NCBI GenBank assembly: GCA_007833815.1
Contig: CP033464.1
Span: forward strand, 4,458,001-4,522,000
DNA length: 64,000 nt
Source: Brevibacillus laterosporus
GTDB lineage: Bacteria; Bacillota; Bacilli; Brevibacillales; Brevibacillaceae
Direction of reading: 5' to 3'
Part shown: positions 1-64,000 of the stretch, piece by piece
Layout: the number at the start of each line of letters is the position of its first letter
How positions within the stretch are numbered: position 1 is the first letter of the stretch
The notes under the pieces: model-generated
Database searches by the model: none
What the model was told of the DNA's origin: nothing
The model's input: only the letters and a program-made list of their open reading frames with translations
Made by a program: the position numbers and the translations under genes

Positions 1-833
1 TCATTGAACCTGTGAAGCCCATTGAGGGCAAACCCTTTTGAAACTAAGGAAAAGCCAAATTTATCTTCGTTTTTTCCTTTCGCCAAATTTTCTAGCGCAA
101 CTGATGATTCATATAACTTGTCCCAGTTATAATACATCTTATAGTAAGCACAAGCTCGTTCATAAGCAACTAATTGCTCATCCTCTGGCATAAATCGTAT
201 AAAGTTTTTCATTAAGACAAATCGTTCATGTACTTGCTGTGGATCAAATCTGAGTAAGTAAAAAATTCTCAGATAGCAAACTGCTAACTGTGGAGAAAAG
301 CTTTTTTCTTTTTCTGAAATAAGCTGGTATAGATAAAGTGCGTGAGTGTATTCTGGTTGATTGTAGTTTACAGTGCTTGGATCATAAGGATACTTTACTT
401 CTGCGTGAGAAAAAATTTCTTCAGCTAGATCAAAGATCACTTTTGTATTTTTCTCATTGATAACTTCTTCAATTAACTCTGACACAATACTATACAGCGA
501 AATGTCTAAACATCTCTTAATAAAGTCCTTCGTTTTCCCTTCGATAAATGTACCACTTTCATTTTTCTTTGTTTTTCTTCTCAGTTCACCTAAAAACCAA
601 GGATAAAAGTATCCTTCTGGCAGCTTTAGAATAGAGGTAATGGAATCAATCATTTCTACATTAAACTTTCTATCTACCGAATCACTGGGTTTTAGAATTC
701 GTGTTAATGTGGTTACATTATCTATTCCTAACAGTTCAGCTAATTTATTTAATTTTAAACCTTGAGATTTTCGCTTAATATTAATCTCTTGTCTAAGGTG
801 CACTTGCAATTCCTGATATTCAGAATAAATCAT
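1..833 (-). CDS. HTH-TPR peptide-receptor type regulator, AimR-like (partial)
   Basis: This gene is open to the left edge, so only about 277 N-terminal residues are visible. Residues 1-60 form a Cro/CI-type helix-turn-helix (LKLNKLAELLGI). The rest is helical with aromatic-rich repeats resembling the TPR part of RNPP-type receptors. The start at 833 follows a GGAGG site. SPbeta-like phages carry the arbitrium receptor AimR, and the length and layout fit such a receptor. The partner peptide gene would lie outside the window, so arbitrium function is inference. It has its own strong promoter. Confidence 0.75.
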   Translation of the reverse strand, partial: MIYSEYQELQVHLRQEINIKRKSQGLKLNKLAELLGIDNVTTLTRILKPSDSVDRKFNVEMIDSITSILKLPEGYFYPWFLGELRRKTKKNESGTFIEGKTKDFIKRCLDISLYSIVSELIEEVINEKNTKVIFDLAEEIFSHAEVKYPYDPSTVNYNQPEYTHALYLYQLISEKEKSFSPQLAVCYLRIFYLLRFDPQQVHERFVLMKNFIRFMPEDEQLVAYERACAYYKMYYNWDKLYESSVALENLAKGKNEDKFGFSLVSKGFALNGLHRFN

Positions 834-871
834 AAAATTACCTCCACAGCCAATTAATTCCCCACACCTTC

Positions 872-900
872 ATTATAACACACTTTGTTATTTAATACAA
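872..900 (-). promoter_or_regulatory. SigmaA promoter of the HTH-TPR regulator
   Basis: On the minus strand TTGTAT (895-900) is followed after 17 bp by TATAAT (872-877). An imperfect inverted repeat (TTTGT...ACAAA) overlaps the -35 box and spacer and could be an operator. Confidence 0.7.
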
Positions 901-968
901 ATTTTTATTTTATATAATGATATATTTTTCTATGTATGCCATTAAATTGAACAGTCACTATCCAAAAA

Positions 969-1000
969 CCGACTACCCCTATTAGTAAGAGTAGTCGCAA
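969..1000 (-). terminator. Intrinsic terminator after the 982-1587 gene
   Basis: Perfect 7-bp stem, CGACTAC (970-976) with GTAGTCG (991-997), followed on the minus strand by GTTTTTGG. The stop codon of the gene lies inside the hairpin loop. Confidence 0.75.
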
Positions 1001-1587
1001 TAATCACCTGCTCTATAAAAATTTCCATGTGAATCTCTATTGGGAAATCCCTCTTTATGAGCTGACTTAATTGGCATCTTACTTCCACAAGCATGACACC
1101 ACGTTTCGGTCGAATTGCTATAAATGTAATGAACTCCCTTATTCATACAAATTGGACATTCGTATCTTAATTTATATCTTTTTTTTCCATTAGAATCTTC
1201 CTTAATTCCTGTTGTTTGATAATCTGAAACCTGTACAACATTATCAGGAACAGTGTCCGTTTGAGTGTCTCGATCCCCCTGATTCTCTGGAGATTTATGA
1301 ATCTCTTGAAGTCCTTCAATCATTTGCTCTCGAATTTCTTCATTGTTAATTTGCTGCTTCTCTTCTACCTGCTCTTCTTCTTGCTTCATATTGTCAAAGA
1401 AATGACTATAAGCCTTACCTATTTTTTCAAACTCTTTTACTGTTTTCAAAATATCTTTATCAATACCAAATATGTTAAACACATTTTGAACGATAACCAA
1501 TTTTGAAAGACTATCAGTTTCTTGTAACTCTAATTCAGCTTCTTTACCCTTATCATCTTTAATGGAAATTTTAACTATTAATGACAT
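982..1587 (-). CDS. Zinc-ribbon protein of unknown function
   Basis: The protein has 201 residues. The N-terminal half is acidic and helical with a Glu/Gln-rich stretch. The C-terminal third carries two cysteine pairs (CPIC and CHAC) that look like a zinc ribbon, followed by an aromatic Gly/Tyr-rich tail. I do not recognise the family. It is the last gene of a leftward unit and ends in an intrinsic terminator. A DNA- or RNA-binding role is plausible only because of the zinc ribbon. Confidence 0.75.
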   Translation of the reverse strand: MSLIVKISIKDDKGKEAELELQETDSLSKLVIVQNVFNIFGIDKDILKTVKEFEKIGKAYSHFFDNMKQEEEQVEEKQQINNEEIREQMIEGLQEIHKSPENQGDRDTQTDTVPDNVVQVSDYQTTGIKEDSNGKKRYKLRYECPICMNKGVHYIYSNSTETWCHACGSKMPIKSAHKEGFPNRDSHGNFYRAGDYCDYSY

Positions 1588-1610
1588 TTTATAATCACCT
1601 CACCCAGATG

Positions 1611-1639
1611 ATTATAAGTAAAATAATAGTGCAAGGCAA
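1611..1639 (-). promoter_or_regulatory. SigmaA-type promoter of the 982-1587 gene
   Basis: Minus-strand TTGCCT (1634-1639), a 17-bp spacer and TATAAT (1611-1616) lie just upstream of the gene start at 1587. Confidence 0.55.
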
Positions 1640-1678
1640 TAAGAAAAGCATGCTGTATAATTATTCTATTTTTTGGCT

Positions 1679-1963
1679 TTACCCATTAATAGACTTATGA
1701 ATCTGGTGTAAGATTAGCTGAACTTCTTCATCAGTACCTTCAAGCGTGTCAAAACCATTCAGATTGTCTGAAGAATAACTACATGAATTACAATCAAAAA
1801 ATACTCTAATTTCTGGATAGGGTAATGCTCTGTTTCTTATATTATACTTAATTTGTTTAATTCCTTTTCCTTTCATTTTCCAATCAAAAGAAATACTATC
1901 TGCGTAAATTGCTTCAACATGAATCTTTGTATCGTCACTATTACATTTTGGACATCTAATCAA
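1679..1963 (-). CDS. Small zinc-ribbon protein
   Basis: 94 residues. It opens with a CPKC pair and has a second pair, CNSC, near residue 58, so a four-cysteine zinc ribbon is likely. Between the pairs is a beta-rich segment. It sits in a run of leftward early genes with short spacers. No function is recognised. Confidence 0.7.
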   Translation of the reverse strand: MIRCPKCNSDDTKIHVEAIYADSISFDWKMKGKGIKQIKYNIRNRALPYPEIRVFFDCNSCSYSSDNLNGFDTLEGTDEEVQLILHQIHKSING

Positions 1964-1993
1964 AGGTTCCCCTCCAATAAAAACAGTATTTTA

Positions 1994-2221
1994 TCAATTC
2001 TTTCTAAGTATGTATCTCGTAACAAAATGTATTACTTCAATTTTTTCTATCTCTTTCAATTCTGTATAGTATTCACAAATATGTTCTGGCACTGCCTCAT
2101 AGTATTCAGAAACTTCTTCTAGTAGACCAATTAAATCACTTCCATCATCTGTTACATTACTTGTTATATAATCGTATATCTTTTTCTGTTTAGGAGCTAG
2201 TTCGTTAACAAACTTCTTCAT
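1994..2221 (-). CDS. Small helical protein, unknown
   Basis: 75 residues, mostly helical and acidic. It starts at an ATG 20 bp after the stop of the upstream 62-residue gene. No motif recognised; the support is frame length, position in a co-directional cluster and typical phage codon use. Confidence 0.6.
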   Translation of the reverse strand: MKKFVNELAPKQKKIYDYITSNVTDDGSDLIGLLEEVSEYYEAVPEHICEYYTELKEIEKIEVIHFVTRYILRKN

Positions 2222-2240
2222 ATGATCATCCCTTATTCGT

Positions 2241-2429
2241 TCATACTCCGTACTCTTTTATCCAGATTTGCTCACCATTCTCCACTTTATAAACTTCTAC
2301 TACATTTGCAATTGCATTCTTGCTAGAGATGCTGTTTAGTGCATAACGTAAAGCACTTCTTAAACTTCCAGTATACTCTGCTTTGTGTACTGGTGCTCCT
2401 TCTACATAGTACTCTAATAAAAAGTTCAT
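2241..2429 (-). CDS. Small conserved-looking protein, unknown
   Basis: 62 residues, with a beta strand start and the pattern of a small alpha/beta protein. A good AAGGAG-type site precedes the ATG. The 97-bp gap upstream (2430-2526) is partly open in another frame but has no convincing start, and I leave it unannotated. Confidence 0.6.
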   Translation of the reverse strand: MNFLLEYYVEGAPVHKAEYTGSLRSALRYALNSISSKNAIANVVEVYKVENGEQIWIKEYGV

Positions 2430-2526
2430 ACGACATTTTCTCCTTATTACGAATTGTTATCCCATCATATTTGTTTTCAATATCGACTATCGTAGATATA
2501 ACAATCGCTTTTTCTAGTGTTCCTAT

Positions 2527-3078
2527 TTACTTTTCATCTAAAATAGCATAACTCAATTTATCAACTACACTTTCCAGTTCTTTTAGCTTTGTTCTCATTT
2601 CATCTCCACATGCCAATAATCTTTTTCTTACTGCTTCATGTCCTTGGTTATTCTTTGAGACAAAAAAACGTCCATCATATTCAGTGAGAATTGCATCGGG
2701 ATGATGATACTTAATGTAACTATAAATTCTTTTAGTCAGATTAATTTCTGAATAGCATCCAAAATATTCCTGAACAAACAAATTAATTTCACCCTCAATA
2801 CCACTGGTGTCAAAATCGATTTTATATTCTCTTCTAGCTTGCTCACTTATTAGCTGTTCTTCAGTATTTAATGATTTAGATAAAGATGAGGAGTACCGCT
2901 CGGATAGAATGTTCATTATTTGATTGAAAAGAGGGGAAAACCTTTCACAGATGACAGGAGCACCTTTTTGCTGGAATACGTTTAGATATAACCTAGTAGA
3001 GTCGTGATCAACGTTGAAGAAATATTTTTTACCTTTAAATTGAAAAACGTGTTTATTTATTATCGAAGTTCTCTGCAA
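2527..3078 (-). CDS. Unknown 183-residue early protein
   Basis: The start is a TTG placed 5 bp after a strong GGGAGGGGAGG ribosome-binding site. The N-terminus looks beta-rich and the C-terminal half helical. No catalytic motif or membrane segment is visible. It follows the SH3/membrane protein gene by about 30 bp and is probably co-transcribed with it. Confidence 0.65.
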   Translation of the reverse strand: MQRTSIINKHVFQFKGKKYFFNVDHDSTRLYLNVFQQKGAPVICERFSPLFNQIMNILSERYSSSLSKSLNTEEQLISEQARREYKIDFDTSGIEGEINLFVQEYFGCYSEINLTKRIYSYIKYHHPDAILTEYDGRFFVSKNNQGHEAVRKRLLACGDEMRTKLKELESVVDKLSYAILDEK

Positions 3079-3110
3079 TAACCTCCCCTCCCTTCTTCAA
3101 TATGTTGATT

Positions 3111-4538
3111 CTACTTTCTTTCTATATATCTTGATAGAACCCATCCCCTTTTTCTTTCGTTATGGTATTCAAAATCAACATAAGACCAATCTTTTCGTTT
3201 TCTCATGAAAATAACTTCTTGCTCCTTTTCAAGATAAGCAATCGTCTTTGAACGATGCCATGGATTTTCTTTTACTTCAAGCTTGTCTTTTTTTGAATAT
3301 CTAAAAGGCTTTTGCCATAGTAAAGCAATAAACATAGCAGAATCTATTGATGGAACTGCTGCACTAAAGCTACCAGAAATAGAACTGCTAATTATTAAGA
3401 GTATTAAATAATTAACAATATGAATTGTAAACCATAATAAAACTTGATTTACCCATTCTGGTCTTTCAGTAGGATTTTGCAATTTTTGGTCTAATGCTTC
3501 TAACTTCTCTTCTGCTGATAAATTAGACTCAAAGAATCCTGAATCTTGCAATTCAGCATCTAAAGCTGAATGCAATAGCTCCTTTTCAGGGAGGCTAGTT
3601 TCATCAAAATCATCAAAATTTAGATATGATCTAAAATGATGAGCATATGTTTCTAAAGATGATAAACTAAAAGCAGATTTTCTCGCTGTTTCCAAAATAG
3701 TATTATTTATCCTGCTATTTTCTACTAGATAATCCAAGTTGTTTTTTATACTATTGTAAATATCAAAATTATATCTCAATGAAGTTGCTCTGCTTATCTC
3801 ACTACTTGACTTAAATGCTTCTAAAGCAACTCTTGTAATATTGTAAACCTTATTAAAATCAGGTAATTTTCGCAATTCTACATTTGGAATTTTCATTTGT
3901 TCTTGCATTGCTTTGGTAGCCAATGACCCATAATATAATGTATCATTAATATTTTTACCGAGAGACAGTACTCTTGAAAAATCATTAAATGTCTTTTCAT
4001 GTTGACTTATATGCTTTAATAGGTGCATTTCAGGATAAACAACATTTAGATCACGAATACTTGAATAGGGGCGAGATACTTGCTGTGCAAGTTTTGTAAT
4101 AGTATCCAGCCCTTTCAATCTCTGAACCCCTAGAATTTTTTCCATCTTTTGATTGTGTAAATCATTTTCTTCCTTTTTATAGCTATCCAATGCTAGCTTA
4201 AACCGTATGAAAAAATCATCTTGATCATTTATTTCTTCAAAATAACCTTTAAACTTTGCATTTCCATTAACATACAGATACCCTAGTTCTATTAAATTTT
4301 TATCTTGTAGTAAGCTTAATCTTTGAAATATGTCTTCATCCTCGTTTGGGCTTATCACTTTGTCCGCTATGAATTTCAAGAAAAATTCTCTATCTGTTGT
4401 GTACTTTTGATGTTTGTCAAAAAATATATCTGCTGCTGATATGTAATTTCTAAATCTAAACTCGTCCTCTCCTTCTTGGATAATAAATGCTTTTTGCTCT
4501 ATAGCCTTTATGAAATCTTCTGTAGTATTCTTCGCCAT
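3111..4538 (-). CDS. Membrane-anchored protein with C-terminal SH3-like domain
   Basis: 475 residues. Residues 1 to about 360 are largely helical and soluble. One or two hydrophobic segments follow near residues 370-410 (LLWFTIHIVNYLILLIISSS). The last 60 residues look like a bacterial SH3 domain ending in GWVLSRYI. This suggests an inner-membrane protein with a sensing or binding domain on one side. It is unusually large for the accessory block. Superinfection exclusion or host-envelope interaction is possible but unproven. Confidence 0.7.
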   Translation of the reverse strand: MAKNTTEDFIKAIEQKAFIIQEGEDEFRFRNYISAADIFFDKHQKYTTDREFFLKFIADKVISPNEDEDIFQRLSLLQDKNLIELGYLYVNGNAKFKGYFEEINDQDDFFIRFKLALDSYKKEENDLHNQKMEKILGVQRLKGLDTITKLAQQVSRPYSSIRDLNVVYPEMHLLKHISQHEKTFNDFSRVLSLGKNINDTLYYGSLATKAMQEQMKIPNVELRKLPDFNKVYNITRVALEAFKSSSEISRATSLRYNFDIYNSIKNNLDYLVENSRINNTILETARKSAFSLSSLETYAHHFRSYLNFDDFDETSLPEKELLHSALDAELQDSGFFESNLSAEEKLEALDQKLQNPTERPEWVNQVLLWFTIHIVNYLILLIISSSISGSFSAAVPSIDSAMFIALLWQKPFRYSKKDKLEVKENPWHRSKTIAYLEKEQEVIFMRKRKDWSYVDFEYHNERKRGWVLSRYIERK

Positions 4539-4584
4539 ATTTATTCCCCCAAATCCATAATAGTTAAAATACCAATTTCATTAC

Positions 4585-5103
4585 TTATCTCGCAAAATGA
4601 TAATTTTTGTGATATAAGCACCTTATCATTTCTGTCATTTGAGCTTGAGAATAGCCATATCGCAAAAGAACATTCTTTTTAATTCTAACAATATCCATTG
4701 AACATTTAATGTTATCTAGATACACATCATTTGCAAATCTTTTTTCAAATTCATTAACCTCTTTGCTTATTGTGTGAGTGTGTTCTTCTATCAAGTATAA
4801 TGCATCGACTATTTCCATTGCTGCTTTCAAACTAATACCCTTTATTTCTTGGAAATTGTTAATGAAATAATAGGATTTAGAATATCTGTACCCAGTTTCA
4901 TTAGCGAAATTATCTCCATGCACAAACCAATCTTCTGAAATCAGATGTTCGTCTACGCAATGTTTTAAATCAAATTCTCGTTCCAAATAAAGATATTTAG
5001 CTACATCAAGTACACAATTGAAACCGGGCGTAGTAACAGATTCTTTTTCAAGAATTTTCTTTTTATCATTGGAATAAGTTTCAACATACACTAATTCTAA
5101 CAT
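4585..5103 (-). CDS. Unknown 172-residue protein
   Basis: An alpha/beta protein with many aromatic residues and no recognisable motif. It lies 34 bp from the downstream end of the ADP-ribosyltransferase-like gene and 46 bp from the SH3 protein gene, in the same direction. It may belong to the same accessory unit. Confidence 0.6.
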   Translation of the reverse strand: MLELVYVETYSNDKKKILEKESVTTPGFNCVLDVAKYLYLEREFDLKHCVDEHLISEDWFVHGDNFANETGYRYSKSYYFINNFQEIKGISLKAAMEIVDALYLIEEHTHTISKEVNEFEKRFANDVYLDNIKCSMDIVRIKKNVLLRYGYSQAQMTEMIRCLYHKNYHFAR

Positions 5104-5137
5104 AATTAATCTCTACCCCCTTAAAATTACCTTTTCA

Positions 5138-5668
5138 TTATAAATCTTGTAGTCTTCTATTCAAAAATTCCTCACGATTTACGCTAGGTTCAATTTTAGT
5201 AAAACATTGAGGATGTATTGTTTGACTTACAACTATGAAGCCCTGCCTATTAGACGGATATATACATTTGGTATAAATACCATCAAATCTCCCAAATACA
5301 ACACTTAGCTCTAAATTGCTCACATGGGTTGCTACCCACATTTGTAAATTTGTGAAACTAAATAAATCCATTCTGTCTGCAAGATAAATTCCTTTACCAA
5401 GGGCATACATTCCTTCAGTTATTGATATTAGCCCACTTTCCTTTATTGCTTCAATTTTATTAGGCGTGGTCACATGAACAAAATTAATTGTGCCGCTCTT
5501 TAAAACCGATATAGAAAGATTTCCTCTTGATATTCCTGTGGCAAACTTCACAATTTTTTTAGCTCCACCAAGCATCTCTAACTCATCTAACGTTATATTA
5601 AGATACAAATGATTCCCATTGCCGTTCCTTAATCTACTTTTGAATTCACTAATCAAACTATCCATCAA
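5138..5668 (-). CDS. ADP-ribosyltransferase-like fold protein (tentative)
   Basis: 176 residues. The central part has a spaced pattern typical of ART folds: a His-Val-Thr strand (VHVTTPNKIEAIKESGLI) and then GKGIYLAD, corresponding to the H and Y of H-Y-type NAD-binding enzymes such as PARP or KptA. A clear catalytic Glu cannot be assigned by eye. The target is unknown; phage ARTs often modify host transcription or translation proteins. It could also be a decayed or non-catalytic ART. Confidence 0.5.
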   Translation of the reverse strand: MMDSLISEFKSRLRNGNGNHLYLNITLDELEMLGGAKKIVKFATGISRGNLSISVLKSGTINFVHVTTPNKIEAIKESGLISITEGMYALGKGIYLADRMDLFSFTNLQMWVATHVSNLELSVVFGRFDGIYTKCIYPSNRQGFIVVSQTIHPQCFTKIEPSVNREEFLNRRLQDL

Positions 5669-5677
5669 AACACCGCT

Positions 5678-6133
5678 TTAGTTATATTTTGAGCCATTAC
5701 AGTAAGAAAAGAACCCCCATGCAGTCTGAATTTCATTCAAAGAAACTCCCAACATTTCCGATTGTTTGGCAAAACTACTAAAGACTTCTGGATGATCTTC
5801 TACTATATTGATTATAGCTATCATAGTACCAAAAGGGGTTTTCTCAAGTAGGTTAACACTCAAGACTTTGTAAAACCCTTTTTTAGTTCTGCTTTTCTTT
5901 ATCAATCCGTACTTTAATAAGAATTTCAATTTGTTTGCAATTGAAGTTTGAGATAATTCAAGCATTCTTCCAAGTTCAGATTGATTTACCTTTACAAAAC
6001 CACTTTTGTCCGTTCCTTCCTCCATTATTCCTAAGATAACCTTATATGTTGCCATTACTTGGAACATCTTAGAATTTTCTATACTTGTTTTTAAGATACC
6101 CAGATCAATCTCGTGAACGTAGGGTTCATTCAT
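5678..6133 (-). CDS. Winged-helix DNA-binding protein
   Basis: About 151 residues from the ATG at 6133, which has a GGGTTG site upstream. Residues 20-95 look like a winged helix: a helix pair around SELGRMLELSQTSIANKL, then a basic wing (KKSRTKKGFYKV). This matches plasmid replication or MarR-like regulators in general shape. It is adjacent to a ParB-like gene. Which DNA it binds cannot be told. Confidence 0.6.
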   Translation of the reverse strand: MNEPYVHEIDLGILKTSIENSKMFQVMATYKVILGIMEEGTDKSGFVKVNQSELGRMLELSQTSIANKLKFLLKYGLIKKSRTKKGFYKVLSVNLLEKTPFGTMIAIINIVEDHPEVFSSFAKQSEMLGVSLNEIQTAWGFFSYCNGSKYN

Positions 6134-6199
6134 TTTTATCAACCCTTTCAACCTAATCTAGAATTCCCATTTGCCTAACCCTTTCCTTCATATCATTTT

Positions 6200-6643
6200 T
6201 TATCTGACAAACTCTCTTTCAAGCCCTAAGTACGATTTGATTCTAAATTTGAAACTCTTTTTTTTAAAATAGCAAACCCGACAGATGTAATCAGAGCCTT
6301 GTGATTCTATAACCTCAATGTTACTAATATTAAGTGTTTTATAAATACAAAGTCTATGCTGCCCGTCAGTTATAGCCCAATGATTACAAGAATTGCTTGT
6401 AATTCTTATGTCACTTTGATTGCCATGTTCAAGAAGACTGTTCTTTAAATCCACACATTTTCTTACAGAACCATCTCCGTAGCTTTTCTTGCTTTGTTTT
6501 TCTTTTTGTATCTCAGTTGCATACTCTTTTTCTGTTAAAAGCAATGAACATTTACCTGTCCTTTTTCTGTAGCAATCATACTTACTCAAGCGGAATGCAA
6601 AATCCATAGCTGACGGATTAATTTTTGTAGTCCATTGAGCCAT
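6200..6643 (-). CDS. ParB/sulfiredoxin-fold domain protein
   Basis: 147 residues. The motif TDGQHRLCIY near residues 90-100 is the hallmark of ParB-like nuclease domains (normally DGxHR). The rest is basic with a cysteine pair CRVC near the end. ParB-like phage proteins bind nucleotides or act in DNA metabolism. Here no ParA partner is present, because segregation seems to use TubRZ, so this is probably not a partition protein. Confidence 0.65.
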   Translation of the reverse strand: MAQWTTKINPSAMDFAFRLSKYDCYRKRTGKCSLLLTEKEYATEIQKEKQSKKSYGDGSVRKCVDLKNSLLEHGNQSDIRITSNSCNHWAITDGQHRLCIYKTLNISNIEVIESQGSDYICRVCYFKKKSFKFRIKSYLGLEREFVR

Positions 6644-6669
6644 ACATTGATTCTCCTTAAGTATCTTCT

Positions 6670-6894
6670 TTATTCGCTTCCCAGTTCATTCTTAGCTTCA
6701 GTTTTAAGACGCTCCAACCTTTGTTGTTTATATTCTTTGTACTGCTCATCAGCTTTCTCATGTTCGATTCTATTATCTATTGTAGGATTGTTCAGGAATT
6801 CCATAAATGACTTGTGAACTTGCTCGAATAATTCATTTTCCTTTAAATCATTATTAAAGTTTCTTTTGTCTATTCCCAATTGATCTATGTCCAT
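6670..6894 (-). CDS. Small charged helical protein
   Basis: 74 residues, highly charged (Glu/Lys/Gln) and predicted helical or coiled. An AAAGGAG site precedes the ATG. It is in the same leftward run as the ParB-like gene. No function recognised. Confidence 0.6.
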   Translation of the reverse strand: MDIDQLGIDKRNFNNDLKENELFEQVHKSFMEFLNNPTIDNRIEHEKADEQYKEYKQQRLERLKTEAKNELGSE

Positions 6895-6952
6895 TAAAAT
6901 TCTCCTTTTATTCTACTCTAGCAAGATTGCCTTGAAACTTATATTTGTCCTC

Positions 6953-7618
6953 TTAAATTTCAGCTATGCACTCAGGTAAATCATTTCTAACGTTGCCTAC
7001 CATTTTAGACACAGGATATGCTTTCATTTGTTCTTCATCAAATGGCAATAGTAGAGATTCTAACAACTCACCATCTTGAACATCCCTATTTAGCCATAAT
7101 GATTCATCTTCTCTCTTGATTATTACAGGCATACGATCATGTATGTCAGCCATTAATGTATTAGGCTTTGTTGTGATTATGGTACATGTATTTATTCTTA
7201 CTCCCTCTGGGCTTGTCCAAGTATCGTATAATCCTGCCAATGAAAATATTCCTTCATCTTTCATCATGATTCTCATTGGCTGTTTATCACTATCAATCTT
7301 CTTCCACTCATAGAAACCATCAGCAGGAATTATACAACGTTTTCTAATAAACAATTTCTTAAAGGAAGGCTTTTCTCGGATTGTTTCCGCTTTGGCATTA
7401 ATCATTTTATAAGCCATTTTCTCATCTTTCGACCAAGAAGGAATCAGCCCCCATTTTAGCTGCCCAATTCGATTTCTACCTTTATCATTTATTATTGCAG
7501 TTATATGTTGAGTAGGAGCTATATTGTATCTTGGTATAAGCTCAAATGGTATTTCTTCTAAGCTATATCTTTCTTTAAGGTCATCAGGTTTTACAAACAA
7601 TGTGAAACGTCCGCACAT
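6953..7618 (-). CDS. SRAP domain protein (YedK/HMCES-type abasic-site protein)
   Basis: 221 residues from the start MCGRFTLF. The catalytic Cys at position 2 must be exposed after Met removal, so the start at 7618 is right although the frame is open further upstream; a GGGGTG site precedes it. The family forms thiazolidine links to abasic sites in single-stranded DNA. Visible hallmarks are the RYNIAPTQ stretch, WGLIPSW, NAKAETI, the CIIPADGFYEW segment and the HDRMPVI motif. It likely protects replicating phage DNA. Confidence 0.93.
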   Translation of the reverse strand: MCGRFTLFVKPDDLKERYSLEEIPFELIPRYNIAPTQHITAIINDKGRNRIGQLKWGLIPSWSKDEKMAYKMINAKAETIREKPSFKKLFIRKRCIIPADGFYEWKKIDSDKQPMRIMMKDEGIFSLAGLYDTWTSPEGVRINTCTIITTKPNTLMADIHDRMPVIIKREDESLWLNRDVQDGELLESLLLPFDEEQMKAYPVSKMVGNVRNDLPECIAEI

Positions 7619-7715
7619 GATATTCACCCCTACAATAGTTTTGCATCTACTATAAGGATGTTCTTTACAAGCGTTTGTTAACCTTCTATTGCCGTTCGTC
7701 TGCACAGCGTAGTTT

Positions 7716-7931
7716 CTATTTATCCATAAGTTTTTCCTTAATTACATTAAGAATATGTACTTGTTCAATTGAGCTGGTTTGAGCAATTTCAGGCATTACC
7801 TGCCCGTTTGGTGTAATTACAAAGTAAGCGAATCCGTCATGTTCTAGCTTCTTTGCTAAATATTCGCAACCCTTAAGTGTACCTACTGAGATAAAACCTT
7901 TCTCTAATAATGATTCTCTTGTTTTTTTTAT
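7716..7931 (-). CDS. Small protein with apparent ATA start codon
   Basis: A 71-residue reading frame fills the gap between the SRAP gene and the next gene. It has no ATG, GTG or TTG near its beginning. An AAAGGAGAGG site lies 7-10 bp before an ATA codon (7929-7931). The product begins with basic residues and then has an alpha/beta pattern (GCEYLAKKLEHDGFAYFVIT). The frame has good codon use and fits the spacing of its neighbours, so a non-canonical start is the simplest reading. A point mutation of ATG is the alternative. Confidence 0.6.
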   Translation of the reverse strand: MKKTRESLLEKGFISVGTLKGCEYLAKKLEHDGFAYFVITPNGQVMPEIAQTSSIEQVHILNVIKEKLMDK

Positions 7932-7966
7932 ATTCTGTCCTCTCCTTTCGAATAAGAGATGTCTAT

Positions 7967-8167
7967 TTAATCCTCAATTATTTCTTGCACATCTTCTCGA
8001 TTAATCCTGATCCAATCTGTATCAAATAAACTTTCTGACTTTTTGAAGGTTAGATTATACTCGGCAGTATCCAACAAACAATCTTGAATTCCCATTTTAT
8101 CCAAATTCAATCCTAAGCTAGTATCATTTTCATAAACAGTTCCATCTTTTAATTTGACTAGTATCAC
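7967..8167 (-). CDS. Small protein, unknown
   Basis: 66 residues, GTG start behind GAGGAAA. A beta-strand-rich N-terminus (MILVKLKDGTVYEND) suggests a small barrel-like fold. Nothing else is recognised. A 90-bp gap separates it from the tiny peptide gene upstream. Confidence 0.55.
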   Translation of the reverse strand: MILVKLKDGTVYENDTSLGLNLDKMGIQDCLLDTAEYNLTFKKSESLFDTDWIRINREDVQEIIED

Positions 8168-8256
8168 ACAAGTTTCCTCATTTCTACAAACTAAACTCTA
8201 TTATGTACTTGATCCATAGACTATTATATCAGTTGTTAAAGATATCCAGATAGCAC

Positions 8257-8313
8257 TTATTTATTAAATAATTGAGAACCTATAAAAAAGAATATTGCAA
8301 CAACTAATCCCAT
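8257..8313 (-). CDS. 18-residue hydrophobic peptide downstream of mazF
   Basis: The reading frame MGLVVAIFFFIGSQLFNK starts 6-7 bp after a GGAGGG site and 15 bp after the MazF stop. The product is one short hydrophobic helix with a Lys at the end. It may be a membrane peptide (type I toxin-like or small regulator) or a leader peptide. It is too short to prove by length alone, but the ribosome site is strong. Confidence 0.45.
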   Translation of the reverse strand: MGLVVAIFFFIGSQLFNK

Positions 8314-8328
8314 TAATATTTCCCTCCG

Positions 8329-8763
8329 TTATACCACCATAGAATTTTTGAATTTCATACTTGCTGCTATCTGATAAGGTTGCAACCCCGTTACTACTTT
8401 TCTATCAATCAAACCTAAACTTACCATTATTGCATAGTTAACTTGTTCCATTGTCTTTTCATCTAAGTGCGCTACTTTTTCAAATAGACGTGCTTTATCA
8501 ATGGTACGCAATTGCTCCATTAGTACTACGCTGTCATAATCGAGTCCATTCAATTCAGCGCTTGCTTCTATATGGGTTGGTAAATTTGCCTTCTTGATCT
8601 TTTTTGTAATGCACGCAACGATGACGGTCGGACTAAAAGTATTCCCTATATTGTTCTGAATAACTAATACTGGTCTTTGTCCACCCTGCTCTGATCCCGT
8701 ATTCCCGAACAGATCCGCTAAGTAAACATCGCCTCTTAGAATCTTCTTACGATTGATCTCCAT
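8329..8763 (-). CDS. mazF: MazF/PemK-family endoribonuclease toxin
   Basis: 144 residues with the family N-terminus RGDVYLADL, GSEQGGQRPVLVIQNN and the TVIVACIT strand that carry the catalytic Arg and Thr of MazF enzymes, which cut single-stranded RNA at short motifs. No MazE-like antitoxin gene is seen upstream; the promoter region directly follows the tubZ terminator. The C-terminal 25 residues extend past the usual end. It is either an orphan toxin, controlled by something else in the phage, or a decayed pair. Confidence 0.92.
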   Translation of the reverse strand: MEINRKKILRGDVYLADLFGNTGSEQGGQRPVLVIQNNIGNTFSPTVIVACITKKIKKANLPTHIEASAELNGLDYDSVVLMEQLRTIDKARLFEKVAHLDEKTMEQVNYAIMVSLGLIDRKVVTGLQPYQIAASMKFKNSMVV

Positions 8764-8828
8764 TTTATCAACTCCGTTATTATATTTTTTATTTTATATT
8801 AAGATTTGATATAGTTATCTGTATCTAA

Positions 8829-8858
8829 ATAATACCATTATTTTATACGATATATCAA
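8829..8858 (-). promoter_or_regulatory. Promoter of mazF
   Basis: Minus-strand TTGATA (8853-8858), an 18-bp spacer and TATTAT (8829-8834), immediately after the terminator of tubRZ. Confidence 0.6.
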
Positions 8859-8868
8859 GTAAAAATAA

Positions 8869-8896
8869 AAAATACCTGTAAAATATCAGGTATTTT
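8869..8896 (-). terminator. Intrinsic terminator of the tubRZ operon
   Basis: Perfect 10-bp stem AAAATACCTG/CAGGTATTTT with an 8-nt loop, followed on the minus strand by a run of T residues. Confidence 0.85.
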
Positions 8897-8918
8897 AGGG
8901 TGTTCAAATATCAAATCT

Positions 8919-10058
8919 TCAATTTCGATATTTTTTCAATATATCCATTGCAGACACTTTAGTAGATGACTTATTACCCTCAACTTCATTAGTGCCTCTC
9001 AGCTTGTTAAATAGGTTAGATGATTTGGCTTGGAATTGGTTCTCTCTTGAAAAAATGTGTTGTATCTTATCTTTATTATTTTCAATTTGATTATCAATCT
9101 GTGTTAAGCGCGTAGTAATCCAAGGAAGCCCACTTAGAACAGTCATTACTCTATTAGTCTCTTGACTAGAGTAAAACCCTTCAAATAGATCAATTGGCGC
9201 TCCTTGATTAAAGTAAGAGAATATCAATTCATGGTTAATATGTTGCAACATGTCTTCCCTTCCATCAAAAATGACAGCCGCTCTTGTGACAAAATCATTG
9301 GGAACAGGCACATAAACAGATTTACGCCATTCATCATGGATACGATCTGCAACTGACTCAGAAGAAACTACAAATGTATTATTTATTGCAGAGAAAATAT
9401 TAAACTCAGAAAAAACAAGTATCCCCTTTGTTCCTAGAGTCGTTTTAAAATCTCTTTTATCAAATGTTCCATTTTTAGAAGCTCTTTCAGTATATCCATG
9501 TAGATTGGCAAGGTGATTAATTACAGTAGTATTAGTAAGTTGATATATTTCGTTTTTTGTATTTATATTATGGTATATTTTTATTTGATTATTATCTATA
9601 GGAATTATACTAACATCTAAACTGGACAGCTCTTCTACTGTATTTAAGGTGTTCGCTTGACTAATGTCTACCTCTGACAAATCTGGAGTTGCCACTATAA
9701 CAGAATACACCTTATCTGGCATCATCTGTTTCATCAAATCTAATAACATTGGAGTTATTGCACTCCCAGATCCACCGCCTGATGATGTTGCAAAAATAAT
9801 TGCCTCAATCGAGGGATTTGAGAAATGTTCAATAATCCAATCTATACACATTTGATAGTGTTTTGAAAGCAGTCGCTTTGCCTCATCTCGATTGTGACCT
9901 ACTCCCTCACTTCCTGGTATACGTAATTTGAGTTGTACATACTCTAGCGAATCTAAATCCTGCTGTGAGAAATTAATTGCTCCAGTAGCAAATCCCACTC
10001 TTGATGCCTCATCTGCAATATTTCCTCCTGCTCCTCCACAACCAATAACAGCTATCAT
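8919..10058 (-). CDS. tubZ: TubZ-like tubulin/FtsZ GTPase for DNA segregation
   Basis: 379 residues. The N-terminal GTP-binding loop is GCGGAGGN (6-13) and the tubulin signature appears as SSGGGSGSA (92-100), close to the FtsZ GGGTGTG. The C-terminus is Asn/Ser/Lys-rich and disordered. TubZ filaments treadmill and move TubR-bound DNA; the family is known from Bacillus virulence plasmids and some phages such as c-st. It overlaps tubR by 4 bp. Its presence suggests the prophage can be kept as a low-copy plasmid. It diverges clearly from host FtsZ. Confidence 0.88.
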   Translation of the reverse strand: MIAVIGCGGAGGNIADEASRVGFATGAINFSQQDLDSLEYVQLKLRIPGSEGVGHNRDEAKRLLSKHYQMCIDWIIEHFSNPSIEAIIFATSSGGGSGSAITPMLLDLMKQMMPDKVYSVIVATPDLSEVDISQANTLNTVEELSSLDVSIIPIDNNQIKIYHNINTKNEIYQLTNTTVINHLANLHGYTERASKNGTFDKRDFKTTLGTKGILVFSEFNIFSAINNTFVVSSESVADRIHDEWRKSVYVPVPNDFVTRAAVIFDGREDMLQHINHELIFSYFNQGAPIDLFEGFYSSQETNRVMTVLSGLPWITTRLTQIDNQIENNKDKIQHIFSRENQFQAKSSNLFNKLRGTNEVEGNKSSTKVSAMDILKKYRN

Positions 10059-10342
10059 TCTTTATCCACTCCTTTGAAAGATATATCAATGGCAGTAATG
10101 CCATACTTACTAAGATAATACGCTTTCTCTTTAAGACCAGATACAACATCAATCAATCGGCACGCTAATAGTCTCGTGATTGATGTTCTCAACATAGCCT
10201 CAGTTAAATTTGTGTGTTCACATATTTTTTTATTCTTTTTGGCTTTAAATGAGGCTGTAGCATCTTCATCCGACAAAAAACTCAATACCTGTAAATCATT
10301 AAATGTTAATGATTTTATAACTTCAGAATAATACTCATTCAT
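10055..10342 (-). CDS. tubR: TubR-like winged-helix centromere-binding protein
   Basis: 95 residues with a winged-helix layout (helices around NLTEAMLRTSITRLLACRLI and a wing ending in KEKAYYLSKYG). Small size and 4-bp overlap with tubZ fit TubR, the ArsR-like protein that binds centromere repeats and represses the operon. The start follows AAGGAGGTGAC. No clear iteron array is seen directly upstream, so the centromere may be elsewhere. Confidence 0.8.
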   Translation of the reverse strand: MNEYYSEVIKSLTFNDLQVLSFLSDEDATASFKAKKNKKICEHTNLTEAMLRTSITRLLACRLIDVVSGLKEKAYYLSKYGITAIDISFKGVDKE

Positions 10343-10421
10343 ACTATGTCACCTCCTTAAAGATCATCCTCGATCAACAGCAATGTTTGTATATCGCTAT
10401 GTATCCAATAAAAAACGAATT

Positions 10422-11564
10422 TCAATACATCTTATCTAAGTTACCGTTCTTATCCATCTTAAAGGCTGTTTTCGGACGTTTAACTTCAGCTTTTCCATTA
10501 GTTTCTTTTATCACCGCTTTCTTATCGAACAATAAAGAGACTGCTTCCATGCGTTTTTTCATTTCTCTTGTTTCTTTAGAAAGCTTATCGATGCGTCTAT
10601 CTTTTTCTTTAATAGAGTCATCTTTTATTTTTAGAGAATCTTGTAGTAATTCAATTGTCTGCTCCGATTGAATAATATTGGATTTTAAATAGTTAATTTC
10701 AACTGTCTTAGCATCTAACTTTAAAGCAAGTTCTTGATTCCTAGACAGCCATTCAGTTTCTTTGTGATGTAAGTTTTCTGTTATCTCTTTGATTTGATGA
10801 GCCATTGAATTTTCAAGCCAACTTTTCATCTCTAAAAGGGCAGTATTATCTAACACACTTGTAGCACTTTCAACTACTTCATCTTTTTTTAAGACACTCC
10901 CTCTATTGTTTGAGATAAGATCAAGTGTTTTAGTATCACATTTTTCCTTTAAGTTTTGATACCATCTACCATGAATCTTATTCTTAGAGAATCCTGTCAA
11001 TTCAGATACCTTATGAAAGGCTTGTTGTAATGTCTTTTCTGTATGAGCGAATGCGGTTACTGTGTTTATTAGTAACTCATCCGTTGCTTCATCCCAAACT
11101 AGAGATCTAATGACTGCGTTGCTTTTTTGTTCATCTGTAGCTTGATCTTCAATGTTAAGTAGATAAGTTCTCACTTGTTCTGCTATAGATGATTCAGTTA
11201 GTAGCATACCTATACGTAATATAGCACGCTTAGGAATAATGGTTAAAAGTGACCGATTGTTAACTAAGACAGGGTGTCCTAGTTTAATCTTTAGACTTTC
11301 TTTGTAATTCTTTAAATCTTGACCTTTAATTATCTTCATACCATCTGATTCCAGTTCTCCTTGGTGTCTTTGTGCTAATTTCCTAATTGCAGCTATGCTA
11401 ACTTCATAATAATTAGATACAAGTTCTATAGTGGTATATTCATTGTCTCCAAGTAAAACTAGCTTTTTTATCTTTTCTAAAATATCTACTCTTCCTATGT
11501 ATTTATCTCTTTGGTCTTTTGACCCTTGAATCAAATCTAAGTGTCTTGCATTGTTTTGTGTCAT
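10422..11564 (-). CDS. Phage antirepressor/RsfA-like regulatory protein
   Basis: 380 residues from the ATG at 11564, which follows GGAGG; the frame is open a few codons further. Residues about 95-145 (NRSLLTIIPKRAILRIGMLL ... QVRTYLLNIE) resemble a domain common in Bacillus phage regulators. Residues about 160-215 look like a Myb/RsfA-type DNA-binding segment. A long coiled coil (about 245-350) and a basic tail follow. It lies upstream of tubR with its own spacer, and probably binds DNA. Confidence 0.6.
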   Translation of the reverse strand: MTQNNARHLDLIQGSKDQRDKYIGRVDILEKIKKLVLLGDNEYTTIELVSNYYEVSIAAIRKLAQRHQGELESDGMKIIKGQDLKNYKESLKIKLGHPVLVNNRSLLTIIPKRAILRIGMLLTESSIAEQVRTYLLNIEDQATDEQKSNAVIRSLVWDEATDELLINTVTAFAHTEKTLQQAFHKVSELTGFSKNKIHGRWYQNLKEKCDTKTLDLISNNRGSVLKKDEVVESATSVLDNTALLEMKSWLENSMAHQIKEITENLHHKETEWLSRNQELALKLDAKTVEINYLKSNIIQSEQTIELLQDSLKIKDDSIKEKDRRIDKLSKETREMKKRMEAVSLLFDKKAVIKETNGKAEVKRPKTAFKMDKNGNLDKMY

Positions 11565-11662
11565 GTTAAATTCCTCCATGATATTTTTTTAAAAAACCAA
11601 CTTTTAAATCCCAATCTTCTTTCTTAATATAATATAAAAATAATAAAATATCAACAACTAAT

Positions 11663-11968
11663 CTATTGCAACTCTTTAAAACTGCCCATCTCTATTAATC
11701 TATATTCACAAGTGTAATCTTCTAGCAATTCTTCTGTTTCAGTAGACGATTCGAACCATTTACAAAATCCTTCTTGCACTTTAAGAACTCCTTCAAAAAC
11801 ATGTCCGCAAGCAGCTACATATTCATGCAAATCGTTGAGTGAAGCTAGAGAACGATGAGGATAACCTTTTGCTACCATAAAACAATCAGTTGTCAGTTCC
11901 CAATTTGCAGATATATTTTCAAAATCATGTACTATGTATACTAGTGTGGGCTGTGAGGATGTAATCAT
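11663..11968 (-). CDS. Small protein, paralogue of the 12584-12853 product
   Basis: About 101 residues from the ATG at 11968. It shares the segment SLNDLHEYVAACGHVFEGV with the gene on the other side of the repressor at 12146, so the two are paralogues. The remaining sequence is aromatic and acidic. No function is recognised. Confidence 0.65.
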   Translation of the reverse strand: MITSSQPTLVYIVHDFENISANWELTTDCFMVAKGYPHRSLASLNDLHEYVAACGHVFEGVLKVQEGFCKWFESSTETEELLEDYTCEYRLIEMGSFKELQ

Positions 11969-11998
11969 TAATATCAATCCTTCCATACACTTTTTAAA

Positions 11999-12063
11999 AT
12001 CGGTATTTCCTATATCTTTATATTAATCGGAATATCGATTTAAGTCAACTAAAATATCGGTAT
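11999..12063. promoter_or_regulatory. Operator cluster between divergent genes
   Basis: Three related sites lie between the leftward gene ending at 11968 and the repressor at 12146: ATCGGTAT (11999-12006), AATCG-N6-CGATT (12025-12040) and ATCGGTAT (12056-12063), spaced about 27-30 bp. They are natural binding sites for the adjacent XRE repressor. Confidence 0.55.
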
Positions 12064-12145
12064 AAGAGAATCTGTTGTTTTCTCTACAATTTATGAGTTA
12101 CAGTATAGATATGATTATATTGATTAATAACTAGGTGGTTTTCTT

Positions 12146-12466
12146 ATGAAGTTAGGTGAAAAAATCAGAGTCTATCGTAAAAACAGAGACTTAACAGCAA
12201 AAGAGCTTGCAGAAAAGGCTGGAATTGCACAATCTTCTATTAGCGATATTGAAAACGAGAAAACATCTCCAAGTGTCGAAACTTTATACAAAATTCTCTC
12301 AGCCTTAGAAGTAGATATTGGCTATTTTTTCAATACTGGCATATCTAATCTTCACCCAAATCTAATAGAACTGATTGAGATTGCAAAAGAACTGTCTCCT
12401 GAAGAACAACGAGCTTTGACTAAGTACATTGAATTGACATTAAATAGAAAAATGCCAACTCAATAA
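12146..12466 (+). CDS. XRE-family transcriptional repressor
   Basis: 106 residues. Residues 3-65 form a Cro/CI helix-turn-helix (LAEKAGIAQSSISDIENEK), followed by a short helical oligomerisation tail (LSPEEQRALTKYIELTLN) like SinR/ImmR-type repressors. It is one of few rightward genes in the left block and sits between two paralogous leftward genes with ATCGG operators upstream. Confidence 0.9.
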   Translation: MKLGEKIRVYRKNRDLTAKELAEKAGIAQSSISDIENEKTSPSVETLYKILSALEVDIGYFFNTGISNLHPNLIELIEIAKELSPEEQRALTKYIELTLNRKMPTQ

Positions 12467-12499
12467 TAAAATACAAATAAATGATGTTTTTTAAGGTAC

Positions 12500-12556
12500 A
12501 AAATCAAGAAAGTAGACTACAGCCGTTGCTCAAGATCGATCTGCTTTCTTGATTTT
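12500..12556. terminator. Bidirectional hairpin between convergent genes
   Basis: A perfect 13-bp inverted repeat (AAAATCAAGAAAG, 12500-12512, with its complement 12544-12556). The loop holds a smaller palindrome AGATCGATCT. It separates the rightward repressor gene from the leftward 12584-12853 gene. Confidence 0.8.
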
Positions 12557-12583
12557 GCTAAATCCCCCTGTAAGCGCTTAGAT

Positions 12584-12853
12584 TTATACATGCACATACT
12601 CACAAAAATATTCCCCTTGTTTATCGTGATATTCAGACCATGTAAAATCCCCTTCTGCAACTCTCACTACCCCTTTAAATATGTAACCGCAAGCTGCTAT
12701 ATATTCATGTAAATCATTTAATGATGCCAACTTATATTCTGGATCAATTTTTTGAGCTTCAACAGGACTTGTAACCAGATCCCATTCCCATGTGTCTGTA
12801 TTTGATTTATAGTTAAAATTGCACTTAAATATATCGGTTACAACAATTTCCAC
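12584..12853 (-). CDS. Small protein, paralogue of the 11663-11968 product
   Basis: 89 residues, GTG start after GGAGAGGTG. It contains SLNDLHEYIAACGYIFKGV, nearly the same as its paralogue across the repressor gene, followed by an acidic aromatic tail. The duplication suggests a paired function or recent amplification. The 200 bp upstream (12854-13052) holds AT-rich promoter-like sequence but no gene that I can support. Confidence 0.65.
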   Translation of the reverse strand: MEIVVTDIFKCNFNYKSNTDTWEWDLVTSPVEAQKIDPEYKLASLNDLHEYIAACGYIFKGVVRVAEGDFTWSEYHDKQGEYFCEYVHV

Positions 12854-13052
12854 CGTTCACCTCTCCTTTTTTGCATACCCATGAAGTTTATGGTTGATAA
12901 TTTTTGATTGATAATCTTTATTTATAGTAAAATAATATCATTAGTATTTTGAAAAATATGTCGAATGTTGTCATTTAATACCCATAAATAGAATAGGTAT
13001 CCAATTGTTGTTTACTTCTAGAGTAAAGTGTGCTATATCTAAAAACTAGTAC

Positions 13053-13086
13053 AAAAAAAGACTATCCTAAATCGATAGTCTTTTTT
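13053..13086 (-). terminator. Terminator of the agr-like operon
   Basis: A perfect stem of about 13 bp: AAAAAAGACTATC (13054-13066) with GATAGTCTTTTTT (13074-13086). It includes the stop codon of the LytTR gene and ends the operon at that point. Confidence 0.85.
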
Positions 13087-13448
13087 GGAAAATTTTTTAA
13101 TAAAGCTGATTTTGCTCTAGATACAGTAGTGTATGTACCATCCTCGAAATAAACCCTAATGTCCGCATCGCTTTCCACTACAGACTTAATCTTGCTCATA
13201 TTTACTACATTTACAGAATCTAACGAACGAAACCCATGGTCTTTAAGCAATACTCGAAATCCTTCTAGGGTAGCAATCGGATGGTATTTGCCGTATATCG
13301 TATGGAAGGTAAGAATTTTAATTTTCCCCTGATAAATAAAACCAATATAAAGAATATCATCTAAATCTAATAATCTGTAGTCTGTTTCGTCATACTTTCT
13401 GTCAGCACGAATACCTGTGATTTTCATATATTCAGCCATTTTTTTCAA
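13062..13448 (-). CDS. Stand-alone LytTR-domain DNA-binding regulator
   Basis: 128 residues, made almost only of a LytTR domain: DDILYIGFIYQGKI, the HT-x-G-x-Y strand (HTIYGKYHPIATLEGF), GFRSLDSVNVVN and DGTYTTVSR. There is no receiver domain, unlike AgrA. The TTG start directly abuts the agrD stop codon, so translation is probably coupled. In LytTR regulatory systems such as HdrRM and BrsRM, a receiver-less LytTR protein is held by a membrane partner; the AgrC-type protein encoded upstream may do this here (inference). Confidence 0.85.
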   Translation of the reverse strand: MKKMAEYMKITGIRADRKYDETDYRLLDLDDILYIGFIYQGKIKILTFHTIYGKYHPIATLEGFRVLLKDHGFRSLDSVNVVNMSKIKSVVESDADIRVYFEDGTYTTVSRAKSALLKNFPKKTIDLG

Positions 13449-13571
13449 TTATTTTTTAATAAGTTCAGTTGGAACTTTTGGCGCTCCAACAAAAGACTTG
13501 TAGGAGACAGTGAACGTTTTTGCAGTTTTTTGAAGATATTTTGAAGCTAATTTTGCGATAGTCTTATTCAT
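13449..13571 (-). CDS. agrD: AgrD-like autoinducing peptide precursor without cysteine
   Basis: 40 residues, start overlapping the agrB stop (ATGA) and preceded by AAAGGAGGTG. The layout is that of AgrD: an amphipathic N-terminal helix (residues 1-20), a short core (SYKSF or a nearby window) and the conserved charged tail PKVPTEL. There is no Cys. Ser23 takes the place usually held by the ring Cys if the tail is aligned to clostridial AgrD, which predicts a lactone rather than a thiolactone. The exact ring borders are inferred. Confidence 0.82.
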   Translation of the reverse strand: MNKTIAKLASKYLQKTAKTFTVSYKSFVGAPKVPTELIKK

Positions 13572-14095
13572 GGCTGACACCTCCTTTCAAGTGCAGGAAT
13601 TAACGTTAACGCTTGTACAAATAAAGCTAAACTAACGACTGTGTTCTCTAGATAAAAACCAATACCTACAATCAATACTGAAACAATCTTGAGGTATGGT
13701 AATGCTGATAAAGGAATATTATTTTCCTCTTTACTTTTGGGTGCATATATAGCAACCAACAAAAAAGTGATTAAATTAAAATACAATAAAAGGCTTTTAT
13801 CAATCTGCAAATGTGGTATAAGTGATATTATTGTTGTAGACACCCAATAGCACAAAGTCATGGTTTTTGCGTGCCATCCTCCAGAAACTAAACGCAGCAA
13901 TGAGAAAGAAACTAGAGCTATTAACGTATCAATCGCTTTACCAGTAATAACGCCTATAATCAAGGAGCTAACAATAATCGCTATTCCGTTCAGTTGTATA
14001 GCTAATGAATAAGCTAAAACCTCTTCACTTGCCGATTCTTCAGGAGTTGCCTTTTTTATTATATGGGCTATAGTTGATGCGACTCTTTCTACCAT
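13568..14095 (-). CDS. agrB: AgrB-like membrane endopeptidase
   Basis: 175 residues with about five hydrophobic segments. The active site is plain: His75 and Cys82 in SGGWHAKTMTLCYW, the same seven-residue spacing as His77 and Cys84 of staphylococcal AgrB. It would cut the AgrD C-terminal tail and help cyclise the peptide. It overlaps the upstream sensor gene by 7 bp and agrD by 4 bp, so the four genes form one tightly coupled operon. Confidence 0.93.
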   Translation of the reverse strand: MVERVASTIAHIIKKATPEESASEEVLAYSLAIQLNGIAIIVSSLIIGVITGKAIDTLIALVSFSLLRLVSGGWHAKTMTLCYWVSTTIISLIPHLQIDKSLLLYFNLITFLLVAIYAPKSKEENNIPLSALPYLKIVSVLIVGIGFYLENTVVSLALFVQALTLIPALERRCQP

Positions 14096-14763
14096 AAATC
14101 TTCCGCATCCCTTCTATTAGCCACAAAGTATAGCAGACAAAACACAATCGTCATGATAAAAGCAAGAATGTGTAACCAGTTCAGATAATAAATTAGTAAG
14201 TAAGGGGCTAAAAAAAGCGTAGCAACACTAAGCATTATCCCTATAAGTAAGAACAAATTAACCCCTCTCATTTTTACCTTTAAGTGAACATCTTGAGGTG
14301 GACAAATGATAAATGAGAACCCCAGATTTGACTTATAAAAACACCAAGCGACTAAAAACAAAAATACTTCGGAAGAGAATTGAATTAGATATGTCCCAAA
14401 GTTAGAAGTACTTTGTATATCCTCCGGCGTAACAATGCCAGTAAATGAGAGAAAATAATAAATTGCAAGCTGTGAAACAGTATTTGATAAATAACCAATA
14501 GAAGCTAGTAAGAAAGAGTCAAAAATCTTTATTTTGATCAAATACCTAAAAAATACAACATAAAGAATAAATTGAATACCCATATCTAGTTCTGGGACAT
14601 TAAATACCAATCTCATAAAAAATGAGATAACTGAAAGCGCAACTCCTATAGTTACAAGCTCTCTTATAAACATTCTGATCGGGAAACGAAAGAACCGAAA
14701 AATAACAGCCAAAATTGCCATGACATCTACAAAACCAAGAACTAAATAAAGTACGATATCCAT
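14089..14763 (-). CDS. AgrC-type polytopic membrane sensor lacking a kinase domain
   Basis: 224 residues with six or seven membrane helices, resembling the N-terminal sensor part of AgrC/ComP-type kinases (FRFPIRMFIREL, a second helix pair around FFRYLIKIKIF). The protein stops after a short basic tail (NRRDAEDLW), and no DHp or ATPase domain follows in any frame; agrB starts inside its stop. It could bind the peptide and control the LytTR protein directly. A decayed kinase is the alternative, but the intact overlaps argue against decay. Confidence 0.75.
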   Translation of the reverse strand: MDIVLYLVLGFVDVMAILAVIFRFFRFPIRMFIRELVTIGVALSVISFFMRLVFNVPELDMGIQFILYVVFFRYLIKIKIFDSFLLASIGYLSNTVSQLAIYYFLSFTGIVTPEDIQSTSNFGTYLIQFSSEVFLFLVAWCFYKSNLGFSFIICPPQDVHLKVKMRGVNLFLLIGIMLSVATLFLAPYLLIYYLNWLHILAFIMTIVFCLLYFVANRRDAEDLW

Positions 14764-14821
14764 TGTAATTTCTCCATGTTTGTGTTTTGGAATCGCTATT
14801 TCTAATTACTGTTGATAAAAT

Positions 14822-14892
14822 TGTCTAGTTTCGTTACATTCTAATTATAGTGTTTTTTTAGTTAATAACAAGCAAGAAAATGTATGTCTAGT
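14822..14892 (-). promoter_or_regulatory. Promoter and TGTCTAGT direct repeats of the agr-like operon
   Basis: Minus-strand TTGTTA (14866-14871), a 16-bp spacer and TATAAT (14844-14849) give a good promoter. Plus-strand copies of TGTCTAGT at 14822-14829 and 14885-14892 flank it, exactly 63 bp or six helical turns apart. LytTR proteins bind spaced direct repeats, so these are candidate sites for feedback control. The rest of 14764-15056 is AT-rich with no gene seen. Confidence 0.55.
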
Positions 14893-15039
14893 GTACCTAT
14901 AATTTTAATATAAAATATGCATCCCTCCTTTTAAATCCCCTTTAGGTTTCTATTAAATACCAACTATTATATCATAATTTATTATTTTTGTATTGTAAAC
15001 ATAAATTTTAGAGACGCTTATTCACGCCTCTTTTATGTG

Positions 15040-15058
15040 ATGAAATGCGTATTTTATT
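15040..15058 (+). repeat. Dispersed 19-bp element, copy 1
   Basis: ATGAAATGCGTATTTTATT, matching the consensus ATGAAAG-N5-TTTTATT seen at several gene borders. It overlaps the stop codon of the SEFIR gene. Confidence 0.5.
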
Positions 15059-16490
15059 AAGGCTTTACACAAATATCATCTGGCTTTATGTGATAAGCTA
15101 TGGTTTCAATAGAATTTGCCGATCCATAGCCTTCTCGGTATTTATTATCAAAATTTTCTATGATGGATACCAGCTCTTCTGCATTAATAACATTAAATAA
15201 TACTTTAATACGCTCAAAGTGCTTTTTAGATCTTAGTTTCTGTAAAAGTTCTATTTTTTGATGACCTCCATAAATGTAAGTAATCGGAAACCATTTAGGA
15301 TCATAATCAGTATCCTCAATAAGGATAATAGACCAATAATAAAGCAGTTTATCTGTCGCAACTAATTGTTGTTTGGAATAATTTCTTAGCGTACATCGTT
15401 CAATCAGATACTGAGCTTGAAGACTATACTTTCTCATTTCTAGCCTTTGATTGCGTATTTCATTAATTGACCTTAAATAAAATCTAAACTTAGTGAAAGT
15501 TTCTGGAGTTTTTTGGTTATATTGTGTTTTTAAATAATATTCAGTCACTAGGAGTTGGTACAATTCCCCATAATTCTTTTTATCGAGAAGAATCATACAC
15601 GTGTATAAAAATAGTTCATGCACAAAAAATTTATAATGATCTGTCTTTATGTCGTGGGAATCATTCCCATCAGTTAAACTCCACAAGTTTTCAAATAAGT
15701 CTATGAGTGTATCTATATCGAAATCTCCAGAGTCAACGCTCAATTCTAAAAAGCTTATGTAGTCATTACGTAAAGGTAACATCTTATCAATATTATCTTT
15801 AATAACATCGTCAAAAGTATCTCGATCCTCTACACTGTCAATTTTAAGAGGTTCTAGACTATGTAATAACTCTTCGACAAAGTTTTGAGATAGTGAATTA
15901 ACTCTTTTGGGGTTTCTAATTATAGCGTCTTTAAGTTGTTTTAGAATGTTTGTTGTTGTGTAATGTGAAATTTCTTCAGAGAAAAGCCATTCAGGAGCAT
16001 CACCTAGCGCTGGTTTTTTATAAAGTGGTCGATTATAGATATTCCTAAGTAGTTTTTCAAAGCCCTCTTCAAATCTATCATCCAAGGATAAATCAATATA
16101 CAATCTTGTTCTCATATATATTGGAACATAATCCTCGCCATTGTCACTTCTCTCGGAAACGATGGGAATAAATTTTTCCTGCTTTACATCTAAGTATACC
16201 TCTGGACTAATTATTTGTGTTTCTGTTCCCACACCGCCTTTTCTAGTTTCTGAACGTTCTTTATATCCTTTATCACAGATAATTAATACCTTATCTGTTT
16301 CCTCTGCTCTAACCATGCCTTCCATAAAAGCGTATGTGTCCTGTCCCTCTTTTAAATCCCATTTGTCAAGTTTTACATCCACTCCTGACTCTCTAAGTCG
16401 TGTAGCTAAAGAGACAACCCACTCTTCATGCTCTGTTGAAGTCCAAGCATAAGAAATAAAAACTTTTGGATTGGCGATAGTCATAGACAT
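15057..16490 (-). CDS. SEFIR/TIR-like domain protein, probable phage defence
   Basis: 477 residues. Residues about 8-150 form a SEFIR domain: PKVFISYAWTSTEHEEWV, LRESGVDVKLDKWDLKEGQD and the DKVLIICDKGY strand. The remaining 300 residues are helical, without a known motif, and may sense or oligomerise. Bacterial SEFIR proteins act as single-gene abortive defence systems, apparently through NAD depletion. Here it lies beside a HEPN gene and the agr-like operon, like cargo of a prophage that protects its host from other phages. Confidence 0.85.
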   Translation of the reverse strand: MSMTIANPKVFISYAWTSTEHEEWVVSLATRLRESGVDVKLDKWDLKEGQDTYAFMEGMVRAEETDKVLIICDKGYKERSETRKGGVGTETQIISPEVYLDVKQEKFIPIVSERSDNGEDYVPIYMRTRLYIDLSLDDRFEEGFEKLLRNIYNRPLYKKPALGDAPEWLFSEEISHYTTTNILKQLKDAIIRNPKRVNSLSQNFVEELLHSLEPLKIDSVEDRDTFDDVIKDNIDKMLPLRNDYISFLELSVDSGDFDIDTLIDLFENLWSLTDGNDSHDIKTDHYKFFVHELFLYTCMILLDKKNYGELYQLLVTEYYLKTQYNQKTPETFTKFRFYLRSINEIRNQRLEMRKYSLQAQYLIERCTLRNYSKQQLVATDKLLYYWSIILIEDTDYDPKWFPITYIYGGHQKIELLQKLRSKKHFERIKVLFNVINAEELVSIIENFDNKYREGYGSANSIETIAYHIKPDDICVKP

Positions 16491-16587
16491 TTGTTAGACC
16501 ATATCCTCTCTCATTTATTAGAGTAATTTTATCGTTATTAAAATTGATCAGTATAGAGGAACCTAAAGAAATAATAAAATGTCCCTT

Positions 16588-17382
16588 TTATTCTACAATC
16601 CAATCTAACTTTTTAATAATGTAATCATAAATAAGTATACATCTAATAGAATTAATTTTAGTCCCAAAAGCTGTATCACTTCCATGAACTATTGCATGTC
16701 GACTTAATGGTGAACCAATAGTCTGTCCATGTTCAAATTGACAAAGTATTTTTACATTAAATAGCTCATCAACGTTTTTATCAAAGGAGCTTGATATTTT
16801 TGATTTAAAAAGCCTGTTTCTTAATTCTTGATACTCTTTTCCTTTCATTTTCCCCTTATAGTTAAATTTATCAACAATAGTTCCCTCATATTGCGCTATT
16901 AACAAAGAAATAGAAGAAAAGTACCTTTGATCAGAATGATTTGCAAGTATTTCTTTAAAAACTTCAATCCTTTTTTTAACTATTTCATTACTATACCAAT
17001 CTTCAATTATTCCTTGTATTACTTCATTATTATAAAATGATTCAATATAACTCTCAATTTTTGTTTTACTTTTCCGAACACCATTTTTTTCATAGAATGC
17101 TACAATTTCTTTCATTTCATCAAGTTCCACTTCTAAAAGAGGTGGGAAGTCTATTTCTAGCATGATAGCATTGAACTTATCAACAAAATTATTTGCAGCA
17201 ATAGCATTATGTATAGCGCTGAAAAAATCTTTTGTAAAAATACCCTTCTTTTTAAACTCTTCGCTTAAAGTGATAGCTTGTTTAAATGTTTCGCTGTTTA
17301 TCATTAAAGAAGCATTATTTAGTTGTTGGGAAAGGTATTTATCGGAAAAAATACGTTGGACTAAACTATATATATCGCTCAT
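16588..17382 (-). CDS. HEPN-type protein, possible abortive-infection factor
   Basis: About 264 residues from the ATG at 17382, which follows GGGAGGTG. The N-terminal two thirds are helical and unknown. Near the C-terminus is SPLSRHAIVHG, an R-x4-H motif as in HEPN ribonucleases and common in abortive infection proteins. It ends about 100 bp before the SEFIR gene, in the same direction, so the two may act together. RNase activity is inferred from the motif only. Confidence 0.6.
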   Translation of the reverse strand: MSDIYSLVQRIFSDKYLSQQLNNASLMINSETFKQAITLSEEFKKKGIFTKDFFSAIHNAIAANNFVDKFNAIMLEIDFPPLLEVELDEMKEIVAFYEKNGVRKSKTKIESYIESFYNNEVIQGIIEDWYSNEIVKKRIEVFKEILANHSDQRYFSSISLLIAQYEGTIVDKFNYKGKMKGKEYQELRNRLFKSKISSSFDKNVDELFNVKILCQFEHGQTIGSPLSRHAIVHGSDTAFGTKINSIRCILIYDYIIKKLDWIVE

Positions 17383-17606
17383 AAGCACCTCCCAATAGTC
17401 ATTACACATTAATAGTAGATTTATATACAGTATTAATGTGTAAAAAGTTTAAAATCATCAATAAACATCGGAAGTCTTTTTTGAAATGTAAGTTCCTATA
17501 AATTCATCATACCATTTAGAGAACGTATGTACCATATAGTAACAATTTATTTTATCATTGATTTGTCTGTTTTATTTGATAATATTTAGGTAAAAAGGGG
17601 ACAAGT

Positions 17607-18203
17607 ATGAAATTATCCAGAACAGAAATTGCGTTAACAATTTCTAGCTTATTATCAATAACAGCTACTTTTGTATTACTCTGCTATGCCGTTTTTAGCG
17701 CCTTTGAAAAATGGATGCCTAATGTCTTTCTTTTAATTAGTATATTGTCAACATCTGTGTTTTGCTCAAGGAAGATTTGCAGTATCTCTCTTGAAAAGAG
17801 GAATTTTCGCTTGTTTTTGCTGGTTTTATATTTCACCTTTATAGGGTTCATACTTGGAATAACAATTACAGCAGGACTTTCAAATATAGTTGAACAATAT
17901 TATAAAAAATTCAATAGTACAGCTACGTTATTATTTTGCACATTCATAATATTAATTTTGTTTTTCTTGTTAATATTAATCGGCAAAGGAATATCTAATT
18001 TCTTACAAGATTCTAAGTTAGCACTTTTTATTTCTAACTCATTGCTATTAATTTCATATGAAATATTTGGTTTATTCAATATACAAGTCAATGTTCATTC
18101 AATACTTTTTCCAACATTCTTCAGTAGCTTGGTTGCAATGTCATACATAGAATATATGTTAACATTCAAAAACAAATCTAAAACCTCAGAGACAACAGTT
18201 TAA
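17607..18203 (+). CDS. Multi-pass membrane protein, unknown
   Basis: 198 residues with about six hydrophobic helices and short charged loops. It is rightward inside the leftward block, preceded by AAAAAGGGGAC. Its own hairpin follows the stop. This isolated, opposite placement is typical of a lysogenic-conversion (moron) gene. No family is recognised. Confidence 0.75.
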   Translation: MKLSRTEIALTISSLLSITATFVLLCYAVFSAFEKWMPNVFLLISILSTSVFCSRKICSISLEKRNFRLFLLVLYFTFIGFILGITITAGLSNIVEQYYKKFNSTATLLFCTFIILILFFLLILIGKGISNFLQDSKLALFISNSLLLISYEIFGLFNIQVNVHSILFPTFFSSLVAMSYIEYMLTFKNKSKTSETTV

Positions 18204-18215
18204 ACCGTTGTCTCT
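18188..18215 (+). terminator. Hairpin at the end of the membrane-protein gene
   Basis: A perfect 9-bp stem AGAGACAAC/GTTGTCTCT with the palindrome GTTTAAAC in the loop. The downstream T run is weak, so it may stabilise the transcript rather than terminate. Confidence 0.5.
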
Positions 18216-18236
18216 CTTAATAAACCTTCATTACAT

Positions 18237-18545
18237 CTACTTTCCAACTGTAATAGATTCAGCATTCTCTACACGCATTAATCCATCTTCAATGTTGCTC
18301 GGATCAAAGTAAGCAACTACTACGTCCCCCACCTTAATTGTGTTACTTTGTTTCACATTCTCCTCCAAGAAATAGATATTGCTATTATCATTTACTCCTG
18401 TGCCATAAAATTGATCGTTATCAATCTGTGTTACCTCATATGTGAATGTTGTATACTGGTTGCAAGCTGAAACATTCTGCTGATTGAATACCGCTGCTGT
18501 TACCAAAACGAACATACTCAGTGCTAATTTGAAATTAGACATCAT
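18237..18545 (-). CDS. Small exported protein or lipoprotein
   Basis: 102 residues. A signal peptide is clear: positive start, hydrophobic core (LALSMFVLVTAAVF) and a possible lipobox VSAC near residue 28. The mature part is a small beta-rich domain (TYEVTQIDNDQFYGTG, KVGDVVVAYFD) like an OB-type fold. It would work outside the membrane. It is placed next to a membrane protein gene but in the opposite direction. Confidence 0.75.
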   Translation of the reverse strand: MMSNFKLALSMFVLVTAAVFNQQNVSACNQYTTFTYEVTQIDNDQFYGTGVNDNSNIYFLEENVKQSNTIKVGDVVVAYFDPSNIEDGLMRVENAESITVGK

Positions 18546-18588
18546 AACAACTCCTAAATTTATTATTTTTATTTTTTAATGCCATATA

Positions 18589-18607
18589 ATGAAATTCCAC
18601 TTTTAAT
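18589..18607 (+). repeat. Weak copy of the dispersed 19-bp element
   Basis: ATGAAATTCCACTTTTAAT, differing from the consensus near the 3' end, lies 44 bp upstream of the exported-protein gene. Confidence 0.3.
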
Positions 18608-18659
18608 ATATATTGCTAGCTAGTATATTTCTGTCACATAAGGTATAGATTATTAATAG

Positions 18660-18716
18660 AACGATGTAACCTGCATTTATTTCTTATATGGGAGATATGC
18701 AGGTTATCGTTTTTTA
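18660..18716 (+). terminator. Long plus-strand hairpin with T run
   Basis: AACGAT and AACCTGCAT pair with ATGCAGGTT and ATCGTT, giving about 15 bp with a 2-nt bulge, followed by TTTTTT on the plus strand. No rightward gene ends nearby, so it may end an antisense or small RNA. Confidence 0.6.
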
Positions 18717-18989
18717 GGACTCGTTCTCCTCAAAATATTCGTTAATATCATCAATTCCAGTCTCTTCATCAGACCAAGACAACCATTCTTGTTCTTCTTC
18801 ATCCCATTGTTCTACTACTGTAGCATTTGCATAATCCGGTTTGATGTTATTGTCATACTGAAATAAATCATAGTCGGCAAGTGTATTGTGTACAAGTCTT
18901 GCTTGCTCCAAATTATCTACTTCAACAACGAATGGCTTGCATGGAATTTGTGGAAAGTGGCTTACTCTTAATTTTTTTACTTGTTCCAT
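18714..18989 (-). CDS. Small acidic protein, unknown
   Basis: 91 residues, very acidic in the C-terminal half with a run of Glu, Asp and Trp (EEEQEWLSWSDEETG). The N-terminus is basic and beta-like. Such acidic small phage proteins can be DNA mimics, but there is no direct support for that. Confidence 0.6.
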   Translation of the reverse strand: MEQVKKLRVSHFPQIPCKPFVVEVDNLEQARLVHNTLADYDLFQYDNNIKPDYANATVVEQWDEEEQEWLSWSDEETGIDDINEYFEENES

Positions 18990-19021
18990 TTAGTATCTAC
19001 CTCTCTCTTAATAATAGTCAT

Positions 19022-19156
19022 TCAATTAAAGTCATTACACATATCTTCTTCATGAACATTGTTCTCATGGATGGTGCAGTACAAGATGTGTTCTCCGTTT
19101 TCCCCGTCGGTACTAACCGAATTGCCACAAGTTAAACAATCTTTGTATTTTAGCAT
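19022..19156 (-). CDS. 44-residue cysteine-rich protein
   Basis: A frame of 44 codons with a good AAAGGAG site 8 bp before the ATG. It has CLTC near the start and single cysteines at about residues 27 and 40, so it may bind one zinc ion. It fits exactly between its neighbours. Confidence 0.6.
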   Translation of the reverse strand: MLKYKDCLTCGNSVSTDGENGEHILYCTIHENNVHEEDMCNDFN

Positions 19157-19215
19157 TTACTATCGCTCCTTTCTAAATAAAAAATTTATAATTTTAACTC
19201 ACAACCCTGTTCAAG

Positions 19216-19527
19216 CTAATAATTCAACCTACTATGCTCTGTTTCTACTTCATTCGGATATTTCTTTTTAAGTTCTCTACTTATCTCCTCCATAGTCGAT
19301 TGAAGGTACACATAAGCCGCATCCAAGACTGCTTTGCGCTCTTTAATCTCCTCCTCGCTTAAATCTTGTGCATCAAGAAAAAGCATATCAAATAATCCTT
19401 GCGGATACTGTTGCAGTGCAAAGTTCCATAAGTCAAAATCAATTTCTTGCGCAAATTCAATATGCTCTTCGTTAATTTTTGATAACATCTTTTCAAATTT
19501 CCCCAATGATAAAACCTCATTTCTCAA
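19216..19527 (-). CDS. Helical protein, unknown
   Basis: 103 residues if the TTG at 19527 is the start; that codon lacks a good ribosome site and the true start may be the internal ATG about 13 codons later. The protein is helical and acidic with no motif. A copy of the 19-bp element overlaps the upstream border. Confidence 0.55.
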   Translation of the reverse strand: MRNEVLSLGKFEKMLSKINEEHIEFAQEIDFDLWNFALQQYPQGLFDMLFLDAQDLSEEEIKERKAVLDAAYVYLQSTMEEISRELKKKYPNEVETEHSRLNY

Positions 19528-19545
19528 TAAAAGATTCGTTTTATT
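19527..19545 (+). repeat. Dispersed 19-bp element, copy 2
   Basis: ATAAAAGATTCGTTTTATT, a nearly palindromic version, at the upstream border of the 19216-19527 gene. Confidence 0.5.
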
Positions 19546-19562
19546 TATAATCCTTTAATTTA

Positions 19563-19898
19563 TTATTCGGTATCAGTACTTATCAACTCAGTAGGAGCAA
19601 GCAATATCAATCCAGATGTCGTTTCACATAAAGAGAATCCGTTGTTATATTCGTAAATAACAGTCAATTTTAAATATCGTGGAAAACCATCATAATTATC
19701 CTTTAAGAACCCTTGCTTATCAAGCATCTTTTCTTCATCAGCATATTTGCCAAGCTTCAATAATTGAGACTGATAAGCATCAAATCCTTTAAGTAATTTA
19801 TCTGCTCTCTCTACTCCTAGTTCATTTTCAAGCTCAAAATACAACTCACTTGCTAAGCTTTCAAACTTTTTAATAACATCAAATGTATTCTTATCCAT
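19563..19898 (-). CDS. Unknown 111-residue protein
   Basis: The ATG at 19898 follows GGAGGAAC at good distance and is preferred over an upstream in-frame codon at 19931. The N-terminal half is helical; the C-terminal half has beta strands (LKLTVIYEYNNGFSLC). No family recognised. The region 19932-20044 upstream is AT-rich without a supported gene. Confidence 0.6.
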   Translation of the reverse strand: MDKNTFDVIKKFESLASELYFELENELGVERADKLLKGFDAYQSQLLKLGKYADEEKMLDKQGFLKDNYDGFPRYLKLTVIYEYNNGFSLCETTSGLILLAPTELISTDTE

Positions 19899-20044
19899 GA
19901 ATACAGTTCCTCCACTCTCAATTAAAGTCACATTTTTTCAAACTTCCAAAAAGTTGATTTATCATTAGTATATATCTTTTTCATTATATAGTATTTGGAT
20001 TTTAAAATTGCAACTTCTATATTTCTATTAAAATCTGAATTTCA

Positions 20045-20197
20045 TTATATGATTATGAACTTCTCGTATTCATTTCCTACCAACTCAACCTCGCACGGAA
20101 AACTTATAACTTCACTTAATCTGCATACTTGTGCTGGATGGAGCCTCGCCAACTCTTCTAATTCTTCTTTTGACTCTACCCAGATTACCTTTTTCAT
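20045..20197 (-). CDS. 50-residue protein, unknown
   Basis: An ATG-started frame behind GAGGAGGAAAG, lying just downstream of the methyltransferase gene. The sequence is mixed alpha/beta (KKVIWVESKEELEELARL). A small accessory protein; no motif. Confidence 0.55.
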   Translation of the reverse strand: MKKVIWVESKEELEELARLHPAQVCRLSEVISFPCEVELVGNEYEKFIII

Positions 20198-20222
20198 TAT
20201 ACTTTCCTCCTCTTATTCAATC

Positions 20223-21773
20223 CTATAGAAGACCTGTTTGAAGATTCCAATTATTAAAATTAAATTTCATGATTGCTTTCTTGATCACTTTAGCTACTGC
20301 GTATACTAAATTTACTGGTACTCCATTTGCTACTTGCTGTTGTTTTGCACTAAGTGATCCTTGAAAAATGAAATCATCGGGTACACCTTGAAGTCTGGCA
20401 GCTTCTCTCACTGAAATTATTCTGTTCTCTTCTGGATGGGTTATTGTAGCTTTTCTAGGGTTAACGATTGTTATAGATGGTTTGTCCCATTCTAAACGCT
20501 TATATAAATCGCTATGCTTTCCCTTTGGTCTTATCTCTTCTGGAATATTGAATACATTACCTCCTTGCGGAACGTAACTCATACGCTTAACTGTAAGCTC
20601 TTTCGCTTTGGATACATCCAGTTGATTGGGTGTGTTATCATTTAACCCTTCGAAAGCGTCTCTTACTGTCTTATAGTATTCTGGCTCGAATGTAGGCACT
20701 GGTAACTCTATACGCCCCACTTTACTGCCTATAATAATAGCCCTTTCTCTAAATTGGGGTGCGCCATATGACACCGCCTTAAGCACTCCAGACGTTATCT
20801 CGAAATCTGATAACTGTTCATAAATTTCATTCTTAAATTGTCCATTACCAGCAGTGAGAATTTGTGGTACGTTTTCTAACACAAACACTTTGCAATTATC
20901 ATTGCTTTTTATGGCTTCTATGTATTCTCTCACAAGTAGGTTATCAGGGTTATCGAGAAAATTTGTGTATCTATTCGAATTTGAAAATCCTTTGCATGGT
21001 GTGCCACCAATCATGATAGGTGCTTTTGTTATATCAGACTTATTAAATTCCCTTATGTCAGCTTGTACGACATGCTCCCCATGATTATAACGATATGTCT
21101 CTACTGCTTCAGCATCCTGTTCTAAAGCAAACACAATGTCAAATCCTGCTTGCTTAAAACCTAAGTCCATAATACCTGCACCACTAAACAATGATGCTAT
21201 CTGCAAAGGTATAGCTAGGTTTTTTAGACTTTCTTTTATCTTATGGAAGAAACCTTCATTTATATCTTCATCTTGGGAAACGAATTCGAATGAATCTTCT
21301 GAAATATCAAACGTAGAGCCAACTACCTTTTTTAATTCTTCCCTTGATACTGCAACTGTGACTTTCTTTTTTACTGACAGTATATTTGTAATATCTGTTA
21401 CCTTGGTTTTACGACCAAAGGCTTTTTTTATCTTGTTACCAACCTTAGTTACAATACTCTCTTCCGCTTGTTGATACCCTTCTACAATGATCTGTTCTTC
21501 ATAAATTTGAACTTGTAAGTAATCACATTCTTTAAATACCGCCAATGCTTGCTGATTACGTATGTCTATTACTGGTTTGACACCATCGCCCATTGATCTC
21601 TTGGAAACTGTGTTATCCTTTTCATTATCAGAAGGTACAATTATTACTTTCTTGTTAACTGGATCGACTATATATTTGAAATGACTACTCGGTTGAAAGC
21701 TTGTTTGTTTTAATTCTTTATCTTGCAGATAGATTCCACGACTAGAATTTTTAGCTTTTCTTTCTTTTATCAT
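20223..21773 (-). CDS. C5-cytosine DNA methyltransferase with N-terminal extension
   Basis: 516 residues. The catalytic part starts near residue 190: motif I SLFSGAGIMDLGF (194-206), motif IV GGTPCKGFS with catalytic Cys260, motif VI ENV (300-302), QFRERAIIIG and a C-terminal QQVANGVP region. It transfers methyl groups from SAM to cytosine C5. The first 190 residues are not part of the normal enzyme and have no recognisable domain. No restriction enzyme lies nearby, so it most likely protects phage DNA from host restriction. Confidence 0.93.
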   Translation of the reverse strand: MIKERKAKNSSRGIYLQDKELKQTSFQPSSHFKYIVDPVNKKVIIVPSDNEKDNTVSKRSMGDGVKPVIDIRNQQALAVFKECDYLQVQIYEEQIIVEGYQQAEESIVTKVGNKIKKAFGRKTKVTDITNILSVKKKVTVAVSREELKKVVGSTFDISEDSFEFVSQDEDINEGFFHKIKESLKNLAIPLQIASLFSGAGIMDLGFKQAGFDIVFALEQDAEAVETYRYNHGEHVVQADIREFNKSDITKAPIMIGGTPCKGFSNSNRYTNFLDNPDNLLVREYIEAIKSNDNCKVFVLENVPQILTAGNGQFKNEIYEQLSDFEITSGVLKAVSYGAPQFRERAIIIGSKVGRIELPVPTFEPEYYKTVRDAFEGLNDNTPNQLDVSKAKELTVKRMSYVPQGGNVFNIPEEIRPKGKHSDLYKRLEWDKPSITIVNPRKATITHPEENRIISVREAARLQGVPDDFIFQGSLSAKQQQVANGVPVNLVYAVAKVIKKAIMKFNFNNWNLQTGLL

Positions 21774-21829
21774 TTATAATCATCCATTCATTTTTTTATT
21801 TTAATTAATATATTTATTTTTATTAATCT

Positions 21830-21848
21830 ATTAAAGAACGCTTTTATT
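21830..21848 (+). repeat. Dispersed 19-bp element, copy 3
   Basis: ATTAAAGAACGCTTTTATT, 57 bp upstream of the cytosine methyltransferase gene. Outer parts (AAAG/CTTTT) are complementary. Confidence 0.5.
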
Positions 21849-21856
21849 AGACAATA

Positions 21857-22087
21857 TTAGGATTGTAACTCTGCCCAGAATATCCCTTTTGACACTCCAA
21901 AATCCACCTTACACTTCTTTCTATTTAAGAATAGTTCTAACTGCTCATCGTTTAATGTAAATCCATTCTTGTAATCTTCCCGAATAAATACGTGACCGTT
22001 AATTGTTGTCATATCATAAATAAATTTCACTTTGGTATTCCTGATTACCATTCCCATGTACTTACAAACAACTTTACCAACTCTCAT
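21857..22087 (-). CDS. Small protein, unknown
   Basis: 76 residues, beta-rich and basic with a cysteine in the first strand. It is a separate small unit with AT-rich sequence on both sides. No motif. Confidence 0.6.
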   Translation of the reverse strand: MRVGKVVCKYMGMVIRNTKVKFIYDMTTINGHVFIREDYKNGFTLNDEQLELFLNRKKCKVDFGVSKGIFWAELQS

Positions 22088-22169
22088 TTATCATCTCATC
22101 CTTTTGGATAATATAGTCAGTTCATTTATAATGTTAAACAAAACCCACATTCAGAATACTTTTATTTTC

Positions 22170-22334
22170 TTATTCCGCAAGGTATCCTTTTAGCTGTTCA
22201 TCCTCTGTTGCAATATCGTCAAAATATAGGTTAATAAGTTCACTCTCAGACTCTTGATTAATAAACATTGACAACTCACTTCTGAGCCTATCAATATCCC
22301 ATACTTTAATTTCTTCCAAAACTCGTTCTTTCAC
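22170..22334 (-). CDS. 54-residue acidic helical protein
   Basis: Starts with a GTG 10 bp after the stop of the gene upstream; the ribosome site is weak, so coupling to that gene is likely. The product is acidic and helical (ELINLYFDDIATEDEQLKGY). Frame, codon use and fit between neighbours support it. Confidence 0.5.
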   Translation of the reverse strand: MKERVLEEIKVWDIDRLRSELSMFINQESESELINLYFDDIATEDEQLKGYLAE

Positions 22335-22344
22335 TAGACCGCAT

Positions 22345-22656
22345 TTATCTAAACTGTGGGGCTACGTCATAACTATAACCATTCTCTTTAAATTCCTTTT
22401 TCTTTGTGATTCTATAATTAAAATAAAGGAATACTGTTTGTCCTTCTGCATTCTTGTGCGATGGTTTCAGAGGTTTTCTAAAATGTATGAAATGTTGTTT
22501 GCTCATTCCAATATCTAATTGAATAGCACCCTTTGGAGTATCCAAAGTGACAGGATACCATTTGTTAGTGAAACGTTCGTCGAGTGAAAAGAATTTCTCA
22601 TTAATTAAGTCAGCAAAATCTGAATCAGTAAAAGCCCCTATTTCTAGTGTTTGCAT
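22345..22656 (-). CDS. Unknown 103-residue protein
   Basis: An alpha/beta protein with a GGAGTG site before its ATG. The C-terminal half is basic with alternating strands (QTVFLYFNYRITKKKEF). No domain recognised. Confidence 0.6.
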   Translation of the reverse strand: MQTLEIGAFTDSDFADLINEKFFSLDERFTNKWYPVTLDTPKGAIQLDIGMSKQHFIHFRKPLKPSHKNAEGQTVFLYFNYRITKKKEFKENGYSYDVAPQFR

Positions 22657-22707
22657 TAAGAATCACTCCATTATTTTTATTGATCTGTTATAAGACTCTT
22701 TTATCAT

Positions 22708-22947
22708 TTATTTATATTCAAATAGATAATTTTCTGCTGGTATTACTACTTTCCCATTCATTTCAAATAGATCAATTTCGCCTGCTCCATTTTCTTTTGC
22801 AACTTGATAGAACTCATCATAATTCCAATCTTCGGGGGTCAATCCCTTATCTGAAATCCTTTTGGATATTGCGAAAAATTCCCCTTGTTTCCCCTTTAGA
22901 GTGTTTAATGGTTTGAATTGTAATCCTTCAAAAGTAAAGTTTTTCAT
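22708..22947 (-). CDS. Unknown 79-residue protein
   Basis: The ATG at 22947 has GGAG 8 bp upstream and is preferred to the GTG at 22956. The protein is a small alpha/beta domain. Its upstream region carries element copy 4 of the dispersed repeat. Confidence 0.6.
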   Translation of the reverse strand: MKNFTFEGLQFKPLNTLKGKQGEFFAISKRISDKGLTPEDWNYDEFYQVAKENGAGEIDLFEMNGKVVIPAENYLFEYK

Positions 22948-22983
22948 TTTATTCACTCCATTTATTTTAATTTTATTATTTGA

Positions 22984-23002
22984 ATGAAAGACCGCTTTTA
23001 TA
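22984..23002 (+). repeat. Dispersed 19-bp element, copy 4
   Basis: ATGAAAGACCGCTTTTATA, with complementary arms AAAG/CTTTT, between the 22947 start and the 23020 stop. Confidence 0.5.
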
Positions 23003-23019
23003 GGAATCAGAAAATATCG

Positions 23020-23457
23020 TTATGGATTTACCATTAACTTTTCATAATTTAAAATCTGTTCATATGTTAGCCATTCAGGTTTTTTATTGTTTGGAAAACT
23101 ATTGTACAATTCTTTCATTTGGTCAATGTGTTTTTGTTCATCATTAAGATACAACCGATTTTTATTCCTATTTCCATAACCAAGGTAATAATCACAGTCA
23201 CTTCTTAACCTATCGAGCATCATATAGTTAAATCTGTTTTCCTCTTTAACGTACTGGTTCTTAAAGTGTATTTCCAAATCTGATTTTATGGGGCTATCAG
23301 GTTCACCGTCAAAGCTGTTTTGGCAACTATATAGCTCTGGTTTCTCACTTCCTAATGTTACATCTTTCCATAGCATGTTTGATTCAATACATTTGTAAAC
23401 TGGTCTATCCCAATCGTCAACGCCTAAAAATTCCATTTTTCTAACTTTATTATCCAT
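23020..23457 (-). CDS. LPD11-domain protein
   Basis: 145 residues from the ATG at 23457 behind AGGAGTG. The N-terminal half has DRPVYKC, WKDVTLG and DGEPDSPI. The C-terminal half fits LPD11 (large polyvalent protein-associated domain 11): NRFNYMMLDRLRSDCDYYLG, then EWLTYEQILNYE. LPD domains are common in polyvalent phage and plasmid proteins that enter the host with the DNA; the exact function is unknown. It lies next to two DNA-modification genes. Confidence 0.75.
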   Translation of the reverse strand: MDNKVRKMEFLGVDDWDRPVYKCIESNMLWKDVTLGSEKPELYSCQNSFDGEPDSPIKSDLEIHFKNQYVKEENRFNYMMLDRLRSDCDYYLGYGNRNKNRLYLNDEQKHIDQMKELYNSFPNNKKPEWLTYEQILNYEKLMVNP

Positions 23458-23537
23458 TTTAGTCACTCCTATAATTTTAGATTTAATAAAATAGTGTCAT
23501 TTCATCATATACAACAAGTATTTTGCATTTTCATTTT

Positions 23538-23690
23538 TTACTTATAGAAAGAAACACACTCACCTGTTATCGGGTTATATAGATTGATCCAACCTCTTTC
23601 CATGTGTTCGTAAATCTCCAGCCCGTTACCTGTTTGACCTCTGTAACTCCATTTTGATGGATTGAAGATTGTGTAATCACCTTCAAATAT
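23538..23690 (-). CDS. 50-residue protein with apparent ATA start
   Basis: The frame has no ATG, GTG or TTG before codon 30, yet a full AAGGAGG site sits 8 bp before an ATA codon (23688-23690). The predicted product (IFEGDYTIFNPSKWSYRGQ...) has normal codon use and a plausible small-domain sequence ending just past the LPD11 gene border. Read together with 7716-7931 and 60396-61013, use of ATA as start looks recurrent. Confidence 0.6.
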   Translation of the reverse strand: MFEGDYTIFNPSKWSYRGQTGNGLEIYEHMERGWINLYNPITGECVSFYK

Positions 23691-23736
23691 GTTTGTATCC
23701 TCCTTGTTTTTCTGTTATGTGAGATCTGATATTGGG

Positions 23737-25341
23737 TTATGAAGTCAACTTCAATAATTCAATTGTATCCACGATGTAATATGACTTATTGCTCATTACT
23801 TTGTTATAAGACTGCTCTCCTTCAAATTGGTTTATTACTTCTTTATCTTCCGTTGTCATATCTTTGTATTTAACCTTTCCGTACGAAGGAGGTAGCCAGT
23901 TTCTTTTTTGTGATCCAAATAAATTAAACTTGTGCAATAACTCCATGTTTTTGAATTCAATATGGCATGTGCCTTTTTTGTAGAAAGTGACATAAAAATA
24001 TTTTAAACTAATTTTTTTGTTTTCATTGTAGTATTCAGCCATTTTTAAAGCCTGTGTTATATCTATTTCTTCAGTTTTCCCATTGTCCAAATAGTTGAAG
24101 ACTTTTTCAATGTCTTTTAATTTGTTTAATACTTTATAATTACTAGGCTCATACCTCCCCCAAGAATATTGCAAATCCCTAAATCCATTCAAAGGTATAA
24201 TCACTTTTTTGTTAATTTTATATGCTTTATTAGTTTTCCATCCGTTATAGTAATGAATATTTTTTGATGCTTCGTCAAAATAGTGTTTATGACTAAACTC
24301 TTCGAATAGGTTTAAAATCGTTTCCTCTACTCCTTGAATCATTTCTTTACTTAGTTGGATTCTTAGGGAATAAATGTTGTATAAGGAAAAATCATAATCC
24401 TCTAATTCATCTACAGACTCCAAATATTTCTGTTTTAAATTGCTTGTAAACAACCCTATAAACTGTTCATTGGTGAATAATGCGCTCCAGTATTTTGATC
24501 GAATTTGTTTTATATATGCATTTTCTATACTACTTCCTTCCTTGTCACTATATTCTAATTCTAATTTTAACACTGGTCTGTTATTATTTGTAAAACTATT
24601 TAGCATGAAAGGTTTTAAACTGTTATATTCATTTATGAGTGCTAACCCTACTTTTACTTCATAATTATACTGATCAACTATTCCCTTGATGAAATCAGAA
24701 TTTATCAATTTATCACTGGTATAATTTGTATTTATGTTATATTTTTGTTCTTGTTTCAATTCGTCCAAAATGACGCTGTTATACTCAATTTTAGGAATGT
24801 CTAAATAAATCAGAGCTATTTCTACATTTGTTTTTCTTTCTGCATCCGTAAAAGCATTTTCTATATATTCAATTTGGGCATTGTATTGATCTAATTGCCG
24901 TATAAGTTCTTTCCTACTGTTAGTGTAAGGGTTTCTCAATGTTTCAGCATTTAACAAGCAGACAATTTTCCCTCCTGATTGTTGCATTTCAATTGCTTTT
25001 AATAAATGTTTCTCTCCTTGAGAAAAAGGAGGATTCATAAAAATAGCATCGTAATTTTTAAATGTGTTATATGTTAAAAAGTCATCATGCACTAGTCTAA
25101 ACTGTTTCCCTTTCAATATGTATTGCAAGTTGTTATCTATTTCTATTGTGTCGATGTCGTATTTTTCATTTCTGTAATATGACTGACTATATTTAAATTT
25201 TTCTGTTATTGCTTCCGCAAGATTTCCCTTTCCTGCACTTGGTTCTAAGATTGTCCTAATTGTTTTAAAGTCTATAAGCGATAACATTTTATGAATTAAT
25301 TTACCTGGTGTCGGATAAAAGTCTGGATTGTTATTTAACAT
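23737..25341 (-). CDS. N6-adenine-type DNA methyltransferase with DUF4942-like C-terminus
   Basis: 534 residues. SAM-binding motif I is EPSAGKGN (33-40) and the catalytic motif IV is NPPF (103-106), as in N6-adenine or N4-cytosine methylases. The start DFYPTPGKLIHKML is usual for phage enzymes fused to DUF4942, which fits the long C-terminal half. It probably modifies phage DNA to resist host restriction. No cognate nuclease is seen. Confidence 0.88.
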   Translation of the reverse strand: MLNNNPDFYPTPGKLIHKMLSLIDFKTIRTILEPSAGKGNLAEAITEKFKYSQSYYRNEKYDIDTIEIDNNLQYILKGKQFRLVHDDFLTYNTFKNYDAIFMNPPFSQGEKHLLKAIEMQQSGGKIVCLLNAETLRNPYTNSRKELIRQLDQYNAQIEYIENAFTDAERKTNVEIALIYLDIPKIEYNSVILDELKQEQKYNINTNYTSDKLINSDFIKGIVDQYNYEVKVGLALINEYNSLKPFMLNSFTNNNRPVLKLELEYSDKEGSSIENAYIKQIRSKYWSALFTNEQFIGLFTSNLKQKYLESVDELEDYDFSLYNIYSLRIQLSKEMIQGVEETILNLFEEFSHKHYFDEASKNIHYYNGWKTNKAYKINKKVIIPLNGFRDLQYSWGRYEPSNYKVLNKLKDIEKVFNYLDNGKTEEIDITQALKMAEYYNENKKISLKYFYVTFYKKGTCHIEFKNMELLHKFNLFGSQKRNWLPPSYGKVKYKDMTTEDKEVINQFEGEQSYNKVMSNKSYYIVDTIELLKLTS

Positions 25342-25424
25342 TTGCTATATCCTCCTTATATTCAGTCTGTTATTTCAATTTTATAAGCAACCATAGCATC
25401 ATATAATATATATGGAGCTTAGGG

Positions 25425-25457
25425 ATTTTTATTATGCAGATACCCCTAAAACTGCAT
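25425..25457 (-). terminator. Weak terminator after the 25474 gene
   Basis: ATGCAG (25434-25439) pairs with CTGCAT (25452-25457); the minus strand then reads AATAAAAATCCC, so the T tract is poor. Confidence 0.35.
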
Positions 25458-25473
25458 GGAATACACTGCTCTG

Positions 25474-27336
25474 TTATATCGGTTTATACGTGTTTACAAT
25501 TGGTCTGATTCCCTGTTGTTCAAAGAGATTTAAAATCTCATCATACAGCTTTTTGTCACATGACAAGTACTTACTTTTGGTTAATGTGTAACCATTACAC
25601 ACTTCTACATCATGTAATACGGTTTCAGGTAGATCATGCCAGCCTTTATATACTAACAAAGTAGAATAAAAGTAGTTGTAATATAATTGTCTTTTATTCA
25701 CAGGTTTAAAAGTTAATTTTACAGCATTTTTATATTGTGCGTATGTTGTAGATTCTACGCTGTCAAATGTTATACGATTCGTGACAATTGTTCCAAAGTC
25801 AGAAATATAAAACAGTGTGAGTTTTTCGCCTTGTTGTATGTCTGCATTTTTGAATTGCTCCTGTATTCCATCCACTTCTTGCAGTAATTTATACATGCTT
25901 ACTTTTAGGGGTTCAGTGTACAACTGTTGTATAATTTTCTTTGTTAACTTCATATTGTATTGCTTAAATTTCTCTTTGATTGCTTCTTTGTACTCTTTCC
26001 AGCTTTCATTTTGCCATGTTTCAATGATATCTAAATCAGAAATAATATTGGTAGAAATATTCTCTAATTGGTCAGCCTGTTCTTTTAATGCTGTTATTTT
26101 TTCTTCACTTATTACCTGTTCGTATTTGAACGTCATTTCTATTGTTGCGTTATTTACTAGTCCAACATATCGAGCATAACTATATCCCTGTGCATCTATC
26201 ACGAATTGCAATTTGTTATTAAGATATACTGCAACTCCTAGTAAATTCCATTTTACAGTTTTCTTTTCGTCTTCATCCATGTTATAGAAATCTGCCATTG
26301 AATTAATTCTGTTATCGTCTGTATAACTTCCACCAGTTTCACATAGAAAGTCAAAATCATGTAATAACATGTTAGTAAAATATGTTAACGCTTCTTCATT
26401 GTTAAAATGTACTTCTTTTGTTATTTTCACGTTTTCGAGTGAGTATTCGCCCTGTTCAACTTCTTCCTTATATTCATCGATTGTATTATTTTTATTCATA
26501 TTTGCAAATTCAGAGCCGATTACAAAATATTGTTCGTTTTCTTCTAGTGTTTTTACATCTACGCTGTTATAAATAAATTCAATTTGTTTTTGTTCCTCTT
26601 GTTGGTGTTTTTTATATTCAATTTCTTCTAGTTCCCTTTGTTGTTGCCATTCTAAAAATTCTTGATGTCTTTTTTCTTCTTCAGCTTTTTGAGCTTCTTC
26701 AAATTTAATATCAAAATCTTTCATATTGTTTTCAATTTCTTCTGTTACTTTAGTTTGTGAATATTGCCAGTCAATTTCTACCCATCCATAAAAATTGTAA
26801 CTTCCTGCATAATCAGTGTAAGGGTCCGCTGGATCATAGCAATGATTATAAGCATTTAAAAGCTTACTGCAATATTCTCTGATTGCTATCAAGTATTTAC
26901 TTTCCTTCTCATATGGAGAAGATACAATGTAAAAATTAATGCTATTGTAATCACTTGTTACTGAAAATTTGCACTGAGGAAATCTTTTTCTGACGTGTGT
27001 GCGAATTTCCTTTGCCATTTCTTTTGTATACTGTTCCCTGTTAACTTCAATATCAGTCCATTGTGTAGAATCCCACAAACTAATATTATTATTTTTAGTT
27101 TTAGTTTTTTTAACTACTTTTTCTGTTGATATTGCGACTTGTTCACTGTCAATTGTAAGACTTCTAGCAATTTGGAAAGCCCTTTCTGATTGCTTTGTGT
27201 ACCAGCATTTTTTAAATCCTGACCATCTAAAACCATTTTCTTTCAAGTTGTCAATTACTTTTTGTACAGGCTTAGAATTAAAGAATAATTCAATTCCATT
27301 TAATTCCTCATTGATCTTCAATGTTGCTGTTCCCAT
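25474..27336 (-). CDS. Large polyvalent-type protein with N-terminal substrate-binding-like domain
   Basis: 620 residues. Residues 10-60 (GIELFFNSKPVQKVIDNLKENG, FRWSGFKKCWYTKQ) match a small domain often linked to phage and plasmid methylases and antirestriction proteins. The middle is a charged coiled coil (about 210-245). The last 130 residues share a domain with the 27725-28342 product: TFKP-x-NKR, a tyrosine-rich strand and KGWHDLPETV. It probably works with the methyltransferase encoded just downstream; the chemical role is unknown. Confidence 0.65.
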   Translation of the reverse strand: MGTATLKINEELNGIELFFNSKPVQKVIDNLKENGFRWSGFKKCWYTKQSERAFQIARSLTIDSEQVAISTEKVVKKTKTKNNNISLWDSTQWTDIEVNREQYTKEMAKEIRTHVRKRFPQCKFSVTSDYNSINFYIVSSPYEKESKYLIAIREYCSKLLNAYNHCYDPADPYTDYAGSYNFYGWVEIDWQYSQTKVTEEIENNMKDFDIKFEEAQKAEEEKRHQEFLEWQQQRELEEIEYKKHQQEEQKQIEFIYNSVDVKTLEENEQYFVIGSEFANMNKNNTIDEYKEEVEQGEYSLENVKITKEVHFNNEEALTYFTNMLLHDFDFLCETGGSYTDDNRINSMADFYNMDEDEKKTVKWNLLGVAVYLNNKLQFVIDAQGYSYARYVGLVNNATIEMTFKYEQVISEEKITALKEQADQLENISTNIISDLDIIETWQNESWKEYKEAIKEKFKQYNMKLTKKIIQQLYTEPLKVSMYKLLQEVDGIQEQFKNADIQQGEKLTLFYISDFGTIVTNRITFDSVESTTYAQYKNAVKLTFKPVNKRQLYYNYFYSTLLVYKGWHDLPETVLHDVEVCNGYTLTKSKYLSCDKKLYDEILNLFEQQGIRPIVNTYKPI

Positions 27337-27366
27337 TTATTGTTCCTCCTAAGTATGTTTTTCGTT

Positions 27367-27627
27367 TTATGCTACGTCTATAATGCTATTTGTAATTGGA
27401 TCTAAGAATTTAACTAAGGCATTATCTTTCCTAGCTTGTAATAGTAATTCTTCTGCATCATCATATGTATATTCAGAAAGAAACTCCGGTAAATCTATTA
27501 TCTCTTTCAATAGCCATTCTGCTTTTACATCGAACCAAAGTGAACCATTTAAGCTATCTACGTCCGAAACAGGAAGCAGATATTGAATGTTACTAGCATA
27601 GGTGTTAAGAGTGATTGTTTTATTCAT
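27367..27627 (-). CDS. Unknown 86-residue protein
   Basis: ATG behind AAAGGAGGATG. Mixed alpha/beta with an acidic helix (EYTYDDAEELLLQARK). Only 30 bp separate it from the large downstream gene, so the two are probably co-transcribed. Confidence 0.6.
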   Translation of the reverse strand: MNKTITLNTYASNIQYLLPVSDVDSLNGSLWFDVKAEWLLKEIIDLPEFLSEYTYDDAEELLLQARKDNALVKFLDPITNSIIDVA

Positions 27628-27657
27628 GTATTCATCCTCCTTTTATTTGAACCACCT

Positions 27658-27687
27658 GAGAAGCTTTTTGCTTCTCAACGCTTTGAG
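27658..27687 (-). promoter_or_regulatory. Two mutually exclusive hairpins in the leader of 27367-27627
   Basis: GAGAAGC (27658-27664) pairs with GCTTCTC (27670-27676) around five T residues, and the overlapping CTCAA (27674-27678) can instead pair with TTGAG (27683-27687). The shared bases make an attenuator-like switch possible. Confidence 0.4.
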
Positions 27688-27724
27688 CCTAAGGTCTGTT
27701 TATACTCGCTCAATCGAGTTATTA

Positions 27725-28342
27725 TCAACCTTCATATCTAATAATATGTTTATTGCCTTCCATACCATTCCACATAGGACCTAGCAAATTTTTAAAAGTT
27801 GGTTGACCTCTTAGCTCCTTTCTTACATTTGTTTTTTGCAAGATTCCTGTTTCTTCGTATTCTTTTTTTAAATCTGATATATCATTGTAAAATCTTCTGC
27901 CTTTTGCATCTGCCACCTGATAAATAAATTCAAAATCTTCTATGCTCTTATAGTAATCTTCATTTAAGATCACAAGAGGTTCTTCGCTTACAGAATTTAA
28001 CCCTTGGTATAGATATTTTTCATCAAAGCAACTATAGGATGTTTGAGTTACAATTCCTGCTATTTTATCTGTTGCATACATTTCATCTGCTACGTTTTGC
28101 CACCCTTTCCAAATGACTAAAGTTTTTCTAGGGGTGAATACTGTTTGATACCAAGTTCGTTTACCTTTTGGCTTGAATGTGATATACAGTGCATAGTCAT
28201 ACTGAGCATATTTTTTTACTTCAGCTTCTTTGATTACTACATGTTGAGCATTTGGAAACCCGAATTCATTAAAGCCAAACAATGTATATCTTTCGCCTGA
28301 AATTACTTCATTAACCACTTTTTCGAATTGTTGTTTTATCAT
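27725..28342 (-). CDS. Protein sharing a domain with the 25474-27336 product
   Basis: 205 residues. The central part (YALYITFKPKGKRTWYQTVF, then VIWKGWQNVADEM) aligns with the C-terminal domain of the 620-residue neighbour, including TFKP, the basic-aromatic strand and KGW. The two appear to share a module that may bind nucleic acid or each other. No known family assigned. Confidence 0.6.
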   Translation of the reverse strand: MIKQQFEKVVNEVISGERYTLFGFNEFGFPNAQHVVIKEAEVKKYAQYDYALYITFKPKGKRTWYQTVFTPRKTLVIWKGWQNVADEMYATDKIAGIVTQTSYSCFDEKYLYQGLNSVSEEPLVILNEDYYKSIEDFEFIYQVADAKGRRFYNDISDLKKEYEETGILQKTNVRKELRGQPTFKNLLGPMWNGMEGNKHIIRYEG

Positions 28343-28451
28343 CTTTTTTATCTCCTTTTTAACTATTATTATTTATGTTTACATTTTACTTTGAAAGTAA
28401 TAATTGACCGTATATAACTTGGTTCTTCATCTTCTGTAATCTACACCATTT

Positions 28452-28619
28452 TTATGCCACTCTTGCAACTCCTACAACTTCACCTATATTAGATAGATCT
28501 GATTCAAAAATATCTTCTGCATGCTCTCTAGACGTTGCCATGATGTAATGAATATCATAAACCATTTTACCTACGTTATTATCAAAACGCACTGCTCTGA
28601 TTTCATATTTACCCATCAT
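28452..28619 (-). CDS. 55-residue protein, unknown
   Basis: Starts with two ATG codons just after AGGAGGCG. A small beta-alpha protein (GKYEIRAVRF, then REHAEDIFESDLSNIGEVV) without motif. It has its own AT-rich upstream region and a copy of the 19-bp element. Confidence 0.65.
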   Translation of the reverse strand: MMGKYEIRAVRFDNNVGKMVYDIHYIMATSREHAEDIFESDLSNIGEVVGVARVA

Positions 28620-28681
28620 AAATCGCCTCCTATGTATTTCTTTCTTGATTACAATTATAAATTTTTATTTTATATTTTTCC

Positions 28682-28700
28682 AATAAAATAGTCATTTCAT
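28682..28700 (-). repeat. Dispersed 19-bp element, minus-strand copy
   Basis: On the minus strand ATGAAATGACTATTTTATT, only two bases different from copy 1. It lies about 63 bp upstream of the 28619 start. Confidence 0.5.
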
Positions 28701-28741
28701 TTGCACTGGTGAATTATTCTCACTTAATTTTCTTTTCAATT

Positions 28742-29122
28742 TTAGTACAATCTAGGTTTGTAATCAGCTATGTAAACGACATTAAACAGGTCATGGTCAT
28801 TTGCACAGCCGTCACACAAATATCCATTAAAAGGGATTTCTCTTTCTTCGATATGCTTAACTTCTATCCAACGTTTTCCTCGATATAGTGCCGTTTCTAC
28901 ATTACAGCCGCAACCCACACACTCGCAAGGGGACACATCAAAGATTTCACAATATTTCATAGCCTGCTCTAATGATTTCGCACTATCGAACAATAATTCG
29001 TAGCCGTCTTTTTCAAACCTCTCACGTTTAGTTACAAAACGCTTCTCTTGTTTGTCCGATAGAAAAATCGCATGGGTGTTCCATTCGTCAATTTTTTTTA
29101 TGTATATATTGATGAAAGACAT
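28742..29122 (-). CDS. Cysteine-rich zinc-binding protein, first gene of the leftward early promoter
   Basis: 126 residues. The centre has CECVGCGC and the C-terminal part CDGC, so at least one zinc site is likely. It is the first gene after the consensus promoter at 29178-29206 and so is expected to be expressed early under control of the adjacent repressor. Function unknown. Confidence 0.7.
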   Translation of the reverse strand: MSFINIYIKKIDEWNTHAIFLSDKQEKRFVTKRERFEKDGYELLFDSAKSLEQAMKYCEIFDVSPCECVGCGCNVETALYRGKRWIEVKHIEEREIPFNGYLCDGCANDHDLFNVVYIADYKPRLY

Positions 29123-29177
29123 CTGAACAGCTCCTTTAATTATTTATTTAACGTACTATAACCGTTCTTATGTCTTA

Positions 29178-29206
29178 ATTATAATCCATAAATATATGGA
29201 TGTCAA
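29178..29206 (-). promoter_or_regulatory. Consensus leftward promoter with operator in its spacer
   Basis: Minus-strand TTGACA (29201-29206), a 17-bp spacer and TATAAT (29178-29183) are a perfect sigmaA promoter. The spacer is filled by the palindrome ATCCATA-AATA-TATGGAT (29184-29201). A further half site, TTTATGGAT, lies at about 29209-29217. A bound repressor would block RNA polymerase completely. Confidence 0.85.
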
Positions 29207-29281
29207 TATTTATGGATGCATATATACAATTTTATTTTTAAGTGTTATAATGTATTTATTAAATAAATTGGGGTGAATTAT

Positions 29282-29494
29282 TTGCTTAAAGTGCGACTAA
29301 AGGAAATTCTTGAGAGTAAACCCGAATACACACAAAAGAGACTAGCCCAAGAAACTGGAATACAGCCTACAACAATAGCCGAAATAGCAAATAATATGCG
29401 GACAACATTTAACCGCAGCCATTTGACTAAAATTGCAAAAGTTCTTCAAATAACTGATATGAATGAATTATTTAAACTTGATGAAGATGAATAA
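29282..29494 (+). CDS. Small Cro/CI-type repressor
   Basis: About 70 residues with a helix-turn-helix (QKRLAQETGIQPTTIAEIANN). The TTG at 29282 is favoured as start because GGGGTG lies 6 bp upstream. It is divergent from the consensus promoter whose spacer holds a palindrome, and is the likely ligand of that operator. A simple early-gene switch is inferred. Confidence 0.85.
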   Translation: MLKVRLKEILESKPEYTQKRLAQETGIQPTTIAEIANNMRTTFNRSHLTKIAKVLQITDMNELFKLDEDE

Positions 29495-29496
29495 CC

Positions 29497-29538
29497 AAAA
29501 AAGCACCTCGCAGCGAGTATACTGGAGATGCTTTTTTT
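29497..29538. terminator. Bidirectional terminator after the small repressor
   Basis: AAAAAAGCA pairs with TGCTTTTTT, with an extra CTC/GAG segment inside. It ends the rightward repressor gene and, read leftward, also faces the membrane-protein gene. Confidence 0.7.
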
Positions 29539-29543
29539 ATGTA

Positions 29544-29562
29544 ATGAAAGGTAGATTTTATT
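29544..29562 (+). repeat. Dispersed 19-bp element, copy 5
   Basis: ATGAAAGGTAGATTTTATT, between the repressor terminator and the stop of the 29573-29971 gene. Confidence 0.5.
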
Positions 29563-29572
29563 GTTAAAAAGT

Positions 29573-29971
29573 CTATACTCTAATTAGTCCAACAAGGTGA
29601 AAATAAAGTGAAATTATCGAAACTATTACCGCAAAAATTAGAGAAGTTCCTTGCTCTTGCCCATAGGGATTGATATAAAAGGTTACTGCCCAGACTGATG
29701 TGATAATAACTGATAAGGTGATACAGAATGCAATATGATATTTTGAAAGATAGAGTTTGACTCCAAAATAAACAAGAAAAACTAAACTTAATATTACCAA
29801 AGTATTCATAAAAACAGTACTCCATGCATAATGAACTATACCACACAAAAAGACAAGCAATTCAGCCATAATACCCCAAAAAAATGAATCAGCCGTACTT
29901 TCAAAACGGTATCCTCTCCAAAAATTCTTTGTTTCCCTATAATATTTTCTTCCGTCATTAAATTTCCACAT
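29573..29971 (-). CDS. Small membrane protein
   Basis: 132 residues with about four membrane helices after a charged N-terminus (NDGRKYYRETKNFWRGYRF). The membrane helices cover the last 100 residues. A phage-encoded membrane protein of this size could serve in superinfection exclusion, but there is no direct evidence. A 5' inverted repeat precedes it. Confidence 0.65.
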   Translation of the reverse strand: MWKFNDGRKYYRETKNFWRGYRFESTADSFFWGIMAELLVFLCGIVHYAWSTVFMNTLVILSLVFLVYFGVKLYLSKYHIAFCITLSVIITSVWAVTFYINPYGQEQGTSLIFAVIVSIISLYFHLVGLIRV

Positions 29972-29990
29972 ACTTTCCCCCTGTTGATAC

Positions 29991-30036
29991 TAGTAGAATT
30001 AGTGTTTATGTAGTATAGCCAAGATTAATTCTACTA
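29991..30036. repeat. 11-bp inverted repeat upstream of the membrane-protein gene
   Basis: TAGTAGAATTA (29991-30001) and its exact complement (30026-30036) are separated by 24 nt. Possible operator or leader hairpin. Confidence 0.5.
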
Positions 30037-30085
30037 TAGCTGAAGAAGTACTGCATACCTCAAGTTTATGACCTCGTTAGCTTAT

Positions 30086-30466
30086 CTATCCTTCTATATC
30101 AGATTGAAAGGAGCTAATGATACTCTGTGGCTCCTCTTCAGTTAAAAACAACCTACAGTGAGAAGGTAAAACGCTACCTGTTTTACTATTTTTTACATAC
30201 AATACATAATATCTACTAGTTTTCATGATTTGGTATATTTCATCTTTATAACCAATTTCATCTCCAATAGGAGTGAATAGAAACCTTCTCCATACCTTTC
30301 TAGAATTTTCTTTTACGATGCAATCAGCTTTAGCCATCATTTCAATTCCATTCATAAACATAATGCTATATTTATCTGCTGATTTACCTGTAATGAATCC
30401 AGTTTCACCTTTAAAGTTACCTGATACAATTTTAATTAGTTGACCTAATTCATATTTAATCAACAT
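30086..30466 (-). CDS. KOW-like small protein
   Basis: About 126 residues from the ATG at 30466. Residues 5-40 (LGQLIKIVSGNFKGETGFIT) resemble a KOW motif as in NusG and ribosomal proteins, an RNA- or protein-binding strand pair. The rest is a beta-rich extension. It may be a transcription or RNA-binding factor. Confidence 0.55.
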   Translation of the reverse strand: MLIKYELGQLIKIVSGNFKGETGFITGKSADKYSIMFMNGIEMMAKADCIVKENSRKVWRRFLFTPIGDEIGYKDEIYQIMKTSRYYVLYVKNSKTGSVLPSHCRLFLTEEEPQSIISSFQSDIEG

Positions 30467-30546
30467 AAATATCACCACTTCTTAGTTATATATTAATTTT
30501 ATATAGTTTAATTACATTTAATTCCTAATGAAAATATACTTCTATC

Positions 30547-30600
30547 TCATAACGCAACATGTTGCGTTATGAACACTCCTTTTACGTAGTAAAATGAGTG
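30547..30600. repeat. Two adjacent palindromes beside an AT-rich tract
   Basis: 30547-30572 is a perfect 26-bp palindrome whose half is TCATAACGCAACA. 30574-30600 is an imperfect 27-bp palindrome: CACTC...GAGTG outside and TTTAC/GTAAA inside. Their centres are about 27 bp apart. A very AT-rich stretch (30601-30665) follows, and then the helicase-like gene. Possible replication origin or tandem operator; the region 30467-30741 has no gene that I can support. Confidence 0.6.
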
Positions 30601-30741
30601 TGTATCTTTTATACTTTTATGAATTAATTTATTATATATTTTATCTTTTTATATAAACCTTTCCTTTAAGACCTACAGCCCAAAAACGCAGTCATACCAA
30701 TGCTTTTTTTTTCGGTTTATTGCCTTTGAAGCAATAACATT

Positions 30742-31980
30742 TTATTTGATATCATCATCCAGCCAATTTATTAATAACTCTCTCATTCTTTTGCTTGGTA
30801 TATACAGATTGATTTCCTTACCTTCTCTAATAGCTGACCTCCATATCCATTGTAGTAATTCCTGCAACGCATTTAGATCATCATTCACCTTTACACCTTT
30901 TGATATGAAATAGTTAGCTATGACTGGATGTAAGAAACGATTGATTGTATATGCTAAGGCTGTCTTGTCTTTATATTCATTAGTGGCTCGACTCGTACAA
31001 GATACAAACCCTTTTGCATAACCCTTTCCTTTGAGCTTGGATTCATAATCTGCAAAGGTAGTCCACATATTGGCATCTGATTTAGATTTGAGTTTGTTGG
31101 TAAAAAAATTTAACACATTGTTTTTCATTTTACCATGCATATGCTTCTTTTCATGATACCACTTCTTAGACAATGAATGATCCTTATCCCCTATTTTATT
31201 TAGTTCATCCCCTTGATAAATATGAATTTTCTCTTTTAAGGATTTCTTAATTTCTGTATTACACTGCCCAGTGGTTTCTTTAAATAGATACAGATCACCC
31301 TCTTTAGTTGCAATATATTTTTTATATTGAATTGAATTAATGTCATAAAAATACTTTTGATATTGAGCTTCAAACAGATAAGTTAATACATAGACCTCTT
31401 TGAACTGTTTGAATATCTCTACTGGAAACGTCCACAATAACATTTTACCATTGTGTAATACTAGGTTATGATTTAGTGCATACCTTCTTATGAGCTTAAA
31501 TTCTCCATCATAAACCCCCTCACTCTGCTCTTTATCGGTGTTCCAATAAACTATACCATCGCTTTCATACATCCATTGATTTTCGAAAAGCATATTTATA
31601 TCATGTGGTTTAATATGTAATTCCTTAACAACTTCTATTACCTCATCTAAAACTAAAATGTAGTTACCACTATAGATCAATTCCTTAGTCTCTTCTGTAG
31701 CCATCTGGAATAACACATGAGTGGTTGCTATGTTCTTATTATCCTTGAGTAGATTATGAAATGAATCAAGCTTATAGAATGTTTCTCCATCTTTTGAAAA
31801 TACTTTAGGGTCGTAAAATTTCCTATCTGAACAAAACTTCTTAATACGTTCCACTTCTGGTAAGTAAGGTGTGATATAGATGTAATTGTTTTCTGTGTCT
31901 GAGTTGATCATGTTAATTGCCGCTGATGATTTACCACTACCCATAATGGAGTCAACTACTTTAATTATTGGCTGTGTCAT
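30742..31980 (-). CDS. P-loop helicase-like NTPase, probable replication protein
   Basis: 412 residues. Walker A is SIMGSGKSSA (11-20, Lys17) and the Walker B/DEAD-like box is LVLDEV (109-114). The order fits superfamily II helicases and resembles origin-binding helicase-like proteins of phages. The C-terminal half has a basic region (ITFADYE...SKLKGKGYAKGF-like) and a WIWRSAIREG motif that could be helicase motif VI. It probably acts in phage DNA replication; palindromes lie just downstream of the gene. Confidence 0.7.
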   Translation of the reverse strand: MTQPIIKVVDSIMGSGKSSAAINMINSDTENNYIYITPYLPEVERIKKFCSDRKFYDPKVFSKDGETFYKLDSFHNLLKDNKNIATTHVLFQMATEETKELIYSGNYILVLDEVIEVVKELHIKPHDINMLFENQWMYESDGIVYWNTDKEQSEGVYDGEFKLIRRYALNHNLVLHNGKMLLWTFPVEIFKQFKEVYVLTYLFEAQYQKYFYDINSIQYKKYIATKEGDLYLFKETTGQCNTEIKKSLKEKIHIYQGDELNKIGDKDHSLSKKWYHEKKHMHGKMKNNVLNFFTNKLKSKSDANMWTTFADYESKLKGKGYAKGFVSCTSRATNEYKDKTALAYTINRFLHPVIANYFISKGVKVNDDLNALQELLQWIWRSAIREGKEINLYIPSKRMRELLINWLDDDIK

Positions 31981-32001
31981 TTATTCCCCCTGATGCGTTT
32001 A

Positions 32002-32193
32002 CTATTCATACAGATCAATGTTAATAGTCAAATCATCATTTACATGTGTATCATAATCAACCTTTAAGCCATCTAGAATGTCAGTAATTAATTGAACCAT
32101 ATCACCTTGTTCAAACGCTTCATTGTTATTAGCGATGGTTACAGTATCATCGTTAGTTAATACAGACATGTATCTTACAAATTCATTAAGCAC
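32002..32193 (-). CDS. 63-residue acidic protein
   Basis: Acidic, alpha/beta, overlapping the ADP-ribosyltransferase gene by 8 bp and preceding the helicase gene by 22 bp. Small size and overlap suggest one operon with both. No motif. Confidence 0.6.
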   Translation of the reverse strand: MLNEFVRYMSVLTNDDTVTIANNNEAFEQGDMVQLITDILDGLKVDYDTHVNDDLTINIDLYE

Positions 32194-32647
32194 AGCAATT
32201 CACCTCTTGTAAATATTTATGTGAAGCTATTTGCACATTTGGCTTCAAGAGTATATAAACTGTTTGCGTTCCTTCATCGTTCGAAAGATCAATCTTTGAA
32301 TCTGTAAAAATGATCGTATCATAACCAGCGTTGACAATCAGATTTTTGAACTCCTGAATGTATTCAGCATTATTTAAAAGGAATTTCATGTCTTCTCTAG
32401 TTGGCTTATTAGTGTCAATATATTTATTTGAGATAGGAATATTGAAAAAGAATTCATCAAAGTTATCAGTATGTGCAAAAAAGGGGTTATTGATTTCTAC
32501 ATTAACAGATACTACATTCTTCCCATACATATTAGCTTTATCAGGTGATTCAGTTAGCCATGTACCAATTGAGTTATAGTTGGCTACTGGTAGATCAATG
32601 AAATTGATATCCGTTTCCCATGTACCATGATATAGAACATTCTGCAT
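32186..32647 (-). CDS. ADP-ribosyltransferase (ART-PolyVal-like)
   Basis: About 153 residues from the ATG at 32647. The pattern is that of ARTs found in polyvalent phage proteins: LYHGTWE at the start, GTWLTESPDKANMYG, VEINNPFF, and GYDTIIFTDS near the C-terminus followed by a strand YILLKPN. Such enzymes transfer ADP-ribose from NAD to host proteins, often to redirect transcription. It is the first gene of the leftward unit with the helicase gene. Confidence 0.7.
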   Translation of the reverse strand: MQNVLYHGTWETDINFIDLPVANYNSIGTWLTESPDKANMYGKNVVSVNVEINNPFFAHTDNFDEFFFNIPISNKYIDTNKPTREDMKFLLNNAEYIQEFKNLIVNAGYDTIIFTDSKIDLSNDEGTQTVYILLKPNVQIASHKYLQEVNCCA

Positions 32648-33028
32648 TATAAGCATCTCCTTTAGTTAAAGTTAGAGGATTATAAGTGGATAGTTAGAGG
32701 AACATATCGAGGAAAAACATTTTATTATCTGAGGTTCTTTATATTTATATTATATCATATTAGACTTATCATGTATACATATTTTTACTTAATATTTGAG
32801 TGTATATGTGATAGTTGTAAGGTAACAGTGTGACAGATGGGCATAGTAAATGGGATATGAAGTGTTCGGCTCCGGCTTACATGTTATAAATCGAATAGGC
32901 TTATATAATAGCTATTTATTACATTCTGAATTTCCTTAAAATAGTTGAAATGTTTATGCTCATCTTCTATTGAGGGTTTTATATGGTCATTTGTATATAT
33001 TGGTGAGTTAAGAAGGTGATTACTCAAC

Positions 33029-33056
33029 TTTGTATATAATGTATCTTATATACAAA
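33029..33056. promoter_or_regulatory. 28-bp inverted repeat, candidate operator
   Basis: TTTGTATATAA (33029-33039) and its exact complement (33046-33056) flank a 6-bp spacer. A partial copy, TTTGTATATA, begins 40 bp upstream near 32989. This fits a dimeric repressor site. Confidence 0.6.
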
Positions 33057-33135
33057 ATAAAAAGCCCTTAAACAAAGGCTTATAGAGGTATGGGGGGGTA
33101 CTTTTACATCCAAAACAAGAATATATGTTCGCATT

Positions 33136-33216
33136 TCAGGTGCAACACATCCACTTCCACACCATGAAATTTGGATCGTAAATTGGATCGTAAGCAGCTC
33201 GATAAACTCTAATCAT
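33136..33216 (-). CDS. 26-residue small frame (doubtful)
   Basis: ATG overlaps the stop of a shorter frame (ATGA). The product has a small internal duplication (YDPIYDPNF) and ends in cysteines. Only the overlap supports it. Confidence 0.25.
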   Translation of the reverse strand: MIRVYRAAYDPIYDPNFMVWKWMCCT

Positions 33217-33410
33217 ATCAACGCTTTTCCTTTCTTATCAATCCCATCAAAAATTGCATCTTTACCTATTTCGACCTTATAAATGACTACTTTCCCTTGA
33301 TATAACTACCTTTTAACGATACAGAGAACACGATCATAGATAATACACCCTAAAACAACAGTAAATGTCCCGAAAACCTTTATATTATCTACATGTCACG
33401 ATACATTATT

Positions 33411-33448
33411 ATAAAACAAAAAAACGCAGCCATCAAAACGCTACGTTT
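33411..33448 (-). terminator. Terminator of the recombinase-like gene
   Basis: AAACGTAGC pairs with GCTGCGTTT (one mismatch, 9-nt loop), followed on the minus strand by TTTTTTTGTTTTAT. Confidence 0.8.
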
Positions 33449-33465
33449 ACCCATGTATTTAAACA

Positions 33466-34521
33466 TTATTTATTAATTTTTCTCCCAATCTCTGCCTTAA
33501 TTCCAATATCCAGTCCTTGAATGACATTGATAATTTCCTCTTTACTCATCTCTTCTAACTTAGATAAATCAATCTCTTGCCCAAGTAAGAAGGAAGGCAT
33601 CATCTTATAATCATGAATAGAGTCTGTATAAATGTTTAAAGTCGTACTTGGATTCGCATGATTAGCATGCTGCTGAGTAATTTTTACGTCTTTAAATACT
33701 TTTTGAGTCGTATCTACGCTACCCTTTTTAAACGAGTGAAATGTTATCTTTCTATCCTTAGAAATCTGCAATTCTTCACATGCTTTAGCAATGGCATTAT
33801 TTAATGTAGCTTGGGATCTAATAGTAAATACTCTTTCTCCCTTTCCGTGTACTTTTATAAATTCCATTAGCTCATTGTAAATAACAATTGGAATAGGTTT
33901 ATTATCCAGTTTTCCTTTTTTGTCATAAGCTTTAATTACTGGTATTTCATTGTTTATTAATAGTATTTCGGTACGTTTCAAATTGAACAATGCATTTTTT
34001 CTAATTGCTGTTTGAGCTGCTAATTTTAAGATTATTGATTTTTCCCATCCATTCTTCTGATTCTTAACCTTAATTATAATTTGTTGCATTTCATTCCAAG
34101 TCAAAAAGCCATTAGGTTTAGAATTATTTTCGGTTAAAGGAATCAACTTAAATACCAATGAGTTAACTTGATAATCATAGTTCGGTAAAAAATCAAATAG
34201 TGATTTCACTATGGAAATTTTTGTATTAATAGAAGAATTTGAATACCTTTTTTTTACCCCATTTTCATCCATTAAGTTAATTAAGTAATTTCTATACTCT
34301 ACAACCTCTTGCCTTGTAAACATTAAATCTTCTTCATTTAATTCATTTAGTTTTTTCCCTCTTGTATATCCAAAAAATTGTTCAATGTGTTGCTTATAAC
34401 TAATAGCAGTATTTTGACTAGCTCCTCTTCTCTCTTCTAAGAATGATAAGATCGCTTTATGTACAGTAGGTATGTGAATGCCTATTACTTTCGTATAGCC
34501 TTGAGTATTGTTCATATTCAT
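33466..34521 (-). CDS. Tyrosine-recombinase-fold protein, MrpR/YopR-like lysogeny repressor candidate
   Basis: 351 residues with a SAM-like N-terminal core-binding domain (about 25-125) and a C-terminal catalytic-type domain. Arg is present (TAIRKNALF), the HxxR box is HSFKKGS (Arg replaced by Lys), and HANHANPSTTLNIY gives a His and Tyr. In SPbeta a protein of this fold, MrpR (YopR), is the master repressor and no longer recombines. The position between early and late blocks, divergent from a YopQ-like gene, fits that role. A true integrase is the other option. Confidence 0.7.
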   Translation of the reverse strand: MNMNNTQGYTKVIGIHIPTVHKAILSFLEERRGASQNTAISYKQHIEQFFGYTRGKKLNELNEEDLMFTRQEVVEYRNYLINLMDENGVKKRYSNSSINTKISIVKSLFDFLPNYDYQVNSLVFKLIPLTENNSKPNGFLTWNEMQQIIIKVKNQKNGWEKSIILKLAAQTAIRKNALFNLKRTEILLINNEIPVIKAYDKKGKLDNKPIPIVIYNELMEFIKVHGKGERVFTIRSQATLNNAIAKACEELQISKDRKITFHSFKKGSVDTTQKVFKDVKITQQHANHANPSTTLNIYTDSIHDYKMMPSFLLGQEIDLSKLEEMSKEEIINVIQGLDIGIKAEIGRKINK

Positions 34522-34649
34522 TTCCCCCCTTACCTAAGCAAATTATATAAGAGTGGGTTCAATAATACAATATAAAAAATATATATTGAATTAATCTTTA
34601 ATTAGATGTATACTGATTATAGATATAAAAACTATGAAGGAGGATTAAT

Positions 34650-36206
34650 TTGAAGTATAAGCAATCAGGTATTTTTTTAATTTCAAATAACATCAACGAT
34701 AAAGTTTTTGTGGAATTTTCCAGTGATATTCCTAAAGAAATCTTAAATACATATTCTCTATTAAATTCAGGAATTCATGATAATCGAGTTTTGCAAATCG
34801 ACTACTCTCTATATGGTAAAGAAAATTTCAAATTTCAAGTAATAGAAAATGTTAAAGCTGAAAATTCAAAGAAATTAAACGCCTTATTAAAGCAGCGTAA
34901 AGAACATTGGGTTAAACAATTTAAAGCTTTTCTGTACTCACATGGCTATAACTTTAAAACAACTAAAAATTGCTGGAATGTACAAGATGATTATAGAGAT
35001 GTATTTAAAAAGATTTACAGCCTTTTGGATTTCAATTTACCTTACGCTAAAGAAAGAACTCAGTTACTCCATAACACTCTTGAAGACAGCTTATCCTATT
35101 GGATGATTGAGTACGTATCCTCGCCTGCCTTCTGGGATAAGCAAGTCAAGACAAGCAAGGATTACCTAATTGAATCCGAAACAGACTCTTTCCTAAAAAG
35201 ACTAGAAGGTTTGGCTAACTACCTTCTTCATCCAAGATACGATGATTTTGTTCAGGAAGAGTTGATTAAGAATAACCCCAAATCACAGAGACGTTCCCCA
35301 AAGAATCATTTGACTAAAAGTAAACTGAAGGAAATTAAAAAGAAAGAGTTACATACTAGCAATTTTGCATTAGATATAGAAAAAGGAACCAAACATTTCT
35401 TTGAGCAATGCATCACAGAACAAGACATAGAAAAGTATGAAGAGATTAAAGAACTAGATGTTTTTCTTAAGAAGTTAAGTATGCAATTAGGCTATGGATT
35501 ACCTAAGAATGACCGCGAAACACTCCAAAAACAAATTGAAAAATTACATGGGAAAAGGAATTTAAATCTACTTAAAGATTTCTACAAAGATTTATCAAAA
35601 GAAATTCTTATCATGAAAGAAAAACTAGCAGGAACTATTCACTTTAAAAAACTTCAAAAAGGGACAACAAGAATTGATTATGATTGTGACACTGGTTATT
35701 TCGATGAATTGGGCACTTATGTTTCTGTATCTGAAAATAAAATTGACTTTAAAAATGAAAAACACATTCTTGAATTACTTAACCACTACTATTCATTGAA
35801 AAAAGGCTGTGCTGACAAGCCTAGCTCTGACATGTGGCATATCTTATATGTATTAGATGAGTTAATCGAGAAAGTAAATTTTGAAAATTATGTTAAAGAC
35901 ATTCTTACTATGAAAATTGAAGGTGCACCAGGTAACGAGATAACTTCTTACCTTTTTGATAAATATAAACTCACTTTAAATGACGACAGGATTTCAAAGA
36001 TATTTAATTCATTTATCCCTAAGATGATTGCCGATACATACCTTAATGATCATGAAGAATGGCTTTATACATACAAAGTTAAAGGAAAGTACAAAAAGTG
36101 CAAAAGCTGTGGCACTAACAAACTGTTATCTGAAAAATATTATAGAAAAAGGTCAGATAAAAAAGGGGACGGCTATTATAACAAATGCAGGTTTTGTGAA
36201 AAGTGA
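34650..36206 (+). CDS. 518-residue protein with degenerate GIY-YIG-like start and C-terminal zinc cluster
   Basis: Residues 5-75 (SGIFLISNNINDKVFVEFS, LYGKENFKFQVIEN) look like a GIY-YIG fold in which the motif residues have changed (GIF and FVE), so nuclease activity is doubtful. The middle is helical and charged. The end has four cysteines in two pairs (CKSC, CRFC). It follows a GGAGGATTAA site and is divergent from the repressor-like gene, comparable with yopQ beside yopR in SPbeta. It may bind nucleic acid and act in lysogeny control. Confidence 0.6.
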   Translation: MKYKQSGIFLISNNINDKVFVEFSSDIPKEILNTYSLLNSGIHDNRVLQIDYSLYGKENFKFQVIENVKAENSKKLNALLKQRKEHWVKQFKAFLYSHGYNFKTTKNCWNVQDDYRDVFKKIYSLLDFNLPYAKERTQLLHNTLEDSLSYWMIEYVSSPAFWDKQVKTSKDYLIESETDSFLKRLEGLANYLLHPRYDDFVQEELIKNNPKSQRRSPKNHLTKSKLKEIKKKELHTSNFALDIEKGTKHFFEQCITEQDIEKYEEIKELDVFLKKLSMQLGYGLPKNDRETLQKQIEKLHGKRNLNLLKDFYKDLSKEILIMKEKLAGTIHFKKLQKGTTRIDYDCDTGYFDELGTYVSVSENKIDFKNEKHILELLNHYYSLKKGCADKPSSDMWHILYVLDELIEKVNFENYVKDILTMKIEGAPGNEITSYLFDKYKLTLNDDRISKIFNSFIPKMIADTYLNDHEEWLYTYKVKGKYKKCKSCGTNKLLSEKYYRKRSDKKGDGYYNKCRFCEK

Positions 36207-36299
36207 CAGTTTTAATGCAAAAAACAGCCTTCAAGTCCCTATATATAGTGTAAGGATATAAAAAATAAATTAACGGATAACCAAGGAGGATTTATTATT

Positions 36300-36620
36300 A
36301 TGAACAAAACGGAACTTAGCGCAAAGGTAGCAGAGAAATTAGAGGTCAGTAAAAAAGGTGCAGGTGTATATGTTGATGCAGTTTTAGACGCTATTACAGA
36401 TGCCTTAGTTACAGGTGACAAAGTGAAATTAGCAGGTTTTGGTACATTTGAAGTTCGTGATCGTGCAGCTCGTAAAGGGTATAACCCAAAAATGCTAAAA
36501 GAGCTAAAAGAACAAGGTGTTAACGAAGAGGAAGCAAAAGCTCAAGCTCAATTAGATATTGCTGCCTCTAAGTATCCAGCATTTAAAGTAGCTAAACCAC
36601 TAAAAGATTTAATTAAATAA
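36300..36620 (+). CDS. HU/IHF-family DNA-binding protein
   Basis: 106 residues. The HU fold is plain: MNKTELSAKVAEKLEVSKK, AVLDAITDALVTGDKVKL and GFGTFEVRDRAARKGYNP. The DNA arm after GYNP is extended by a helical insert before KVAKPLKDLIK. Phage HU proteins bend DNA in packaging and transcription; SPbeta YonN stands in the same place. AAGGAGGATTT precedes the ATG. Confidence 0.95.
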   Translation: MNKTELSAKVAEKLEVSKKGAGVYVDAVLDAITDALVTGDKVKLAGFGTFEVRDRAARKGYNPKMLKELKEQGVNEEEAKAQAQLDIAASKYPAFKVAKPLKDLIK

Positions 36621-36642
36621 AAATAATAAAAAATTTAATACA

Positions 36643-36853
36643 TATATTGCCCGTTGAGGCTATTCTAATAATTTGCAAGAGGACGGAAAGGTTCCCGTCA
36701 CGCTATTTAAAGGGCGCAGTCCTGCTTAAACTAGTCAAAAGAGATGTGGGATACGCCGCCCCACCTTGCATACATATATCTTGGGTCTATGTACCCGTAG
36801 GACTGAGATTTTATATCTGGGTTTACACCGTTCCCTTAATACGGTGTATTTTT
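36643..36853 (+). ncRNA. Candidate structured RNA between HU and YonK-like genes
   Basis: The segment is clearly richer in G and C than its surroundings and contains several exact pairings: GACGG/CCGTC (36682-36686, 36695-36699), a long-range CAGTCCT/AGGACTG (36717-36723, 36799-36805), and inside it GTGGG/CCCAC (36746-36750, 36760-36764) and TACATA/TATGTA (36771-36776, 36788-36793). It ends in an intrinsic terminator. No reading frame in it looks coding. I do not recognise a known RNA class; it could be a regulatory leader of the late operon or an independent small RNA. Confidence 0.65.
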
Positions 36854-36855
36854 AT
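36824..36855 (+). terminator. Terminator at the end of the structured RNA
   Basis: Perfect 8-bp stem TACACCGT/ACGGTGTA with a 9-nt loop and TTTTTATTT behind. Since the whole late operon follows, antitermination or a separate late promoter is needed. Confidence 0.85.
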
Positions 36856-36876
36856 TTGATAACAGGAGGAAACAAT

Positions 36877-37092
36877 ATGGCGAAGCGTTCCCACTCTTTG
36901 AGTCTGAAAGGTCTATTTGTTCATCAGACTGGTTTAATTGAAGAAGCAACAAAGAATAAAGAAACAAAAGAAATTGATATACGTTATTATAAATTGTATG
37001 ATTTGCTAAAAGAATTTGATGGTAGACAAGTTAGTATTACTATTAAAGAAGATGATGAAATTGAATCCGTTGATGAAAATGAATTGGTATAA
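36877..37092 (+). CDS. YonK-like small protein
   Basis: 71 residues from the ATG at 36877 behind AGGAGG. The part YDLLKEFDGRQVSITIKEDD matches what I recall of SPbeta YonK, a small oligomeric protein of unknown function. Its place at the start of the late block agrees with this. Confidence 0.65.
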   Translation: MAKRSHSLSLKGLFVHQTGLIEEATKNKETKEIDIRYYKLYDLLKEFDGRQVSITIKEDDEIESVDENELV

Positions 37093-37103
37093 GGAGTGAC
37101 TTA

Positions 37104-38315
37104 ATGATAGTTACTCCAGATGAGTTAAAAAGAAAACCAGATGAGACTATTAAGGCATATAAACTTAGATTAGCGAGGGCAAAACACCTCTACTCTATTA
37201 ATTGGAATCAAATTGCTGATTTAATCAATAAGGAAACTGGTGAAAATTTTGGCGAATCAAAATATCGCAAATGGTATGCAAACTACATCGAGGGTTATGA
37301 AGATGGGGTAAAGAGTAGCGCCGATGAAGTTGGTTCCGTTATTGATGATAAGGTTTACTCTCTTCAAAAGGAGCGCATTAAAAATCAAACTCTTGGACTT
37401 CATATCAATCGTATTACTCGTGAGGATGCCAGAAAAGAACTTCTCATTGAAGAATTCACTCGTGCAGTAAGAGAGAATTCATTACACCCACCTGATTTTC
37501 ATGCACTTCCCCACTCTACCGGACAAAAAGGTGCTTTACTTGGATTTGGCGATGTCCACTTTGGTAAGATTTTTGAAAGTGTTAACAATAAATATGATGA
37601 AGATGAAGTTCGACTGCGCCTTGCAGATTTGTTTACTCAAACTGTAAATAAAATAAAACAAGAAAAACTAACTCATTTACATATTGTTAATGGTGCAGAT
37701 AATGTTGAAGGCATTGGACTTCGCATTAGTCAGCTAATGAGTCTTCAATTTGGTCTAATGGATCAAGTTATTCGTTATCAGCGATTAATTGTTGAATGGC
37801 TAAATCGTTTATCTTCTCATGTGAAAATTACATATCATCATGTCCCTTCGTCAAATCATACTGAAATTAGACCACTTGGAACAAAAGCCGGACAGTTCGT
37901 GAAAGAGGACGTTGAACGGCTAATTGCTATCTACATCCATGACATGCTTGTAAATAATCCACGGATTGAAGTTCCACTTTATACAGATGACTATGCCCGT
38001 TTTGAGATTTGCGGATATCGCTTCCACGCAAAACATGGACATCAAATTAAGAATGTTAAGACCGCATTGAGAGATCTGTCTATGTTACATCGTGAATTTA
38101 TTGATTATCTTATTCTTTCTCACTTTCATCACGCAGAAGAAATCACTGTTGGAGAAGGTGTAACTAATGACTGTGAAATTATTATTCTTCCTTCAGTGAT
38201 GGGGTCTGATAAATTTAGTGATAGGCTAATGACTGGAGCCAAAGCTGCTGGTAAGATGTTGATATTCGAAGAAGGCAAAGGAAAAGTTACAAGTCACACA
38301 TTTAAACTTAATTAA
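37104..38315 (+). CDS. Metallophosphoesterase
   Basis: 403 residues. Residues 1-75 look like a DNA-binding helical domain (WNQIADLINKETGENFGESK). The calcineurin-like core follows: FGDVHFGK (D-x-H), NGADNVEG, SSNHTE in place of GNHE, and KHGHQI and SHFHHAE as the GHxH-type metal ligands. Phage enzymes of this family act on nucleotides or nucleic acids. It lies in the late operon, 11 bp after the YonK-like gene, as in SPbeta-like phages. Confidence 0.85.
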   Translation: MIVTPDELKRKPDETIKAYKLRLARAKHLYSINWNQIADLINKETGENFGESKYRKWYANYIEGYEDGVKSSADEVGSVIDDKVYSLQKERIKNQTLGLHINRITREDARKELLIEEFTRAVRENSLHPPDFHALPHSTGQKGALLGFGDVHFGKIFESVNNKYDEDEVRLRLADLFTQTVNKIKQEKLTHLHIVNGADNVEGIGLRISQLMSLQFGLMDQVIRYQRLIVEWLNRLSSHVKITYHHVPSSNHTEIRPLGTKAGQFVKEDVERLIAIYIHDMLVNNPRIEVPLYTDDYARFEICGYRFHAKHGHQIKNVKTALRDLSMLHREFIDYLILSHFHHAEEITVGEGVTNDCEIIILPSVMGSDKFSDRLMTGAKAAGKMLIFEEGKGKVTSHTFKLN

Positions 38316-38360
38316 AAATAAGGTTATGTCTACTGTGAAGCATTCACTAACCTCTAATAC

Positions 38361-38405
38361 AAAGGAACTGACAATATCTCATGATATAATCAGTTCCTTT
38401 CTTTA
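38361..38405 (+). terminator. Terminator between the phosphoesterase and homing endonuclease genes
   Basis: Perfect 11-bp stem AAAGGAACTGA/TCAGTTCCTTT with an 18-nt loop, followed by CTTTATC. Confidence 0.75.
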
Positions 38406-38420
38406 TCTGGAGGATAGGTA

Positions 38421-39032
38421 GTGATTAGTAATGCTAAAATATGCGGTATTTACATAATAAAAAATATATTAAATCATCATGTATATATAGGACAAAGTGT
38501 GAATATTCATCAAAGATTTAGAGAGCATAAATCTCGATTAAGAAATAATAAACATGGTAATGGACGATTACAAAACGCATGGAATAAATACGGAGAAGAA
38601 AAATTCATATTTAAAGTTTTAGAGACAGTAGAAATCGATAATTTAGACTATAAAGAAATACAATGGATTAAATACTACAAAAGTTCTCACAGAGATTATG
38701 GATACAACATTGAATATGGCGGAAATTGCATGAAACAAGTGCCTGATGAAACAAAGCGTAAGATAAGTAAAAATCACGCAGATTCAAGTGGTAAAAATAA
38801 TCCCTTTTTTGGAAGGAAACATACGAAAGAAAGTATCGAAAAAATAAGAAGTAGAAATTATGCTGTCGGTGAATCGCATGCAGGTGCTGTTTTAACAGAT
38901 CAGGATGTGAAAAAAATTAAGAAGCTATTGGCAGAATCAAAGATGAAAGTAGTACAGATAGCATCAATGTCTAATGTAAAAGCAGCATGCATTTCTAAAA
39001 TAAAGCATGGAAAAACGTGGAGTCATCTTTAG
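38421..39032 (+). CDS. Free-standing GIY-YIG homing endonuclease
   Basis: 203 residues with GIY (9-11) and YIG (22-24), the Arg of the catalytic core (RFREHKSRLRNN) and EYGGN. Downstream are NUMOD3-like repeats (DETKRKISKNH, NPFFGRKHT) and an HTH-type end (AVLTDQDVKKIKKLL). This is the layout of mobile phage endonucleases. It has its own terminators on both sides and interrupts the late gene order, so it is an inserted selfish gene. Its target is probably nearby phage DNA. Confidence 0.92.
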   Translation: MISNAKICGIYIIKNILNHHVYIGQSVNIHQRFREHKSRLRNNKHGNGRLQNAWNKYGEEKFIFKVLETVEIDNLDYKEIQWIKYYKSSHRDYGYNIEYGGNCMKQVPDETKRKISKNHADSSGKNNPFFGRKHTKESIEKIRSRNYAVGESHAGAVLTDQDVKKIKKLLAESKMKVVQIASMSNVKAACISKIKHGKTWSHL

Positions 39033-39089
39033 TACTACTTAAGTCAGGTCAAATTTGCACTTATAAAATTCTACTTTAATTACTAGGTT

Positions 39090-39118
39090 GCCATCAAAAA
39101 CTGATGGTGGCTTTTTAT
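39090..39118 (+). terminator. Terminator after the homing endonuclease
   Basis: CCATCA pairs with TGATGG, or GCCA with TGGC in an alternative register, followed by CTTTTTATAT. Confidence 0.75.
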
Positions 39119-39208
39119 ATTACTCCCCTTCCTCCCATCCCCTACAGATAAAATGTGATTTTTATTGTACTATTTCCCCTCCCTTTCCCCCATTCGGGGG
39201 TATTTCAT
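39119..39208 (+). other. Pyrimidine-rich tract with C5/G5 hairpin
   Basis: Between the terminator and the tRNA-like element lie runs of C and T on the plus strand and a small hairpin CCCCC-ATTC-GGGGG (39187-39200). No gene is seen. It directly precedes the terminase genes, so a packaging signal is possible, though nothing proves it. Confidence 0.4.
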
Positions 39209-39259
39209 GTGTCTCAAGGCTGTGCAATATAGCTGGTTCAATTCCAGCAAGACACTCCA
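39209..39259 (+). ncRNA. tRNA-like element lacking D and anticodon arms
   Basis: 5' GTGTCT (39209-39214) pairs with AGACAC (39250-39255). A perfect T-arm, GCTGG-TTCAATT-CCAGC (39232-39248), fits the T-loop consensus TTCRANYC including the conserved G53-C61 pair. The 3' acceptor strand has seven bases, then a U discriminator and an encoded CCA (39257-39259). Only about 17 nt stand where D, anticodon and variable parts would be. It cannot decode, so it is a minihelix-like structure 33 nt before the next gene. Confidence 0.65.
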
Positions 39260-39291
39260 CTAGTTGTTCTGATTTATAAGGAAGTGTTTCA

Positions 39292-40215
39292 ATGTCAATA
39301 AAAAAAGTAAATAACAAAGAAAAAGAAAAAATTGAATGTTTAAAGTGCGTAAAAAAAAGAGTTGCAAGTAGCTTTTATGTAAACACCAATCCCCTTCTAA
39401 CTACAAAAAAATTTATAGTTTGTAAAGATTGTCTGAATGAATACATAGGTGAAAAAGCAACAGAAGGTTATTTTGAACGTGTTATTCATGTTCTATCTAT
39501 GCTGGATAAACCATTTTTCTATGATCAATGGGAAAATCTCGAAGGAGATTGGTCTAAGTACATTCCACCAATTTCATCTTTCCCACAATACAAAGGAAAA
39601 ACCTTTGCTGACAGTGTCTTTAGCCAAGCAGCAAACGATAGTTTTGAAAGCTCTTTGCAACCTGACCCCGAATTTACAAAGATTGAATTTTCATCAGATG
39701 AATTGCAAAGTTTAATTGATTTTTGGGGCAGAGGTTTTAAAAATGAGGATTATGAATTCTTACAAAATGAATTCAATCGTTTTATAAATTCATATGAGTG
39801 CGATGGTTATACTATGGAACTACTCTTTCAAGAAGCTTCACACACAAGATTAACCATCAAGAGAAAACGTGAAAAGAACCAGCCCGTTGATAAAGAACTA
39901 AAGACGCTACAAGACTTACTTGGATCAGCAAATATTAAGCCTGTTCAAGAAACTGGTGCTAATGCAACAGAACACGCCACTTTTGGCACATTGATAAAAA
40001 AATACGAGAATGAACGTCCCATACCTGAACCAGACCCTACTTGGAGAGATGTTGATAGCATTCGTAAGTACATAAACATATGGTTCTTAGGACATTTATG
40101 CAAAATGATTGGTATCAAGAATGAATACTCTATTGCCTATGATGAAGAAATGGAAAAATACACAGCGGAGCCACCTAAATTTGAAGATGATGAAACAAAC
40201 GAAGGTGATCAATAA
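39292..40215 (+). CDS. Putative small terminase subunit with N-terminal zinc cluster
   Basis: 307 residues. Two cysteine pairs (CLKC, CKDC) lie in the first 50 residues, then a helical region with acidic tail. Proteins of this kind often stand directly before the large terminase of Bacillus phages and are thought to recognise the packaging site. The stop codon overlaps the TerL start (TAATG). The assignment rests on position and general layout. Confidence 0.55.
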
Positions 40216-41999
40216 TGGCTGGAATTCCAAATTATCAAGTTGATAGAAACAAAGCTCACAAAGGAATTAGTATTTTTCAAAAAGGTAGGAACTTTAACAA
40301 GGCTCTAAGCAACCATAATAAATCAGAAAGATTAATGACTGGAATTGGCGTATGGACTAGCTACTATCGATCAAACCCCCATCGTTTTGCAAAAGAGTAT
40401 TTAGGTATTGATCTAAAACTCTTTCAAGTCATCCTGATTTATATGATGAGCGTTTCTCATTACTTCATGTATCTAGCTAGCCGTGGACAAGGTAAAACTT
40501 GGTTAACTGCGATTTATTGTTGTATACGTTCTATTTTATATCCCGAAACCAAAATAGTAATTGCTTCAGGTACTAAAGCTCAAGCAAGAGAAGTAATAGA
40601 AAAAATAGACGATTTAAAGAAAAATTGTCCAAATCTCTTTAGAGAAATCAGCAACCTGTCTACTTCTGCTAATGACCCCAAGGTGGAATTTCACAATGGT
40701 AGTTGGATAAAAGTAGTTGCATCAAACGATGGCGCACGAAGTAAACGAGCCAACTTATTAATAGCAGATGAGTTCAGGATGATTGATCTTGAAATAATCA
40801 ATAAAGTGCTGAGGAAGTTTTTAACTGCTCCAAGACAGCCTAAGTATCTTGGAAAGCCTGAATACGCTCATTTAAAAGAAAGAAATAAGGAAATATATCT
40901 TTCTTCATGCTGGTACAAAATACACTGGTCGTGGGCAAAGCTGCAAGCATTTTTTAAATCCATGACGGACAGTAAACAATATTTTGTATGTGGACTCCCC
41001 TATCAAATGGCAATTAAAGAAGGATTGTTGATGACAGAGCAAGTTGAAGATGAAATGTCGGAATCTGACTTTGATGAAGTTGGTTTTTCTATGGAGATGG
41101 AATGTTTATTTTTTGGTGAATCAGAAAAAGCTTTTTTTAAGTATGAAGACCTTGAAAAAAATAGAAAGCTGCCTAAGCCAATATTTCCAAAACCCATGTA
41201 TTACATAATAAAAGATACCTCTTTTAGATATGAAAATAAGAAAAATGATGAAATTAGACTATTAACTTGTGACATCGCAGGAATGGCAGGAAAGGAAAAT
41301 GACGCAAGTGCTTATTCCATGCTGAGACTGATACCTACTTCCAAAGGCTTTGAGAGACATATTAGTTATATGGAAAGTATGGTGGGAGGTCATACAACTT
41401 CACAAGCTGTGAGAATTCGGCAGCTCATGGAGGATCTTGATTGTGATTTCCTAGTGTTAGATACTCAAAGTTTTGGTTTGGGGATTTATGATCAATTAGT
41501 TCAGCCCCTTTATGATCGAGAAAGACAAGTAGAATACGAACCTTGGACTTGCATAAATGATCAGCGAATGGGTGAACGATGCACCTATCAAAATTCGCCC
41601 AAAAGAATCTACAGCATAAAAGGGAACCCTCAATTTAATAGTGAATGTGCAGTTCTGCTTAGAGACGTACTAAAGCGTGGAAGTATGAAAATGTTAGCAA
41701 AAGAAACAGAAGGCAAAGAATATCTTGAAAAACTTAAAGGATTCAGTTCTTTACCAATTGAACAAAAAGTTAGATTTGAATCTGTGTATATTCAAATCAC
41801 TGCCTTAATTAATGAAATGATTAATCTCGAAGGTGAACGTCTAGATAGTGGGTTAATTAGATTAAAAGAGCCTAGATCTAAGCGTAAAGACCGTTACAGC
41901 TCTATAACTTATGGGAACTATATTGCCACTGAACTAGAACGGCAGCTTCTAAAACAAGATATTTTCGATGAAGATGATGATTTTGTATATTACAACTAA
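40215..41999 (+). CDS. terL: Terminase large subunit
   Basis: 594 residues. ATPase motifs are Walker A SRGQGKTW (89-96) and Walker B LLIADEF (181-187). The C-terminal nuclease part has the acidic strands [13 protein letters not shown] and [12 protein letters not shown] and a later acidic end. It cuts and drives DNA into the prohead through the portal encoded next. SPbeta YonF has a similar size and place. Confidence 0.93.
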
Positions 42000-42010
42000 G
42001 GAGGTGAATT

Positions 42011-43534
42011 ATGCCCCGTGGACGACCTAAAAAACCGAAGGTTGATTTTGAAACAGAAAGACAGCTAAATGCTATAGAAGAATATACCGCTCTTTTTGCA
42101 GAAGGCTTTGTTTCAAACATGTTTAATGATGGAATATTGAGCGAAGTATCCTCAAAACAATTGCTTACTTATCTTTCTGATCCTGATAATTACATAACTG
42201 AGTTGAATAATTTAGCTCATTACTATTACATTACTTCTGGTGAAGTTTTCCAATTGTTCGAATTAACTAAGGTTCTTCCTACTCTAAATTATAAGATTGA
42301 AGTGTATGACAAAGGTAAAAACTACGAAAAGAATTTAATGACATGCAATAAAGCTTTAAGAAAAGTGAAACACAAGCAACTGTCTAGAGATATTATAACT
42401 CAGCTCATTTCAACTGGCACACTTGTGGGAATTTGGCTTGGCGATAAAAAGAACCCCTACTTTTACATTTTTGATGATTTAAAGATAGCATCGCCAGCCT
42501 ATAGAGTGAATGGCGAATGGATTATTCAAGTTGATCTATCTGCTATTGGTAGCCTTGATGATTTGCAAAGAAAAGCTTTTCTCGATAATCTTACTCCCTA
42601 TGTCACAGAAAAAATGTATGAAGACTATAGAATAGATTCCTCAAAGAAATTTGTTTATCTCCCCCAAGATCGTACTGTTTGCTTACGTACACATACTTTA
42701 AAAAGGAATCAAGCTTATGGATTAAATTGGGCTTTAACGGGTTTTTTTGATTTACAGCATAAGAAAAAACTAAAAGATATAGAAAAGTCTATTGCCAATA
42801 AAATCATCTCTGCGGTTGCTGTTTTGACTATCGGTAGCGAAAAAAATACAGAGTTAGGAAATTTAAAGTTAAATAAAACTATTAAACAAAAAATCCACTC
42901 TGGTGTTAAGGCTGCTCTTGAAAAGAACCAGTCTAAAGGAATCACTGTCGTATCAATCCCCGACTTTGCCAGCTTAGAGTTTCCTGAAATGAAATCAGAT
43001 GCGTTAGACCCTAAAAAATTTGATTCGATAAACAATGATGTTACCTCTGCCTTTGGGACAAGTCCTGCCATTTTAAATGGTACAGGTGGGAACTTTGCCT
43101 CTGCTAAGATCAGTCTGGAAGTCTTCTACAAGAGAATAGCTATTCTTCTTGAAGATATTGAGCAAGATGTTTATCAAAAACTCTTCAAAATCATCCTCCC
43201 CTCTTCTGTTTTCGATGATTACTACCTCGTTTATGACAAAGAACCTCCTCTTACCCTTAAAGAAAAAGTAGATATCCTAATGAAACTCCACACTCAGGAA
43301 GGCTTTAGTTTAAAAGCAGTAATCGATTTGATGAGTGGATTAGATTTTAACGAGTATGTAAATCAGTCAATTTATGAACAAGAAGAAATGAAGCTTCAAG
43401 AAAAAATTAAGCCGTATGCGAGTGCTTATACCGCCACTGAATCAAATAAAACTGGAAGACCAAATAATGATGAACCCACCTCTGAAAATACCATTAAAAG
43501 CAAAACTAACAATGGTAATGAACAACCCACTTAA
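42011..43534 (+). CDS. Portal protein
   Basis: 507 residues, with AAGGAGGTGAA before the ATG. Position between terminase and protease/scaffold, size, an N-terminal helical part, a central beta domain and an acidic, Asn/Pro-rich tail fit phage portals. The segment TSPAILNGTGGNFASAKISLEVF is characteristic of this group. It forms the ring through which DNA enters. Confidence 0.82.
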   Translation: MPRGRPKKPKVDFETERQLNAIEEYTALFAEGFVSNMFNDGILSEVSSKQLLTYLSDPDNYITELNNLAHYYYITSGEVFQLFELTKVLPTLNYKIEVYDKGKNYEKNLMTCNKALRKVKHKQLSRDIITQLISTGTLVGIWLGDKKNPYFYIFDDLKIASPAYRVNGEWIIQVDLSAIGSLDDLQRKAFLDNLTPYVTEKMYEDYRIDSSKKFVYLPQDRTVCLRTHTLKRNQAYGLNWALTGFFDLQHKKKLKDIEKSIANKIISAVAVLTIGSEKNTELGNLKLNKTIKQKIHSGVKAALEKNQSKGITVVSIPDFASLEFPEMKSDALDPKKFDSINNDVTSAFGTSPAILNGTGGNFASAKISLEVFYKRIAILLEDIEQDVYQKLFKIILPSSVFDDYYLVYDKEPPLTLKEKVDILMKLHTQEGFSLKAVIDLMSGLDFNEYVNQSIYEQEEMKLQEKIKPYASAYTATESNKTGRPNNDEPTSENTIKSKTNNGNEQPT

Positions 43535-43552
43535 AGGAGGTGAGAAATATAA

Positions 43553-45004
43553 GTGGATAAGAAATCGAGCTTCAAGCTTCAACTAAATGAAATTAAACAA
43601 TCTGATGACCCCACTCTTCTATCAGCTACTTTTATCATCCATGATTTTGAAGAGTCATGGCATGGACAAATTGTTTCAAAAGAAGTTTCAATGGGAGCCG
43701 CACACACTTTATTGAATAAACCAATTGTAGCTAAATATTATCCTGTTTCTCAATTTGGAACATTATCTGATGCTCTTGGGGGTCATGAAGAGCACCTTGA
43801 CTATGATCGATATGGCGAACGAACAGTAAAAACTGACACTATTCCGATTGGCGTATTCTCTTCGGAGGGGTACTTAATGGTTATCAATGAAAATGGTCAA
43901 GAAAAAGAAGTTCTCGCAGCCGATGCAGTTCTATGGCGTTTTCGCTTTAGTGATGTATGTGATTTATTACTGGAGTGGTATAGTCGTGGCATTCAGATTT
44001 TTTCGAGTGTGGAATTTTTGTACAGAAATTATTCTTTCAAAGATGGAATTGAATATGTGGAATCACCCATAATTTATGATGGTCACGCCCTATTAAATTC
44101 TGAAGAGCGAAACGGGCATAAGGTAGTTGCTCCAGCATACGATTCCTCTACCCTACTCAGTTTTAATGATTTAAAACAATTTAACAGGCTTATTGCACAA
44201 GCTATCAATCAGAAAGAAAAGGAAGGTGAATCAATGTTTTTCAAAAAAATATGTGAACTGTCACATGAAGACGTTCGTTCAAAACTTTATAATCAAATCT
44301 CAACACAGATGGCAGAGCAAGAATACAACAGTTCTTATATTGTCAGTGTTTTTGATACTTCTTTCATTTTTGAAAGTTGGAATGAACATGATGGGGTTAA
44401 GCATTATAAAGTTGATTACGGTAAAAATGGTGATGTCCTGACAGTAAATATGGATTCAAAAACTGAAGTTGTTGAGCAAAGGACATGGATTACAACAACT
44501 GAAGTTGAGCAAATGCAAACTCAATTAAATGAAGCAAATAAAAAAGCAGAACAATTAGCCTCAGAAAGTCAAATTCTCTCCTCTTCTTTGAACCAGCTCA
44601 CCCAAGATAAAGGTCAGCTTGAGAAACAATTCAACGAAGCCTCGGACAAGCTAATTTCTTTGAGTTCTCAATATCAAGAGTTGCAAACATATAAAGAAAA
44701 GTATGAAACTGAACAACTTGAAAAATCTTTAAACGAGAAAAAATCCTACTATGCAGATAAATTTGAAGCTGTTAATGGTAAGGAAAAGTATGAAACTGAT
44801 GAGGTTCAAACTCTAATTAAGCTTTCTTTGAATTCTTCACTGGAAGGAAAGGATGCTGTTTTGCAACTTAATACTATGCTAGTTGATATGGTTGCTACAG
44901 CGCCTAAGAAACAAGAAGAACACTCTTTTATTAAAGAGTATGCCTCACAGACAAGTAAGCTTTTACCCGATGGTGACGATTTTGAAAGTAGATATGGAAT
45001 TTAA
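43553..45004 (+). CDS. Prohead protease fused to scaffold region
   Basis: 483 residues with GTG start. The N-terminal 200 residues (LSATFIIHDFEESWHGQIV, GHEEHLDYDRYGER, a His- and Ser-containing strand order) suit a capsid maturation protease, followed by a coiled coil (about 310-400) as in scaffolds. It lies between portal and capsid genes as expected. The catalytic residues are not certain. Confidence 0.6.
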   Translation: MDKKSSFKLQLNEIKQSDDPTLLSATFIIHDFEESWHGQIVSKEVSMGAAHTLLNKPIVAKYYPVSQFGTLSDALGGHEEHLDYDRYGERTVKTDTIPIGVFSSEGYLMVINENGQEKEVLAADAVLWRFRFSDVCDLLLEWYSRGIQIFSSVEFLYRNYSFKDGIEYVESPIIYDGHALLNSEERNGHKVVAPAYDSSTLLSFNDLKQFNRLIAQAINQKEKEGESMFFKKICELSHEDVRSKLYNQISTQMAEQEYNSSYIVSVFDTSFIFESWNEHDGVKHYKVDYGKNGDVLTVNMDSKTEVVEQRTWITTTEVEQMQTQLNEANKKAEQLASESQILSSSLNQLTQDKGQLEKQFNEASDKLISLSSQYQELQTYKEKYETEQLEKSLNEKKSYYADKFEAVNGKEKYETDEVQTLIKLSLNSSLEGKDAVLQLNTMLVDMVATAPKKQEEHSFIKEYASQTSKLLPDGDDFESRYGI

Positions 45005-45035
45005 TTAAACAAATTTTAATAGGAGGCTTATATAA

Positions 45036-45569
45036 ATGACTACTCGTCAAATGCAAACTCTAACTCAACGTGGTAATCACGAAGTTGGTAATTTAAATGC
45101 AATTAAGGTACGCACTTTAGCAAATGGTGCGATTGTAGAAGGTGGTGATATTGATAACTTTACTCTAGTTGAACTAGGTTTTAATGCAGAGGGTGAAAGA
45201 ACTTGTAAGCAATTAACTAATGTTGAAAATGAATCTTATCTTATTGCAACACCAGAAGATCGCTATTTAGGTGAGGAATTAATTGATTTCTTTAATGCTG
45301 AAGGAGAGCGTGCTCGTATCGTTTATTGGTATAAAGGTTTTCGTTATGACACTTCTGCTTTTAAGCTCAATTCTGGCGTAACTGAAGTGAAAGAAAATCA
45401 AGTCGCACACTTTGACCCCACATCAAAAAAATACATTATTTCTTTGGCTTCCTCGCCTCATGCCGATTACGTAAAATCTAAAACTAAATTCCTTGTTGTC
45501 AGTAATGAAGATAATCTGGAATACACCTGTGGTAAACCGCTTGTTAAGTTAGAAGTTCAAGAATTTTAA
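45036..45569 (+). CDS. Capsid-associated or decoration-like protein
   Basis: 177 residues, beta-rich, ahead of the major capsid gene with its own strong AGGAGG site. Position suggests a head decoration or head-stabilising protein. No motif confirms it. Confidence 0.5.
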   Translation: MTTRQMQTLTQRGNHEVGNLNAIKVRTLANGAIVEGGDIDNFTLVELGFNAEGERTCKQLTNVENESYLIATPEDRYLGEELIDFFNAEGERARIVYWYKGFRYDTSAFKLNSGVTEVKENQVAHFDPTSKKYIISLASSPHADYVKSKTKFLVVSNEDNLEYTCGKPLVKLEVQEF

Positions 45570-45598
45570 TCAATTAAATAGAATAAGGAGCAATGTAA

Positions 45599-46597
45599 AT
45601 GAAGCAAATCGATAATGGTAAATTAAAAGAACTTTTTAATAGAGTTTACAATAGCAAAATGGATAAAACTGATCAAGAAGACTTAAAAACCTATTGCAGT
45701 AAGGTTTTTAGCACAAGTTATCCTGATCCCTCTCTTCTTCATCAATTTAACTCTCTAATTGTGCAAAAGGCAGATGAAATTGCTAAACCCAAGGTGACTG
45801 AGATTATTGGATTGTTAGCAACTTTAAAAACAGCCGATCGAAATACTGTTGTAAAATATGAACTTCCCCAAAAATTTAAAGCAAAGGTACAATGGAGTGC
45901 TAATGGTTCTGGAGTAGATTTGGTACGTATCGATGGAAAAAAATATGTAACTGCTATTCCTAACAAGTTCTCTACTGGATTTTACTATGAACCTTTCGGT
46001 GATACCAAAGAAGTTGTTGAGTATTTTAATAAATTAATTGATGATGTAGCAAATGCAAAAGTTCGCCTGTATTTAGACGCTATTTCAAAAATTACACAAA
46101 AAGCAATCCTCTCTGGTAAAATTCCTGCAAAAAATGTTAAGCAAGGTGCAAATTTAAAAATTACAGATTACAACAGTTTAGCTTCTGTTCTATCAAGATA
46201 TGGTGGTCGTCCAATTTTTGTTGCTGATAGCTTGTTGATTGACTATTTTGCAATGCAACAACCAGCAAATCTAATTAGTGATCCTAGAAAAGATGAGCTT
46301 CTTACATCGCTAAATATCTCTACAGTGGGTAGAACTAATGCAGTTAATCTTGTCAATCCATTTATTGATGATTTCAATTCTAAAGTTGAGCTTCCAGTAA
46401 ACGTAGGTTATATGTTCGCAGGTGATGTTAAACAAAAGCCTTTTGCTGTAACAGAATTTGGTGCTCTTCAACAAATGACTGAGCAAAACATGGAAGATGA
46501 ACGGATTAAGATGAAAATTGTTCAATTTGCAGATATCAGACTCCTATTTGGACAAATCTTAGGAATTCTAAAAGAAGACGCTGCTGTAGCAATCTAA
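45599..46597 (+). CDS. Major capsid protein
   Basis: 332 residues. A helical N-terminal arm, the following beta strands (STGFYYEPFGDTKEVVEYF) and a long spine-like helix, then GRPIFVADSLLIDYF and a late strand set, fit HK97-type capsid proteins of SPbeta-like phages. Size and place support the call. Confidence 0.75.
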   Translation: MKQIDNGKLKELFNRVYNSKMDKTDQEDLKTYCSKVFSTSYPDPSLLHQFNSLIVQKADEIAKPKVTEIIGLLATLKTADRNTVVKYELPQKFKAKVQWSANGSGVDLVRIDGKKYVTAIPNKFSTGFYYEPFGDTKEVVEYFNKLIDDVANAKVRLYLDAISKITQKAILSGKIPAKNVKQGANLKITDYNSLASVLSRYGGRPIFVADSLLIDYFAMQQPANLISDPRKDELLTSLNISTVGRTNAVNLVNPFIDDFNSKVELPVNVGYMFAGDVKQKPFAVTEFGALQQMTEQNMEDERIKMKIVQFADIRLLFGQILGILKEDAAVAI

Positions 46598-46601
46598 TAA
46601 A

Positions 46602-46622
46602 TAGAAGAGATTTCTTCTCTTC
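46602..46622 (+). other. Hairpin after the capsid gene
   Basis: GAAGAGA and TCTCTTC pair around five bases between the capsid stop and the next ribosome site; there is no T run, so it may protect the capsid mRNA. Confidence 0.4.
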
Positions 46623-46649
46623 AGATGACATTAAGGAGGATAAATTCAC

Positions 46650-47129
46650 ATGGAAAAAATGATTAATGTGGCAAGATATCGTAACACACCTTACGTAGTA
46701 AATTATCAGTTTAATAATGGTAATGAAAAAACGTATCAATGGACTGGGAGCACTAAGGCTAAGGTTGATATTAAGTCAGTTCCTCAGCAACTCGTTGATT
46801 ATTTACTTATGTCCAGTCAAACATTCCGTGATGGTGAATTAGTTATCGTTAACGATTCCGATGAAGCCAAGGAAGCCCTTGAAAATATCACTGATAAGGA
46901 AAATTACGAAAGTAATACACGTACACGTCAAGAAATTGTTACGTTACTTAAAATGAATCCTACTAAGTTGAAGACTGAATTGAAAAAAGTAACTTCTGAT
47001 TCTGAAAAAAGGTTCATTCTAGACGTTGCCAAAGAAGAAAAAATTGATAGTGCTGCTACTCGAAAAGTATTGGCTGATTGGTCTGAAATTCCTCAAGACA
47101 TTCTGTTTGAAGACGAAGAAAAAGAATAA
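46650..47129 (+). CDS. Head protein, unknown role
   Basis: 159 residues. A beta-rich N-terminus with small Lys-rich motifs, then a helical acidic C-terminus. It sits right after the capsid gene, where head-associated proteins are common. Confidence 0.5.
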   Translation: MEKMINVARYRNTPYVVNYQFNNGNEKTYQWTGSTKAKVDIKSVPQQLVDYLLMSSQTFRDGELVIVNDSDEAKEALENITDKENYESNTRTRQEIVTLLKMNPTKLKTELKKVTSDSEKRFILDVAKEEKIDSAATRKVLADWSEIPQDILFEDEEKE

Positions 47130-47141
47130 GCTGGTGTTGCC

Positions 47142-47543
47142 ATGAAGAACACTACCTACGATCAAATCTACACCACTTTTATCACTCGTTGTAAAGTTGA
47201 CGATCTGGAACTTCCCCAAAATGATGAACAAATCTATGATTTCATCCACGGAGCAATAATGGATTACAACAATCGTCTTCGTGAAGATATTGATTGGGAT
47301 GACACAAGTGAGACAGTTTCAAAAAAATTACCAAATGATGACCTTCTCCTACTTGCTCACTATCTAAGGATTACCTTTTTAAAAAACCAGTTAATTTACT
47401 TCACTAATACTTGGCAACCATTCACAAAAGATATCGGATTAAAGAATTATCAGGCTCAATTACGATCACTTGATACCCTTGTGGCAAATGAAGAAAAAAA
47501 AGTCGAGAACATCATACAGAATCGAGCTGATGACTATTTATGA
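47142..47543 (+). CDS. Head-tail connector protein
   Basis: 133 residues, mainly helical, like gp6/gp15-type adaptors that attach to the portal. It overlaps the next gene by 4 bp (ATGA). Function by position. Confidence 0.55.
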   Translation: MKNTTYDQIYTTFITRCKVDDLELPQNDEQIYDFIHGAIMDYNNRLREDIDWDDTSETVSKKLPNDDLLLLAHYLRITFLKNQLIYFTNTWQPFTKDIGLKNYQAQLRSLDTLVANEEKKVENIIQNRADDYL

Positions 47544-47770
47544 TGATTAATAATGAGTTCGATCAATTAGAAAATATCCAAGTATATTGTGAACGTCTAA
47601 GCAGAAAAAATAATTCTACTCTTTTCCGTCTTGAAAAGTTTACTGGACTAAAATTATTACAAGAAGAAGAATTGAGAGAGATACGAGAAATTATATTGTC
47701 GGTCAGTGGTGAGATTTCACGTCTTCCTAGTAAGTTAGCCTGCGGATGTGATTGCGATAAAAAGCTATAA
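47540..47770 (+). CDS. Small helical connector-region protein
   Basis: 76 residues, helical and charged with two cysteines near the end (CGCDCDKK). It overlaps both neighbours, so translation is coupled. No function recognised. Confidence 0.5.
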   Translation: MMINNEFDQLENIQVYCERLSRKNNSTLFRLEKFTGLKLLQEEELREIREIILSVSGEISRLPSKLACGCDCDKKL

Positions 47771-48917
47771 AAATTATCACAATGCAAATATTACAGAGAA
47801 GTATATGAGAGATGGGAACAAGCTTTTAGACATGACTTTAAACGGGCTTGGTGGAACTGAGGTAGTCATTAATGGAGTTATTAAATTAGCTAGTATTCTT
47901 AGTAAATATTCTAAAACAGAACAGTGGTTGAAAACTCTAATTATGCGAAATGGTGATTTTAGTGTAGGCGACATTGTTAAGGTAAATGGACGAAACTGGC
48001 TCGTTACTTTGCTTGATCAAGAGAACCCCTTATATCAAAAAGGAACAATGATCTTTTGTAATCAAACAATAAGATGGCAAGACCAGTTTGTTGTTTATGA
48101 ATCGCCATGTTATGTAACTAAGTTGGGGTACATTGGTGGTACTGAAGAAGATAAGAATTTCACCCTACCAGATAAGCAAATGAGAGTAATCATTCCTGAA
48201 ACAGAGGCTACATCAAGGATTAGACGTGATAGGCGTTTTATATTTAACCATTCTGTTTTTAAAGTCATAGACCTCAATCTTTTAAATGATGGCTTGATTG
48301 ATCTTGTTGTAGCGGAAGATGTTAGTAACATTAAAGATAACTTCAATCTTGGTATAGCTGACTACACTCCATGCTCCAATGAAATAAGAATTTCATCACT
48401 TGAGTATGAGCTACAAAAAGGAAGCTCTTTTAAATTAAAAGTTGATGTTCTTCAGAATGGCTCTCCACTTCCCTCTCCCCCACTTTCTTATACAAGCAAC
48501 TTCCCTAATGTCGTAAATGTTGATAAGAATGGAATTTGTCATGGGTTAGATATTGGTCAAGCAAATATCACAGTATCTATGGGTTCTTTATCCTCCTCTA
48601 TCTTGGTTAATGTAACTGAAGATGTAAGAGATAATTTCTTAATAGATATCATTGGTAGTGAAACAATAGTGCAAAGTGATACAGAAAGATATTCAGTGAT
48701 CTTTAGTAATAATGGAATTGAAATTGATGATATTCAAGTATCATGGTTGATCACAGATGATCATGATAAACCAATCAATTATCTTACCATAGCAAATGCT
48801 AATCAAAAATCGTGTACTGTCCAAGCTACTAAGAAGCTTGGTTATTTTAGGTTATGGGCAAAAGCTGGAGAGATAACTGATTACAAAGAAATCAAAGTAA
48901 AAAGCTTATTTGGATAG
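47748..48917 (+). CDS. Head closure protein with bacterial Ig-like domain
   Basis: 389 residues, GTG start overlapping the previous gene by 23 bp; an ATG 19 codons later is an alternative. The first 200 residues suit a head-completion protein. Residues about 210-290 (LQKGSSFKLKVDVLQNG, VVNVDKNGICHGLDIGQANI) are a BIG2-type Ig domain, usual on the surface of virions to stick to carbohydrates. A second Ig-like segment follows. Confidence 0.65.
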   Translation: MIAIKSYKNYHNANITEKYMRDGNKLLDMTLNGLGGTEVVINGVIKLASILSKYSKTEQWLKTLIMRNGDFSVGDIVKVNGRNWLVTLLDQENPLYQKGTMIFCNQTIRWQDQFVVYESPCYVTKLGYIGGTEEDKNFTLPDKQMRVIIPETEATSRIRRDRRFIFNHSVFKVIDLNLLNDGLIDLVVAEDVSNIKDNFNLGIADYTPCSNEIRISSLEYELQKGSSFKLKVDVLQNGSPLPSPPLSYTSNFPNVVNVDKNGICHGLDIGQANITVSMGSLSSSILVNVTEDVRDNFLIDIIGSETIVQSDTERYSVIFSNNGIEIDDIQVSWLITDDHDKPINYLTIANANQKSCTVQATKKLGYFRLWAKAGEITDYKEIKVKSLFG

Positions 48918-48925
48918 GAGGATAC

Positions 48926-49423
48926 ATGAAAAGATTAAGGCTATGGAGTCCAAATTTACAATCTATTATTTTGGAGCTAATTAAAAATCAAAGACTATGC
49001 AAACTAATTCACTATAATAATGAGAATCCTTTAGAACAACCTGATATCTTGAAGCCTTCTTCATTAATAATGAAGAATATCTTTCCCTATCCATTTGATC
49101 TTGAAACTACAGATTCTGATTGCGTCCAACTTAGGATAAGTTATCCAGAGCTGAATATTAAACACAGAGTTATCGAAAATACAGATGTCTTATTTGAAGT
49201 TGTCATGTCAAAGAATCTGTGGAGCATCAGTACAGATAGCGAGACAGCTCTTCGTCCTTTTGAGATATTGAGTGAGATTTTAGACCAGCTTGCTGATAAG
49301 AGTATTGAAAAAGTTGGGAGACTTAATTTCCTCAATGCTAGGTTTGTAAAATATAATTCAAAGTTTAATGGATATGAGTTAACCGCTGTGATGGAGACTA
49401 TCGGGACAGGAAGAAAAAAATGA
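48926..49423 (+). CDS. Tail completion/terminator protein (probable)
   Basis: 165 residues, alpha/beta, behind AGGAGG and followed by a 4-bp overlap with the next gene. Place and size suit a tail terminator. No motif. Confidence 0.5.
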   Translation: MKRLRLWSPNLQSIILELIKNQRLCKLIHYNNENPLEQPDILKPSSLIMKNIFPYPFDLETTDSDCVQLRISYPELNIKHRVIENTDVLFEVVMSKNLWSISTDSETALRPFEILSEILDQLADKSIEKVGRLNFLNARFVKYNSKFNGYELTAVMETIGTGRKK

Positions 49424-50157
49424 ACACTAACGAACTAATCAAATTAAGAACAATGGCTGGACTTCCTACCCCACTAGATGCTTTCACTGTATCCCCTTTT
49501 ACCTTAAGAGAAATTGTTCAATACGGATATGATAAGCATAACCAACATCTTCATATCTTAACTTTAGATATATCCTCCTTACTCTCTCCACAAGATTTTT
49601 CAAGATTATCCCCTCACTTTTCACTTTACGACTTAGCATTAGTTGACACAAATTATCTGACTTTGTTTGTAAGTGCCCTGCTCTATTTTCTGCGTGAAAA
49701 AGAAATTCATTATGACAGTGAGCTTGGTTTTGTTTTCGGAGACATTAGTGATTCAAAAATTATCTCTAAGGATAATTTTGTGGAACTGATAGAGATTATA
49801 AAGATTCAAAATAATTATCATTCTATTGAGGAAAATGACTACAAACCTGCTAATAGTGGAGCTGAGAAGATTAAGCAAATACTTCTTGCAGGTAGAAAAA
49901 GGGTTCAAGAAGTCAAATCAAAGTCTAATGCTATTCAAGAAGAATCTCTTTCTCTCTTAGACTTAATATCAATAACTTCTGCTAATGCCAATGGTATTAG
50001 CATTTTTAATGTCTTTGATATGAATATGGTTCAGTTTAATGATCAATTTAATCGAATGAAATTACTTGATGATTATCAAGTAAATATTCAGGCATTAATG
50101 CATGGTGCGGATTCAAAATCAATTGAGCTAAAACACTGGATGACTAAAATTAAATAA
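49420..50157 (+). CDS. Unknown 245-residue head-tail region protein
   Basis: Mostly helical, with an acidic middle. It starts inside the stop of the previous gene (ATGA) and precedes the tail tube gene. Probably structural or an assembly factor. Confidence 0.5.
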   Translation: MNTNELIKLRTMAGLPTPLDAFTVSPFTLREIVQYGYDKHNQHLHILTLDISSLLSPQDFSRLSPHFSLYDLALVDTNYLTLFVSALLYFLREKEIHYDSELGFVFGDISDSKIISKDNFVELIEIIKIQNNYHSIEENDYKPANSGAEKIKQILLAGRKRVQEVKSKSNAIQEESLSLLDLISITSANANGISIFNVFDMNMVQFNDQFNRMKLLDDYQVNIQALMHGADSKSIELKHWMTKIK

Positions 50158-50177
50158 ATATTGGAGGAATTCTATAC

Positions 50178-50942
50178 ATGCAATATGGTGTACGTGAAAT
50201 TTGCAATGTTGTATTGAAAGACATTGTAACAAAGGAGCCTGTAGCATACTTTGAAACTTTAAAAACTTCAACATTGGAGTTTAGTGGAAGTACCGTATAT
50301 GCTACTGGTGGTAGAGGTAATCCCAAACGTATTGGTTGGGACAGTGACCGTGAAATTTCCATGAAAATGGAAGATGGTTTAATTTCGAAAGAAACATTCG
50401 CAATTGCAACTGGAACAACGTTTAAAGCTACCACCCGACCTATCCATAAAAAAGAAGTTCTTACAGTTGAAGAAGATGGTACTGATAAAATTATTAAACT
50501 GACTAAAAAGCCTACAACTACCAAAGGCTACAATACCTTTTTCTTTAAAACAGATGATGGATCTTCCATGCTTGAAAAATTGTCTGGTTCTGTAACTACT
50601 ACAGGATCAACAACAAAAGTTAAACTTACCGGTTCTATCGAATCTGGAGATATGGTAATTGCTGATTATTATATTGACGCACCAACAAAAAGCCAGTCAA
50701 TGGACATTACAAGTAAAACGTTCCCTGGTACATACCTACTTGAGGCTGACACTTTATGGCGCAATGAAGATGACGAAGACTTTGAGGCTAAATACACCAT
50801 TCCTAAGTTGAAAATTAAGCCTAACTTCACTCTGACACACGGTGCTGCTGGCGATCCTTCTGTATTTAATTTTGAAGCTGAAGTTCTAGCTGACAAGAAA
50901 TCTGGAGATGGAATGGTATTTATTGACTTACTTGAAGAATAA
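50178..50942 (+). CDS. Major tail tube protein
   Basis: 254 residues, with TTGGAGG before the ATG. Beta-rich with the pattern usual for tail tube proteins of Gram-positive siphophages: VKDIVTKEPVAYFETLKT, a glycine strand (TVYATGGRGNPKRIGWD) and DREISMKMEDGLIS. It lies before chaperone-like genes and the tape measure. Confidence 0.75.
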   Translation: MQYGVREICNVVLKDIVTKEPVAYFETLKTSTLEFSGSTVYATGGRGNPKRIGWDSDREISMKMEDGLISKETFAIATGTTFKATTRPIHKKEVLTVEEDGTDKIIKLTKKPTTTKGYNTFFFKTDDGSSMLEKLSGSVTTTGSTTKVKLTGSIESGDMVIADYYIDAPTKSQSMDITSKTFPGTYLLEADTLWRNEDDEDFEAKYTIPKLKIKPNFTLTHGAAGDPSVFNFEAEVLADKKSGDGMVFIDLLEE

Positions 50943-50960
50943 AAAATCGGAAGTGAAGCA

Positions 50961-51233
50961 ATGAAAATGAAAGTAGAATACCTTCGTTTTGGAGAAGTCA
51001 CGGAGATTGAAAGTGCTCGAATCCCAATAGATGATAATACATTTGAAGAGTTTAGGATCATTTTGAAAACAGTAAATGACATTCCCCTTCCTCACCTATC
51101 TATTAGACGTGTCGATGAAACAATCGCTCATGAAACTGAATTAATACTCTCTTCCGAAGAATTAGGTGATCACCTTAAATTAATTCAAAGTTTTGCTAAG
51201 CAAATTAAAAATATGAGAACTACGGAGGCTTAA
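50961..51233 (+). CDS. Small tail-region protein
   Basis: 90 residues, mixed alpha/beta, between tail tube and tape measure. No motif. Confidence 0.5.
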   Translation: MKMKVEYLRFGEVTEIESARIPIDDNTFEEFRIILKTVNDIPLPHLSIRRVDETIAHETELILSSEELGDHLKLIQSFAKQIKNMRTTEA

Positions 51234-51236
51234 TTA

Positions 51237-51617
51237 TTGATTACACTTGATGTAAAGAAAAATTTGGAAAACAATGTATATTCAATTGAAATCGCCGTAA
51301 AAGAAATTCCTGAGACGGATGAAGAGCTATTTAAAGATTTTGGAGACATTGAAATTAACACTGGTGGAACAATTAAAATTACTACGTTTGAAGATGGTAA
51401 AAGTGTAGAATCAGAAGTTACTCTCCCCCAAAGTTTCCGTAGATTTCCTACCCAATTCCCTATCTTTAATAAATTTTCAAAAGTGAGCTATAACGGAAAA
51501 GAGAAAGCGGTGGCGCTTGCTTGGGAACAGCATGTTCAAACTCAAATTGAGAAGAAAATGAATGAACTTCGTGCTAATATTGATGATTTTAGTGGAACGG
51601 AACAATTGAAGGTATAG
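51237..51617 (+). CDS. Small tail-region protein
   Basis: 126 residues with TTG start 8 bp after CGGAGG. Beta-rich N-terminus and a helical basic end. No motif; structural or assembly role by position. Confidence 0.5.
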   Translation: MITLDVKKNLENNVYSIEIAVKEIPETDEELFKDFGDIEINTGGTIKITTFEDGKSVESEVTLPQSFRRFPTQFPIFNKFSKVSYNGKEKAVALAWEQHVQTQIEKKMNELRANIDDFSGTEQLKV

Positions 51618-51665
51618 TGGTGGGAGTTTACTCCCCCACTATTTTTATTAAAGGAGATGATTCAC

Positions 51666-52100
51666 GTGAAACTTGCTAACTATGAGTTACCAACCCTACA
51701 CAAGATTCTATATGAGCTTGAACTTACCAGTAAACAATCACGTATGCGAACACGTTTTTGTAAACTCCTTGAGGATAGAATTATTGAAATGGAAGAAGAA
51801 AAAAACAAATTAATTCATCAGTATGCTGAGTATGATGAAAATGGACAAATTGTTATGAAAAAGAATGAAGAAGGTAAAAATCTCTTCACCATTAAAGATG
51901 TAAATGTAGCAGCATTTAATAGGGAAATGGATATTCTTATGAGGGAAGATTTCATTTTGGACGAAACAGAAGAGCGAAAAGAAATGTTACTTACTGTTTC
52001 TAATATCATCCTAAATATTGAAACTCCATTTAGTAAAGAAAATGCTCTTTATTATGATAGATACTGCGAAGTGTTGGAAAATCTTTCATATGCAAAGTAA
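51666..52100 (+). CDS. Tail assembly chaperone-like protein
   Basis: About 144 residues from the GTG at 51666, which has AAAGGAG at the right distance; the ATG at 51657 would overlap that site. Helical and acidic, as chaperones before the tape measure often are. No frameshift site could be shown. Confidence 0.5.
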   Translation: MKLANYELPTLHKILYELELTSKQSRMRTRFCKLLEDRIIEMEEEKNKLIHQYAEYDENGQIVMKKNEEGKNLFTIKDVNVAAFNREMDILMREDFILDETEERKEMLLTVSNIILNIETPFSKENALYYDRYCEVLENLSYAK

Positions 52101-52127
52101 CAATTAAGGATAATAGGAGGAAAATGA

Positions 52128-52619
52128 ATGGCTAAACGGATGACTTTAAATGATCTTAACAAAGAACATAAAAAAATTTCAGGTCAAAAGGTAATACATA
52201 TACTGAATGGGCAATATGAAGTGAAAATTGACGAACATATTCGTAATAGCAAGTTGATTGATATGCTATCTGATATCAGTCAACTTATTTCTACTTTTTC
52301 TTCAGATAAAAATTTCACTCCTGAAGACCTTCAATCAATTATACAACTTGGGCATGTATTTTTTCTTCGTCACTTTACTGACTTCCCAATTCCAAAAGAG
52401 AACGATTTATCTACACTTACTCAAGTTTTCATTGAACTATATGATACAGAAATGTTAGATGAAATTGAAAAAAAGTTTGATTCTAAAGAATTTCGGAAGG
52501 TAGAGGAAAAGCTGGCTGAATATTTTAGAAATGCTCCCCAAGTACAGAAAATGATTGATCAAGTATATACCAATTCACTACAGGATGATGAAATTGAAAA
52601 AGTTCAAAAGTCTTCATGA
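52128..52619 (+). CDS. Tail assembly chaperone-like protein
   Basis: 163 residues, helical, start behind AGGAGG. It is the second helical gene before the tape measure and is overlapped at its end by the next gene. The role is inferred from position. Confidence 0.5.
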   Translation: MAKRMTLNDLNKEHKKISGQKVIHILNGQYEVKIDEHIRNSKLIDMLSDISQLISTFSSDKNFTPEDLQSIIQLGHVFFLRHFTDFPIPKENDLSTLTQVFIELYDTEMLDEIEKKFDSKEFRKVEEKLAEYFRNAPQVQKMIDQVYTNSLQDDEIEKVQKSS

Positions 52620-53010
52620 GTTAAATTCCTATCTAGCTAGTCAAATTAGTTCTTCTCTTATGAATGTTGGTGAAGAAACAAAAAAAACTATGCAAGACCG
52701 AATTGATAAAGACGTGTATGAAAGCTACACACCAACCATTGACAAAAGAACAGGTAAATTAAAAAATGACATTGAAATATCCCTCTCCCATAATACTGTA
52801 TCAATCTCCCCTACTCGCTCAGAGAATGAAAAATATATCCCCCGTATCATTGAAACTGGTGAAGGCTACGATTGGATAAATTCAAGAATCTACAAGACTA
52901 AACAAAAGCGCCCCTTTGTTCAAAACACTAAAGAGGAAATAGTCGATAAAAAACTCCACATTAAAACCCTGAAGTCTTCTTTAAAGCAAAAGAAAATAAT
53001 TGTTGAATAA
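52585..53010 (+). CDS. Basic tail protein, gp10-like (tentative)
   Basis: About 141 residues if the ATG at 52585 is used, overlapping the previous gene. The basic helical start (KKFKSLHELNSYLASQI) and beta-rich middle resemble HK97 gp10-type proteins. The start codon is uncertain because the ribosome site is weak. Confidence 0.5.
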   Translation: MMKLKKFKSLHELNSYLASQISSSLMNVGEETKKTMQDRIDKDVYESYTPTIDKRTGKLKNDIEISLSHNTVSISPTRSENEKYIPRIIETGEGYDWINSRIYKTKQKRPFVQNTKEEIVDKKLHIKTLKSSLKQKKIIVE

Positions 53011-53024
53011 AAAGAGGTGTTGTA

Positions 53025-54038
53025 TTGACTGATAAAAAACGTGGACGTGTCTACAACAGGATATTTGATGAAAATGAATGGCTTGAAGTAAATGAAGAGA
53101 ACAAAAACATAGTTGAAGATTTTCTTGAAGAGTATAGGCAAAGAAAAATTAAACCCTCTACGATAAGCCAGTATAAAAACGATTTGAGGATTGTTTTGTT
53201 ATACATAAAACGGAAATTAAAAAACCGAAGCTTATTAGAGCTTACTAAAAAAGATTTCAGGCGTTTTAGTTTGTGGCTCTCAGAAGATTTAAAAGTAAGT
53301 AATGCAAGAGCTAATCGTTTAATGAGTGCTGTTCGCTCGCTTTTAACTTTCGTTGAAGATGATGATGATTATGATTATGACAATAACGTTGCAAAAAAAG
53401 TAAAAGGTCTTCCAAAAGAAGCTGTCAAAACAAATGAAGATAACTTTTTCTTAGCTTATACTCAGGTAATAAAATTGCGTGATGAATTGATTAAACGCAA
53501 TAGACTTCAATATGCAACTCTATTAATGGTTATGTTTGATTCTGCTGGTCGTAGAAATGAAGTAGCCCAAGTGAAAAAACATGGACTACTTGAAGGAAAT
53601 AAAACCAATATCGTAATTGGTAAGCGAGGAAAGGCTTTCCCACTTGTATATCTAGATGACACTAAAGAATTAATTATATGCTATTTAAATGAACGTGGGG
53701 AAGATAATATAGACTCCTTGTGGATTTCAGGTAAAGGGGAAAACAAGCGTGCTGCTACATATGAATCACTTTATGAACGTGTTGTTTTCATGTCAAAGGT
53801 ATTAAGTGAAATTGAAGGAGCTAAAATTGAATTCTTCCCCCATTCTCTTCGACACAGCCGTTGCGAATGTCTCTTACAAGGTGAAGACCCTCGCTTGCTT
53901 GATGAGCATGGAAAACCTAAAAAATTCTCATTAGAAGAAGTGCAAAAATTTATGCATCATTCCGATCCAAAAACTACTCAGGATTATTCCAAAAATCATG
54001 ATGAGGATGTTATTGATGATATGTTTGGTTTTAAATAA
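53025..54038 (+). CDS. Tyrosine recombinase-like protein in the tail cluster (YomM-like)
   Basis: 337 residues, TTG start behind AGAGGTG. The core-binding domain is about 25-115 and the catalytic domain follows. Catalytic residues are nearly complete: Arg in GRRNEV, HSLRHS (HxxR), HHSDPKTTQDYSK with His and a Tyr. SPbeta carries a protein of this kind, YomM, in the same place before the tape measure. Late expression argues against a simple integrase; it may resolve or process DNA, or serve as a regulator. Confidence 0.8.
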   Translation: MTDKKRGRVYNRIFDENEWLEVNEENKNIVEDFLEEYRQRKIKPSTISQYKNDLRIVLLYIKRKLKNRSLLELTKKDFRRFSLWLSEDLKVSNARANRLMSAVRSLLTFVEDDDDYDYDNNVAKKVKGLPKEAVKTNEDNFFLAYTQVIKLRDELIKRNRLQYATLLMVMFDSAGRRNEVAQVKKHGLLEGNKTNIVIGKRGKAFPLVYLDDTKELIICYLNERGEDNIDSLWISGKGENKRAATYESLYERVVFMSKVLSEIEGAKIEFFPHSLRHSRCECLLQGEDPRLLDEHGKPKKFSLEEVQKFMHHSDPKTTQDYSKNHDEDVIDDMFGFK

Positions 54039-54044
54039 CATCTG

Positions 54045-54063
54045 ATGAAAGATGAATTTTATT
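54045..54063 (+). repeat. Dispersed 19-bp element, copy 6
   Basis: ATGAAAGATGAATTTTATT, right after the recombinase-like gene and the only copy seen in the late block. Confidence 0.5.
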
Positions 54064-54086
54064 CTATGAAAATATGTTTTCAAAAG

Positions 54087-54115
54087 TGTCGTGCAGATTG
54101 TTTCCTCTGCCGACA
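54087..54115 (+). other. Bulged hairpin before the tape measure gene
   Basis: TGTCG-T-GCAGA pairs with TCTGC-CGACA with one bulged base. It is followed by AT-rich sequence and a terminator, so it may be part of a short leader. Confidence 0.4.
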
Positions 54116-54151
54116 GTCTTGAGAGTATATTATGACAACATTTTTATTCAC

Positions 54152-54184
54152 AAGCTCCGCCTACTAGCAGGGCTTTTTTGTTTT
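54152..54184 (+). terminator. Terminator before the tape measure gene
   Basis: AAGCTC pairs with GGGCTT (one G-T wobble), followed by TTTTTGTTTTG. The tape measure gene starts 30 bp later, so partial read-through or a separate promoter must exist. Confidence 0.6.
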
Positions 54185-54213
54185 GCGAACTTTTTCTGAA
54201 AGGAAGTGAATAT

Positions 54214-57200
54214 TTGCCTAACAACCCTCTCCGTATATTGATTCAAGCTGAATTAGATAAGCAGTTATCAAGTCAAACCATTTTAAAACAATTAAAAGAA
54301 ATTGAGCAAAAACTCCTTGCTTCACCGTTAAAATTAAGCTTTAAAGTTGATAGTTCAACCTTAAAAACATATAAGGATCAGGCAGAATTAACTCAAAAGA
54401 AAATTGAAACGATTTTTCAAAAAACCAAATTAAGCAATGAAGGTTATTCTGATCTCCAAAATCGATTAAAGGATATCCGGAATTCCACTGACCAGTATGC
54501 AAAAGCGACTGTTCAAACTTATAAAAACACCAAAAACCTAAAATCTGCAACAATAGAATATAGGGACGAATTAGGCAGATTAGTAAAAGAACAGTTAAAG
54601 TGGACTCAGTTTAAAACCCCTGATGGCTCTAAAAAAATATTTCAAACAACGGGATTTACTTTTGTCGACGACAAAGCAAAGGCTGATAAAAAACTTAATG
54701 ATATAGTCAATACCTTAAATAAAAAGTATCAGAATGCTTTAAAATTAGAAGTTAAACTTGATAATCTCTCCCCCACCTCCTCTGCTAAATTAGAACGTAA
54801 CCTCGCTAGATATAAAAATATTCTTTCTGATTTCCAAAAGAAGGCTTCTCTAGGTGAAATAGTCTCAAATGATCAATTAAGAAAATTATCCAATCTAGAA
54901 GAGCGTTTAAAACGTGTTTATGATGCTTCTAGAATGTCATCTAGTAACTCAAAAGGGTTAGATTTTAGTCAATATCCAAAGATGGCTAATGCCATTCAAC
55001 AAGTCACCAATGCAGACAGATACTATCATCAGTCTTTAGTTGAGGGCAGGAAATTAATTAGTGCAAATGTTACTGAAACGGAAAGGTACATCAAGGTTAC
55101 TCAACAACTACGCAATGGATCACAAATTTCAACCGTATCTGCGTACATCAATAAAGCCACGGGTGAGACTCACAAATTAAGTGAGTCACTTAAAGATTTA
55201 AACACTCGTTCCTATGACTTAGGTTCTGCCTTTAAGACTGCTTTTGAAAAGATCAGTCTTTGGGCTGCTGCCACTGGAATATTCTATGGGGCTACCCAAG
55301 CTTTGCAAAACATGCTTGGAGTTATTGTTGATATTGATACTAAGCTAACTGAACTTTCTAAGGTATTGTCTTCTGGGACAGATTTCGGTCAGCTTATGGA
55401 TAATACATTGGCAATAGCTAATACATACGGTCGTTCCTTGAGTGAAACAACTGACGCACTTGTTGAATATGGAAAAGCTGGTTTTGAAGCATCCGATGCC
55501 ACAAAAATGCTTAATGCCACTTTATTAGGCTCTAATGTTATGGGAACCAAAGTAGCAGATACAGCAAGCTATCTGACAGGGATACTAAAACAGTTGAATC
55601 TCCACGCTGAAGATGCTGTTTCTGTTATTGATAAACTGAATGAAGTTGATAATAACTACTCTGTTACTTCTGCTGGACTAGCTCAAGGTTTGACAAAAAG
55701 TGCTGAAACAGCTCAAGCCTTTGGTGTCACGCTCGATCAGTTAATAGGAATGATCACAGTTATCTCAGAGAAAACTCGCGAAAGTGGTAATGTAGTAGGT
55801 AACATGCTCAAAACGGTACTACCTCGTTTGAATTCAAATAAAGCACAAGACGCATTAGCAAGTATTGGTGTAAAAGTCCGTGATCTTAATGGAGATTTAA
55901 GAAATGCTGTAGATATTTATAGGGATACTGCTGTAGCAATGGACGGTCTGACAAAATCACAAAAAACGATGGTTGCCGAAGCTTTATCTGGTAAGCATCA
56001 CATTACCCGTATGATCGCTATGTTAGAAGGATTTAGTCGACTTGATGAAGTTACTGAAACAGCTCAAAATTCAATGGGTTCTGCTCTCGAAGAGAATGAG
56101 AAACATATGAAATCTTTAGAATCCAAATTGAGTCAAGTTACTTCAGCAACACAAGAACTGGCGTTTTCTGTTGGTGAAAATGGTCTTAAAGGTGCAATGT
56201 CTGACACGCTCTCTGTAACTACAACCTTTATCAAGGGATTTACCGAGGTAATCAGCAATGGTGAAATCTTAAAAAATGTTATCTTAGGCGTTATTGGTGG
56301 CTTGATAATGTTTGATATTGCCACAAAGACAACAGCCACTTCATTGACAGCTACTACCGGCGTTATGGGCTTGGCAACAAATGCAACTAGAGCTTTCACT
56401 GCTGCCTTAATTTCAAACCCTATTGGCTTGGCGATAACAGCAATCACTTTATTAGCTGGTTCGTTTATCTATCTAACAGGTAAACAAAAAGAAGCAAGAG
56501 AAGAAACAAACAAGTTCAATGACTCTTTAGTTGAGAGCTTATCAAATCAAAAAGAGCATATACAAGCTCTTGTGAACGAATATACAAAACTTAACAAAAT
56601 TTATAAAGATAAGAGTATCAGTTCAGCAACAACCAATGAACAAGAAAGAGAATATCTTAAAATCCAAAATGATTTGGGCACTCTCCTCCCCTCTCTAATT
56701 GACCATTATGATGAATCTGGAAAAGCAAGATTAAAAAATGCTACTGCTGTTCGTGAAGAAATTGACACTCTTCGAGAGTTAGCAAATTTAAAAAGCAAGG
56801 AACAAATTTACAAATATTCAATTGATACAGAAGAGTCTCTACCTAAAATTAAAGAGTTACAGGCTCAAATCGAGTCTGTTGAACGAATTGTAGAGAATGC
56901 TAATAATCGGTTGAAGGAAGCAGGTGTTTTTAGTATCTTCAAAAAAAGTTTTGAAGATATGCTGAAAACCAATAAAAGTAAGCTCTATTCTTTGCAACGT
57001 GAAATGAGATCGGAGCTTGTAAAGACTCAAGGATTCGTTAACGATACCGTTAATTCTTTAAAAGAAATAAACAATATAAAGCTAGATCCTAAAGTTGATG
57101 ATTACTTAAAAAATTTAGGAAAATCATTAGATGGTAAATTTCTGACTGACCCCACTAAAATTGATTTGTTAGAGAAAACATTGCTCAAAATACAATCAAT

Positions 57201-60200
57201 TCAAACGGCTATGCAATCTGGAAATTTTAGCTCTACTTCACTTGGTTCAGCATTAGAGTCAATTAAGAAAGGGCTTCAGGAAATTGGTTTAGATAGGTCG
57301 ATAATTGATAGTCTGGTAGAAGATCTAATGGCAATTAGACCCGCCTCTCTTGATGGTGCTGAAGGGATATTAGCCACAGAAGAACAACTTCAAGATTCAT
57401 ATAAAAAGACATCAGAGGCTGTAGGTGAGTTGAATAATCTCCTATCTGATTTAGCTCAAGGAAAATCAATTACAGCACGAGAAGCAGCAGAACTAATTGC
57501 AAAAGAAGCAGGTTTAGCTAATGCTTTCTCCATTGAAAATGGAATGGTAAAGGTTAATCAACATGCTATCATTCAGCTAAGAAATACGAAATTAAATATT
57601 TTTGCTGATATTGGACAAGCCAGAGTAAGAGATTTGAACAGTCAAAATCAAACTCTTTTTGCTAAATTGCAAAACTATGGAATCGAAATTAGGGCTATAG
57701 AAAGCGTTGCTGATGCCCAAAACGCATTGAGTGGATTAAGCACGAAAATGAACCAAGCATCTAGTATTTCTGAGGCTATGGATATTGAGAAGACACAAAG
57801 ACAAGTTGAATCAGTTAAGTCCCAAATAGATCAAATTGAAGCTCTAAAAAAAATGATCTCATCCCCTACTTATGGAACTTCAAAAACTAAAACTCCTTCT
57901 ACTAAATCGAAAGCTGAGTATTCCGCTCTAACGGAACAGCAAAAAGCGCTTGAACGGTTAGATACTGCCTTAGCTCTTATTGAACAGCGTAAAGCTAAAT
58001 ATCCTTCCACTACTAGTGACTATCGTAAAGCTTTATCAGATGAGCGAGATGCACTCTATCAGAAACTCAATCTTTATGAAAAAGAACAAAAGGCTCTACT
58101 CTCTTCTGGAAAAATTGGTGGCAAAAAAAATAAAAAAGGTGTAGAAGGTTCAGATGAGACTTTCAAAAAGGCAGAAGAATTAAAACGCACTATTGCAGAC
58201 ATTCAAAATAAAATATCTACTGTATCATTTGCGTTTATTACGTCTCAAGTTGAGGAGTTTGCAGATAAGAATGCCATTCTCGATCATCAATTACAGGATG
58301 TTGAAACTAGACTACATCAATATGATTCAGCCTCTCAACCCTATAGAGATTCACTAACAGAGGAAGTTAGTCTTCTAAAGAAAAAACAGTCTAATTTGCA
58401 CGAAGCTAATCAAGCCATTCGTAAACAACTGGCTTTAGGTGGACTAACCGATCTACAAATAAAAGAGTTAAATAAAACTCTTGCGGATAATAGCAGTGCT
58501 TGGTTAGCAGTGAATAATTCCATTAGTGAGAAAAAATTGGCTTCCGTTAATAGCCTACTTGGTGAACAAAAACAAAAGACAGACGAATTAACTCAACAAA
58601 TAGAGCTTGCTCAAGCCACTATGGACACTATTGGTGACAACACCAATAAAATGTACTTGAGCGAATATGACAACTATCTGAGATTGGGACAACAAAAATA
58701 TAACAGTCTCCAACAAGAAATTTCTTTGCGTAGAGAGGTTATTTCTCAGCATCAAACTGAAATTAGTCTTGTAAAGCAATTAAACAGTGAAATTGTAGCA
58801 CTCCAAATTGAACAGTTAAGACTAAAAAAATCGCTCCAAGACTCTATCCTCTCTACTTTTAGTGATGTCTATAAAGGAGTATATGAGCAACAAAAGAAAG
58901 CTGCTTTGAAGGCTCTTGAGGACGAGAAAGACGCAGAAGACAAACGACACAAGAAAAAGCTCGATAACCTTAAGAAAGAATTAAAAGAAAAGGAAAAGGC
59001 AGTCAAAGCAGACATTGAAGCGATTGAAGAACAAATTGATAAAGAAGAAAAACGTCATAGAAAAGTTATGGACGGCTTAGATGAAGAACTAAATCGCTAT
59101 AAAGATATAGTTAATGAACGCTTGAAATCCATTGATCGTGAAGTTAGTGAAAAAGAGTATAACGACGAATTAGCTCATTTACAGAAGGAACGACAAGAAC
59201 TTCAAGAGAAATACAACGAATTATATTTAGATGACTCTGTTGAAGGGCAATATCAACTTAGTGAATTAAAAAAACAATTAGATGAGAAAGATCGAGCAAT
59301 TGAAGAATTAAATTATAAGCGTGGCGTTGAACTACGCAAGGATAATTTAAATGACAATCTTGACAAGTTTCAAAAAGAGATCGATGCCAAGAAAAAAGCA
59401 GAAGATGCAAAATACGATGCCACCAAAGATCGTTTAAATCGAGAAAAACGTGATCTTGAGAAACTACTTGATGAATACAAAGAGTACATCAATAGACAAA
59501 TTGAGCTTGAAAATAATAAACATGATCGCCTTCTTAAAAACATTGAGGAAGAGAAAAAACGCACACAAGAAAAATATGATGAATTGATAAATGATGAGCG
59601 TAGATTTGCTCAAATGCGCCAAAACATTCTCAACGGGAATTTAACAGCAATGTCCTCTGATCTTGATAAGTTTGCCAAGTTTATCAAGGAAAATATGTCT
59701 ACTATCGGTGAAAGTATTGCAAACAACCTTCTCGCTAAGATTGAAGAAGCTAAAAGAGCTATCAATCAATTAAATAATCTACCAATTGGTGGTGGATCAA
59801 GTTCAGGTGGAGGCAGTGTTGGTGGTGATAGCAGCGGTAAGTCACCAAACAAATGGCAACAATATAAAGCTCAAGTAAATGAAATTGTCTACGCTAAAGG
59901 GAAATGGACAGAAGCTTATGATAAGGGAGATAAAAAAAACCAGAAATATTGGGAAGACCGAGCCAAGCCTTACTACGCTCAAATACCAGCAGAGTTAGCC
60001 AACAAATTAAAAGGTATGGAACATAAAGAAGCCTATGACTGGTATAAAGGCACTTTCCATAAAGGTGGCATTGTCCCTGGTGGCACTCCTGATCAATTGA
60101 CTAATATTGCAAACAACATGTTCAACTTGAAGCCAGATGAAGGCATAATTAAAGCGCTTGGTGGAGAGTTGATGATCCCTCCAGAGAATATTACAAAGAA

Positions 60201-60399
60201 TTTCATTCCTAACCTCCAAAATCTAATAAAGTCATTTACACCTAATTCCTTCCCAACCTTAACACCTCAAATAGCACCATCTTCCCCACCAATAACAGTA
60301 AATTTTAATATCGATAAATTAATGGGTACAAAAAAAGAAGCTAGTTCACTTGTTGACACATTTATTAATGGTGTAAAAAGAAGAGGTGGAAAAATATAA
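54214..60399 (+). CDS. Tail tape measure protein
   Basis: 2061 residues from the TTG at 54214, which follows GGAAGTGA; the frame is open 12 codons upstream but without a ribosome site. The PhageMin_Tail-type segment lies near residues 380-560 (ELSKVLSSGTDFGQLM, YGKAGFEASDATKML). Hydrophobic helices follow near 690-770, then long charged coiled coils (about 1570-1830). The end has a Gly/Ser linker. Its length fixes the tail length. Unlike SPbeta YomI (CwlP), no murein-cutting domain is seen. Confidence 0.92.
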   Translation: MPNNPLRILIQAELDKQLSSQTILKQLKEIEQKLLASPLKLSFKVDSSTLKTYKDQAELTQKKIETIFQKTKLSNEGYSDLQNRLKDIRNSTDQYAKATVQTYKNTKNLKSATIEYRDELGRLVKEQLKWTQFKTPDGSKKIFQTTGFTFVDDKAKADKKLNDIVNTLNKKYQNALKLEVKLDNLSPTSSAKLERNLARYKNILSDFQKKASLGEIVSNDQLRKLSNLEERLKRVYDASRMSSSNSKGLDFSQYPKMANAIQQVTNADRYYHQSLVEGRKLISANVTETERYIKVTQQLRNGSQISTVSAYINKATGETHKLSESLKDLNTRSYDLGSAFKTAFEKISLWAAATGIFYGATQALQNMLGVIVDIDTKLTELSKVLSSGTDFGQLMDNTLAIANTYGRSLSETTDALVEYGKAGFEASDATKMLNATLLGSNVMGTKVADTASYLTGILKQLNLHAEDAVSVIDKLNEVDNNYSVTSAGLAQGLTKSAETAQAFGVTLDQLIGMITVISEKTRESGNVVGNMLKTVLPRLNSNKAQDALASIGVKVRDLNGDLRNAVDIYRDTAVAMDGLTKSQKTMVAEALSGKHHITRMIAMLEGFSRLDEVTETAQNSMGSALEENEKHMKSLESKLSQVTSATQELAFSVGENGLKGAMSDTLSVTTTFIKGFTEVISNGEILKNVILGVIGGLIMFDIATKTTATSLTATTGVMGLATNATRAFTAALISNPIGLAITAITLLAGSFIYLTGKQKEAREETNKFNDSLVESLSNQKEHIQALVNEYTKLNKIYKDKSISSATTNEQEREYLKIQNDLGTLLPSLIDHYDESGKARLKNATAVREEIDTLRELANLKSKEQIYKYSIDTEESLPKIKELQAQIESVERIVENANNRLKEAGVFSIFKKSFEDMLKTNKSKLYSLQREMRSELVKTQGFVNDTVNSLKEINNIKLDPKVDDYLKNLGKSLDGKFLTDPTKIDLLEKTLLKIQSIQTAMQSGNFSSTSLGSALESIKKGLQEIGLDRSIIDSLVEDLMAIRPASLDGAEGILATEEQLQDSYKKTSEAVGELNNLLSDLAQGKSITAREAAELIAKEAGLANAFSIENGMVKVNQHAIIQLRNTKLNIFADIGQARVRDLNSQNQTLFAKLQNYGIEIRAIESVADAQNALSGLSTKMNQASSISEAMDIEKTQRQVESVKSQIDQIEALKKMISSPTYGTSKTKTPSTKSKAEYSALTEQQKALERLDTALALIEQRKAKYPSTTSDYRKALSDERDALYQKLNLYEKEQKALLSSGKIGGKKNKKGVEGSDETFKKAEELKRTIADIQNKISTVSFAFITSQVEEFADKNAILDHQLQDVETRLHQYDSASQPYRDSLTEEVSLLKKKQSNLHEANQAIRKQLALGGLTDLQIKELNKTLADNSSAWLAVNNSISEKKLASVNSLLGEQKQKTDELTQQIELAQATMDTIGDNTNKMYLSEYDNYLRLGQQKYNSLQQEISLRREVISQHQTEISLVKQLNSEIVALQIEQLRLKKSLQDSILSTFSDVYKGVYEQQKKAALKALEDEKDAEDKRHKKKLDNLKKELKEKEKAVKADIEAIEEQIDKEEKRHRKVMDGLDEELNRYKDIVNERLKSIDREVSEKEYNDELAHLQKERQELQEKYNELYLDDSVEGQYQLSELKKQLDEKDRAIEELNYKRGVELRKDNLNDNLDKFQKEIDAKKKAEDAKYDATKDRLNREKRDLEKLLDEYKEYINRQIELENNKHDRLLKNIEEEKKRTQEKYDELINDERRFAQMRQNILNGNLTAMSSDLDKFAKFIKENMSTIGESIANNLLAKIEEAKRAINQLNNLPIGGGSSSGGGSVGGDSSGKSPNKWQQYKAQVNEIVYAKGKWTEAYDKGDKKNQKYWEDRAKPYYAQIPAELANKLKGMEHKEAYDWYKGTFHKGGIVPGGTPDQLTNIANNMFNLKPDEGIIKALGGELMIPPENITKNFIPNLQNLIKSFTPNSFPTLTPQIAPSSPPITVNFNIDKLMGTKKEASSLVDTFINGVKRRGGKI

Positions 60400-61013
60400 A
60401 AGAAGGATTAGATTTTTATTATGACGGGATAAAGTCAACCGATATGGGATTACTTAATGTTAAAATGTCTAATGGTTTCTTTGAAGAGTCTTTTGTTGCA
60501 GAGAAACAAATAAATGAAATTACTGTAAGAGGGAATGACAAGCCATACTTTCAAGGTGTGACTCGCTCCCCTCTTTCTTTTTCACTTACATTTGCATTTG
60601 AACATTATTATGACCATGAGAAAATACGTGAAGTGGCTAGATGGCTCGATCAAGATTATTACAAACCTTTTTATACAACCGATAATCCAAATAGAATTTT
60701 CTTTTGTATGTTACATTCGGATTCAACCTTATTCCACAACGGTCTAAAACAAGGCTACGTAGAGTTAGAAATGAGATGCGATTCACCCTATTCTTACTCT
60801 CCACAGTATGTATCTGAATGGTATGAAATCAAAGGTCATACTACTGTAATCACCGAAACAACTCAAGCAGATTTCCAAAAAGGTAAACTGAATAATATGA
60901 TTACCCTCCCGTCAGGAGATTTGCGATTAGATAGTAAAAAACCAAAATGGAAGGACTTATTAAAGAATAAATGGGGTGATTTAAAGAATGGCAACGAATA
61001 CTCCTCTACTTAA
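60396..61013 (+). CDS. Distal tail protein, apparent ATA start
   Basis: 205 residues if it starts at ATA 60396-60398, which overlaps the tape measure stop as ATAA. The codons before the first ATG (60444) read KEGLDFYYDGIKSTD, a typical start of distal tail proteins, so a start at 60444 would cut the domain. AGGTGG lies a few bases upstream of the ATA. The remaining sequence is beta-rich and suits the Dit-type hub at the tail tip. Confidence 0.7.
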   Translation: MKEGLDFYYDGIKSTDMGLLNVKMSNGFFEESFVAEKQINEITVRGNDKPYFQGVTRSPLSFSLTFAFEHYYDHEKIREVARWLDQDYYKPFYTTDNPNRIFFCMLHSDSTLFHNGLKQGYVELEMRCDSPYSYSPQYVSEWYEIKGHTTVITETTQADFQKGKLNNMITLPSGDLRLDSKKPKWKDLLKNKWGDLKNGNEYSST

Positions 61014-62310
61014 ATTAAAGGAGATTAGATATGAAGATGATGTTGATGTATTAGACATCACAAAGAACTTCCAGACTGTTGATGATTGGCTGGGTCGAAA
61101 CGTTGTAGAAAGACATGCAGATTTATACAAAGATTATGTAGTAGAAGGTCTACTACCTTCAACAACTACAGGAGTTCGTATTCATGATTGTGATTCAGTT
61201 TGGGACGAAATTGCATCACCAACTGGAGTTTCATTGCAGAAGGATACTGTAGATTTTAAATCAGGAGTGGCAAGTTTAAAAATAAATATGCTTGAAAATG
61301 CCTCTATTGGCTTGCTTGCTTCTACTACAATTTATCCAATTGATTTAACGACAACAAAAACAATTAAGTTATGGGTGAAGTGTAACATCAATACCAAAGA
61401 AGGGGATTTTGCTCTTGTATTAAGTGATGCTCCATTGGCAGCAAATCACAAAAAGAAATTAAATTTCCCTTCACTAATAGCTAATACGTGGACTCTAGTT
61501 GAATTACCACTAGGAACAAATAATCAACTTAAAAATATTATATCTGTTGGCACACTCATGCAGGTAGACAAAGGTGCTTGTATTCTATGGTTGGATTATA
61601 TTAATGGGGTTAACCTAGATACTACTATTTCAGAAGGTAAAGCATATGTTCAAGGGAGTCGAATTGTCAAAACTTCTATGCAGCGCACCTTTTCGTCTTA
61701 TCGTGAAACCTACTTATTTATTGATAGAAAAAGCAACTACATATTTAAAGAAGTACCAGTTGGTTCAAGTCAGCCTACTACACCTGATGAATCACTATTG
61801 TTAGCAAAAGTGCTGACCAGTTCTTACGAGATAATTGAAGTCATTGATAAACGCAATTTAAGTGCATTTGAAGTTAGTCCTACTTTGGCAGATGGACAAG
61901 TGACAGAATCAAAAATTGCCTCCAATGCTGTTACAAACTCTAAAATCGGTAATAACTCTATTACCAGTTCTAAAATTTTTCAAGATGCCGTTCTCAATCA
62001 TCATATTAAAGATCAGGTTGTTAACAATCCCAAGTTACGTGATGCGGATATCTCATTGGGTACTGTTTCAGATGGAACAAAAGCTGGAAAGCTAAATGCA
62101 GAGTATCGTTCATTTACCATTGGAAAATATGAATCCAATTATTATGAAGAGGAAGTTCCCCATGAACTCAATCGAATTCCTAAAGGATATATTATTGTGC
62201 GAAGCGATAAACCTGTACGGATATATGATGGCTATTCTCTATGGACTGATAAAAAGATTTTCATACGTGGGGATAATCCAAACACCAAAGTTACAATTAT
62301 GATTTTCTAA
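60988..62310 (+). CDS. Tail fibre or tip protein
   Basis: 440 residues, overlapping the previous gene by 26 bp. Residues about 55-210 look like a carbohydrate-binding beta sandwich (GVASLKINMLENASIGLLA). The later part holds repeats typical of fibres (ESKIASNAVTNSKIGNNSI). It probably takes part in receptor binding. Confidence 0.65.
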   Translation: MATNTPLLKLKEIRYEDDVDVLDITKNFQTVDDWLGRNVVERHADLYKDYVVEGLLPSTTTGVRIHDCDSVWDEIASPTGVSLQKDTVDFKSGVASLKINMLENASIGLLASTTIYPIDLTTTKTIKLWVKCNINTKEGDFALVLSDAPLAANHKKKLNFPSLIANTWTLVELPLGTNNQLKNIISVGTLMQVDKGACILWLDYINGVNLDTTISEGKAYVQGSRIVKTSMQRTFSSYRETYLFIDRKSNYIFKEVPVGSSQPTTPDESLLLAKVLTSSYEIIEVIDKRNLSAFEVSPTLADGQVTESKIASNAVTNSKIGNNSITSSKIFQDAVLNHHIKDQVVNNPKLRDADISLGTVSDGTKAGKLNAEYRSFTIGKYESNYYEEEVPHELNRIPKGYIIVRSDKPVRIYDGYSLWTDKKIFIRGDNPNTKVTIMIF

Positions 62311-62322
62311 GGGGGATGTTGA

Positions 62323-62964
62323 GTGAAATGGAATGATTTACGTTTAATTCGTGGCAGTCGCACCTCCCCTATTTTTAGCATTGCAAAAGATACTGGTAGT
62401 GGGTACTCCTTGATTAATTGGAATGAAACATCTCCAATTGGCTCAAAAACCTATATTGAAACTAATGTTTCTTATGATGGTGGTCTTAATTGGCAAGGAT
62501 GGAGAAAGGTAAAAGGTAACTCTCCTCTACCAAATTTTAAAATCGATACTAATTCAAAGTCTACTGTTTTTCAATATCGTTATGTAGCTATTTCTGAAAC
62601 AAGTGCATCCCTCCCCCTCCTCCATGATTTCACTTTAACTGTTACTCCCACCTATCTTTTTCTAAGCAATGGCGATATTCCTTGTAAACCAGAAATATGG
62701 ATTGAAAAGATTGGTGATGGAGATTTTAGCATCATTAACAAATCAAATAAGAATCTTGAGTTTTCCTTTAAAGATATTAAAGATAAGGAAAAGCTATATA
62801 TTGATTGTGAAAGAGAACATATCGAGACAGATATCTACAATGTTTACCGTTACGATAACTTTAATAATCAGTATTTAGAGCTTGTTCGTGGACGAAACAT
62901 TCTAGAATTTAAAGGAAGTTTCAAAGTAAGGTTCAGATATGAATTTAAAACTAGTCAGGGATAA
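62323..62964 (+). CDS. Tail-associated beta-sandwich protein
   Basis: 213 residues, GTG start behind GGGGGATG. Beta-rich (ETNVSYDGGLNWQGWRKVKG, FQYRYVAISE). It sits between two tail tip genes and is probably structural. Confidence 0.55.
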   Translation: MKWNDLRLIRGSRTSPIFSIAKDTGSGYSLINWNETSPIGSKTYIETNVSYDGGLNWQGWRKVKGNSPLPNFKIDTNSKSTVFQYRYVAISETSASLPLLHDFTLTVTPTYLFLSNGDIPCKPEIWIEKIGDGDFSIINKSNKNLEFSFKDIKDKEKLYIDCEREHIETDIYNVYRYDNFNNQYLELVRGRNILEFKGSFKVRFRYEFKTSQG

Positions 62965-62976
62965 GGAGGCACCTAT

Positions 62977-64000
62977 CTGTCTATTGATATCATGCAAATG
63001 GGGAAAATCGATTTCGATAAAAAACCTGTTCAACCTGAGATTTTTCTCGCTAAACCAAATCGCAAAATAATTGCAAAGTTAACAGAAGCTCACAACATCG
63101 TTTTTACCTCTCGCCTTGGCTCTCTTAATGAGTTAACCTTTGATATCCCCTATGAACGTGAAATTCACCATCAAAACAAGCGTAATCCCAATATAGATCA
63201 ATTACGACATCGTTTTTTGCTTAAGTTCGTAAAAGGTAATTATGAAGAATGGTTTATTATTGATGTTCCAACTGGAACAATGAATGAAAAAGGTGATGTG
63301 AAACAAATCCATGCTTTTTCTTTGGGATATGAACTTACAGACAAAAATGTACGGGAATACAAGGAAATTTCTGTATCCGCATCTGCTGTGCTATTAGACG
63401 CATTAAGAGGAACTATTTGGAATATTGGATATGTTGATGCAGAGTTCGATTTAAAGTTCCGCTCCTTTGAAATAACCTCCACTACTGTTTTAGATTTTGT
63501 CTATGAGATTGCTAAAACTTTTAATGCACTTATTGTATGGGACACAAAGAAAAGGCAAATTAATCTTTACAAACACGAGAATCTTGGTAATAACAAAGGC
63601 TTAAAGTTTTCTTATGGTCGTTATTTAAAAACTTTAGAGAAAGAAATACAGCCAGATGAAATGGTTACTCGCCTAAAAGTATTTGGGAAAGATAATCTTT
63701 CAATTCAAAGAGTAAATCCGACTGGTAGTAACTACATAGAAAACTTTGGCTATTTCATGTTCCCCTTTTACCGTGATGAAAAAAGAAACGTCATTTCGCA
63801 TAGTTATTATATGTCAGATGAATTATGTCATGCCATTCTTGATTATGTGAAATTGATAGAAGATCATAAAGATGAATTTAAAAAATACCTAACTGAAAAA
63901 GAAGGATATCAAAAAATATTACTTGCTGAGAAAGCCACATTGGTAAAGTTAGAAAATGAATTGCAGGTAATTTTGGACAACTTATTTGTTGCACAAACTA
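62977..64000 (+). CDS. Tail endopeptidase-like protein, partial, apparent CTG start
   Basis: Open to the right edge (about 341 codons visible). The product has the N-terminal layout of prophage tail endopeptidase/tail hub proteins: GSLNELTFDIPYE, a strand set and a coiled coil at the visible end. AAGGAGG (62963-62969) is followed after 7 bp by CTG (62977-62979); the first ATG (62992) is 22 bp away, too far for that site, so CTG is the likely start. SPbeta YomG has a comparable place. Confidence 0.7.
   Translation, partial: MSIDIMQMGKIDFDKKPVQPEIFLAKPNRKIIAKLTEAHNIVFTSRLGSLNELTFDIPYEREIHHQNKRNPNIDQLRHRFLLKFVKGNYEEWFIIDVPTGTMNEKGDVKQIHAFSLGYELTDKNVREYKEISVSASAVLLDALRGTIWNIGYVDAEFDLKFRSFEITSTTVLDFVYEIAKTFNALIVWDTKKRQINLYKHENLGNNKGLKFSYGRYLKTLEKEIQPDEMVTRLKVFGKDNLSIQRVNPTGSNYIENFGYFMFPFYRDEKRNVISHSYYMSDELCHAILDYVKLIEDHKDEFKKYLTEKEGYQKILLAEKATLVKLENELQVILDNLFVAQT

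Follow-up and report, generated by a model that had tools for sequence, protein, structure and literature searches.

The window, by which we mean the whole 64,000-nucleotide stretch of DNA that was analysed, carries on its minus strand a four-gene operon (13062-14763, from the open reading frames of the window) in the order sensor-AgrB-AgrD-LytTR. Its features are as follows.

14844..14871, minus strand: promoter-like site TTGTTA-16-TATAAT, 5' of the sensor gene and common to the relative L014; tentative, since the scan counted 13 such sites where 10.9 would be expected by chance
14089..14763, minus strand: kinase-less AgrC-like sensor, 224 residues, seven predicted transmembrane (TM) helices
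13568..14095, minus strand: AgrB-type membrane peptidase, 175 residues, Pfam AgrB at 7e-21, R68, H75 and C82 conserved
13449..13571, minus strand: AgrD-like precursor without Cys, 40 residues from ATG 13571, the likely start because the GTG of the listed frame (13449-13580) overlaps the GGAGG ribosome site
13488..13499, minus strand: predicted signal core K-S-F-V, with the Lys(-4) codon at 13497-13499; the cut site is inferred from the tail anchor
13461..13487, minus strand: AgrD recognition tail GAPKVPTEL, of the PxxPxEL type
13062..13448, minus strand: receiver-less LytTR DNA-binding protein, 128 residues (TTG start) or 125 (ATG 13439), Pfam LytTR at 5e-9

The preliminary description of this locus had named four overlapping genes on a phage, encoding a kinase-less AgrC-type sensor, an intact AgrB with His75 and Cys82, an AgrD-like peptide and a LytTR regulator without a receiver. 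All four gene assignments are borne out. The sensor and AgrB frames overlap by 7 nt and those of AgrB and AgrD by 4 nt, but the AgrD and LytTR genes only abut. The phage setting also stands in part. The window belongs to a 5.56-Mb contig and contains integrase, terminase, portal, virion and tail genes; its portal protein is 53% identical to SPbeta YonE over 98%, and judged by this protein the element carrying the operon is an SPbeta-like prophage. The cassette, however, is also found on chromosomes and plasmids. Each of the four gene products has a PHROG family match, that of the peptide being weak (E 0.01), which shows that there are relatives in phages; for window positions 40000-60000 no near-identity DNA relatives were found in the phage collection. 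An XRE gene (12146-12466 of the window) adjoins the operon.

The four-gene order recurs far beyond chance: it is seen in phages with names, on plasmids, on IMG/VR contigs and in further genomes. In tblastn searches the sensor and AgrB were found in the same 8 of 50,697 phage records (some are duplicates), the carriers being Brevibacillus phages Abouo, Davies and Emery and Paenibacillus larvae phages Paisley and Harrison; the sensor was found in 3 of 72,556 plasmids. The order sensor-AgrB-AgrD-LytTR was seen in 7/7 phage and plasmid regions examined with open reading frames and our own HMMs. Among the plasmid regions, one is without an annotated sensor and another has a short annotated sensor. 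A search with the sensor alignment yielded 32 IMG/VR loci, one of which is, by length and range, phage Abouo again; the IMG/VR locus L014 was first found by a single-protein scan. Matches occurred in 4/6 genomes of the genus, 13/40 of the order, 36/399 of the class and 6/398 of the phylum (the samples are nested, the phylum was searched with a different alignment, and the loci examined are those among the matches listed). The genome to which the window belongs has six AgrB genes, each adjoining a sensor of this type: in the window prophage, on a 60-kb contig and at four other chromosomal places. One chromosomal copy has a broken sensor, and one other copy in the genome has only a 62-aa open reading frame in the LytTR position. 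A chromosomal paralogue's sensor has a 91% relative in Brevibacillus laterosporus, which is the nearest named host. Four Lys-type cassettes and one Ser-type cassette (classes defined by the peptide, below) are distributed over prophage, 60-kb contig and chromosome, each with a different core.

We assembled 84 loci, most of them found through the sensor, leaving out duplicate cuts of the own-genome places. AgrB is present in 84/84 and an intact sensor beside it in 83/84, the exception (L029) being the broken copy. The 83 intact loci, 64 Lys-type and 19 Ser/Cys-type, comprise 79 distinct sensors and 79 distinct AgrB proteins, with some near-copies still among them (one operon is common to L036 and L039, and both L007 and L050 are phage Abouo). 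R68, H75 and C82 are present in 79/79 aligned AgrB proteins. The loci might be regarded as functionless, degenerate agr remnants, for which the two defective own-genome copies would speak. Lys-class operons span 20 AgrB clusters at 50% identity, though, and across these clusters AgrB and sensor residues are invariant; this conservation argues against decay, as do the intact frames and the presence on phages and plasmids. We give that reading almost no credence.

The sensor had no Pfam or NCBIfam match among those listed (E up to 10) and matches PHROG 15604 at 3e-59. In a profile comparison (hhalign) with AgrC N-termini it scored P 92.5% and E 4.8e-7 over 139 columns, whereas AgrB, taken as a membrane-protein control, scored P 0.2%. 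The AgrC profile was built from eight AgrC proteins of AgrB loci, each cut to residues 1-230; the four of these that were fully checked all have HATPase and SPOB_a domains. On this comparison the sensor and the membrane domain of AgrC are homologues. Four open frames of 418-453 residues have an N-terminus matched by the sensor model, and no Pfam kinase domain was found in the three examined. AgrC-like proteins of 413-450 residues, with a kinase region that Pfam does not recognise, lie between kinase-bearing AgrC and the kinase-less sensor; a PDB sequence search with one degenerate AgrC returned nothing significant.

The predicted sensor structure has seven helices (pLDDT 83, pTM 0.80) and gave no significant match in PDB and BFVD fold searches. 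Across 79 sensors, loops 1-2, 3-4 and 5-6 and the C-terminus are positively charged and the other loops neutral or negative. This pattern points to an N-out, C-in topology with the TM5-TM6 loop inside. In that topology D60 would sit close to where TM3 reaches the outer face, and the loop motif GFSFIxxPP(H/Q)D would lie in the cytoplasm. The loop is modelled at low confidence; a chromosomal Lys-type clade (L094-L104) has G(F/Y/S)DF(V/I)PDK there, and L013 departs as well. D60 is present in 62/62 Lys-class sensors, a count that takes in two orphan tandem sensors, and in 0/19 of the Ser/Cys class; F71 occurs in 61/62 and 0/19 respectively.

None of the genome's 51 HATPase_c, 20 HATPase_c_5 and 48 receiver matches falls inside the window, and no kinase match lies in the 18 kb to its left or the 19 kb to its right among the coordinates listed. 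A partner kinase elsewhere in the prophage, which the preliminary description had named as a finding that would count against it, is rejected on that basis. So is the recent loss of a kinase by frameshift, named there too: kinase loss is common to 81 of the 83 sensors, which measure 211-249 residues, and AgrB overlaps the sensor's end.

For the predicted fold of the LytTR protein, the leading matches were a B. cereus regulator and AgrA, in their LytTR domains; a PDB sequence search with the protein gave nothing significant. Two tandem LytTR domains are found in 18/65 LytTR proteins, and in L076 AgrD and LytTR share one open frame. A LytTR gene lies within 500 nt (own HMM) in 61/64 Lys-type operons, the three misses (L039, L058, L077) having 256, 122 and 144 nt of sequence left past AgrB. 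The Ser/Cys-type figure is 4/19, two of the 15 misses (L109, L110) being cut about 300 nt past AgrB; sensor and LytTR are therefore not inseparable. A Pfam scan 3' of six of these 15 found a receiver plus LytTR (253 aa) in L083, LytTR in L106 and LytTR below the cut-off in L105; downstream frames of L028, L091 and L108 showed no LytTR. Since the window has no match to a kinase or a receiver, and LytTR is linked to the sensor, the simplest inference is that sensor and LytTR are coupled directly.

The sensor might instead serve as the receptor subunit of a histidine kinase of the host, or of AgrC, leaving LytTR as an autonomous local regulator only. The host offers 51 HATPase_c and 48 receiver matches from which partners could be drawn, and L083/L135 keep a receiver-plus-LytTR regulator where the sole kinase-sized open reading frame nearby is a recombinase. 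Against this, the LytTR protein that accompanies nearly all Lys-type operons is without a receiver to phosphorylate, and the cassette travels in phages, plasmids and chromosomes alike. We consider pairing with a host kinase improbable.

The peptide sets the Lys class apart. Relative to the predicted cut, the window peptide has Tyr at -5 and Lys at -4. The absence of Cys or Ser at the ring position had been overlooked in the preliminary description. Known autoinducing peptides (AIPs) close their ring via Cys or Ser (PMC12312760), and the 16-membered thiolactone ring forms when Cys attacks the AgrB acyl-enzyme (PMC4979651). In canonical agr the closing Cys or Ser stands at -5 in five-residue rings; the cassette has Lys(-4) instead. 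By our own arithmetic Ser/Cys(-5) gives 4 + 4x3 = 16 ring atoms and Lys(-4) gives 7 + 3x3 = 16.

Cores of 11 residues, counted as unique, were placed by an anchor proline six residues past the cut, which is independent of the residues tested; three Lys-class cores that lack PxEL (L056, L058, L061) were positioned by eye. Conservation of the tail is mostly by construction, as the search required P-x-(E/A/Q/D)-(L/M/I). Lys(-4) is present in 45/45 unique cores of the Lys class and 0/12 of the Ser/Cys class, and Ser/Cys(-5) in 12/12 of the latter; because classes were assigned from the peptides themselves this contrast is partly definitional, its non-definitional part being that no operon lacks both Lys(-4) and Ser/Cys(-5). 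Cys, Ser and Thr are absent from -5 in 43/45 Lys-class cores, the exceptions being L058 (Cys, together with Lys(-4)) and L061 (Thr), and Ser, Thr or Cys occurs somewhere at -3 to -1 in 19/45. We also collected 21 loci by AgrB alone (L111-L128, L130, L133, L134), leaving out the kinase-less sensor loci L129 and L131 and the broken L132. A recognisable AgrD was present in 12, with Cys or Ser(-5) in 12/12, after six further strings in other frames or at other prolines had been dropped by eye. An AgrB tree, built by a quick method from 78 rows without L029 and L061, has many long branches and needs three changes of peptide class, so the rows that pair class with D60 are not independent; the Lys class may have had a single origin or several.

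Taken together, the invariant Lys(-4) probably either closes the Lys-class peptide or is the residue by which it is recognised. Our preferred chemistry is a Lys(-4) lactam, whose ring would have 16 atoms as in classical AIPs, a proposal that we would put a little short of an even chance. It is also quite possible that AgrB only hydrolyses and that, in the same cassette, the mature peptide is linear, its free Lys(-4) pairing with D60. This competes with the lactam only and overlaps with our best explanation of the cassette. The co-occurrence of Lys(-4) with D60 near the outer end of TM3 is perfect, and the 43 cores without Cys, Ser or Thr at -5 would suit a linear product; D60 could equally bind free Lys. 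Yet D60 could read a lactam N-H too, no position other than that of Lys would by atom count preserve the 16-atom ring, and S. aureus AIPs are inactive when linear (PMC12312760).

A different function for the product, in which AgrB and AgrD produce a cationic antimicrobial peptide under the control of LytTR and the membrane protein provides immunity to it or helps to export it, strikes us as quite improbable. The precursors are rich in Lys, and Davies and Emery each have a second, orphan sensor; immunity genes sometimes occur as additional orphan copies. However, the sensor is a homologue of the AgrC receptor domain and varies with peptide class at D60 and F71, and the AgrD tail is of standard type.

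Among known systems, the cassette shares with agr/fsr (AgrBDCA) an AgrB with H75 and C82, the PxxPxEL tail of AgrD, an AgrC-type membrane domain and a LytTR output domain, but has no kinase and no receiver, and a gene order of its own. The agr3 locus of phage phiCDHM1 likewise has the order agrC-B-D on a temperate phage; its AgrC, in contrast, has an HATPase domain, and the locus yielded no response regulator (PMC3901668). That 2014 paper already mentions AgrB and AgrD of Davies, Emery and Abouo together with membrane proteins lacking an HATPase domain; its relevant passages contain no mention of their LytTR gene or Lys peptide (PMC3901668). AgrB genes and, separately, membrane proteins appear in a table of PMC4168068, the AgrB family is listed in PMC4909266, and a 2025 review covers, in its pertinent sections, phage agr homologues without AgrA and LytTR proteins in Pseudomonas phages (PMC11945551).

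The preliminary description had likened the coupling to the HdrRM/BrsRM LytTR Regulatory Systems (LRS). The likeness extends to a receiver-less LytTR protein beside a membrane protein and to likely direct control, but assignment to this type is not supported: (i) in HdrRM/BrsRM the regulator gene is upstream of the membrane inhibitor, whereas here the order is reversed, sensor first and LytTR last (PMC6193735), although LRS-like Bacteroides operons have the membrane gene upstream (PMC6193735); (ii) the membrane proteins of those systems, as described there, belong to DUF3021 or DUF2154, and the cassette sensor matches neither in the Pfam listing at E up to 10; (iii) the cassette has a dedicated peptide gene. 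LRS are also recognised by 9-bp direct repeats spaced 11-13 bp apart, 5' of the operon promoter (PMC6193735), and the best repeat pair 5' of the window operon was equalled by about 23% of shuffles (220 nt, mononucleotide shuffles), with no trend in other operons. The cassette departs from LRS on most criteria. Most of 10 aligned Brevibacillus leaders share an AT-rich block near CATA(C/T)TAT(A/G)GG together with a AAATGTTAAT leader; promoter alignments of these leaders and the direct-repeat scan of 220 nt upstream yielded no convincing operator for LytTR.

With arbitrium (AimR-AimP) the cassette has in common peptide signalling on an SPbeta-like temperate phage. Arbitrium, unlike the cassette, relies on an imported peptide and a cytoplasmic receptor. 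AimR (NF038310) had no match in the genome, whereas a control search was positive in 4/14 genomes including B. subtilis; a very divergent AimR lies beyond its reach.

We propose that the locus is a conserved, mobile, agr-derived cassette that works free of phosphorylation, its sensor acting directly on LytTR and its signal possibly a lysine lactam; on the sequence evidence we judge this somewhat more probable than not. AgrB would cut AgrD ahead of the GxPxxPxEL tail, and the mature peptide would accumulate outside the cell and bind the sensor on its outer face, close to D60. Via its conserved cytoplasmic TM5-TM6 loop the sensor would then hold or release LytTR directly, and LytTR would regulate phage genes. 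XRE-type regulators lie in the flanks of 20/33 IMG/VR loci and recombinase-like genes in 6/33 (phmmer, E 1e-3; counts include self-hits of L014 and L050, which is Abouo, and many flanks end at contig ends), and in Abouo, Davies, Emery and Harrison the operon is near integrase or recombinase and repressor-type genes. This neighbourhood is compatible with a role in lysogeny, though a lysogeny output is a guess. The fullest version of the proposal is a kinase-free agr branch in which AgrB closes the Lys(-4) lactam and a D60-marked, AgrC-derived receptor of seven TM helices reads it and controls a LytTR protein without a receiver by direct action. This branch would have spread among phages, plasmids and chromosomes of Brevibacillus and Paenibacillus, and would take the place of arbitrium in this SPbeta-like prophage. 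As a whole, that version seems unlikely to be right in every part.

In the open-access papers of PMC we found, among the matches listed, no recognisable account of a Lys-type AIP, of D60 or of a kinase-less AgrB-LytTR cassette. With the relay enzyme missing and lysine in place of cysteine or serine, wiring and chemistry may both be new. If the proposal is true, a phosphorelay receptor has been rewired so that it reaches a transcription factor with no kinase in between, and possible intermediates are still visible: AgrC with its kinase, AgrC-like proteins in which the kinase region is degenerate, the kinase-less sensor with a receiver regulator, and the kinase-less sensor with LytTR alone. The same reading predicts a new chemical class of autoinducing peptide and a possible channel of phage communication unrelated to arbitrium.

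A tandem double-LytTR architecture occurs in 18 of the 65 LytTR proteins (among loci L011 and L055-L076), the two halves being 23-38% identical to each other. In locus L076 a single open frame spans AgrD and LytTR, and in L061 the AgrB frame ends with the peptide core. The phage-like locus L135 (2878-5004; the same locus as L083) combines a kinase-less sensor with a Ser-type AgrD and a regulator possessing both receiver and LytTR domains; the only kinase-sized open reading frame near this cassette is a recombinase. L135 is a possible intermediate.

Phages Davies (L008, 3265-3924) and Emery (L009, 3268-3933) carry a second, orphan sensor ahead of the complete operon. These orphan sensors share 81% identity, compared with 66-69% to another allele group, and each could represent either an eavesdropping receptor or a recombination scar. 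In Brevibacillus operons (L007 from phage Abouo, L030, L032, L037, L047, L051), the 5' leader ahead of the sensor start is conserved around AAATGTTAAT.

Upstream of the operon in the window lies a gene for a SEFIR/TIR-domain protein (15057-16490), a possible defence gene that neighbours the operon in L014, an IMG/VR relative, as well. Downstream, two small genes resembling each other (11663-11986 and 12584-12853) sit on either side of an XRE gene; neither has a Pfam match, and L014 likewise has a similar pair. Further prophage genes in the window are:

8919-10342, phage tubulin (Pfam Tubulin, 2e-13)
23020-23466, 25474-27336 and 32186-32656, polyvalent-protein domains LPD11 and LPD29 and an ADP-ribosyltransferase domain (early region)

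A 95-aa gene adjoins the tubulin gene, and the two possibly constitute a TubZ-like partition or positioning system.

The portal gene (42011-43534, within 34650-64000 of the window) encodes a product 53% identical to SPbeta YonE, and by this protein the prophage is SPbeta-like. A genome-wide search found no AimR. The agr-like cassette may stand in for arbitrium in this SPbeta-like prophage.
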